The position numbers and the translations under genes were made by a program. Shown one piece after another: positions 1 to 26,713 of a stretch of DNA of 26,713 nt. The notes below the pieces were generated by a model, which worked only from the letters and a program-made list of their open reading frames with translations, was not told the origin of the DNA and searched no databases. This stretch comes from a virus. The stretch spans positions 1-26,713 of the IMG/VR virus record IMGVR_UViG_3300027467_000517, one strand, 5' to 3'. Each line of letters begins with the position of its first letter. Position 1 is the stretch's first letter.

Positions 1-433
1 TTTCAGGATCAGGAAATTCTGGTTTCCAATGCTGTTGATCATTTGCATAAAAACCAATAGCTTCATTTTCTAAAAAAAGATATTCTTTTCCTTCAATTAT
101 TAATGGCCAAGGCTCATTGTGATAAAGACCTATGTCTAAAGTATAGGTGCATGGACCAGAGTCAACATGTGGATTTAAATGCGCTTGTTTTCCAGAGTAC
201 TCTGAAAATATTGCATACGTTGGAACTATGTTTTTATTGTTGAACCATATTTTTGCTGGCTCATGCAATTTGTTTAAAATTTCTTGAAGAACTTGATCGT
301 CAAATGAGTCTATTCTTTTGCTGTTATAAAAATCATACTCAGCATTTTTTAAAAAGAAATGATTTTTAAAATAATTTTGTATTTCATTAAAATAGTCTTG
401 TTCAAAAACTTTTTCAATTTTAAATTCTTTCAT
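1..433 (-). CDS. 2OG-Fe(II) oxygenase-like protein, 3' end outside window
   Basis: Partial gene: the ATG is at 433 and the frame is open to the window edge (144 residues seen). The stretch NPHVDSGPCTYTLDIGL (about residues 87-103) carries an H89-x-D91 pair, and H135 in NDQQHWKPEFPDP could be the distal histidine of a 2-oxoglutarate/Fe(II) dioxygenase double-stranded beta-helix. Such enzymes hydroxylate proteins, nucleotides or small molecules; the substrate cannot be read here. The start overlaps the stop of the upstream gene (TGA inside ATGA), so the two are probably translationally coupled. The fold call rests on motif spacing only, and the C-terminal Arg that binds 2-oxoglutarate lies outside the window. 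Confidence 0.6.
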   Translation of the reverse strand, partial: MKEFKIEKVFEQDYFNEIQNYFKNHFFLKNAEYDFYNSKRIDSFDDQVLQEILNKLHEPAKIWFNNKNIVPTYAIFSEYSGKQAHLNPHVDSGPCTYTLDIGLYHNEPWPLIIEGKEYLFLENEAIGFYANDQQHWKPEFPDPE

Positions 434-954
434 CCTACAACCATTTCTATAAAACTTCTATTTGCAGATCCTCCAATTTTTTGAATAACATATTCATATT
501 CTTTCCCACTTGGAAATATAAGCATTGTATTTTCTTTTAGCTGTATTGAAAAATTTTGATGTGGCAAGCTAATAAATCCGCCGTTATTTATTGTATTTAA
601 ACAAAATAAAACAACATAGCAGTCTTTTTCAAAAGCTGCACACCTTTGTTTCATTTGTGGGTCTTCTGTTCCTGGGACTTGAACAAAATGATTTTCAAAT
701 TTCATCCACAAGTTCAATGGTGATTTTATTTCAAGTTCTCTAAGATAGCTGTACATTGCTTTAAAAACAGCTTTATAAAAAAATGTTTTTGATTTTAAAT
801 TTGTATCATTTTTTGCAAGATCTATGTCGGCTTCATAAATATTGTCTTGGCCCAAAAGGACGTTTTTAAGCTCGTAAGAAATTGAAGAAAAGTCTATGTC
901 TTTAACAACATTTTCAACATAAACTATATTGTTTAAATACTTAACTATTTTCAT
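430..954 (-). CDS. Degenerate 2OG-oxygenase-fold protein
   Basis: A 174-residue protein. GGFISLP (125-131) followed by LIFPSG (145-150) matches the second half of the 2OG-oxygenase beta-helix (GGxLxFP...GxxxxFPS), and the preceding DCYVVLFCLN fits the strand before it. No clear HxD pair or distal His is visible at the expected places, so it may be a catalytically inactive structural paralogue of the next gene downstream. It overlaps that gene by 4 bases and its own upstream neighbour by 14 bases, so the three form one minus-strand operon. Function unknown; a virion role is possible because the operon continues from tail genes. Confidence 0.6.
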   Translation of the reverse strand: MKIVKYLNNIVYVENVVKDIDFSSISYELKNVLLGQDNIYEADIDLAKNDTNLKSKTFFYKAVFKAMYSYLRELEIKSPLNLWMKFENHFVQVPGTEDPQMKQRCAAFEKDCYVVLFCLNTINNGGFISLPHQNFSIQLKENTMLIFPSGKEYEYVIQKIGGSANRSFIEMVVG

Positions 955-1468
955 TGCTTAATATCCTTTTTATTCTTTTATTATACCACACGGCAGGATA
1001 TAAAAAATCTCTTGGAGGTTCTGTCAATTCAAAAATTTTTTTAACCTCATTTTTTTTATATATATGTTTTTCTTTTAAAATTTTTTTTGTATTATTATAA
1101 GCAATATCTGCAATAAAACTTCTTTTAGAAGGAACGTCAATTTTTTGTTGCCCCATATTGTTGTAAAAGAATAAACGTGTTATTACTCCTATCCACTTCC
1201 ATGCGCCAGATGGTCTAAGCTCTGGACTTGTATAAACACGATTTGCTAATAAATTTTTATCTATTGTTAAATAAAGGTCTGGATAATCATTTGAGATATA
1301 ATTAGAAACAATTATTGTTCCAGAAGGATATTTTTTATTTTTATAAAATGCAACACAATATTTTATAATATTGTTGTTTTTAAGCTCAGTTATTTGAATC
1401 CAATAACTATTTAATTTTTCTGGATATTTATCTAAAAATAAATTTGAACTTATTTTTTTTTTAAACAT
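941..1468 (-). CDS. Hypothetical protein of the tail-region operon
   Basis: I place the start at the ATG at 1468 (175 aa), one base after the stop of the upstream gene. A longer frame from 1552 would overlap 83 bases of the Hint-domain gene and is less likely. The protein is Lys/Asn/Tyr rich and basic. A conserved-looking core, SGAWKWIGVITRLFFYNNMG, lies about two thirds of the way through. I see no signal peptide, membrane span or known motif. The gene is AT-rich even for this window. Its place among tail genes suggests a virion or tail-assembly role, but nothing in the sequence proves that. Confidence 0.6.
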   Translation of the reverse strand: MFKKKISSNLFLDKYPEKLNSYWIQITELKNNNIIKYCVAFYKNKKYPSGTIIVSNYISNDYPDLYLTIDKNLLANRVYTSPELRPSGAWKWIGVITRLFFYNNMGQQKIDVPSKRSFIADIAYNNTKKILKEKHIYKKNEVKKIFELTEPPRDFLYPAVWYNKRIKRILSNENS

Positions 1469-1469
1469 T

Positions 1470-2555
1470 TTATATCGAAACCGAGTCGTGAACAAGCATT
1501 TCTTGAGTAAAGAATATATCGTAAGGCTCACAGTCAATTGATACAATTTCATGTGAAACTGGAACTGATTGCAGCATTGTTATTGGCTCAAATGAACTTG
1601 AAGCATAACTATAAATTTCATCGGTATTTACAATATCAGCAGTTGCTATAAATCTTGCAAGACCATCTCTTTTTATTAAAATGTAGTGGTATTGTGAAAA
1701 AATATCTCCATTTATAGCTACAACTGTATCTCCCATTTTTTGATGAATCATAACAACGTTTGTTGTAGTATATTCAATTTGTGGATTAGTTTCTGTCCAA
1801 TTGTAAATACTTTGATAAGATTCTGGAGTAGACAAATATGGTACTCCCTCAATATTTGCTGAAATCAAAACATCGCCAACTTTTAAACTTCCAGCAGCAA
1901 CTAGTCCATCTGGAGTTCTGACCAAAGTATGTACGCCTAAACTTTTCCAAGTTGATGGTGGCAATACAATTGGTGGTATATATGGAGGATCTGCTGGTGG
2001 AGCAGTTGGTGGATCTGCTGGTGGCCCTGCTGGTGGCCCTGCTGGTGGCCCTGAAGGAGGCGAATTTCCATATGGAGGCGGATTGCTATATGGATTATAA
2101 TACGGAGCAACATAAGTATATAATGTTAAATTTACAGTAGTTAAAGCATCTACTAAACTACCAGCAGAAATGCTTTGTGATGTAATTTTTTGATCTAATC
2201 CGCTATCTGATCCACTTGTTCCAGAAACTGTTCCAACTAATAGTCCAGCTCCAGTTATTGCTGCTCTAGCAGCTGTTTCGCTAAGTCCATAAACATTAGG
2301 AACTGAAATTCCTTCATAAGCATTATAAACAAAGTTAACAGTTGTTCCACGTGGAACAATTTGATTTTCTGAAAATCCGCTATAAGATTTAAACTTGTTG
2401 CTTTCTGCAGAATAATTTGTAACTGAACTTGATGACGAATAATTTAATCCTAGGCCAGCCAATATTGATTCTGCTTCAGATCTTGTTTTACCAGACAAAT
2501 TAGGGATAGAAACTTTAGTTGTTATCTTACGACGACGAGATGATTTTCCTGACAT
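1470..2555 (-). CDS. Virion-associated protein: two PASTA domains, proline-rich linker, C-terminal Hint domain
   Basis: A 361-residue protein with the start at 2555, where TAATG couples it to the preceding fibre gene; a frame extending to 2609 would overlap that gene. A basic tail (SSRRRK) is followed by two PASTA-like repeats (about 15-78 and 83-146: SIPNLSGKTRSEAESILAGLG and SVPNVYGLSETAARAAITGAG). PASTA domains bind peptidoglycan or muropeptides. Residues 157-200 are a Pro-Gly-Ala linker built from PPAG units. Residues 205-357 resemble a Hint (hedgehog/intein) fold: S205 at the intein position 1 with HTLVRTPDG and LKVGDVLIS after it, a block-B-like H290, and PYDIFF...LVHD-S at the end, leaving only four residues after HD. 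This suggests self-processing or a linkage reaction on a cell-wall-binding tail protein. The fold is well supported by motif order; activity is inference. Confidence 0.75.
   Translation of the reverse strand: MSGKSSRRRKITTKVSIPNLSGKTRSEAESILAGLGLNYSSSSSVTNYSAESNKFKSYSGFSENQIVPRGTTVNFVYNAYEGISVPNVYGLSETAARAAITGAGLLVGTVSGTSGSDSGLDQKITSQSISAGSLVDALTTVNLTLYTYVAPYYNPYSNPPPYGNSPPSGPPAGPPAGPPADPPTAPPADPPYIPPIVLPPSTWKSLGVHTLVRTPDGLVAAGSLKVGDVLISANIEGVPYLSTPESYQSIYNWTETNPQIEYTTTNVVMIHQKMGDTVVAINGDIFSQYHYILIKRDGLARFIATADIVNTDEIYSYASSSFEPITMLQSVPVSHEIVSIDCEPYDIFFTQEMLVHDSVSI
1987..2056. repeat. 12-bp tandem repeats coding the PPAG linker
   Basis: Imperfect tandem copies of ctgctggtggcc (plus-strand reading) encode PPAG/PPAD units in the linker of the Hint-domain protein. 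The unit is a multiple of three, so copy-number change by slippage would alter linker length without a frameshift. Confidence 0.7.
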
Positions 2556-4042
2556 TATGCAACCAAATCTCCAAATACGACCCAAGAATTTGCCCCACGC
2601 TTTAAACATGTGGCGCTACTCCATTGAGTGCGGAGCTTTAATCCTGGTGTTGCATTAGGCGTAAAACCTTCGCCATTAATTGTTATTTGTGTGCCAGTTG
2701 TTTGCAAAACTTCAAAGTATGTTCCTACTGGAAAATTAGCTGTAAGATCGCTTGGAATAGTTAATATTCCTGTTGTCATTTCAATGAGTTTAAAAGCATC
2801 CGCAAGACCTGGTGTGTAAGAAGCCGTCTGTTGAGAAATTGTTGTTAAGTTGTTAGCATCAATATCTGATACTTTTGCAAGCTTATACCACCCTCCCGCA
2901 TGTGCATAATATGCGGCACCTGTTCCATGTACGTGTGCAAACATACCATGTTTATTTGCTGCGGCTGGAAGATTTGCTTCTGATGCATATGCTTCCCACA
3001 TTAACTCTGAGCTTTTAATTGCTCCGTCTGGAAATGTTACTGTACCAGTAGCTGTTAAATTATTTGTTGTTAAAAGAGTTGATGCTGTTATTGAAGGAGA
3101 GGTAATAGATGTTGATGCTGATACAGTTGTAGCATTAAGTCCTCCAACAACAAGGTCGTCTGCCAAAGCTTGTGTCCAATTGATTACAGTTGAAGGTTCT
3201 GTTGTTACACCTTTAAAAAGTCTCCATTTGTTTTGCTCGTGATCTCTTGCAAGTCCTGAATGTTGATAAGTTCCGTTATTAAAACTTCCAACAATACCAA
3301 TATCAATAATATTTGCTTGATTATTTTCACCGACATAAATTAAAGGGTTTGCAACAGAAAGGTTTTGTGTTGATTGAGTTGTTGTAGACCCAGTAACTGT
3401 TAAATTTCCAGAAACTGTAAGATTTCCTGTATTAACTGTTCCAGTAAAAGATGGATTTGCTAAATTAGCTTTTAAGTTTAGTGCTGTTTGTGTTGCGGTA
3501 GATACAGGCTTATTAGCATCTGATGTATTATCTACATTTCCAAGTCCAACCATTGATTTTGTAATGCCGCCAACTGTACCAGTAAATGTAGGAGATGCAA
3601 CTCTAGCAATATTTGTAGAAATTTGAGAATCTTTAATTAAACCAGCGTTATCTAATTGTGGAATACCATTTAAGTCATCTAGTAAATTTGTAAAGTAAGC
3701 AAGGGTAACGTAATCTTCTAGCGTGTCATTTAATCCGCCAGATAAAACAACTTCTGGGGCAGTTGCAAAAACAAATTTATTTGTTGCATCATTATAAGTA
3801 ACAGTTATGTGAGAATGATCAGAATGATTTACTGCTAAACCAATTGCATCTTGTGCTGCTTCAGCAAGTTCTGATGGAAGAACGTTTAGATAATAACAAT
3901 CTCTCCATCTTGATGTTTCTGAAAATCCAGCTTTAAATCTTCCAACATCTAAAGATAATGCTAATTCTCCTGGTTTTAAAATTGGATTGTTATCATACCA
4001 ATTTTGTTGTGTATCCCTACGCATTTGAATTCTAATTGCCAT
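2555..4042 (-). CDS. Tail fibre / minor tail protein
   Basis: A 495-residue protein. The N-terminus (MAIRIQMRRDTQQNW, then NPILKPGELALSLDVGRFK) is the recurrent phage fibre start of the type RRDT..W...NP.L..GE......RFK. Residues 150-205 contain two copies of the fibre repeat PTFTGTV / PSFTGTV around GLGNVDNTSDANKPVS, common in trimeric fibres. Later parts are Thr/Ser/Asn rich beta-structure, and the C-terminus (about 400-495) has a globular domain ending in WSSATCLKRGANSWVVFGDL. It probably forms a trimeric receptor-binding or adhesin fibre. It is coupled by TAATG to the genes on either side. Confidence 0.8.
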   Translation of the reverse strand: MAIRIQMRRDTQQNWYDNNPILKPGELALSLDVGRFKAGFSETSRWRDCYYLNVLPSELAEAAQDAIGLAVNHSDHSHITVTYNDATNKFVFATAPEVVLSGGLNDTLEDYVTLAYFTNLLDDLNGIPQLDNAGLIKDSQISTNIARVASPTFTGTVGGITKSMVGLGNVDNTSDANKPVSTATQTALNLKANLANPSFTGTVNTGNLTVSGNLTVTGSTTTQSTQNLSVANPLIYVGENNQANIIDIGIVGSFNNGTYQHSGLARDHEQNKWRLFKGVTTEPSTVINWTQALADDLVVGGLNATTVSASTSITSPSITASTLLTTNNLTATGTVTFPDGAIKSSELMWEAYASEANLPAAANKHGMFAHVHGTGAAYYAHAGGWYKLAKVSDIDANNLTTISQQTASYTPGLADAFKLIEMTTGILTIPSDLTANFPVGTYFEVLQTTGTQITINGEGFTPNATPGLKLRTQWSSATCLKRGANSWVVFGDLVA

Positions 4043-4341
4043 TATGAATTGCCTCCATCAAGTGATGTATCACTATTATATTGTTGGTTAGAACTTCCGC
4101 CATCAAAAACGCTAAGATTTGGATTGTAAGATCCTGCAATTACTGTATGAACTGGTCCATCATATGTATGAATATGATCTTCTAAAACATATTGTGAAGA
4201 ATTGACTGGCATCCATTCTGAACCAGTATGCATCATTAATGCATTCATATTTGTATTAAAATATAAAGATCCAGCATGTCCATCAGTTGGATGATCTGGA
4301 AGTGTTGGCAGTGACAGGGTTGCTAAAAATTGTCTTGCCAT
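4042..4341 (-). CDS. Small tail-fibre-associated protein
   Basis: A 99-residue protein whose first half (MARQFLATLSLPTLP...GSLYFNTNMNALMMHTGSEW) parallels the start of the 496-residue fibre next to it (MARKFLVSLDL...GQIYYDSTDNFLYFWNGTTW). The shared pattern, a GxxYFxxxxNxLxxxxGxxW beta-hairpin, is common at the head of phage fibres. The rest is Gly/Ser/Asn rich. It looks like a shortened paralogue of the fibre N-terminal domain, perhaps an adaptor in the fibre. TAATG joins it to the following gene. Confidence 0.65.
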   Translation of the reverse strand: MARQFLATLSLPTLPDHPTDGHAGSLYFNTNMNALMMHTGSEWMPVNSSQYVLEDHIHTYDGPVHTVIAGSYNPNLSVFDGGSSNQQYNSDTSLDGGNS

Positions 4342-4344
4342 TTG

Positions 4345-5835
4345 TTATCCCGTTATAACTACTCTGTATGCTCCGTTTGCTGGTGCTGTTGCAAACCTAA
4401 CTGTAACTGTATTCAATGTTGTTCTTTCTGTATCTACTTCAACATTGTTCCATTCAGCTGCTGTTTCAAAAACCTGAATGCTGATATCTCTTGAATTTAG
4501 TCCATGGTCTACTACGAATACTGATCCTCCGCCACTGACTGTTACATATTGTGCGGTTGTAGAAAGATCTGCTGCAAACTTACGAGCAATTGCATATTGA
4601 CGACCATTGTCTAGACCAATCTGCCAACGATCATCTGTCTCATTCCATGTTAATAGTGCATCTTCTTCTGCACCACGGTGAATAATAAATCCGCCATCAA
4701 CTGTTGGTGTAGCAGATTCTGAAAGATTAGAATTAAGGTTAATCTTATTATCTTCAATGTTAACCTGTGTTGTATTTACTGAGTTAATTGTTCCTAATAC
4801 ATTTAGGTTTCCATTAACTGTAAGATTATTGCCAATTGTTACATCGTTTGGCAAACCAATTGTGACTGTTGAGCCTTCTCCGCCTGAGTTGGTTACTTCA
4901 ATTTCATTTGTTGTTCCTTGAATTCCAGCTACATAATCACCAGTTGTTTGTGAACCAAGGTTTACATTTTTGATAGAAACTGCGCCATCAGATACTGTAA
5001 AATCAGCATTTGCAAATGATGCAACACCACGATTTGTTGTTGTTGCAATTTCGGCATCAATTTGAAGTTTGTTATTTACATCATCATAAGTTACATCAAT
5101 GCCTTCGCCTGCAGCAACAAGATCATTTACAATGTCTTCTACACGCTCTTTATTAATTGTTACTGAACCAGAAACAACCTCAAAGTCTGTGGCTGGGAAA
5201 CTTGCAACACCTTTATTTGTATGAGTTGCATCTTCTGCAGATATTGTTATCTTATTATTAGCAGCATCTGATGTTACATCAATGCCTTCTCCGCCTTCAA
5301 CTTTTAATCCTTCTGTAAGAAGATCAATTGAAACAACTGTATCGTTATCATCTTTTACAGTAAGAGTAGTTGCAACATTTACTTGACCAGCTGCAGTCAA
5401 ACGACCTGTGCTATCAACTGTAAATGTTGGGATTTGTGTTTGTGAACCGTAACTTCCAGCTGTTACTGTTGTGTTTGGAAGTCCAATTGTTGCATCGCCA
5501 GATATTGGATCCTTAGATACTGTAATTTCTCCAGGCTCACCAAGGATATCTGGAATGTCGTGTGTGTGATCTGCACGAGCAACTGATGTAGATGTTCCAT
5601 CAGATTTTGTATTACCAAAAAATAGAGATGTAGTTTGTCCGCCTGCGCCAAAATCACCAGAGGCTCTTAGCCAAGTAGTTCCGTTCCAGAAATAAAGGAA
5701 ATTGTCCGTGCTGTCATAATAAATTTGACCAGTTACAGGACTTTGTGGTTTAGAAGAAGAAGGTAAATTTTGAATGCGGGCATTCAACAACTCATTCTTT
5801 GTGAGATCTAAACTTACTAAAAACTTTCTTGCCAT
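4345..5835 (-). CDS. Tail fibre protein with repeated beta domains
   Basis: A 496-residue protein. N-terminal domain about 1-75 (MARKFLVSLDLTKNELLNAR, then GQIYYDSTDNFLYFWNGTTW). The middle holds two related repeats marked by GEGIDVTxDxxNNKxxIxAE, a TNKGVASF / TNRGVASF hairpin and then DF.V..G.V.I. Near residues 335-375 sits a GNLTVNGNLNVLGT segment as in long phage fibres. The C-terminal 70 residues form an Ig-like or carbohydrate-binding beta domain (VFVVDHGLNSRDISIQVF...VTVRFATAPANGAYRVVITG), resembling the end of the 147-residue protein encoded just upstream. A clear site (AGAGGAGTAAC) precedes the ATG. Most likely a receptor-binding fibre. Confidence 0.8.
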   Translation of the reverse strand: MARKFLVSLDLTKNELLNARIQNLPSSSKPQSPVTGQIYYDSTDNFLYFWNGTTWLRASGDFGAGGQTTSLFFGNTKSDGTSTSVARADHTHDIPDILGEPGEITVSKDPISGDATIGLPNTTVTAGSYGSQTQIPTFTVDSTGRLTAAGQVNVATTLTVKDDNDTVVSIDLLTEGLKVEGGEGIDVTSDAANNKITISAEDATHTNKGVASFPATDFEVVSGSVTINKERVEDIVNDLVAAGEGIDVTYDDVNNKLQIDAEIATTTNRGVASFANADFTVSDGAVSIKNVNLGSQTTGDYVAGIQGTTNEIEVTNSGGEGSTVTIGLPNDVTIGNNLTVNGNLNVLGTINSVNTTQVNIEDNKINLNSNLSESATPTVDGGFIIHRGAEEDALLTWNETDDRWQIGLDNGRQYAIARKFAADLSTTAQYVTVSGGGSVFVVDHGLNSRDISIQVFETAAEWNNVEVDTERTTLNTVTVRFATAPANGAYRVVITG

Positions 5836-5852
5836 GTTTTGTTACTCCTCTT

Positions 5853-6296
5853 TTAGGACAGGTATGCTGTCCCTGAAAATGGCTGAGCCATAGTTAGCGT
5901 CAGGACATTAATACTATTATAGTCTATTCCTGTTTCCAATACGTCACCACTACTAGATTTAACAGTCACGTTTGGATGAAATTGTAGATTGTGATAAATT
6001 GTTACAGAATATACGCCATTTACTGGCCCTGTAACTTGTGCAAGCTCCCAAGGATATACCATGGCAACTTCTGTATTCAAAAGGTAGTTTGGGGCTCCGT
6101 CCCAAGAAAGGTCGGAAGGCTTTGGACCATAAAATCTTGTTGTATCTTTGTCATAATAAAAATCACCAATAAGACCTATAGTATTTAATGGGGCTCCATT
6201 TCCATTTAGGATACCTTTTCCTCTTGGACCCTGGGCTCCAACATCTCCAATAACAACTTTGTTTACATTTTCATGTACTATTACTTTTTCTACCAT
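5853..6296 (-). CDS. Short tail protein with collagen-like turn and fibre C-terminal domain
   Basis: A 147-residue protein. After a short beta N-terminus, GAQGPRGKG (about 20-28) is a mini collagen-like Gly-X-Y stretch. GLIGDFYYDKDTTRFYGPK follows, a pattern widely seen in phage fibres (GDFYYDxxxxxxYGPK). The last 60 residues (NGVYSVTIYHNLQFHPNVTV...GTAYLS) form the same kind of beta domain that ends the neighbouring 496-residue fibre. It is probably a short fibre or fibre-base component. Its start is fused to the stop of the upstream gene as TAATG. Confidence 0.7.
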   Translation of the reverse strand: MVEKVIVHENVNKVVIGDVGAQGPRGKGILNGNGAPLNTIGLIGDFYYDKDTTRFYGPKPSDLSWDGAPNYLLNTEVAMVYPWELAQVTGPVNGVYSVTIYHNLQFHPNVTVKSSSGDVLETGIDYNSINVLTLTMAQPFSGTAYLS

Positions 6297-6640
6297 TATA
6301 CTGTCACCGACCTATCTAGTGTTAAAAATCCTTCAAGGATTCTTATTTTATTACCGTTTGTATCTGTGACAAGAATGTCATAAGCTGATTTTGGAAAAAT
6401 TAATTTATTTGTTGCATTAGCAGGAATAGTAACTGTAATCATATTACCAGCAATATTTATTCCATTAGATGATGGAGTAGACAAAGTTGTAACTAGTTGC
6501 TTTCCGCCTTTTGTATCACGTATCTGCATTTTGGCTGTGGAACCAGTTAGATCAATAGGGTTATCATTTGAGTCTAGATACTCAATTTGAAAAGAAAAAG
6601 TAGCCCCTTGGTCTACCTCAAAATTTTTTGTTGATGCCAC
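6296..6640 (-). CDS. Baseplate / tail-fibre base protein, BppU-N-like domain
   Basis: A 114-residue protein reading FEVDQGATFSFQIEYLDSND...IDLTGSTAKMQIRD, then ITVTIPANATNKL...YDILVTDTNG...ILEGFLTLDRSVTV. This is the common phage beta-sandwich (GDTxxFxxxxxDxxGxPxDLTGxTxxxxIRxx...GxYxYDxxxTxxxG.....GxxxVxxxVT) found in baseplate upper proteins and small virion proteins. It is the first gene of the minus-strand fibre operon and probably anchors the fibres. The family match is by pattern; the exact position in the virion is unknown. Confidence 0.7.
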   Translation of the reverse strand: MASTKNFEVDQGATFSFQIEYLDSNDNPIDLTGSTAKMQIRDTKGGKQLVTTLSTPSSNGINIAGNMITVTIPANATNKLIFPKSAYDILVTDTNGNKIRILEGFLTLDRSVTV

Positions 6641-6651
6641 AATACCACCTT

Positions 6652-6692
6652 ATTAAATAGAAAAGTCCCTATGCTCATTTTAGCATAGGGAC
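6652..6692 (-). terminator. Rho-independent terminator of the holin-like gene
   Basis: A perfect 11-bp stem (GTCCCTATGCT, loop of 6, AGCATAGGGAC) spans 6665-6692. Read on the minus strand it is followed by TTTTCTATTT. It lies just past the end of the holin-like gene and before the fibre operon. Confidence 0.85.
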
Positions 6693-6705
6693 CGTCCTAA
6701 AGTAT

Positions 6706-6939
6706 TTACTTAGTTAGGCCAAAAGCCTTGTCGTTTTTATTAAGAGCTCTTAATAGAACTGGTGCTACAGCTGCTACTCCAGCCATTGCCAAATCTTTTG
6801 GATTTGTATTTCCTGTCATATAAAGTGCTAATGCTGCCGCCATAAATGAACGACCATAGCTTGCTAGAATTGCAAGAGCTTTGCTTGCTTCTTTTCCTAG
6901 ATCCATTGTTGGTGCCTCTGCTTTCTTTTTCGTTGCCAT
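6706..6939 (-). CDS. Small two-helix membrane protein, holin-like
   Basis: A 77-residue protein. A charged N-terminus (MATKKKAEAPTMDLGKEA) is followed by a hydrophobic helix (about 22-43, ALAILASYGRSFMAAALALYMTG) and a second one (about 50-66, AMAGVAAVAPVLLRAL), ending in a Lys-containing tail. Size, two helices and charged ends fit a small holin or a virion membrane peptide; no specific family was recognised. AAGGAG lies 5 bases before the ATG, and the gene has its own terminator, so it forms a separate transcription unit between the fibre genes and nrdJ. The lysozyme-like gene is over 3 kb away on the other strand. Confidence 0.6.
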   Translation of the reverse strand: MATKKKAEAPTMDLGKEASKALAILASYGRSFMAAALALYMTGNTNPKDLAMAGVAAVAPVLLRALNKNDKAFGLTK

Positions 6940-6981
6940 ATTTTCTCCTTAATGGGGTTTACCCATATTTATATTCTACCA

Positions 6982-8913
6982 TCAAGCGGATATATCTACA
7001 ATTTCACAATTTCCGTCTGATGTACAGGCTAAAGTTTGTGTTCCTGAAGTACCATCTTCGGTTTCATAGAATGACAAATCTTCCCACCTAATAGAAGACG
7101 GCATCTTTGCTAACAATTCAAGATACTGTTCTTCTGTTACTTCTTGATAAGGTGCTTGCTTATATGAATGATCTGAATGTGGTAGGAATGAAATACCTGA
7201 TACTTCATCAAAATGCTTGTATACCCAAGCACCAACTTCCATCCACTCATCTTCTTTTACAGACACTGTAATAGATGGTTTATGCTCACACCATGCACGT
7301 TGATAAACAAGCCATGTATTCAAATGATCAATAGCGGTCAAATGATCTCTTGTAATTGCACCTTCTGGTGCCTTTACTGGAAATGAAAACACATAAGTGT
7401 CATTTGGTTTCATAAAGTCATCTTCTACTGGAATTCCAACTTCTTTTAAGAATGTTGATAAAGGATCTTTCTTATCTCCACGAACAGTGCGAATGTAATA
7501 TGGAGAATGCCATGCATGCATTCCTGAAGAAACTCCTACAAGCTGTGACACCGTTCCAGAAGGCTTAACACATGTAATAGCAGCAGATTCGTTAATACCA
7601 ATTTTTGCTGCTTCTGCTTTATTTGTATCTCTTGCATAATCACGAAGGCCTTCTAAAACTTCTGATAGTTTTTTGAGATCTTCTTTTCCAGAAAAGAATT
7701 TATTACCAAACTGACCAGTAAGAGATACACCAAGTAGGCGTTCTTCTTCTGTATTATCTTTCCATATTTTGCGAAGATACTTAAAGTCTGTAAGTGTTGA
7801 TTGCCAAGTTCCAAGAATTGTAGCTAATCTAACTTTTTCTGCTACTGTTTTAGCAGTATCTTTTTCACGAATTACAACTTCGGATAAATTACAAAACTGA
7901 TAAGGTCTAAGGATAATTTCTGAGCATGGGTTAGTTCCGTAGTGAATTTCAGGATCTCTTCTTCCCCATCTTGCTGCTTGCTTTTGAGCAGCGGCAACAT
8001 TGTATATGCCACGCTCACCAGATTTTGAGTCATATAAGTTTTTCCATTCAGCAATAAACTGCTCCATCTCTGGTTTGCGAGAATATGCTACTGAGTTATT
8101 TGACAAAGCTCGTTGTGAATTGTTTTCCCACCAGTTACCTGATTTTGCTGCTGCCATTTCAATGTCATTAATGTTTGACAAAGAAATCATTGCAGAACGA
8201 CGTACTCCGCCAACAACTACAACTTCACCTATCTTACACATTATATCGTGTGCCTCAATAGGCTTCAACTGGCGACCTGCTGCTTGCTTGAACTTAGCAA
8301 TAGTAAAATCAAAAAGATTAATAAGTGGTTGTGGGCCTGAAGAACGACCACCCATTGTCTTTAAACGTGCACCTGCTGGACGAAGTTTAGAAACGTCTAC
8401 AGAAGGAATCTGTCCAGCCCAAAGCATTGCAAGAAGTTCACGATAAGACTTTGCCCAACCAGTCTTAGAATCTTCTACTACAATTGTAGTTGTAGATTTT
8501 TCAAATGATTCTGGGACGGCAGGAAGCTTATTAACATATTTATATTCAACAGAGAATCCAACACCAGTTCCACACATCAAGATATACATTGTTTCATCAA
8601 ATGATCTTGGGGAATCAACTGGAACAAATGAACAGTTATATCCTGCAACATGGTCTCTATCTAATGCTGCACCTGCAGTCATAACAGCTCTCATAGAAGG
8701 CATTACGTTTCTATCATAAACCGCTTGCTTTAATTCCTCAACAAGTTTGAGGTCTGGGTAGTAATTAAAGTTTTTAAGGTGGGAAAGCATAAAGTCAAAG
8801 TACCTATCTACAGTTTCACCCCATGTTTCACGACGGTTTTCATCAGACAGCCATCTTGCATATCTTGACAATGCAATAAAGTTTTCATATGGGTTTTCAA
8901 TAGTTCTTGACAT
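6982..8913 (-). CDS. nrdJ: Adenosylcobalamin-dependent (class II) ribonucleotide reductase, monomeric RTPR type
   Basis: A 643-residue protein that reduces ribonucleotides to deoxyribonucleotides for phage DNA synthesis, using adenosylcobalamin to make a thiyl radical. Catalytic residues are visible. NPCSE gives N328, thiyl Cys330 and Glu332. C341 follows 11 residues later, the same spacing as C408 and C419 in the Lactobacillus enzyme, and C94 (GYNCSF) is the other member of the redox pair. C630 and C636 near the C-terminus are the swinging-arm cysteines. The protein is about 100 residues shorter than the Lactobacillus enzyme (739), as often seen in phages. It needs no small subunit, and none is encoded nearby. 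It depends on host cobalamin. Confidence 0.97.
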   Translation of the reverse strand: MSRTIENPYENFIALSRYARWLSDENRRETWGETVDRYFDFMLSHLKNFNYYPDLKLVEELKQAVYDRNVMPSMRAVMTAGAALDRDHVAGYNCSFVPVDSPRSFDETMYILMCGTGVGFSVEYKYVNKLPAVPESFEKSTTTIVVEDSKTGWAKSYRELLAMLWAGQIPSVDVSKLRPAGARLKTMGGRSSGPQPLINLFDFTIAKFKQAAGRQLKPIEAHDIMCKIGEVVVVGGVRRSAMISLSNINDIEMAAAKSGNWWENNSQRALSNNSVAYSRKPEMEQFIAEWKNLYDSKSGERGIYNVAAAQKQAARWGRRDPEIHYGTNPCSEIILRPYQFCNLSEVVIREKDTAKTVAEKVRLATILGTWQSTLTDFKYLRKIWKDNTEEERLLGVSLTGQFGNKFFSGKEDLKKLSEVLEGLRDYARDTNKAEAAKIGINESAAITCVKPSGTVSQLVGVSSGMHAWHSPYYIRTVRGDKKDPLSTFLKEVGIPVEDDFMKPNDTYVFSFPVKAPEGAITRDHLTAIDHLNTWLVYQRAWCEHKPSITVSVKEDEWMEVGAWVYKHFDEVSGISFLPHSDHSYKQAPYQEVTEEQYLELLAKMPSSIRWEDLSFYETEDGTSGTQTLACTSDGNCEIVDISA

Positions 8914-8971
8914 TTTTAGAGTACTCTTTCCGCCGTTTTTCTACAGCTAAATTTTATTTTGGGTAAGTCTA

Positions 8972-9000
8972 AGTATACCTAAAAGTTTTTATAGGGGCAA
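8972..9000 (-). promoter_or_regulatory. Sigma70-type promoter for nrdJ
   Basis: On the minus strand TTGCCC, a 17-nt spacer and TATACT lie about 60 bases before the nrdJ ATG. The roughly 50-nt leader is too short for a cobalamin riboswitch. Confidence 0.6.
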
Positions 9001-9004
9001 GGGG

Positions 9005-10003
9005 TTAAGAAAATTTTTTTTCTAAATGATCAAAAGCATTCTTAGTCAACTGAATCCAATTATATTTTTCATGAATTTTTTCAGCTTGTGCAAAATAATA
9101 GCCAGAATAAGCTTTATAATTTAAAACAACATCATACATAAGTTCTTCAAGATGTTCTTTATTGGGTTTAAACATTTTTCCAACATAAGTATGTCCTACA
9201 GATTTAGGTAACTTCTCATCTGTCAATGTTGACTTTAACTTTAGAGGTCCTAAAAATTCTTTATAATCTGCCCAATCATAAGTTGATATTACTGGCATAC
9301 CAGTTGCTAAACCTTGCAAAGGGATAAATCCAAATCCTTCTCCCCAACTTGGATAAACAAGTGCATGATGAGAGTGATATAAAAATAGGAGTTGACTAGT
9401 GTCATACTCTTCTGTTATAATTGATATATTATTATATATATTAGGTAAAGATAATATATTATAATTATTATATATTCTAATAGTATTAAATAGATGCGCC
9501 TTGATTGTTAAGTGATATTTTGGGTTATTACCAAACAATTTAATAAAAGTTTCAACTACTAATTGTCCGTCTTTTCTTGGAGCTGGTTCACCAATATGAA
9601 GAAATCTAAAAACTCCATCATCTTTTAGAATTCTTTTCTTTGGTTTCCAAAAACTTTCAATTCCATGTCTGTAAACTTTAACATCTTTTTCAACACCATT
9701 TGCTTTAAAAACATCTGCTGTCCATTGAGATGTTGCCCATACTTCATCACATAGGTTAAATTTTTCAACCCATGCTGGATCCATTGAAGTAGATTCCCAA
9801 GGTGTATATCCAATTTGATATTGATTTCTATGAAATTTAAAATTGTCAGGTTGAGTAAACATTAATTGTAAATCTGCTTTTGGATTTGCAAAATTTACTT
9901 TGTGTCCTAAACTTTGTAATGATTTAACTATATTTTGACCAGCATAACCAAATCCCACAGCTGGATTTAATCCCGCTTTTACTGTGTAATAAGAAATATC
10001 CAT
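9005..10003 (-). CDS. GT4-type glycosyltransferase
   Basis: A 332-residue GT-B fold protein. The N-terminal Rossmann half contains GFGYAGQNIV (17-26) and the CDEVWATSQWTADVF strand-helix. The donor-binding half has R143-K144 (PAPRKDGQ) and the C-terminal signature YPSWGEGFGFIPLQGLATG. The usual E-x7-E motif reads E222-x7-Q230, with Gln replacing the second Glu. It would move a sugar from a nucleotide donor onto an unknown acceptor, such as virion protein, phage DNA or host envelope. Residues about 173-196 are an Ile/Asn/Tyr-rich insert coded by almost pure A and T (9419-9480). Its ATG is 85 bases from the divergent lysozyme-like gene. Confidence 0.88.
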   Translation of the reverse strand: MDISYYTVKAGLNPAVGFGYAGQNIVKSLQSLGHKVNFANPKADLQLMFTQPDNFKFHRNQYQIGYTPWESTSMDPAWVEKFNLCDEVWATSQWTADVFKANGVEKDVKVYRHGIESFWKPKKRILKDDGVFRFLHIGEPAPRKDGQLVVETFIKLFGNNPKYHLTIKAHLFNTIRIYNNYNILSLPNIYNNISIITEEYDTSQLLFLYHSHHALVYPSWGEGFGFIPLQGLATGMPVISTYDWADYKEFLGPLKLKSTLTDEKLPKSVGHTYVGKMFKPNKEHLEELMYDVVLNYKAYSGYYFAQAEKIHEKYNWIQLTKNAFDHLEKKFS

Positions 10004-10025
10004 AATATCTTTCTGGTCGACTAAC

Positions 10026-10055
10026 TTGACAAGCCCATACTTTGTTTAGTATTAT
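10026..10055 (+). promoter_or_regulatory. Sigma70 promoter of the lysozyme-like gene
   Basis: TTGACA (10026-10031), an 18-nt spacer and TATTAT (10050-10055), followed by AGGAGGT at 10073, 8 bases before the ATG at 10088. It is a consensus promoter without the TGTCGG element found further right. Confidence 0.8.
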
Positions 10056-10087
10056 TATATTTACTGTCTCTTAGGAGGTAACAACCT

Positions 10088-10669
10088 ATGGAGAAAAATA
10101 TAAAACGTTTGTATGAAGTACTTAGTAATTCTACCATATTCGTTTTGTTTATGGTAGCAGTTTATTTAGTATCAATTACAGATGGACCTGCATATGCTGT
10201 AAAAATTCAGGAGCAATTAGCTGCTGAAAAATTACAGAAAAAAGTAGAGGCTTATTCAGTAGCAACTGATTTAAGTCACTGCGATCTTGTTGAAGTTTTG
10301 AGCATTGCTGGCTTTGAAGGTCAGGCTCTAAAAAAAGCGTGGGCTGTGTCAAAAACAGAGTCCAACGGAAGACCGCTTGCTCATAACGGAAACAGAAAAA
10401 CAGGGGACAACTCATACGGGATTTTCCAAGTAAACATGCTTGATGACCTCGGAGTTGAGAGAAGAGATCAATATGGTCTCACTTCCAATTCTAACCTATT
10501 TAACCCCATTTTAAACGCCGAAATCGTTTATAGAATGACGAAGCAAGGCAAGGACTGGAGTTCTTGGCCAAGTTACGGAACTGTAAGATACAAGGAGTTC
10601 TTAAAAGAATTTCCTGCAAAGTGTTTAACAATGACAACTAAAACAAAAAAGACAGAGGCAGTAAATTAA
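10088..10669 (+). CDS. Exported lysozyme-like (SLT-type) muralytic enzyme
   Basis: A 193-residue protein. A basic start (KNIKRLYE) precedes a hydrophobic segment (about 13-31) and PAYA-VK around residue 37, a plausible signal peptidase I site, so it is probably exported by Sec or held in the membrane. After an alpha-helical linker (38-60) comes a lytic-transglycosylase/lysozyme fold (about 64-180): AWAVSKTESNGRP with likely catalytic E91, GDNSYGIFQVNM (106-117) and LNAEIVYRM. It cleaves peptidoglycan glycan strands. It may be the endolysin, exported without needing a holin, or a superinfection or entry factor. It has a strong ribosome site (AGGAGGT) and its own promoter, and is followed by a hairpin. 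Confidence 0.85.
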   Translation: MEKNIKRLYEVLSNSTIFVLFMVAVYLVSITDGPAYAVKIQEQLAAEKLQKKVEAYSVATDLSHCDLVEVLSIAGFEGQALKKAWAVSKTESNGRPLAHNGNRKTGDNSYGIFQVNMLDDLGVERRDQYGLTSNSNLFNPILNAEIVYRMTKQGKDWSSWPSYGTVRYKEFLKEFPAKCLTMTTKTKKTEAVN

Positions 10670-10682
10670 AACACAAGTAATC

Positions 10683-10907
10683 GTGGCTTATCAAAAGTTG
10701 GCGGAGGAATCAAAAGTTCCTCCGCTGCTTTGCCCAATAGACAAATCAATGCTTTACCCAAACCTAACAGATCAAGATCAGCTATTCTTATACTGTTTAG
10801 AATGTTCATACAAAAACTATGTTGGACTAGATTTATATGAAAAAGTAGAAAGATACATAGAAAAACACTATGGTAAACAGAATACTGAAGAATGGAAAAC
10901 CTCTTAA
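10683..10907 (+). CDS. Small zinc-ribbon-like protein
   Basis: A 74-residue frame from a GTG start. LLCPID (C17) and LYCLECSYK (C38, C41) resemble a small phage zinc ribbon missing one ligand (D20 or another residue may substitute). The C-terminus is an amphipathic helix, DLYEKVERYIEKHYG. The ribosome site is poor and a hairpin sits over codons 7-15, so a start at ATG 10749 (52 aa) is possible; it would lose C17. It overlaps the next gene by 38 bases. Function unknown. Confidence 0.55.
   Translation: MAYQKLAEESKVPPLLCPIDKSMLYPNLTDQDQLFLYCLECSYKNYVGLDLYEKVERYIEKHYGKQNTEEWKTS
10701..10725 (+). terminator. GC-rich hairpin after the lysozyme-like gene
   Basis: Perfect 9-bp arms GCGGAGGAA and TTCCTCCGC with a 7-nt loop, then TGCTTTGC, a weak U tract. 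It fits a terminator for the lysozyme-like gene but lies inside the 5' end of the next reading frame if that starts at GTG 10683. Confidence 0.55.
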
Positions 10908-11142
10908 ACAATTAAGAGATCCAGTTCAACTTTTAGTAAGAACTAAGGTTCCAGAAAAGTGGATTTTGATTGATCAAGAAACTGGTCAAGTATATCAAGG
11001 TTCTGACAGAATGGATTCTTATGGCCCATGGGTAAGACTTAATGTAGACGATAAAGTCATACCAGAAGATATAGCGAATTTACTATATGCAATAATTGAA
11101 AGTGCGAAAAGTGCCTCGGCGCCAGAAGAGAAAGTGATATAA
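10870..11142 (+). CDS. Hypothetical phage protein
   Basis: A 90-residue protein with a central EKWILIDQETGQVYQGS hairpin and a Trp-containing WVRLNVDDKV segment, followed by a predicted helix. It overlaps the previous gene by 38 bases, so translation is probably coupled. The compact beta-then-helix pattern looks like a real folded protein. No known family recognised. Confidence 0.65.
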   Translation: MVNRILKNGKPLKQLRDPVQLLVRTKVPEKWILIDQETGQVYQGSDRMDSYGPWVRLNVDDKVIPEDIANLLYAIIESAKSASAPEEKVI

Positions 11143-11143
11143 T
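11138..11143 (+). promoter_or_regulatory. Possible -10 box for a leaderless transcript
   Basis: A consensus TATAAT ends 6 bases before the ATG at 11150, so a usual start site would coincide with the start codon, and no SD precedes that ATG. The -35 region is weak. Leaderless mRNAs are common in actinobacteria. Confidence 0.35.
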
Positions 11144-11149
11144 ATACAT

Positions 11150-11416
11150 ATGCTAAGAACTGCAGTATATACTCTAAACTCCACACCAGTTAAACTTAGT
11201 ATTTCTGATGAAGTTGAAGGACCATCAACTCTACATGTTAAAAATCTAGATAACTCTAAGCATGTTTTTCTTGGCGGAAGTAATGTGACATCTACATCAT
11301 TTGGAATGAAGCTTGAACCACTAGAAAATTTTGTAATTGATCTTGGACCATATGATCATTTGTGGGCAGTTGGAGAAACTGGATCTTCTGTATCTGTCCT
11401 AATTTTGGAGAGATAG
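11150..11416 (+). CDS. Small beta-rich phage protein
   Basis: An 88-residue all-beta pattern: TPVKLSI, STLHVKNLDNSKHVFLGGSNVT, then MKLEPLENFVIDLGPYDHLWAV and SVSVLILER. This layout (HVKNLD...V.LGGSNVT...G..L.P......LGP.D.L.AV......V.VL) recurs in small phage virion or decoration proteins, so a capsid or tail accessory role is possible. It has no ribosome site but a -10 box at leaderless distance. Confidence 0.65.
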   Translation: MLRTAVYTLNSTPVKLSISDEVEGPSTLHVKNLDNSKHVFLGGSNVTSTSFGMKLEPLENFVIDLGPYDHLWAVGETGSSVSVLILER

Positions 11417-11417
11417 T

Positions 11418-11576
11418 TTGAATAAGGGCGCTAAAAAAGTGCTCGGCGGACTAGAAGTATCCAATTTTATATGCTATACTAAAATACGAAAACATTTAAA
11501 CTCTAGAAAATATTCTAGGGGCCATCTTAGAAAGTATTACGAAAATGAGCGAAGAAAACGTCAATCTGGAGGATAA
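11418..11576 (+). CDS. Possible 52-residue basic peptide with TTG start
   Basis: An open frame from TTG at 11418, two bases after the preceding stop, with GGAGAG placed 8-10 bases upstream. The product is rich in Lys/Arg/Tyr (KIRKHLNSRKYSRGHLRKYY, ending ERRKRQSGG), suggesting nucleic-acid binding. It overlaps the next gene by 32 bases. A competing reading is that this stretch is a leader with the promoter at 11472-11480. Without homologues I cannot decide. Confidence 0.35.
   Translation: MNKGAKKVLGGLEVSNFICYTKIRKHLNSRKYSRGHLRKYYENERRKRQSGG
11472..11480 (+). promoter_or_regulatory. Extended -10 promoter
   Basis: TGC directly before TATACT (extended -10, TGnTATACT), in a context (atatgctatact) nearly the same as the extended -10 before the ncRNA at 23.8 kb. 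A small hairpin (CTAGAA/TTCTAG, 11503-11518) lies in the resulting leader of the gene at 11545. Confidence 0.5.
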
Positions 11577-11784
11577 CCTCCAAATGGCTCAATATATTAT
11601 GTTGGCCAGAATTTATGACCTAATATCCGTGCTAACTAGCCATATGACAGAAAAACCAGAACTTATTCAGAATATTGTAAGCCTGCACGAACAGGGTCAT
11701 ATTCTTGGCCCAATGCCTGCATTTAAGCCTAAGGAAGAAAATGAGTCAACTACAGGAACAAGTACAGAAGAAACTTCTAGCTGA
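11545..11784 (+). CDS. Hypothetical small acidic protein
   Basis: A 79-residue protein. An acidic N-terminus (SEENVNLEDNL) precedes a hydrophobic helix (MAQYIMLARIYDLISVLTSHM), a second helix (ELIQNIVSLHEQGHIL) and a disordered Glu/Ser/Thr tail. The helix is amphipathic rather than a clear membrane span. It overlaps the next gene by 44 bases. No known family recognised. Confidence 0.6.
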   Translation: MSEENVNLEDNLQMAQYIMLARIYDLISVLTSHMTEKPELIQNIVSLHEQGHILGPMPAFKPKEENESTTGTSTEETSS

Positions 11785-11914
11785 TTTTAGGGCGGGAATT
11801 TGTAATTCCTGTCTTGAATTTAGCCATATAGAACTTAAATGCACTATGGTAGATAAGCACAGTAAGGAGTATTTTGTAGATTCCGACTTTACTTGTCCAA
11901 TAGGAGAATTTTAA
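11741..11914 (+). CDS. Mini zinc-binding protein (four cysteines)
   Basis: A 57-residue protein. I choose ATG 11741 because AAGGA lies 5 bases upstream; a longer frame from 11705 lacks this. Cysteines C21 and C24 (ICNSC), C34 (ELKCTMVD) and C52 (FTCPIGEF) can form one zinc site. The N-terminal 15 residues are helical. It is followed one base later by another Cys-rich gene, so the two are co-expressed. Function unknown. Confidence 0.6.
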   Translation: MSQLQEQVQKKLLADFRAGICNSCLEFSHIELKCTMVDKHSKEYFVDSDFTCPIGEF

Positions 11915-11915
11915 T

Positions 11916-12137
11916 ATGGCAAGAGAAGTTAGACCATGGGATTTGCTAGATCCAAATACACCTAGAGCTCCTAAGAATGTGCAAGAGAAAAGAATGGAGA
12001 CTTGTTCTTCCTGCCCCCAATTTTTTAAACCAACTAAACAATGTAAAGAATGTCTGTGCATTATGCCACTAAAGACACAATTGCTTAATGCTACATGTCC
12101 ATTGAATAAATGGGAAGGTGAATTACATGTGTCGTAA
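11916..12137 (+). CDS. Zinc-ribbon protein of a common phage family
   Basis: A 73-residue protein. The core (30-66) reads CSSCPQFF, then CKECLCIMPLKTQLLNATCP..KW. The arrangement CxxCxxF...TkqCkeCxCxMplKtkL..A.CPl.KW is recurrent in phage proteins, often labelled DUF6171-like; I give this from memory of the pattern. Ligands would be C30, C33, C43, C46 or C48, and C61. Function unknown; probably a small zinc scaffold that binds a protein or nucleic acid. Confidence 0.75.
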   Translation: MAREVRPWDLLDPNTPRAPKNVQEKRMETCSSCPQFFKPTKQCKECLCIMPLKTQLLNATCPLNKWEGELHVS

Positions 12138-12216
12138 TTGTGGAGATTGCACAGCAGAACATCCACATTCCACAGATGATTCTGTGGATATTGTTTTAGA
12201 TTCTCCAGTATTGTAG
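12127..12216 (+). CDS. 29-residue CxxCxxC peptide
   Basis: A small frame overlapping the last 11 bases of the previous gene, with GGAAGGTG 5-8 bases before its ATG. It starts MCRNCGDCTAEHPH, with C2, C5, C8 and nearby His residues that could bind one metal. The DNA contains CCACAG-N6-CTGTGG, an inverted repeat. The good ribosome site and Cys/His pattern make it plausible, though its size makes it uncertain. Confidence 0.5.
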   Translation: MCRNCGDCTAEHPHSTDDSVDIVLDSPVL

Positions 12217-12245
12217 TTGACTACAAATTACACTTATGTTATTAT
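12217..12245 (+). promoter_or_regulatory. Sigma70 promoter of orphan RNA unit
   Basis: TTGACT, a 17-nt spacer and TATTAT, beginning right after the stop of the CxxCxxC peptide. The only feature downstream before a terminator is about 80 nt without a credible reading frame. Confidence 0.75.
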
Positions 12246-12251
12246 TACAGG

Positions 12252-12332
12252 AGTGTTTGGTTGAGAACCACCATTCTCCCATTCATTAGAAAATCCCCTA
12301 GGATCCGCCTCCGAAGGGATTTTCGCTTTTTT
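12252..12332 (+). ncRNA. Candidate small RNA, about 80 nt
   Basis: A near-consensus promoter is followed 45 bases later by a terminator hairpin with a T6 tract, and I find no convincing ORF between. The 5' part can form TGGTT-gag-AACCA. A pyrimidine-rich single-stranded stretch (ccattctcccattc) follows, which could pair with GGGAGA-type purine sequences such as ribosome binding sites, and then the terminator. It may be a trans-acting RNA or an attenuator/leader for the 36-residue gene beyond the terminator. Read from sequence only. Confidence 0.5.
12290..12332 (+). terminator. Rho-independent terminator
   Basis: AAAATCCC (12290-12297) pairs with GGGATTTT (12316-12323), with an inner GGA/TCC pairing in the 18-nt loop, followed by CGC and six T. 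Confidence 0.75.
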
Positions 12333-12348
12333 GTGATAAAATTATATT

Positions 12349-12459
12349 ATGCCTAGAAGATATTTTTCAGAATTACGCTATGTAAAGCATTACGCTTTAC
12401 CTAAGCGTGAGAATATTTTTAGTCGACTAATTAATAAGTTAAAATTAAGAAAAAAATAA
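12349..12459 (+). CDS. 36-residue basic peptide
   Basis: Frame MPRRYFSELRYVKHYALPKR, then ENIFSRLINKLKLRKK. Strongly basic and probably helical. TAAAAT ends 6 bases before the ATG, so it could be translated from a leaderless mRNA; otherwise it depends on read-through of the terminator just upstream. No SD. Moderately likely to be real. Confidence 0.4.
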   Translation: MPRRYFSELRYVKHYALPKRENIFSRLINKLKLRKK

Positions 12460-12463
12460 TTTT

Positions 12464-12667
12464 TTACAATTTGCTTCTTTTATATGCAAAAATCATATCT
12501 TCATTGGCGTATTTATCATCACCTGTAAAATCATATAGAATAATTCCTAAAGCTAAACATTCATCATGTTTCCACCAGGTGTAACACTTACTACCCTCTA
12601 CATTTAAACAATTGTGTAAATAGGCTTCTAGCCTTTCTATGACCCATTGTGGAGCTTGTTCTTTCAC
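12464..12667 (-). CDS. Hypothetical protein with GTG start
   Basis: A 67-residue protein. The GTG start (12665-12667) overlaps the TGA of the adjoining zinc-finger gene as GTGA, which supports both calls. The sequence (PQWVIERLEAYLHNCL...KCYTWWKHDECLALGIILYDF) is Trp/Cys rich and looks folded. It is the last gene of the three-gene minus-strand unit 12464-13536, which converges on the plus-strand genes at 12459. Function unknown. Confidence 0.6.
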   Translation of the reverse strand: MKEQAPQWVIERLEAYLHNCLNVEGSKCYTWWKHDECLALGIILYDFTGDDKYANEDMIFAYKRSKL

Positions 12668-12771
12668 TTATGTTCCTTCATATGTCTATTTAGTGTTTCA
12701 TGGGCAAAGCCAGATCTTACTTCTATTTCCCGCCCACATATTTCGCAAATTACTACTCTGTGAGATGCCAT
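12664..12771 (-). CDS. 35-residue C2H2-type zinc finger
   Basis: Frame MASHRVVICEICGREIEVRS, then GFAHETLNRHMKEHK. C9 and C12 with H30 and H34 (or H24) fit a single C2H2-like finger (CxxC...HxxxH), as found in tiny phage DNA-binding proteins. It follows the large unknown gene by 6 bases and overlaps the next gene by 3-4 bases (GTGA). Probably DNA-binding or a zinc-stabilised adaptor. Confidence 0.65.
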   Translation of the reverse strand: MASHRVVICEICGREIEVRSGFAHETLNRHMKEHK

Positions 12772-12777
12772 TATATC

Positions 12778-13536
12778 CTAGTCGACTAGATTATTTTTAA
12801 TTTCGTTTAAGACTATTGAATTCATTTTAGATTGCTTAAACTTTTCATATCTTTTAGTAAGTGGTAAATGTTTTCCATAATATGCAGGAGCTTGTGCACA
12901 AGCATCAGCATATTTAACTAAGTTTTTATTACATCTAAATCTTTTAAGTATTACTTCTCTATCTGTTAAAACTTCAAAATAAAATAAAGGTTCATTTTCT
13001 TCAATAATAATTTTACCTTTAGTTTTCCAGGTCTGTATTTCTATATTCATAGGTCTAAACCATTGAGAAATATCAAAGCTACCTGGAATTAAGGTCCCAT
13101 ATTTTGTATATCCAGGTTCATGCATCATTGGTGGACTAAATACTCCAATTGTAGGTTCTTCTGCAAAGAAAAGAAATCCCTGATTAAATGATATTGATCC
13201 GCCCTCCGTAAATGCTGAAGGTCTTTCAATTTTAAATCCTACAGAAGTCTTTCCAGTAATTTCTAATTTTGGATCATATGGATTTGTAAAATCAAAGTCT
13301 ACTTCTGACCCCATTCCAGTTCTAAAAACATATGTATGTTTAAATCTTCCTGTAGCTGCAGGACATTGTAAAAATCCACGATTATTTCTTTCATCCCGAT
13401 TTCTTTTTTCCATAAGCTCATGCATAAGTAAATTAGGTTCAGGATACATCATGTTCCATTCCCCGTAAAAATCTGATTCTGGGGAAGTTAATGGAGCCCA
13501 ATATACAATAAGCGGATCTTTTTTCATATAGGACAT
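12778..13536 (-). CDS. Conserved-looking protein of unknown function
   Basis: A 252-residue protein from ATG 13536; the ATG at 13527 is an alternative. A longer frame from 13662 would run through the promoter region and begins with unrelated sequence. It opens with IVYWAPLTSPESDFYGEWNM and ends with a Lys-rich helix. The middle is beta-rich (GSISFNQGFLFFAEEP, KGKIIIEENEPLFYFEVLTD) with a CNKNLVKYADACAQAP motif near the end. Similar proteins occur in cyanophage-like genomes as uncharacterised ORFs (from memory). No catalytic motif seen. First gene of a minus-strand island among plus-strand genes. Confidence 0.7.
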   Translation of the reverse strand: MSYMKKDPLIVYWAPLTSPESDFYGEWNMMYPEPNLLMHELMEKRNRDERNNRGFLQCPAATGRFKHTYVFRTGMGSEVDFDFTNPYDPKLEITGKTSVGFKIERPSAFTEGGSISFNQGFLFFAEEPTIGVFSPPMMHEPGYTKYGTLIPGSFDISQWFRPMNIEIQTWKTKGKIIIEENEPLFYFEVLTDREVILKRFRCNKNLVKYADACAQAPAYYGKHLPLTKRYEKFKQSKMNSIVLNEIKNNLVD

Positions 13537-13600
13537 AATAGCATTTTCAGTTGAGCAGGTCAATTCGTTTTTTGAAAATGTTAATATAATTTTAATTTGT

Positions 13601-13630
13601 ATGATACGAGTTTTTATACAAATCGGACAA
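13601..13630 (-). promoter_or_regulatory. Possible promoter of the minus-strand island
   Basis: On the minus strand TTGTCC, an 18-nt spacer and TATCAT, about 60 bases before the ATG at 13536. The CRP-like palindrome at 13648-13663 lies just upstream of it and could serve both directions. Confidence 0.45.
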
Positions 13631-13647
13631 AACGGATAGTGCGCCCA

Positions 13648-13663
13648 TGTGATGCAATTCACA
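13648..13663. promoter_or_regulatory. CRP/GlxR-type palindrome, site 1
   Basis: TGTGA-TGCAAT-TCACA, a perfect match to the CRP half-sites with the 6-nt spacer. It lies between the divergent promoters at 13601-13630 and 13702-13723. Its centre is 67.5 bases from the end of the plus-strand -10 box. Confidence 0.6.
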
Positions 13664-13701
13664 AAAATAGTTTTGCGACACGCCCGAAAAACACCCCAAA
13701 A

Positions 13702-13723
13702 TGTCAGACCCCTATGGTAGGAT
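13702..13723 (+). promoter_or_regulatory. TGTCRG promoter 1
   Basis: TGTCAG, 10 nt, TAGGAT. It is followed by AAGAAAGG and the gene at 13759. First of the TGTCRG promoter series. Confidence 0.6.
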
Positions 13724-13758
13724 ACTAGGTATCAAGATAAAGAAAGGTTGGTCTAACT

Positions 13759-13878
13759 ATGGACTACAATGATTACTATGACGAAATCTATCTAGATATT
13801 TATCTAGAGTTTGGTGCTGATTCAGTATCAGACCCCGACTATGCTGAGCAACTTGCTCATGCTAAGGGTGTGAAGTAA
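13759..13878 (+). CDS. 39-residue acidic Tyr/Asp-rich peptide
   Basis: Starts MDYNDYYDEIYLDIYLEFGA and ends HAKGVK. An AGAAAGG ribosome site and a TGTCAG promoter lie directly upstream. Its stop codon is embedded in CRP-like site 2. Strongly acidic, probably helical. Function unknown. Confidence 0.6.
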   Translation: MDYNDYYDEIYLDIYLEFGADSVSDPDYAEQLAHAKGVK

Positions 13879-13884
13879 ATCACA
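13869..13884. promoter_or_regulatory. CRP/GlxR-type palindrome, site 2
   Basis: TGTGA-AGTAAA-TCACA, overlapping the stop codon of the preceding gene. Flanking G and C bases extend it into a GGGTGTGA/TCACACACCC hairpin. Centre 57.5 bases from the end of the next -10 box. Confidence 0.6.
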
Positions 13885-13905
13885 CACCCTATGCGGCGTG
13901 TCGTC

Positions 13906-13934
13906 TTGATAATGTCGCTCCCTTGTGTTATTAT
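13906..13934 (+). promoter_or_regulatory. TGTCRG-class promoter 2
   Basis: TTGATA, 17-nt spacer, TATTAT. TGTCGC sits 10 nt before the -10 box, inside the spacer. GGCGTGTCG (13895-13903) lies just upstream. Confidence 0.75.
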
Positions 13935-13962
13935 TCCCGTATTAGAAAGAAAGAGGTAGCAA

Positions 13963-14160
13963 ATGTCCGCTAACTTATACAATGTCCAGTCCCTACTAGT
14001 AGGAAAGCCTTATCGTAGCCGTTCCGTAGAGGGCGAAATCGTATCGGCTGAGAAACACCCTCATGCCGTATGGTATGAAAACGCTGAGGCGTATCTAGTA
14101 GAGATACGCAAGAATACAGGTGGCTACACCTATCGCAGCGTAGCCGTAGCGTGTGACTAA
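13963..14160 (+). CDS. Hypothetical small protein
   Basis: A 65-residue beta-rich protein: SLLVGKPYRSRSVEGEIVSA, then HAVWYENAEAYLVEIRK and YTYRSVAVA. An AAGAGGT ribosome site and a TGTCGC promoter lie upstream. The stop overlaps CRP-like site 3. The pattern resembles a small SH3-like barrel, but no family is assigned. Confidence 0.7.
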   Translation: MSANLYNVQSLLVGKPYRSRSVEGEIVSAEKHPHAVWYENAEAYLVEIRKNTGGYTYRSVAVACD

Positions 14161-14167
14161 CCTCACA
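14152..14167. promoter_or_regulatory. CRP/GlxR-type palindrome, site 3
   Basis: TGTGA-CTAACC-TCACA, including the TAA stop of the preceding gene. Centre 57.5 bases from the end of the next -10 box, the same distance as site 2. Confidence 0.6.
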
Positions 14168-14188
14168 CCTACACCCTAGCGTGTCGGC

Positions 14189-14217
14189 TTGAAAATGTCG
14201 GTGCTATCGGATAGTAT
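14189..14217 (+). promoter_or_regulatory. TGTCRG promoter 3
   Basis: TTGAAA, 17-nt spacer, TAGTAT. TGTCGG (14196-14201) is 10 nt before the -10 box. AGCGTGTCG (14178-14186) lies just upstream. Confidence 0.75.
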
Positions 14218-14241
14218 TCCACTATAACTAAATAAGAGGTA

Positions 14242-14283
14242 TGAGCCTAGCAAATAAACCGAAAGGGTGAGCCTAGCAAATAA
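14242..14283 (+). repeat. Direct repeat with 26-base period in a leader
   Basis: TGAGCCTAGCAAATAA occurs twice (14242-14257 and 14268-14283). ATG at 14241 opens a 9-codon frame (MSLANKPKG), and the second copy begins a GTG frame of 14 codons (VSLANKTSTNERIN). These could be leader peptides or a duplicated control element before the gene at 14312. Confidence 0.55.
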
Positions 14284-14311
14284 GACCTCAACTAACGAAA
14301 GGATAAACTAA

Positions 14312-14437
14312 ATGAAAATGTATCAAACACTAAAATTTGATTGTAAGGCTTGCCACGGAGTAGGCTATCTATTCTATGGCGATAACAATGACTACACCAT
14401 TGACGCTTGCGATTGCGTAAGAGAGGAAAATAACTAA
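14312..14437 (+). CDS. 41-residue DnaJ-type zinc-finger peptide
   Basis: C11-x2-C14-H-G-x-G (CKACHGVGY) and C33-x-C35 (CDC) give the CxxCxGxG...CxC pattern of DnaJ-like half fingers. The protein at 15793 has the same spacing, so they are probably paralogues. AACGAAAGGA ribosome element upstream; the stop is fused to the next start as TAATG. Probably a zinc-stabilised adaptor; target unknown. Confidence 0.65.
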   Translation: MKMYQTLKFDCKACHGVGYLFYGDNNDYTIDACDCVREENN

Positions 14438-14559
14438 TGACTAAATGGGATACAATACAGGCAGATTTAGAGCCTATCACACCAAAGGTGTGGGGCGATG
14501 AACACGAATTCAATAATGATTTTGATGATGATTTTGATTTTGATTTGGAAATGGAGTAA
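14437..14559 (+). CDS. 40-residue very acidic peptide
   Basis: Starts MTKWDTIQADLEPITPKVWG and ends in NDFDDDFDFDLEME, alternating Asp and Phe. The high negative charge could imitate DNA or bind a basic partner, but this is speculative. Coupled to the upstream gene by TAATG. Confidence 0.6.
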   Translation: MTKWDTIQADLEPITPKVWGDEHEFNNDFDDDFDFDLEME

Positions 14560-14565
14560 ATAAAA

Positions 14566-14718
14566 ATGGATAGATACTTAGTAATAGATATCACTAGCGA
14601 TGGGCTTGCTTTTGAAACCGCCCAATTTGATTTCTACCTCTCTCCCCTAGGTATGGCGTTAGTAGTAGTGGGCGTTATTGCTTACAAGATTTACAAGCGC
14701 AGAAAGCGTGTGTTCTAA
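14566..14718 (+). CDS. Small single-span membrane protein
   Basis: A 50-residue protein. A soluble N-terminal part (MDRYLVIDITSDGLAFETAQ) is followed by LSPLGMALVVVGVIAYKIY (about 25-43), then KRRKR. The positive tail predicts cytoplasmic C-terminus and an outside N-terminus. It follows the acidic gene by 6 bases. Function unknown; membrane remodelling, lysis control or exclusion are open possibilities. Confidence 0.65.
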   Translation: MDRYLVIDITSDGLAFETAQFDFYLSPLGMALVVVGVIAYKIYKRRKRVF

Positions 14719-14762
14719 AACACAAAACGGATCGGCGTGTCGATTTGACAAAATCGGCAGCT

Positions 14763-14782
14763 GCCCGCAGTCTTTTGCGGGC
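14763..14782 (+). terminator. GCCCGCA/TGCGGGC hairpin
   Basis: A perfect 7-bp stem with a 6-nt loop after the operon ending at 14718, without a T tract. The CCCGCA/TGCGGG pairing recurs at 16570, 18065 and 20147. It may be a terminator of the actinobacterial, T-poor kind. GGCGTGTCG (14734-14742) lies before it. Confidence 0.5.
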
Positions 14783-14834
14783 GATTTGTACCGTTATGTC
14801 CGATTTAAGTAGATTCACGGAAAACCCCGAAAAA

Positions 14835-14850
14835 TGTGAGATTTATCACA
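14835..14850. promoter_or_regulatory. CRP/GlxR-type palindrome, site 4
   Basis: TGTGA-GATTTA-TCACA, preceded by AAAACCCCGAAAAA, a context also seen at 25.55 kb. Centre 68.5 bases from the end of the next -10 box. Confidence 0.65.
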
Positions 14851-14889
14851 AAACAAAATGTCCGATTTGTGGCATTACTGGTCAGTAAA

Positions 14890-14911
14890 TGTCAGACCCC
14901 CCTGTTATACT
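14890..14911 (+). promoter_or_regulatory. TGTCRG promoter 4
   Basis: TGTCAG, 10 nt, TATACT. An ATG at 14889 overlaps the element and would give an upstream extension; the real start is more likely 14949, after AGAAAGG. Confidence 0.7.
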
Positions 14912-14948
14912 TCAGTTATTAGATAGTAAAAAAGAAAGGTGGTCTAAA

Positions 14949-15155
14949 ATGACTACACTAAATAAAAATAATAAAGTAAATGCTTTCGACATTATCGAAG
15001 AAAAAGGCTTATGCGCTATGGATAAAATTTGCGTATTTTGCTCAATAATGACAGATGGGTGGAATAGTTTTTGCCCAAGATGTAAAGAATACAAAGGTAT
15101 GATGAGATTACCTGAAGCCATAGAATACTATGGTGAAGAAATTATTGGATACTAA
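14949..15155 (+). CDS. Zinc-ribbon protein
   Basis: A 68-residue protein. C28-x2-C31 (ICVFCS) and C42-x2-C45 (FCPRCK) form a classic four-Cys ribbon. A helix (LPEAIEYYGEEIIG) ends the protein. Start chosen at 14949 because AGAAAGG precedes it; the ATG at 14889 lies within the promoter. Function unknown; such ribbons commonly bind nucleic acid or RNA polymerase. Confidence 0.75.
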   Translation: MTTLNKNNKVNAFDIIEEKGLCAMDKICVFCSIMTDGWNSFCPRCKEYKGMMRLPEAIEYYGEEIIGY

Positions 15156-15173
15156 TAGAAAGGATAACTAATA

Positions 15174-15296
15174 ATGGGTTACATTGAAATTTTTAGATTA
15201 GATGAACAAGGTGCTGGCTGGGTTGATCTCAGCGAGGCTACGCCTGAAGAATTGCTAAACCTTGAAATTGGCTTATTTCAAGAGGGAGCTTTGTGA
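15174..15296 (+). CDS. 40-residue hypothetical peptide
   Basis: Frame MGYIEIFRLDEQGAGWVDLS, then EATPEELLNLEIGLFQEGAL. AGAAAGGA upstream, 18 bases after the previous gene. Beta-hairpin followed by a helix; acidic. Its TGA stop lies within CRP-like site 5. Not assigned. Confidence 0.6.
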   Translation: MGYIEIFRLDEQGAGWVDLSEATPEELLNLEIGLFQEGAL

Positions 15297-15307
15297 GATT
15301 TCTCACA
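15292..15307. promoter_or_regulatory. CRP/GlxR-type palindrome, site 5
   Basis: TGTGA-GATTTC-TCACA. The reverse complement of this exact 16-mer occurs at 18126. It includes the stop codon of the preceding gene. Centre 76.5 bases from the end of the next -10 box. Confidence 0.65.
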
Positions 15308-15347
15308 AGGCTAAGCGTCTCAAAATTTGAGAAAATCCGATTTGGAT

Positions 15348-15376
15348 TTGTAAAGCCCGTAAAATTTTGGTAAAAT
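15348..15376 (+). promoter_or_regulatory. Second-class promoter with repeat over -10
   Basis: TTGTAA, 17-nt spacer, TAAAAT. The -10 lies within TTGG-TAAAATTG-CCAA. There is no TGTCGG element. It resembles the promoter at 25546. Confidence 0.6.
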
Positions 15377-15401
15377 TGCCAACCTAAAGAAAGGAAAACT
15401 A

Positions 15402-15617
15402 ATGAGAAGTTATTCAATTGTAGATTTACTAGTAGACCAATACTATGCGCCTACTTCATTATCCCGCCGTTTCAATGGTGGAATTATAAACTTTGCTGAA
15501 AAGCGTGAGGATACTTATCCGCCAGAGGGTTGGGAACACTTTGCTATTCGCTACCGCCCAACAGGGTCAATTCAAGACCAATGGGCTACTGTCGCTGTGA
15601 GGCTTACCGACTACTAA
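15402..15617 (+). CDS. Hypothetical small protein
   Basis: A 71-residue protein: a helix (SYSIVDLLVDQYYAP), then GGIINFAEKREDTYPPEGWE and HFAIRYRPTG...QWATVAVRLTDY, a beta pattern. AGAAAGGA upstream. No known family recognised. Confidence 0.7.
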   Translation: MRSYSIVDLLVDQYYAPTSLSRRFNGGIINFAEKREDTYPPEGWEHFAIRYRPTGSIQDQWATVAVRLTDY

Positions 15618-15618
15618 A

Positions 15619-15640
15619 TGTCGGTGGCTTCCGCTATAAT
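15619..15640 (+). promoter_or_regulatory. TGTCRG promoter 5
   Basis: TGTCGG, 10 nt, TATAAT, directly after the stop of the preceding gene. AACGAAAGGA and an ATG follow. Confidence 0.8.
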
Positions 15641-15667
15641 CTAATCAACTAAACGAAAGGAAAACTA

Positions 15668-15790
15668 ATGAAATTCAATTCTCTCGAAGACTTCAAGTCT
15701 TATGTTATCTCTCAGCGTGAAGCAAGCAAGGCTGAAGCCTTGTCGGTGCTAACTGCTACAATTCCAACAACAGAACGAAAGGAAAACTAA
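15668..15790 (+). CDS. 40-residue peptide whose 3' end contains the next promoter and ribosome site
   Basis: Frame MKFNSLEDFKSYVISQREAS, then KAEALSVLTATIPTTERKEN. AACGAAAGGA upstream. Codons 24-31 contain TGTCGG-N10-TACAAT, and the last codons (ACAGAACGAAAGG) spell the start-associated sequence of the next gene. The peptide may be real, with overlapping regulatory code, or the frame may have arisen around the cassette. Confidence 0.55.
   Translation: MKFNSLEDFKSYVISQREASKAEALSVLTATIPTTERKEN
15741..15762 (+). promoter_or_regulatory. TGTCRG promoter 6, inside a gene
   Basis: TGTCGG, 10 nt, TACAAT within codons 24-31 of the 40-residue gene. It would add transcription for the DnaJ-type finger gene at 15793. 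Confidence 0.65.
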
Positions 15791-15792
15791 AA

Positions 15793-15990
15793 ATGAAAAC
15801 AACAACAGAACTAATTGACACAATTCTAAATTGTGATGAGTGCTATGGACAAGGCGTATCGGGTTGGGTATCACCTGACGGCGACTATGATTTTGAGTAT
15901 TGCGAATGTAATCCATACAAAATAATTCTTGACTATGATAAAAGCGTAGTTGATACAGGAACTCTATTTGAAACTGCGGAGGCTAACTAA
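15793..15990 (+). CDS. DnaJ-type zinc-finger protein
   Basis: A 65-residue protein. C14-x2-C17-Y-G-x-G (CDECYGQG) and C37-x-C39 (YCECN) match the CxxCxGxG...CxC half-finger and the 41-residue protein at 14312. A C-terminal helix/strand part (PYKIILDYDKSVVDTGTLFE) extends it. AACGAAAGGA upstream; its stop overlaps the next ATG. Confidence 0.7.
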   Translation: MKTTTELIDTILNCDECYGQGVSGWVSPDGDYDFEYCECNPYKIILDYDKSVVDTGTLFETAEAN

Positions 15991-16199
15991 TGTATAAAAT
16001 AACTGTAACCTATGATGAAAGCAAAACCCCTGATTATGTTTTTCAATATTCAGATGAACTACAAGCACACAAAGAATTTGCTAAGTATGTTGATTGGGGA
16101 TTTGCTAACGAATACTCAACTGTAAATTTATTTACACCTAGCGGAAAATGCTACACAAAAATTTTCTATCGTGAAGGTAGAAGGGTGGTTGAAAAATAA
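15990..16199 (+). CDS. Hypothetical small protein
   Basis: A 69-residue alpha/beta protein: MYKITVTYDES, YVFQYSDELQAHKEFAKYVDW, STVNLFTPSGKCYTKIFYREG. This strand-helix-strand-strand pattern is typical of small phage proteins. Coupled to both neighbours (start and stop each share a base with the adjoining gene). No known family recognised. Confidence 0.7.
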   Translation: MYKITVTYDESKTPDYVFQYSDELQAHKEFAKYVDWGFANEYSTVNLFTPSGKCYTKIFYREGRRVVEK

Positions 16200-16387
16200 T
16201 GATGACAAGAAAAGACTATGTTGCTACCGCAGAAATTCTGCGGTATGTTTCAGATAAAACTCACCCAGCCGTTTTTTCTAAAATGGTTGTAGATTTTGCG
16301 GAGATGTTCGCAAGAGATAACGAAAGATTTGACGCCACTAAATTTTATTCGGCTTCAAATTACAAAATTCCAAATTTCAGTAACTAA
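16199..16387 (+). CDS. Small conserved-type actinophage protein
   Basis: A 62-residue helical protein (TRKDYVATAEILRYV, then FSKMVVDFAEMFARDNERFD and FYSASNYK). The pattern DFaxMFaxDNxxFDxxxFxxA is one I recall from many actinobacteriophage small proteins of unknown function. Coupled by overlap to the gene before it. Confidence 0.75.
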   Translation: MMTRKDYVATAEILRYVSDKTHPAVFSKMVVDFAEMFARDNERFDATKFYSASNYKIPNFSN

Positions 16388-16405
16388 ATAAAAAAAGGAC
16401 AGAAA

Positions 16406-16552
16406 ATGAAATTACCAAATAAAGAAAGAATAAAAAAAGTTTTGGAATTGCGGAGATCAAATGCCGCAACTCCAATTCCTAGTAAAAAAATTTACAAGCG
16501 AAAACAAAAACATAAAAAAACCGCTGTTGGTAAAACTATGAATTGGGATTAG
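16406..16552 (+). CDS. 48-residue very basic peptide
   Basis: MKLPNKERIKKVLELRRSNA, then ATPIPSKKIYKRKQKHKKTA and VGKTMNWD. High Lys/Arg content and no acidic tail suggest nucleic-acid binding. AAAAGGA lies upstream. The stop overlaps a perfect 16-bp palindrome AGTTGAAATTTCAACT (16551-16566). Confidence 0.6.
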   Translation: MKLPNKERIKKVLELRRSNAATPIPSKKIYKRKQKHKKTAVGKTMNWD

Positions 16553-16586
16553 TTGAAATTTCAACTAAGCCCGCAGTAGCTGCGGG
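16551..16586 (+). terminator. Two adjacent hairpins after the basic peptide gene
   Basis: A perfect palindrome AGTTGAAATTTCAACT (16551-16566) is followed by CCCGCAG-tag-CTGCGGG (16570-16586). There is no T tract. The second is a member of the CCCGCA/TGCGGG series. GGCGTGTCG (16591-16599) follows. Confidence 0.5.
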
Positions 16587-16608
16587 GTCGGGCGTGTCGT
16601 TAAGTAGA

Positions 16609-16624
16609 TGTGAGATTTATCACA
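16609..16624. promoter_or_regulatory. CRP/GlxR-type palindrome, site 6
   Basis: TGTGA-GATTTA-TCACA, identical to site 4. Followed by GGAATTTTGAC, also seen elsewhere in variant form, and by GGCGTGTCG (16636-16644). Centre 56.5 bases from the end of the next -10 box. Confidence 0.65.
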
Positions 16625-16644
16625 GGAATTTTGACGGCGTGTCG

Positions 16645-16673
16645 CTGAAAATGTCAGCCTTTTACGCTATAAT
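16645..16673 (+). promoter_or_regulatory. TGTCRG promoter 7
   Basis: CTGAAA, 17-nt spacer, TATAAT, with TGTCAG (16652-16657) 10 nt before the -10 box. AACGAAAGGA follows before the ATG at 16704. Confidence 0.8.
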
Positions 16674-16703
16674 TGCTGCGTATCCCAACGAAAGGAAATA
16701 ACT

Positions 16704-17201
16704 ATGGGTTTAGATATGTATCTCCACGCTAAGAAATATGTGGAAAAAGTAAATTGGCAGGTCCTACAAGAAAATCAAGACTTGTCTTATGATAGTCCTG
16801 AAGCAATTAATCCTCTATGGAAAGATATTGTTTCTACCTCTCAAATGTCAGATGTTGCTACAGATATTTATGGCGTAAATGTTGAAGTTACTTGTGCTTA
16901 TTGGCGTAAGTCTAATCAAATACACAAATGGTTTGTAGATAATGTACAAAATGGTGAAGATAATTGTGGCGAATACTATGTATCACACGATAAATTAAAG
17001 GAATTAAGGGAAACCTGCCGTCAAGCCTTATTCGCTAAGGACCCTAGTTTGCTGCCGCCACAAGGTGGATTTTTCTTTGGCAATACCGATATTGATGAAT
17101 GGTATTGGCAAGATATCAAGGACACTATCAAGAAACTTGATCGGGTGTTCAAATTGTCCGATTTCGACAAATTGTCCTTTTATTACAATTCCTCTTGGTA
17201 A
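16704..17201 (+). CDS. Conserved phage protein of unknown function (MGLDMYL type)
   Basis: A 165-residue protein. It starts MGLDMYLHAKKYV and contains YWRKSNQIHKWFVDNVQNGE with CGEYYVS (about 72-100), followed by a helix (KLKELRETCRQALF) and a C-terminal Trp/Asp region (FGNTDIDEWYWQDIKDTIKK). The YWRKxNxIHxWFV core is familiar from many phage proteins with no assigned function. It has its own promoter and ribosome element. The stop overlaps the start of the next promoter. Confidence 0.8.
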   Translation: MGLDMYLHAKKYVEKVNWQVLQENQDLSYDSPEAINPLWKDIVSTSQMSDVATDIYGVNVEVTCAYWRKSNQIHKWFVDNVQNGEDNCGEYYVSHDKLKELRETCRQALFAKDPSLLPPQGGFFFGNTDIDEWYWQDIKDTIKKLDRVFKLSDFDKLSFYYNSSW

Positions 17202-17202
17202 A

Positions 17203-17224
17203 TGTCGGTGGGCCCGTGTATAAT
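17203..17224 (+). promoter_or_regulatory. TGTCRG promoter 8
   Basis: TGTCGG, 10 nt, TATAAT. GGGCCC lies on both sides of the -10 box. AACGAAAGG precedes the ATG at 17249. Confidence 0.8.
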
Positions 17225-17248
17225 GGGCCCTCTAACGAAAGGTCTCTC

Positions 17249-17968
17249 ATGAAATTAAAACGTTCTAACGATAGAAAGGTCGCTAATGCCGTCTCAAAAA
17301 ATGGAAAAACCCCAACAATTGCCAACACCTTCGGATTACCTGCTGGAAAAGATTTCTCGTGTCCTGGTGCCACTAGTGTTTGTGAAAGCGTTTGCTATGC
17401 AGGAAAACTTGAAAGAGTATACAAGGGAGTAAGAGCGGTCCTCTTACACAATTGGGAATTACTTAAGAATGCAGATGTTGAAACTATGGTTTCTCTTCTG
17501 GATGAAATGATTGTTGATTTTAAAAAAGATTGTGATAAAAAGTCTGCAGAAAAATTATTCCGTATCCATTGGGACGGAGATTTCTTTTCAGATACCTACG
17601 CATATGCGTGGAAGACTGTAATTAATCGTCATGCGGATGTTCAATTTTGGGTTTATACACGTGTTTATTCTGCTGTACCAATTCTAATTGACATTCCTAA
17701 TCTGTCTCTTTATTTTTCTACCGACGATGAGAATAAAGAAATTGCAGGCGCATTGCGTGATTTGCATAATGTCCGTCTTGCATACTTAGGCAAAACGTTT
17801 GCTGTCACCGAAAGCGTTATGAAAGAATTAACTGGCAAGGTCGGTGCTAAGTGTCCTGAAAATAATAAACAAATTCCATTGATTTCAACTAATGGCAGCG
17901 CATGTGTGTCATGTGGATTGTGTGTATTTAATAAGGCTGATATTAGATTTTCTGCGAGTAAAAAATGA
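17249..17968 (+). CDS. Gp88-like cysteine-rich protein
   Basis: A 239-residue protein. Start at 17249 after AACGAAAGG; a frame from 17195 would run through the promoter. C38-x6-C45-x3-C49 (SCPGATSVCESVCYAG) and C202, C219-x2-C222-x2-C225 (ACVSCGLC) suggest a metal or Fe-S cluster. RIHWDGDFFSD, VQFWVYTRVYS and LSLYFSTDDEN look like barrel strands. The pattern matches the phage gene product 88 family (PF17338-like, from memory). The barrel-like layout and Cys clusters recall radical-SAM-related proteins, but the canonical CxxxCxxC is absent. Reaction unknown. Its TGA overlaps a tiny membrane gene. Confidence 0.8.
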   Translation: MKLKRSNDRKVANAVSKNGKTPTIANTFGLPAGKDFSCPGATSVCESVCYAGKLERVYKGVRAVLLHNWELLKNADVETMVSLLDEMIVDFKKDCDKKSAEKLFRIHWDGDFFSDTYAYAWKTVINRHADVQFWVYTRVYSAVPILIDIPNLSLYFSTDDENKEIAGALRDLHNVRLAYLGKTFAVTESVMKELTGKVGAKCPENNKQIPLISTNGSACVSCGLCVFNKADIRFSASKK

Positions 17969-18060
17969 TAGAGCTCCTTGGATCTGTTGCAGCTATTTTA
18001 TTTATTGCATTGTTACTGTCACCGTTTATATTAATAATTTATATGTTGACAAAACTGTAA
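17965..18060 (+). CDS. 31-residue membrane peptide coupled to the Gp88-like gene
   Basis: ATGA overlap with the previous stop. MIELLGSVAAILFIALLLSP, then FILIIYMLTKL: a single hydrophobic helix with an acidic residue near the N-terminus and a Lys at the end. The ATGA coupling is the main support. It may anchor or regulate a complex, or be a lysis or exclusion peptide. Function unknown. Confidence 0.6.
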   Translation: MIELLGSVAAILFIALLLSPFILIIYMLTKL

Positions 18061-18064
18061 AATG

Positions 18065-18114
18065 CCCGCAATATATTGCGGGGTTATCCACAGATTTAAG
18101 TGGACCTGTGGATA
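18065..18114. promoter_or_regulatory. Palindrome plus inverted DnaA-box-like pair, copy 1
   Basis: CCCGCAATATATTGCGGG (18065-18082) is a perfect 18-bp palindrome. TTATCCACA (18084-18092), the DnaA-box consensus, follows. TATCCACAG and CTGTGGATA are 9-bp inverted arms with a 12-nt gap (18085-18114). The same layout recurs at 20147-20194. Confidence 0.6.
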
Positions 18115-18125
18115 TTCACGGGAAT

Positions 18126-18141
18126 TGTGAGAAATCTCACA
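18126..18141. promoter_or_regulatory. CRP/GlxR-type palindrome, site 7
   Basis: TGTGA-GAAATC-TCACA, the reverse complement of site 5. CGGCG-aca-CGCCG (18146-18158), containing GGCGTGTCG in reverse, follows. Centre 62.5 bases from the end of the -10 box. Confidence 0.65.
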
Positions 18142-18167
18142 AACACGGCGACACGCCGATAATGGAT

Positions 18168-18196
18168 TAGATAATGTCGCAGGCTTACGCTATAAT
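18168..18196 (+). promoter_or_regulatory. TGTCRG-class promoter 9
   Basis: TAGATA, 17-nt spacer, TATAAT, with TGTCGC (18175-18180) 10 nt before the -10 box. AAACGAAAGGA precedes the ATG at 18227. Confidence 0.75.
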
Positions 18197-18226
18197 TCCA
18201 CTATCAACAAACGAAAGGAAAAAATA

Positions 18227-18478
18227 ATGTCCAACTTCTCAAATTGGAAATCCTACCCGTTTTCAGTAGACGGTGTAGACTTTGTATCTTTAATTAATCC
18301 TGAAGGTTCAATGTATGCTCAAATTCAACGAGTGCCTGCACAGGTATTTACTCAAATGAACGAATCTGCAATTCGTGAGTTAATTGGTAAAGTATCTCTC
18401 TTATCCCGCTCTGAAATTCAGGATGAGTTAGACCGTGTAAATGAAGGCTACGGTCAGGCTTACCTAGCCCTAGCCTAA
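18227..18478 (+). CDS. Hypothetical small protein
   Basis: An 83-residue protein: SNWKSYPFSVDGVDFVSLIN, a beta part, then two helices (AQVFTQMNESAIRELIGKVS, RSEIQDELDRVNEGYGQAYL). It has its own promoter and AAACGAAAGGA. A further TGTCGG promoter begins immediately after its stop. No known family recognised. Confidence 0.7.
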   Translation: MSNFSNWKSYPFSVDGVDFVSLINPEGSMYAQIQRVPAQVFTQMNESAIRELIGKVSLLSRSEIQDELDRVNEGYGQAYLALA

Positions 18479-18480
18479 AA

Positions 18481-18511
18481 TGTCGGTGGGTAGGTGTATA
18501 ATCTACCCACC
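18481..18511 (+). promoter_or_regulatory. TGTCRG promoter 10 with 9-bp inverted repeat around -10
   Basis: TGTCGG, 10 nt, TATAAT (18497-18502). GGTGGGTAG (18485-18493) and CTACCCACC (18503-18511) are perfect inverted arms flanking the -10 box. Confidence 0.8.
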
Positions 18512-18530
18512 ACACAACGAAAGGAAAAAA

Positions 18531-18806
18531 ATGCTATCAACCGCAACCGCTCTTATTCAGGCAACTGAAGAAAGTATTTTTGATGAGGAAATTATGGGTT
18601 TTGCTCAGGCTTTCTGCTATCACGCTAAAGAATTAGATGACGAACAATTCGCTAAATCTATTTATACTTATTCTTGTATGCTTGCTTCTCTCGCAATAGA
18701 TAAGGCTACTAAAATTTTGCTAACTGAAACTCAGGTAAAAGAACTTATGGCTACTATTGATGAAATGGAAACAATGAGAGATGAGGTATTAGAAAATGGG
18801 GAGTAA
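18531..18806 (+). CDS. Hypothetical helical protein
   Basis: A 91-residue protein. Start at 18531, after AACGAAAGGA; a frame from 18480 would run through the promoter. Helices dominate (TATALIQATEESIFDEEIMG, EEFAK-like DEQFAKSIYTYSCMLASLAI, VKELMATIDEMETMRDEVL). Acidic. It overlaps the next gene by 11 bases. No known family recognised. Confidence 0.7.
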   Translation: MLSTATALIQATEESIFDEEIMGFAQAFCYHAKELDDEQFAKSIYTYSCMLASLAIDKATKILLTETQVKELMATIDEMETMRDEVLENGE

Positions 18807-19059
18807 TTTTGCTACTGAACTTGCTGAACTAGACTTAGGTTTATCTTTAGAGGATAGTATAGCTATTCACTTATCCGCTAATCATTACCCACCCGTCCCA
18901 CGATCAATGGTTCAACCTTGTATTGATGCTATTGATGCTTACTATGATGAGGACTATGAACGCCTTATTGACCTACCCTCCCCAATTACTTGGAGGGATA
19001 AAAATACGGCTCCCGCTTCGGCTATTGTCGAGGCTCACCACCTAGAGGCTTGGTTGTGA
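18796..19059 (+). CDS. Actinophage-type small protein, HYPP...HHLEAWL family
   Basis: An 87-residue protein whose second half reads HYPPVPRSMVQPCIDAIDAY, YERLIDLP, WRDKNTAPASAIVEAHHLEA. I recall this pattern from many actinobacteriophage early-region proteins, with no known function. GGAG lies within the end of the previous gene. The TGA stop is part of CRP-like site 8. Confidence 0.8.
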   Translation: MGSNFATELAELDLGLSLEDSIAIHLSANHYPPVPRSMVQPCIDAIDAYYDEDYERLIDLPSPITWRDKNTAPASAIVEAHHLEAWL

Positions 19060-19070
19060 TAAATCTCACA
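19055..19070. promoter_or_regulatory. CRP/GlxR-type palindrome, site 8
   Basis: TGTGA-TAAATC-TCACA, the reverse complement of sites 4 and 6. It includes the stop codon of the preceding gene. Centre 52.5 bases from the end of the next -10 box. Confidence 0.65.
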
Positions 19071-19093
19071 ATCATTAGCAAGGGCTTGCCACT

Positions 19094-19115
19094 TGTCGGT
19101 AGCCCCTGCTATAAT
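19094..19115 (+). promoter_or_regulatory. TGTCRG promoter 11
   Basis: TGTCGG, 10 nt, TATAAT. GGTAG and CTACC form short inverted arms around the -10 box. AGAAAGGA precedes the ATG at 19146. Confidence 0.8.
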
Positions 19116-19145
19116 CTACCCACCTACTAATAGAAAGGAAGCAAA

Positions 19146-19322
19146 ATGACCATAAATGGTTATACTTACAAGGTTGGCGATTTATTCACCACCCTAAAGT
19201 CAAAGAAAACAGGCGTAATCAAAGAGATTATTCCTAACGCATCTGGCTCGGTGCGTGTATTGTTGGAACTACCAACAAAAGAAACACGCTGGACAACTAT
19301 CTCTGCTGATAGCCTAGCCTAA
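19146..19322 (+). CDS. 58-residue small beta protein, paralogue of the gene at 19897
   Basis: Starts MTINGYTYKVGDLFTTLKSK and contains KTGVIKEIIPN, VRVLLELPTKETRWTTI. The protein at 19897 shares YKxGDxFTTxKS..TGxIxEII and ETxxxxRW in the same order, so they are tandem paralogues. Small SH3-like fold likely. AGAAAGGA ribosome site. Confidence 0.7.
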   Translation: MTINGYTYKVGDLFTTLKSKKTGVIKEIIPNASGSVRVLLELPTKETRWTTISADSLA

Positions 19323-19345
19323 TTCAATGGCAGGGCTCACCGAAA

Positions 19346-19367
19346 TGTCGGTGGGCTCTGCTACAAT
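19346..19367 (+). promoter_or_regulatory. TGTCRG promoter 12
   Basis: TGTCGG, 10 nt, TACAAT. CACCGA-aatg-TCGGTG gives a small palindrome over the TGTCGG element. AAACGAAAGGA follows. Confidence 0.75.
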
Positions 19368-19403
19368 TCTCTCACACAAACAAACAAACGAAAGGAAAAA
19401 CAA

Positions 19404-19823
19404 ATGAGTAGAGGAAAAGCCATAAATGTAAAGATTGCCACCACAAAGGTAATCAAGGCTCTTGAAACTAAGTTAGCACAAATCCAAAAGGATAAGGCTA
19501 ATCAGAAAGTCAATGAGGAAAGATACTCAAAGGCTCAAGAAAAATGGAGTAAAGAAATTGCTAAACTTGCTCTTGCTAAAATCGCAAAGGCGGAAAATGT
19601 CCGTGCTAATGTCCGATACAATGGTATGGTAAATGTAGATTTTGATTTACCTGCTGGTTCTATTGAACTACCTGTTGAACCTACTAAGGACTTTGATACT
19701 TACCACGATTGGCAGTATAAGGAAATGGTAGAGGAAATTGAGAACGCAATTCGTATTCTCAAAATGACGGACGAGGAAGTTGTAAGCACTTCAACTTACA
19801 ATGCTATTGCTCGTTATCTCTAA
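19404..19823 (+). CDS. Hypothetical protein with N-terminal coiled coil
   Basis: A 139-residue protein. Lys/Ala/Glu-rich helices (about 10-66) probably form a coiled coil. A short beta segment follows (VRYNGMVNVDFDLPAGSIEL), then an acidic helix (YKEMVEEIENAIRILKM). AAACGAAAGGA ribosome element. No known family recognised. Confidence 0.7.
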   Translation: MSRGKAINVKIATTKVIKALETKLAQIQKDKANQKVNEERYSKAQEKWSKEIAKLALAKIAKAENVRANVRYNGMVNVDFDLPAGSIELPVEPTKDFDTYHDWQYKEMVEEIENAIRILKMTDEEVVSTSTYNAIARYL

Positions 19824-19896
19824 TTAGAGATTTGGTGCTGGGTATCACCTAAGGTAAAACTGCCCACCAACACACCAACAAACGAAAGGAAATAAA

Positions 19897-20079
19897 ATGT
19901 CACCAATTCTAGATACTAAGAAGGGTCGCTTCTATAAAAAAGGCGATGTCTTTACAACTGGTAAATCAGGAATTACTGGCACAATTAGCGAAATTATTTC
20001 AGTTAGACCAACACTTACAAAACTTGGTTTAGAAACTGAAAAAGGTTTGCGTTGGGCTATGGTAAAAATCGGAGCATAA
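19897..20079 (+). CDS. 60-residue small beta protein, paralogue of the gene at 19146
   Basis: KKGRFYKKGDVFTTGKSGIT is followed by GTISEIISVRP and ETEKGLRWAMVKIGA, parallel to the gene at 19146. AAACGAAAGGA upstream, but its promoter region has lost a clear TGTCGG. A long-loop hairpin follows the stop. Confidence 0.7.
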   Translation: MSPILDTKKGRFYKKGDVFTTGKSGITGTISEIISVRPTLTKLGLETEKGLRWAMVKIGA

Positions 20080-20084
20080 TAATC

Positions 20085-20129
20085 TTGGGGCGGGTTTGAA
20101 CTGTGTAATCATCTAGATTCCCGCCCCAA
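20085..20129 (+). terminator. Long-loop GC hairpin
   Basis: TTGGGGCGGG (20085-20094) and CCCGCCCCAA (20120-20129) are perfect 10-bp arms with a 25-nt loop, just after the stop at 20079. No T tract, but the stem is strong. Confidence 0.6.
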
Positions 20130-20146
20130 CTTCCCCGATCAAGCTG

Positions 20147-20194
20147 CCCGCAAATATGTGCGGGGTTATCCACAGCGTTACGGCTGCCTGTGGA
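20147..20194. promoter_or_regulatory. Palindrome plus inverted DnaA-box-like pair, copy 2
   Basis: CCCGCA-aatatg-TGCGGG (20147-20164), then TTATCCACA (20166-20174). TCCACAG and CTGTGGA are inverted with a 12-nt gap, the same order and spacing as at 18065-18114. Confidence 0.6.
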
Positions 20195-20208
20195 AAACCC
20201 TGAAAAAA

Positions 20209-20224
20209 TATGAGATTGATCACA
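20209..20224. promoter_or_regulatory. CRP/GlxR-type palindrome, site 9 (one mismatch)
   Basis: TATGA-GATTGA-TCACA, one mismatch from TGTGA-N6-TCACA. Preceded by AAAACCCTGAAAAA as at site 4. Centre 68.5 bases from the end of the next -10 box, as for site 4. Confidence 0.5.
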
Positions 20225-20255
20225 TGTCCGTTTTGCCCTAATGTCTAACTAACTA

Positions 20256-20285
20256 TAGACAAATGTCGGTGGGGTCTGTTATACT
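20256..20285 (+). promoter_or_regulatory. TGTCRG promoter 14
   Basis: TAGACA, 18-nt spacer, TATACT, with TGTCGG (20264-20269) 10 nt before the -10 box. AATCGAAAGGA precedes the DUF932-type gene. The number 14 leaves 13 for the degenerate region before 19897. Confidence 0.8.
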
Positions 20286-20318
20286 TAGGCTCAATCTAAC
20301 AATCGAAAGGAAAAAATC

Positions 20319-21323
20319 ATGGCTCATAACCTTGAAACAAATGGCAATGAAGTTGCCTTTGCTTTGCGTGGAACTCCCGCATGGCACAATCTCGCAAATC
20401 GTATCTTCTCACAAGATGAAGATGTGACTACTCAAACAATGCTTGAAGAAGCAAAATTGGCTAACTGGAATGTTCGCCTCTCTCCACTAACTGACCATAT
20501 TTCAGAATCATGGAATGATGTTTCTAATGCTCAATTAGTTATTCGCACAAATCCATTCAATGGCGGAACTGATGTTCTTGCTACCGTTGGTAAGCGATAC
20601 AAGCCTGTTCAAAATGAAGAATTATTTGCTTTCGCAGATAATATTCATGACGCTAACCCTGAGTGCCGTTGGGAATCTGCTGGCTCTCTAAAGAATGGTA
20701 AAGTTGTATTTGGAACCGTTGATGTTCCTCGCACAATGGTATTAGACCCACAAGGTGCTAATGACCAAACCAAACTTTATCTAATCGTATGGACATCTCA
20801 CGACGGCTCTGTTGCTGTTCAAGCAGCGATTACACCTGTTCGTGTTGTATGCCAAAACACTTTGAATCTTGCTATGCGTAATGCTAAGCAATCATTCAAA
20901 ATTCGTCACACACAATCTGTTGAGGGACGAATTCAAGTTGCTCGTGAAACTCTTGGGCTTGCTCTTGGATACTTTGATGAATTCGAGAAAGAAGCGCAGG
21001 AACTTTTCAAGGCTGAAATTACAAATGCTGAATTCTCTAAATTGATTCAGACAATTTATCCTAAGCCTGAAAAAGATTCTAAGGGTGCTCTCAAAAAGTG
21101 GGAAAATAAAGTTATCTTGATTGATGACCTTTATCATAACTCACCAACTAACGCTAATATCAAGGGAACAAAATGGGGTGCTTTCAATGCGCTTACTGAA
21201 CGCCTTGATTATTTCCGTTCTGGTCGTGGCAATAGCGAATCGCTAATGGCGGGCGCAAGTGGCTTTGACCCTGTTCTTACTGCTGAGAAAAATAAAATTC
21301 TCAAGTTAGTAAAATCATTCTAA
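20319..21323 (+). CDS. DUF932 / phage-plasmid-like protein (TIGR03299 type)
   Basis: A 334-residue protein. The N-terminus (MAHNLETNGNEVAFALRGTP AWHNLA) and the middle (TPVRVVCQNTLNLAMRNAKQ) match the TIGR03299/DUF932 family found on actinobacterial phages and plasmids. The middle part holds a helical segment rich in Glu/Lys (FDEFEKEAQELFKAEIT). The C-terminus reads SPTNANIKGTKWGAFNALTE. The function of the family is not established, though its members cluster with replication and early genes. It is the largest gene of the plus-strand block and is followed by the strongest terminator there. Confidence 0.9.
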   Translation: MAHNLETNGNEVAFALRGTPAWHNLANRIFSQDEDVTTQTMLEEAKLANWNVRLSPLTDHISESWNDVSNAQLVIRTNPFNGGTDVLATVGKRYKPVQNEELFAFADNIHDANPECRWESAGSLKNGKVVFGTVDVPRTMVLDPQGANDQTKLYLIVWTSHDGSVAVQAAITPVRVVCQNTLNLAMRNAKQSFKIRHTQSVEGRIQVARETLGLALGYFDEFEKEAQELFKAEITNAEFSKLIQTIYPKPEKDSKGALKKWENKVILIDDLYHNSPTNANIKGTKWGAFNALTERLDYFRSGRGNSESLMAGASGFDPVLTAEKNKILKLVKSF

Positions 21324-21338
21324 TAAAATGATTACACT

Positions 21339-21373
21339 AGCGGGGGAACTAAAAATTCCCCCGCTTTTTATTT
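21339..21373 (+). terminator. Strong rho-independent terminator
   Basis: AGCGGGGGAA, loop of 7, TTCCCCCGCT (10-bp perfect stem), then TTTTATTT. It lies after the DUF932-type gene and just before the tRNA. Confidence 0.9.
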
Positions 21374-21446
21374 GGTGCGTTAGCTTAGCGGTTAAAGCGC
21401 TACCCTGTCACGGTAGAGATCACGGGTTCAAATCCCGTACGCATCG
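21374..21446 (+). tRNA. tRNA-Asp (GTC)
   Basis: Full cloverleaf of 73 nt. Acceptor GGTGCGT pairs with ACGCATC (one G-T), D stem GCTT/AAGC, anticodon stem CTACC/GGTAG with loop CTGTCAC (anticodon GTC), T stem ACGGG/CCCGT with TTCAAAT loop, and discriminator G as usual for Asp. No CCA is encoded. It lies directly after a terminator, so it has separate transcription or is cut from read-through RNA. It could support the Asp-rich small proteins of this region. Confidence 0.95.
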
Positions 21447-21563
21447 CAATATGAGATAACAATTTCAAATAATGAGACGCCCGCAATATACTAAGGATGT
21501 CCCGCAGCTTTTACGGGCGTGACATAGATCATATGGGAATATAGAAAAATTCACTGGAAATCC

Positions 21564-21593
21564 TTGACTCTTGTCAGTGTGCTCCACTATAAT
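21564..21593 (+). promoter_or_regulatory. TGTCRG promoter 15
   Basis: TTGACT, 18-nt spacer, TATAAT, with TGTCAG (21572-21577) 10 nt before the -10 box. This copy has the best -35 and -10 boxes of the series. AGAAAGGA follows. Confidence 0.85.
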
Positions 21594-21616
21594 AGGGCCC
21601 AAAGAAAGGAAGTAAA

Positions 21617-22390
21617 ATGCCAAATTGGTGTTACAACGGATTAACCATTGAGGGTAATCCTGATTTAGTAAATGACCTTGTTCGTCAAATGAACAAGCCA
21701 TTTGTCATGCTACATGATTCATGGAATATGGAAACACAGGAAATGGAAGTCTCTCAGACCACATATCCAAATCCTGTATTTGCATTCTATAATATCTATA
21801 ACCACCGTCAAGCAGGTATCACAGACCAAGAATATGTTCAACAACCTATTCGTTCTGAGAAATCTTTAGACGACCCTGAGTGGTGGTCAGATACAATGAA
21901 AATAGCCCAAGAAGACAAAGGTTGGTATAACTGGAATGTTGTCAACTGGGGAACCAAATGGGATGTTGCTGTTAAAGACGGTGATAAATATCCTGAAACA
22001 TATATAGAGGGGCCTACTCCTAATGGAGAGAACCTTGTAGTTTATTATAACTTTAATACTGCTTGGTCTCCACCAATGCCTGCTCTTGCTAAACTATCTG
22101 AACAATACCCAAGTTTGTTATTCACCTTATCTTATGAGGAAGAGACAGGTTGGGGCGGAGAATGCGAATTCCTACGTGGAGAAGTTATCTCTGAAATGGA
22201 TTATGAAAACAGATGTAGAGATTGTGACGAATATAACACTCTATCCTATTGCGAAGAATGTGATAATGAGTTATGCTCTGCCTGCAACTATCTAGGTGAA
22301 GCAGACCTTGATGCCATCAAGGAATGTCCGACCCATAAGGTATACTTAGACGCTGAACATGTCCCACACTACAGAATGGAGAAAATCTAA
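21617..22390 (+). CDS. YubB/Api92-like protein with C-terminal zinc module
   Basis: A 257-residue protein. The start MPNWCYNGLTIEG is the hallmark of the YubB/Api92 ferredoxin-like family, and FYNIYNHRQAG with VNWGTKWD (109-116) fits the rest of that domain. The family is common on phages and plasmids without known function. Residues 200-223 add a cysteine module (CRDC, CEEC, CSAC: C200, C203, C212, C215, C220, C223), probably binding one or two zinc ions. This appears to be a fusion. AGAAAGGA upstream; TAATG links it to the next gene. Confidence 0.8.
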   Translation: MPNWCYNGLTIEGNPDLVNDLVRQMNKPFVMLHDSWNMETQEMEVSQTTYPNPVFAFYNIYNHRQAGITDQEYVQQPIRSEKSLDDPEWWSDTMKIAQEDKGWYNWNVVNWGTKWDVAVKDGDKYPETYIEGPTPNGENLVVYYNFNTAWSPPMPALAKLSEQYPSLLFTLSYEEETGWGGECEFLRGEVISEMDYENRCRDCDEYNTLSYCEECDNELCSACNYLGEADLDAIKECPTHKVYLDAEHVPHYRMEKI

Positions 22391-22929
22391 TGGAGACAGC
22401 ACCATACACATACAACCCAAATGCTCTCGTCACAGTAAAACATATTGTTGACGGCGAAGCAACATATGAAACTATCAAGGTTGTTGACCTAGAGGGAATG
22501 CTCTATGTCAATCCAACTATTGATGTAATTGAATCACACACTGACGGTACACACACTGTGCATAACATGAAGCGTACTGATATCATGGAGATGTTCCGTC
22601 TTCGTGGTTTTACTAATGCTCGTCTTGAACAACAGGAAAAGCAAATCGGTCAAGTTATTGATAACATGACTGCACAAGGTTGGTACAACCCTAACACTGA
22701 TAAGTCAGAAATTCTTTCTGATTTATGTGAAATCTTTGGTCATGAACCAAAGCAAGAAATCAGAATCACTGGCAGCATCACATTTGATGTTCGCTATGAT
22801 TGTCCATTAGATGAAGTAGAGGATTTCGATGCCCGCTACTTCCTCCAAGATACATTAACATTAGATGCATATAACGGCGACGTTATTGTTGAATCGTTCG
22901 ATGTCGAAGATGCGGACGTGGACTGGTAA
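22390..22929 (+). CDS. Hypothetical protein
   Basis: A 179-residue protein. The first 70 residues are beta-rich (ALVTVKHIVDGEATYETIKV), then a helical part (RLEQQEKQIGQVIDNMTAQG), and the end is acidic beta (IRITGSITFDVRYDCPLDEV). Coupled by TAATG on both sides, so it is expressed with the YubB-like gene. No known family recognised. Confidence 0.7.
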   Translation: METAPYTYNPNALVTVKHIVDGEATYETIKVVDLEGMLYVNPTIDVIESHTDGTHTVHNMKRTDIMEMFRLRGFTNARLEQQEKQIGQVIDNMTAQGWYNPNTDKSEILSDLCEIFGHEPKQEIRITGSITFDVRYDCPLDEVEDFDARYFLQDTLTLDAYNGDVIVESFDVEDADVDW

Positions 22930-23141
22930 TGTATTTTGAATTAACTGCGCCAAACCAGTTGGCCCTGCAAAGGGCCTACTGGGAGGCAGATGTGCTTGGA
23001 TTGGATCCATTGCATATCAAAGACACCTTGACATTCGAGATAGGAACAGGTAGTATAGAGAAAGTAAGTCGCATTCGTGATAAGTATAATTTAACTGAAA
23101 GTTATACCTCAGAATACGAACCAACAGGTTATAGGAGATAA
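22929..23141 (+). CDS. Small actinophage-type protein
   Basis: A 70-residue protein: MYFELTAPNQLALQRAYWEA, then GLDP..IKDTLTFEIGTGSI and EKVSRIRDKYNLTESYTSEY. I recall the same order (FELTAP...A.W.A...GLDP...STG...KV..IRDKYNL) in actinobacteriophage small proteins. Its start shares a base with the preceding stop. Function unknown. Confidence 0.75.
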   Translation: MYFELTAPNQLALQRAYWEADVLGLDPLHIKDTLTFEIGTGSIEKVSRIRDKYNLTESYTSEYEPTGYRR

Positions 23142-23142
23142 T

Positions 23143-23289
23143 ATGTCAGATTACAAGAGCGGTTGGGATGACGGGTATAAGTATGCTCGTGAAGAAATCA
23201 TGGAGAAGCTGCGTGAGATTGATATCTCAGATATTGACTCTTGGATTCTAGATAGATTGTCAGACATGATAGAGGGCGGTAATCTATGA
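23143..23289 (+). CDS. 48-residue helical acidic peptide
   Basis: MSDYKSGWDDGYKYAREEIM, then EKLREIDISDIDSWILDRLS and DMIEGGNL. AGGAGATA ribosome site 8 bases upstream, and the stop overlaps the next ATG (ATGA). The GWDDGYKYAREEI start is typical of small phage proteins of unknown role. Confidence 0.7.
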   Translation: MSDYKSGWDDGYKYAREEIMEKLREIDISDIDSWILDRLSDMIEGGNL

Positions 23290-23495
23290 GTAACAGATTT
23301 ATCGGATGTGATAAATGTGTCACAGCCAAAGCTGTATATCAAGCAAGAGGCTTGGCAGGAGATTTATTTTTCTGTGGCCACCACTACAATGAATTCAAAG
23401 AGGCCCTTGACAAATGGTCCTATGAAGTTGTAGACTTATCCATTGAAAACACACAACAAGAAAAGGCGGAAGTAACAAATGGGAGCACGTATTAA
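23286..23495 (+). CDS. DUF7455-like zinc protein
   Basis: A 69-residue protein. C8-x2-C11 (GCDKCVTAKAVYQARGLAG) and C30-x-H32-H33 (FFCGHH) match the pattern CdxCxaxAxvxxxxxxGxLxFCxHH of small actinobacterial and actinophage proteins. A zinc site is likely. Function unknown. Coupled to the gene before, and overlaps the next by 17 bases. Confidence 0.8.
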   Translation: MSNRFIGCDKCVTAKAVYQARGLAGDLFFCGHHYNEFKEALDKWSYEVVDLSIENTQQEKAEVTNGSTY

Positions 23496-23820
23496 TTATA
23501 TCTTCAATGAGGGTGAGGACCAGCCTGCGGTATGGCTGTACAGTCATTGGGGAGAAGATGAATGGGAAATTAAATTAGCAGCAGCATTAAACCATGCCCG
23601 TCCAAGGTGGGAAGACACATCTTATTGCATTCGTATGATTATTTCTCATATGATTCAGCATGAGGTCCTGGATGAGACTGGATATGGAATTGGTGCTGTA
23701 GATAAGCCAAGCAACTTTGCAGCGTGGGACACCACAATTGATGTTGACATGGTTAATAAAATGGTAGACGGTCACACATGGGATGAATTTATCAATTATC
23801 ATTTGGGGGTTACAGTTTAG
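23479..23820 (+). CDS. Conserved phage protein of unknown function (MGARINY type)
   Basis: A 113-residue protein. MGARINYIFNEGEDQPAVWL opens it, then YSHWGEDEW, HARPRWEDTSYCIRMIISHM and LDETGYGIGA. This order (LYSHWG...W...L..A....RW.D..Y..R...) is frequent in actinobacteriophage genomes. No enzyme motif. Last gene of the 21617-23820 operon. The promoter of the ncRNA lies right after its stop. Confidence 0.8.
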   Translation: MGARINYIFNEGEDQPAVWLYSHWGEDEWEIKLAAALNHARPRWEDTSYCIRMIISHMIQHEVLDETGYGIGAVDKPSNFAAWDTTIDVDMVNKMVDGHTWDEFINYHLGVTV

Positions 23821-23832
23821 TCTACTAAAATA

Positions 23833-23841
23833 TGCTATAAT
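23833..23841 (+). promoter_or_regulatory. Extended -10 promoter of the ncRNA
   Basis: TGC followed by TATAAT (TGnTATAAT), with a weak -35 region (TTACAG at a long 20-nt spacing). Same context (atatgctata) as the promoter at 11472. Confidence 0.6.
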
Positions 23842-23847
23842 GTAATC

Positions 23848-23972
23848 ACAAACGTTTGGTGAGGCTATCAGGGTTCCTTTCGCCCAAGTCTTTAAATATG
23901 CATAGTGTGGATGCAGCCAAACACCAGGGGCCCAGCAGAGGGAGAGACTGCTAGGGCCCCACTTCTTTTTTT
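23848..23972 (+). ncRNA. Candidate structured non-coding RNA, about 125 nt
   Basis: An extended -10 promoter and a very strong terminator bracket about 125 bases with no credible reading frame. Possible pairings are: GTTTGG (23854-23859) with CCAAAC (23917-23922), closing the domain; GGG-N8-CCC (about 23870-23885); TGCAT-agtgtgg-ATGCA (about 23898-23914); and the terminator stem. This is compatible with a three-way junction followed by a terminator. It does not resemble a tRNA, and no downstream gene is joined to it, so a free RNA is more likely than a riboswitch. Pairings were found by eye. Confidence 0.6.
23927..23972 (+). terminator. Very strong rho-independent terminator
   Basis: GGGGCCC-a-GCAG pairs with CTGC-ta-GGGCCCC (about 11 bp with a small bulge), loop of 9, followed by ACTTC and seven T. 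Confidence 0.9.
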
Positions 23973-24094
23973 AGAGCTGCCCGCAAAAACCTGAGGATAG
24001 CATAGATCATTTACGTGTGTCAAATATATTTCACAGGAATTTCAGCATATGAGACAAACTAACCTATTAGTCATTTTATGTGATCCACATCATA

Positions 24095-24124
24095 TGGACA
24101 AATGTCGGTGGTATGAACTATAAT
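24095..24124 (+). promoter_or_regulatory. TGTCRG promoter 16
   Basis: TGGACA, 18-nt spacer, TATAAT, with TGTCGG (24103-24108) 10 nt before the -10 box. AACGAAAGGA follows. The region from 23973 to 24095 holds GCTGCCCGCA, TTCACAGGAATTTC and ATGTG-atc-CACAT, remnants of the modules seen upstream of other genes. Confidence 0.8.
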
Positions 24125-24151
24125 TAAGCCATGTCTAACGAAAGGAATAAT

Positions 24152-24373
24152 ATGGAAATGTTTACAGATACTCTAGGAGAACATATTCTAGGGGCTATTC
24201 AAGTAGAAATTGAAGAACAACTATTTGATGATTGGAATAATAATAACCTTGATGAGGGGGAGGAATATGCTGAACATAAGTTCATTGAATTTGCCTCCAA
24301 TGACATCAAGAAATCTTACAATGAGTTTTATAATTTAACTCCTGATGATGAATATTATTTTGAGGTTGATTAA
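24152..24373 (+). CDS. Hypothetical acidic protein
   Basis: A 73-residue protein: MEMFTDTLGEHILGAIQVEI, EEQLFDDWNNNNLDEGEEYA, NDIKKSYNEFYNL, and an acidic end. I choose ATG 24152 because AACGAAAGGA lies just before it. ATG 24131 is also in frame and lies at leaderless distance from the -10 box (80 aa). Coupled to the next gene by TAATG. Confidence 0.65.
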   Translation: MEMFTDTLGEHILGAIQVEIEEQLFDDWNNNNLDEGEEYAEHKFIEFASNDIKKSYNEFYNLTPDDEYYFEVD

Positions 24374-24531
24374 TGTTAGGTTATACATATAAGGAGATAC
24401 AAGAGTTTGGTATTACTTTAAATAGGGCAGAATTTTATCTGCCGCCGTCCGATAAGGAAACCAGGCAAGGTCTATTAACTATTTGGGATTTCTTTGAAGG
24501 CCTATTAGCAGAGGGGTATGTGGCTGAATAA
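24373..24531 (+). CDS. 52-residue hypothetical protein
   Basis: MLGYTYKEIQEFGITLNRAE, FYLPPSDKETRQGLLTIWDF, then FEGLLAEGYVAE. Helical with a proline-containing loop. Both ends are joined to the neighbouring genes by TAATG, which supports it. Confidence 0.65.
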   Translation: MLGYTYKEIQEFGITLNRAEFYLPPSDKETRQGLLTIWDFFEGLLAEGYVAE

Positions 24532-24749
24532 TGTCTAATCAATTAATTGAATATATGAAGATTCATCAGATTAGTTTACAACAAGATTTAGAAAAACTAT
24601 CTGAACAAATGGATGCTCTTGACCCTAATTGTAAGGATTATGCTTATTTAGATGTAGAGTATAACTGGGTATCAGGACAACTTACTGCCACCCACCATTT
24701 ATTGTCAGTGGGCTCTGATATACTTGGCATTCCAACAGAGGAGAAATAA
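24531..24749 (+). CDS. Helical coiled-coil protein with internal promoter
   Basis: A 72-residue protein with a heptad-like helix (IEYMKIHQISLQQDLEKLSE) and a second helix (VSGQLTATHHLLSVG). The TGTCAG-N10-TATACT promoter lies in its last 16 codons, probably serving the genes after it. Coupled by TAATG on both sides. Confidence 0.65.
   Translation: MSNQLIEYMKIHQISLQQDLEKLSEQMDALDPNCKDYAYLDVEYNWVSGQLTATHHLLSVGSDILGIPTEEK
24703..24724 (+). promoter_or_regulatory. TGTCRG promoter 17, inside a gene
   Basis: TGTCAG, 10 nt, TATACT in the 3' coding part of the gene ending at 24749, before the gene at 24749. GAGGAGAAATA supplies the ribosome site. This is a second example of the cassette promoter in coding DNA. 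Confidence 0.6.
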
Positions 24750-25030
24750 TGCAAGAACAGGCGGACAAACTACAGCCACATCTACAGCGTCTTGTTGACG
24801 CTGGAGTTAGCGGCATTGATATCATGCATGGCGAACTCAAACTTCGCATGTTAGAGGCGGAAGCGGAATATGCAGAAGCCAAGCGTATTGAGGAAGAGAA
24901 CGATTACTCAGACGCAATGGAATCTATGGAGCGGAAGTATGCAGAAGGAATGCTGGACGCATACACATGGATATATAAAGACACATATGACATCTCATTT
25001 GCAATAGCGGCTAAGGAGGCTGGAGAATGA
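24749..25030 (+). CDS. Coiled-coil protein
   Basis: A 93-residue, strongly helical protein: QADKLQPHLQRLVDAGVSGI, then ELKLRMLEAEAEYAEAKRIE and AMESMERKYAEGMLDAYTWI. AGGAG ribosome site. Overlaps the next gene by 4 bases (ATGA). No known family recognised. Confidence 0.7.
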   Translation: MQEQADKLQPHLQRLVDAGVSGIDIMHGELKLRMLEAEAEYAEAKRIEEENDYSDAMESMERKYAEGMLDAYTWIYKDTYDISFAIAAKEAGE

Positions 25031-25386
25031 TACAAGAAATAGATCTACCTGAAGCAACACGTAGGAATGATGTATATAATCAGTTACTAGAGATTAATAA
25101 ACTTGTATCTGATTTATCTGTCTTCCCGTCCCTGTTATGGACCTGGTGCTTTGATATTCTTAAAGACATCTTTGAGAATACTGAAGTTGGCTATGATGAA
25201 GCAATCCGTGAGGGTGTTACATTAAAAGAAATCTTTGACCAGTTCTGGGAGGATTCAGATTCTCTGGGACTCACCATGGACCATGGCGGAGAAATCCTTG
25301 AAGAAACAATCAGAGATTGGATGAGGGAGAAAGACTTCATCGTGGCCCTGGATGACGACAGTTGGTTAGATGAACCAGGAGACTAA
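25027..25386 (+). CDS. Hypothetical protein
   Basis: A 119-residue acidic protein with helices around LLEINKLVSDLSVFPSLLWT and GVTLKEIFDQFWEDS, ending in IRDWMREKDFIVALDDDSWL. Its start overlaps the previous stop as ATGA, and it overlaps the next small gene by 17 bases. No known family recognised. Confidence 0.7.
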   Translation: MIQEIDLPEATRRNDVYNQLLEINKLVSDLSVFPSLLWTWCFDILKDIFENTEVGYDEAIREGVTLKEIFDQFWEDSDSLGLTMDHGGEILEETIRDWMREKDFIVALDDDSWLDEPGD

Positions 25387-25510
25387 AGCGGCATTCGCTA
25401 TAGATCTGGCGGCGGCCTGGCTGGACAACGGCCAGCCTGAGCTGGCCAGGAATGTTTTAAATAAATTAATTACTGATGCAATCAATGATGGATTAATCAG
25501 TCAAGACTAA
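25370..25510 (+). CDS. 46-residue hypothetical protein
   Basis: MNQETKAAFAIDLAAAWLDN, then GQPELARNVLNKLITDAIND and GLISQD: two amphipathic helices. It overlaps the previous gene by 17 bases. Its 5' half is GC-rich (25404-25450) with repeated CTGGCC/GGCCAG inverted arms, unlike its neighbours. Plausible but not assigned. Confidence 0.6.
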   Translation: MNQETKAAFAIDLAAAWLDNGQPELARNVLNKLITDAINDGLISQD

Positions 25511-25545
25511 GTTTGTGAGGGCGGGCGGGACCCCTTACGATAGTA

Positions 25546-25574
25546 TTTACAAAAACCCCGAAAAGTGGTAAAAT
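25546..25574 (+). promoter_or_regulatory. Second-class promoter with operator-like repeat over -10
   Basis: TTTACA, 17-nt spacer, TAAAAT. The -10 box lies within GTGGTA-AAATA-TACCAC. AAAACCCCGAAAA precedes it as at site 4. No TGTCGG. Confidence 0.7.
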
Positions 25575-25611
25575 ATACCACAAAAACAATTGTCTAGAAA
25601 GGACAAAACAA

Positions 25612-25761
25612 ATGGCAACAAAGCGTGAATATCTCAAGGCCCAGGGCATTACAGTTGGAGCCCGTGGTCGTTTCTCATCTGCAGCAAAGCAGGCTCTATC
25701 TGAGGCAGCTCAGAAGGGCATTACTTTCACCGCTGAAAACCCTACTTCACGTAAGAAGTAG
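25612..25761 (+). CDS. Lsr2-like C-terminal DNA-binding domain peptide
   Basis: A 49-residue peptide: MATKREYLKAQGITVGARGR, then FSSAAKQALSEAAQKGITFT and AENPTSRKK. It follows the C-terminal domain of the actinobacterial nucleoid protein Lsr2 (xxR.WA...G..V..RGRIPxxVxxAY..A): the R-G-R at 18-20 is the AT-rich minor-groove contact in Lsr2. No dimerisation domain is present. It could compete with host Lsr2 for AT-rich phage DNA. AGAAAGGA ribosome site. The family match is by pattern. Confidence 0.65.
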   Translation: MATKREYLKAQGITVGARGRFSSAAKQALSEAAQKGITFTAENPTSRKK

Positions 25762-25773
25762 GATCCTCTAGAA

Positions 25774-25809
25774 GTGGGGGTTGGTTCCCCTTTCGTTGCC
25801 AACCCCCAC
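25774..25809 (+). terminator. Hairpin after the Lsr2-like gene
   Basis: GTGGGGGTTGG and CCAACCCCCAC are perfect 11-bp arms with a 14-nt loop. No T tract. Confidence 0.65.
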
Positions 25810-25825
25810 CCCATAATGGTAGAAT
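25796..25825 (+). promoter_or_regulatory. Possible promoter overlapping the hairpin
   Basis: TTGCCA, 18-nt spacer, TAGAAT, before AGAAAGAGGA and the ATG at 25850. The -35 box lies in the hairpin arm. Confidence 0.45.
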
Positions 25826-25849
25826 GGAGCACTAGTAGAAAGAGGAACA

Positions 25850-26137
25850 ATGGCACGGAAAAGAACTCCAGAAGAAAAATTGGCGGAAGCCATTAAGTTA
25901 GCAACAAATGATATTAACTTTAATCCAACACTAGTAGCAAACTATCTAGTTAATTTTGCCCCACATTATACTCAAGATAAAATAATGGAACTTATTGAGG
26001 CAATTCTCACATATCAATATATGAAATATAATGAAGACTGGGAAGTGGAGGCGGAAACTAGTTATGGCTTAATCAAAGCAAGAGATTGGTTTAGACTCCT
26101 TGCAGAGAATGACCAATTAGAACTAGAAATGTATTAA
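25850..26137 (+). CDS. Hypothetical helical protein
   Basis: A 95-residue protein: a basic start (MARKRTPEEKLAEAIKLATN), then helices (NPTLVANYLVNFAP, DKIMELIEAILTYQYMKY) and SYGLIKARDWFRLLAENDQL. AGAAAGAGGA ribosome site. Last gene of the plus-strand block, ended by a clear terminator. No known family recognised. Confidence 0.7.
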   Translation: MARKRTPEEKLAEAIKLATNDINFNPTLVANYLVNFAPHYTQDKIMELIEAILTYQYMKYNEDWEVEAETSYGLIKARDWFRLLAENDQLELEMY

Positions 26138-26159
26138 ACATATATAAGATAAATTAAAG

Positions 26160-26189
26160 ATACTCCAGGGAAACCTGGGGTATTTTTTT
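26160..26189 (+). terminator. Rho-independent terminator with GAAA tetraloop
   Basis: ATACTCCAGG-GAAA-CCTGGGGTAT (10-bp stem with one T-G pair) followed by a run of T. Confidence 0.9.
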
Positions 26190-26713
26190 ATGTGCGGATA
26201 TACGGGCCAAATTCTCTATTTACGATAAATCAAATAAAATCACTGGAATTTTGGCCAAAATCTTTTAAAATGTATATTAAATCTAATAGAAATATATAGA
26301 AATCTGGCCAAATTTTCCAGAAAATGCTTGACAAATACGGGCCAATATGCATATTTACGGGCATATATTTTATATCACTGGAATGCTTGACATGCCCAAT
26401 ATAATATGATATGGCCAACATGCCAGCAAATTTGACATTACGGGGGAGTATTTAGTATGCTGAAATACATGTATATCTAATTACATATAACACAATAGTA
26501 TATGAGATATTATCTGTAGTCATATTCTCCACAATGCTCCACTTTACTCCACTTTAAAAGGCTCTAAAAGGCCTATAGAAGAGATAAAAAGTGGGGGGTG
26601 GAGTAAGATATTAGCCTTATTCAAATGAAATTTGTGTAGGCTGACGTAGCTCTTGATCCAAGAGAAAATGCGTCTTACACACAAAATGAATCTTATGCTC
26701 TTTGGCTATAATA
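26190..26713. other. Gene-free AT-rich region with repeats and TTGACA boxes
   Basis: About 520 bases without a credible gene. TACGGGCCAA occurs twice, ATGCTTGACA twice, ATCACTGGAAT twice and GGCCAA several times. TTGACA boxes lie at 26328, 26387 and 26432, each with a weak -10 region about 17-18 bases downstream. CTCCACTTT appears in tandem near 26545 and an imperfect inverted partner (AAAGTGG...GTGGAGTAA) near 26595. TATAAT lies at the extreme end (26707-26712). It may be a promoter or control region for genes beyond the window, or an origin. Confidence 0.5.

Follow-up and report, generated by a model that had tools for sequence, protein, structure and literature searches.

A phage RNA from a conserved family, with a loop complementary to ribosome-binding sites of its own genome: a putative antisense switch

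The c4 antisense RNA of phages P1 and P7 (RF01695) blocks a phage ribosome-binding site, and its complementary stretches are thought to lie in loops (PMC12197685, PMC2864571). The sar antisense RNA of P22 pairs with the ant mRNA and blocks translation initiation (PMC12197685). PreS of lambda and VpdS of VP882 are trans-acting small RNAs that bind Hfq, with host genes or sRNAs as described targets and, for VpdS, also phage mRNAs (PMC12197685). As described in these papers, c4 and sar are each directed at one mRNA, and PreS and VpdS largely at the host (PMC12197685).

We have analyzed an IMG/VR virus record of 26,713 bases, here called the window, in which an RNA of about 125 nt is predicted. 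Like c4, this RNA is phage-encoded and structured and has a loop complementary to a phage ribosome-binding site. However, c4 acts on the ant mRNA only and sar on a single target, the antirepressor mRNA, whereas the window RNA is predicted to be multi-target, its tag being common to about a dozen separate genes. Its predicted targets also set it apart from PreS and VpdS, since they are leaders of its own phage that share a tag. In the 6C RNA of Actinobacteria and in the LhrC family, pyrimidine- or C-rich loops of hairpins cover purine-rich Shine-Dalgarno sequences; the window RNA displays a similar pyrimidine loop, but on a different fold and with no Rfam match. The 6C RNA (RF01066) was absent from the matches at the gathering threshold or with E up to 10. 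The RF01695 covariance model gave no match at the gathering threshold, nor with E up to 10 in 23780-24130, and by this criterion the RNA falls outside the c4 family. By analogy, the window RNA would work most like c4 and sar, except that a single RNA would act on many genes of the same phage, all marked by one tag.

A non-coding RNA gene of a family absent from Rfam

The RNA unit sits between the stop of an ORF at 23479-23820 and a gene at 24131, and its features are collected in Table 1. The original prediction had described a structured orphan RNA between an extended -10 promoter and a strong terminator, and most of its elements could be read in the sequence: the promoter and the pairings GUUUGG/CCAAAC, UGCAU/AUGCA and GGG/CCC were all found, and the possible three-way junction became a true one once the helix GAGGCU/AGUCUU, which had been missed, was added. 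There is no good -35, and the start was therefore placed at ~23848. The terminator and its seven T were also present, with a stem of 12 bp and one bulge rather than of 11 bp. Because of the bulged A and of the T run beginning five bases past the stem, a simple terminator scan had missed it.

Table 1. Coordinates of the RNA gene elements and of the predicted target sites in the window
Feature	Position	Strand	Basis
Extended -10 promoter of the RNA gene, TGC-TATAAT	23833-23841	+	sequence
Predicted small RNA, ~125 nt	23848-23972	+	covariance models R1, R2
Helix P1, 5' arm GUUUGG (pairs with 23917-23922)	23854-23859	+	covariation
Helix P1, 3' arm CCAAAC	23917-23922	+	covariation
Helix P2, 5' arm GAGGCU (pairs with AGUCUU 23887-23892)	23861-23866	+	covariation
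Apical hairpin of P2, GGG-UUCCUUUCG-CCC (GGG 23871-23873 pairs with CCC 23883-23885)	23871-23885	+	fold, alignment
Exposed seed UUCCUUUCG, reverse complement of phage ribosome-binding motif CGAAAGGAA	23874-23882	+
Conserved junction strand UAAAUA between P2 and P3	23893-23898	+	UAARUA conserved in alignment A1
Helix P3, UGCAU-AGUGUGG-AUGCA (UGCAU 23899-23903 pairs with AUGCA 23911-23915)	23899-23915	+	sequence, alignment
Intrinsic terminator, 12-bp stem with one bulged A (arms 23927-23938/23948-23960), then ACUUCUUUUUUU (seven T at 23966-23972)	23927-23972	+	sequence, fold
Predicted target AACGAAAG at ribosome-binding site	14294-14301	+
Variant target AAAGAAAGGAA, no C, upstream of ORF 15402	15386-15396	+
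Predicted target AACGAAAGGAA at ribosome-binding site	15652-15662	+
Predicted target AACGAAAGGAA upstream of ORF 15793	15774-15784	+
Predicted target AACGAAAGGAA upstream of ORF 16704	16687-16697	+
Predicted target AACGAAAG upstream of GP88-family gene	17234-17241	+
Predicted target AACGAAAGGAA upstream of ORF 18227	18210-18220	+
Predicted target AACGAAAGGAA	18516-18526	+
Predicted target AACGAAAGGAA upstream of ORF 19404	19387-19397	+
Predicted target AACGAAAGGAA upstream of ORF 19897	19881-19891	+
Variant target AUCGAAAGGAA upstream of DUF932 gene 20319	20302-20312	+
Variant target AAAGAAAGGAA upstream of Api92-like gene 21617	21601-21611	+
Predicted target AACGAAAGGAA, ribosome-binding site of the gene downstream of the RNA	24137-24147	+

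The earlier statements that the unit is not a tRNA, contains no convincing reading frame and falls into no known class all held. ARAGORN and Rfam detected no tRNA or tmRNA at the unit, the only one in the window being a tRNA-Asp at 21374-21447, and Rfam at gathering and permissive thresholds returned only tRNA and chance matches. No reading frame explains the region, which has only small overlapping ORFs; against coding are also the conserved stop codons in UAARUAA and the core lengths, which take all three values modulo 3. A conserved short reading frame or a known Rfam family would have refuted the prediction; both were looked for and neither was found. The folding energy of the window RNA was only slightly better than that of shuffled sequences (z -1.8), so that conservation was needed to decide.

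A scan for the DUF932 protein yielded 80 related loci with conserved gene order, and the corresponding gap carries a related RNA wherever the locus extends far enough. A pattern scan for the RNA returned at least 120 stretches in viral contigs and none in the genome contig collection. The related viral contigs gave 63 distinct RNA cores with strong compensatory change. Among these 63 distinct RNA genes, TATGNTATAAT is exact in 46, a TATAAT-like box lies within 75 bases upstream in 53, and differing terminator-like hairpins occur at the same place in 43 under a strict rule.

A sequence-only MAFFT alignment of 34 members, from which the window type was left out, had a paired-column covariation of 0.392 vs 0.127 ± 0.012, and sliding controls did not exceed 0.10. 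Model R1, built on these 34 members, matched the window at 23850-23926 with 31 bits (E 3e-5), and model R2 matched the window RNA at 38.3 bits. When the alignment was enlarged to 72 members, including those from Streptomyces phages, 95.6% of the cells were paired, 15 of 20 pairs were altered on both sides, and the covariation score was 0.471 vs 0.123 ± 0.009 in shuffles; this alignment was fitted to the structure and is hence biased towards it. The strongest covarying helix is P2 (99% of cells paired), which reads GAGGCU/AGUCUU in the window and GCGGCU/AGUCGC, GCCUCU/AGGGGU, GCAUCU/AGGUGC or GCUUCU/AGGAGC among the relatives.

The window RNA has the features by which the family was defined, namely covarying P1, P2 and P3, the UAARUA junction, and a position shortly after the DUF932 gene on the same strand. 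Thus, the stretch 23848-23972 is the gene of a non-coding RNA folded as a three-way junction, with an extended -10 promoter and a terminator; its family is conserved and not represented in Rfam. Conservation and covariation, the latter proposed from the outset as a check, settled that the structured RNA is real, and the existence of a large family in related phages overturned its description as an orphan. We found no description of this RNA in a literature search. That the RNA is produced in the cell is inferred. Many relatives (L015, L022, L026 and others) have an extra 5' hairpin between promoter and P1 (e.g., AGGACCTTGGTCCT), which the window lacks.

Homologous RNAs in cultured Streptomyces phages

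The ribonucleotide reductase and DUF932 proteins of the window are closest to those of Stanwilliamsviridae, a group of Streptomyces phages (67% and 51% identity, respectively). An actinobacterial host is inferred for the window phage from these relatives only. R1 detected the RNA in 13 of 13 fetched Stanwilliamsviridae records, with 16-27 bits and always downstream of the DUF932 gene. With R1 or R2, the named cultured phages found to carry the unannotated RNA were Jay2Jay, Yaboi, LilMartin, Gilson and Naboo. In the whole-genome search with R2, the hits in Gilson (107941-108013) and Naboo (50387-50461) both adjoined the DUF932 gene. The same model found no RNA in Coruscant, Weasels2, Athena, Evaa and Blett, five more distant actinophages that have a DUF932 or ribonucleotide reductase gene. 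By DNA similarity, 83 Streptomyces phage records have the RNA, mostly in two places each and mostly unannotated. A DNA search of the named phages with the window RNA gave only chance matches, the homologues being found by covariance model alone.

The Stanwilliamsviridae RNA has the same scaffold and the same place after the DUF932 gene as that of the window, but its P3 loop carries GUCGG (constant GGUCGG) instead of CUUUCG. A constant linker, CCUUUCAAU, lies between P1 and the terminator in 13 Streptomyces phage records (L220-L232). In these phages, no loop k-mer stands out in the leaders, which are without a complement of the loop. The scaffold is thus present without a loop-leader match and has some older or additional role. 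Since it occurs in cultured Streptomyces phages, its expression and function are already within reach of work with laboratory strains.

Two annotations met along the way deserve a remark. Gene 2 of Jay2Jay (13805-14077 in L220), an annotated hypothetical ORF, runs on the opposite strand across the homologous RNA (773-846, complement, in Jay2Jay), and its status as a gene is doubtful. The only related contig in a genome collection (CAINGU010000031.1, 110 kb), which has the phage DUF932 gene, is placed in a metagenome bin labelled as a cyanobacterium, and is probably a misbinned phage genome.

The exposed loop and the tagged leaders

Many of the related loci with the RNA also carry a loop motif, here called the seed. 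Apart from the junction strand, no unpaired stretch is better conserved in this seed-bearing clade than CUUUCGUU in the P3 loop, and the conserved CUUUCG(UU) matches by reverse complementarity the phage's ribosome-binding sites, AACGAAAG(G). Two other loci, L004 and L037, resemble the window in that P3 has a different loop (AGUGUGG) and CUUUCG has moved to the apical loop of P2, by which the window RNA still qualifies for the clade. The GUU present in the other clades is missing from the window-type seed, since what follows CUUUCG there is the CCC arm of the stem. Its CUUUC is predicted to be unpaired with a probability of at least 0.99, and for some clades partial pairing of the 5' half of CUUUCG is predicted. 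The complementarity of this hairpin loop to the phage's own ribosome-binding sites had been overlooked in the original prediction.

In the window, AACGAAAG(GAA) is found upstream of many right-arm genes on the + strand and of no minus-strand gene. The candidate targets include the DUF932 and Api92-like genes (both with variant tags), the GP88-family gene and about ten small genes without known function. The GP88-family gene probably starts at ATG 17251, just past the ribosome-binding site AACGAAAGG, and not at TTG 17195. In an unbiased comparison of 8-mers, the loop was the RNA 8-mer with the most reverse-complement copies in 39 of 40 non-redundant loci; these complements lie mostly upstream of gene starts, and same-sense copies are nearly absent. 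Three contigs of 112, 113 and 115 kb have 10, 14 and 9 same-strand copies of AACGAAAG, respectively, all of them in a block of 10-12.5 kb around the RNA (0.06-0.09 expected per block) and none on the same strand outside. As the block limits were drawn after the sites had been seen, the Poisson values are descriptive.

Over 341 tagged leaders, the tag lies mostly 7-11 bases from the ATG (sd 1.9), its distance to the -10 being looser (sd 4.0). The tag behaves as a ribosome-binding site rather than as a DNA site. A TGTCR box is present upstream in 326 of these leaders; this promoter class is largely confined to the tagged block and differs from the promoter of the RNA gene. Within 14000-25000 of the window, TGTC(A/G)GTG occurs shortly upstream of a TATAAT-like -10 about once per short gene (e.g., at 15619, 17203, 18481, 20264 and 24103).

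Duplex energies were computed for the loop only. They ranged from -9.1 to -12.0 kcal/mol in the tagged window genes (median -11.9), compared with medians of -5.2 kcal/mol for the other + strand genes and -4.3 kcal/mol for the minus-strand genes, both untagged. Full-length duplex energies, in which folding was ignored, gave no distinction between targets and non-targets and were not used further. The loop flanks pair slightly better with leaders of their own phage than with those of other phages (9.89 vs 9.67 bp, 5 of 5,000 shuffles).

We have fetched 63 further, more distant relatives, which allowed a natural comparison. Among non-redundant loci, AAC precedes GAAAG in a mean 59% of the leaders where RNA and seed are both present (n = 52), in 15% where there is no RNA (n = 38, with at least 4 kb of downstream DNA), and in 0 and 7% at the two loci with a seed-less RNA (L273 and L290, respectively). 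The loci without a detectable RNA keep the GAAAG ribosome-binding site, mostly without the AAC before it, AAA being the commonest alternative; relatives without the RNA, or with an RNA lacking the loop motif, mostly have AAAGAAAG instead. L247-L249 have an RNA with the seed, and the AACGAAAG tag is present.

L273 is informative: its RNA is nearly identical to that of the window, P3 included, but its P2 loop is CCCGUCA where the window has UUCCUUUCG, and none of its leaders carries AACGAAAG. Almost the whole RNA is common to L273, L004, L037 and the window, and of these four only the last three have CUUUCG, placed in the P2 loop, and AACGAAAG leaders. In the DUF932 tree, the seed-bearing loci form one clade, and therefore the association of seed and tag counts as about one evolutionary event; the two may have arisen together once. 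The main second observation beyond this event is the move of the seed to another arm in the window-type RNAs. Three loci (L302, L304 and L306) have fairly many AACGAAAG leaders (67, 38 and 50%, respectively), and no RNA was detected in their available stretches, nor a missed seed RNA in an intergenic hairpin.

Proposed mechanism and rival explanations

We propose, with a probability of roughly 0.62, that the RNA acts in trans as an antisense RNA and keeps a phage regulon from being translated; pairing and repression are inferred, and there are no expression data. The three-way-junction scaffold would hold the short loop CUUUCG(UU) exposed, and the loop would pair with an 8-11 nt tag, AACGAAAG(GAA). 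This tag makes up the ribosome-binding site in about a dozen short genes of the phage, which lie together no more than ~10 kb away from the RNA gene. The duplex would mask the Shine-Dalgarno sequence and so prevent the 30S subunit from loading, and it might also be cleaved. The outcome would be a single post-transcriptional switch turning down the whole gene set, its simplest use being to end an early phase; the timing is inferred, and "early" is a guess. If true, an RNA that recognizes one tag on many genes of its phage would give phage development a switch at the post-transcriptional level, and it would explain the AAC before the Shine-Dalgarno core of these ribosome-binding sites. The broader picture, in which actinophages have an RNA-run regulon where an RNA with an exchangeable loop silences about a dozen tagged own genes, and the Streptomyces phage scaffold bears another loop with another target, is tentative, and we put it a little below an even chance.

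All of the pairing evidence is neutral on the outcome. The RNA could pair with the tags and stabilize, protect or activate the mRNAs, or be a sponge titrated by abundant leaders, and the tags do lie near the predicted 5' ends of units with their own promoters (TGTCR box in 326/341). We consider this unlikely, as the paired stretch covers the likely Shine-Dalgarno GAAAG(G); base-pairing sRNAs that do so usually block initiation. It is also conceivable that the scaffold binds a protein or the ribosome in another role, with the Shine-Dalgarno match a by-product of the likeness of CUUUC to the 3' end of 16S rRNA. UCCUUUC is also present in the actinobacterial anti-Shine-Dalgarno, and in Streptomyces phages the conserved scaffold bears a different loop, GGUCGG, without a match in the leaders. 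However, the conserved CUUUCGUU reaches beyond any Shine-Dalgarno complement, and the AAC is specific to the seed-bearing phages, seed-less relatives having mostly AAAGAAAG, which makes such a by-product quite unlikely.

That the tag is restricted to a single block, which has a promoter class of its own, would also fit a DNA site for a phage regulator, of which the RNA gene merely holds one opposite-orientation copy. This is very improbable given that the tag keeps its distance to the start codon and not to the promoter, and that the motif stands in an apical loop in all seed-bearing clades, having moved to another apical loop in the window type. Finally, the gene at 24131 is downstream of the RNA, on the same strand and tagged, as would be expected if the RNA were its cis-acting leader or attenuator; but a terminator intervenes, the gene has its own TGGACA-18-TATAAT promoter, and the RNA stays while the downstream gene varies between loci. 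A cis-acting role is thus hardly tenable, and the trans-acting antisense RNA remains our preferred reading.

Two further elements adjoin the RNA gene. A non-coding block at 23974-24042 is conserved after the RNA in nearly all related loci, with the pattern GCCC.CAAAAG...GAGGGTA.CATA...TTTACG...GTCAA, and Jay2Jay has a similar TTTACGA...GTC.AAATTTCC stretch after its RNA. On the minus strand, this block reads as a promoter, TTGACA-18-TATCCT/TACCCT (24023-23994), that would transcribe antisense across the RNA gene. An imperfect palindrome, TATGTGATCCACATCATA (24069-24096), closely precedes the promoter of the gene at 24131 and is a possible operator; the relatives have GTGG-type inverted repeats at the matching place.
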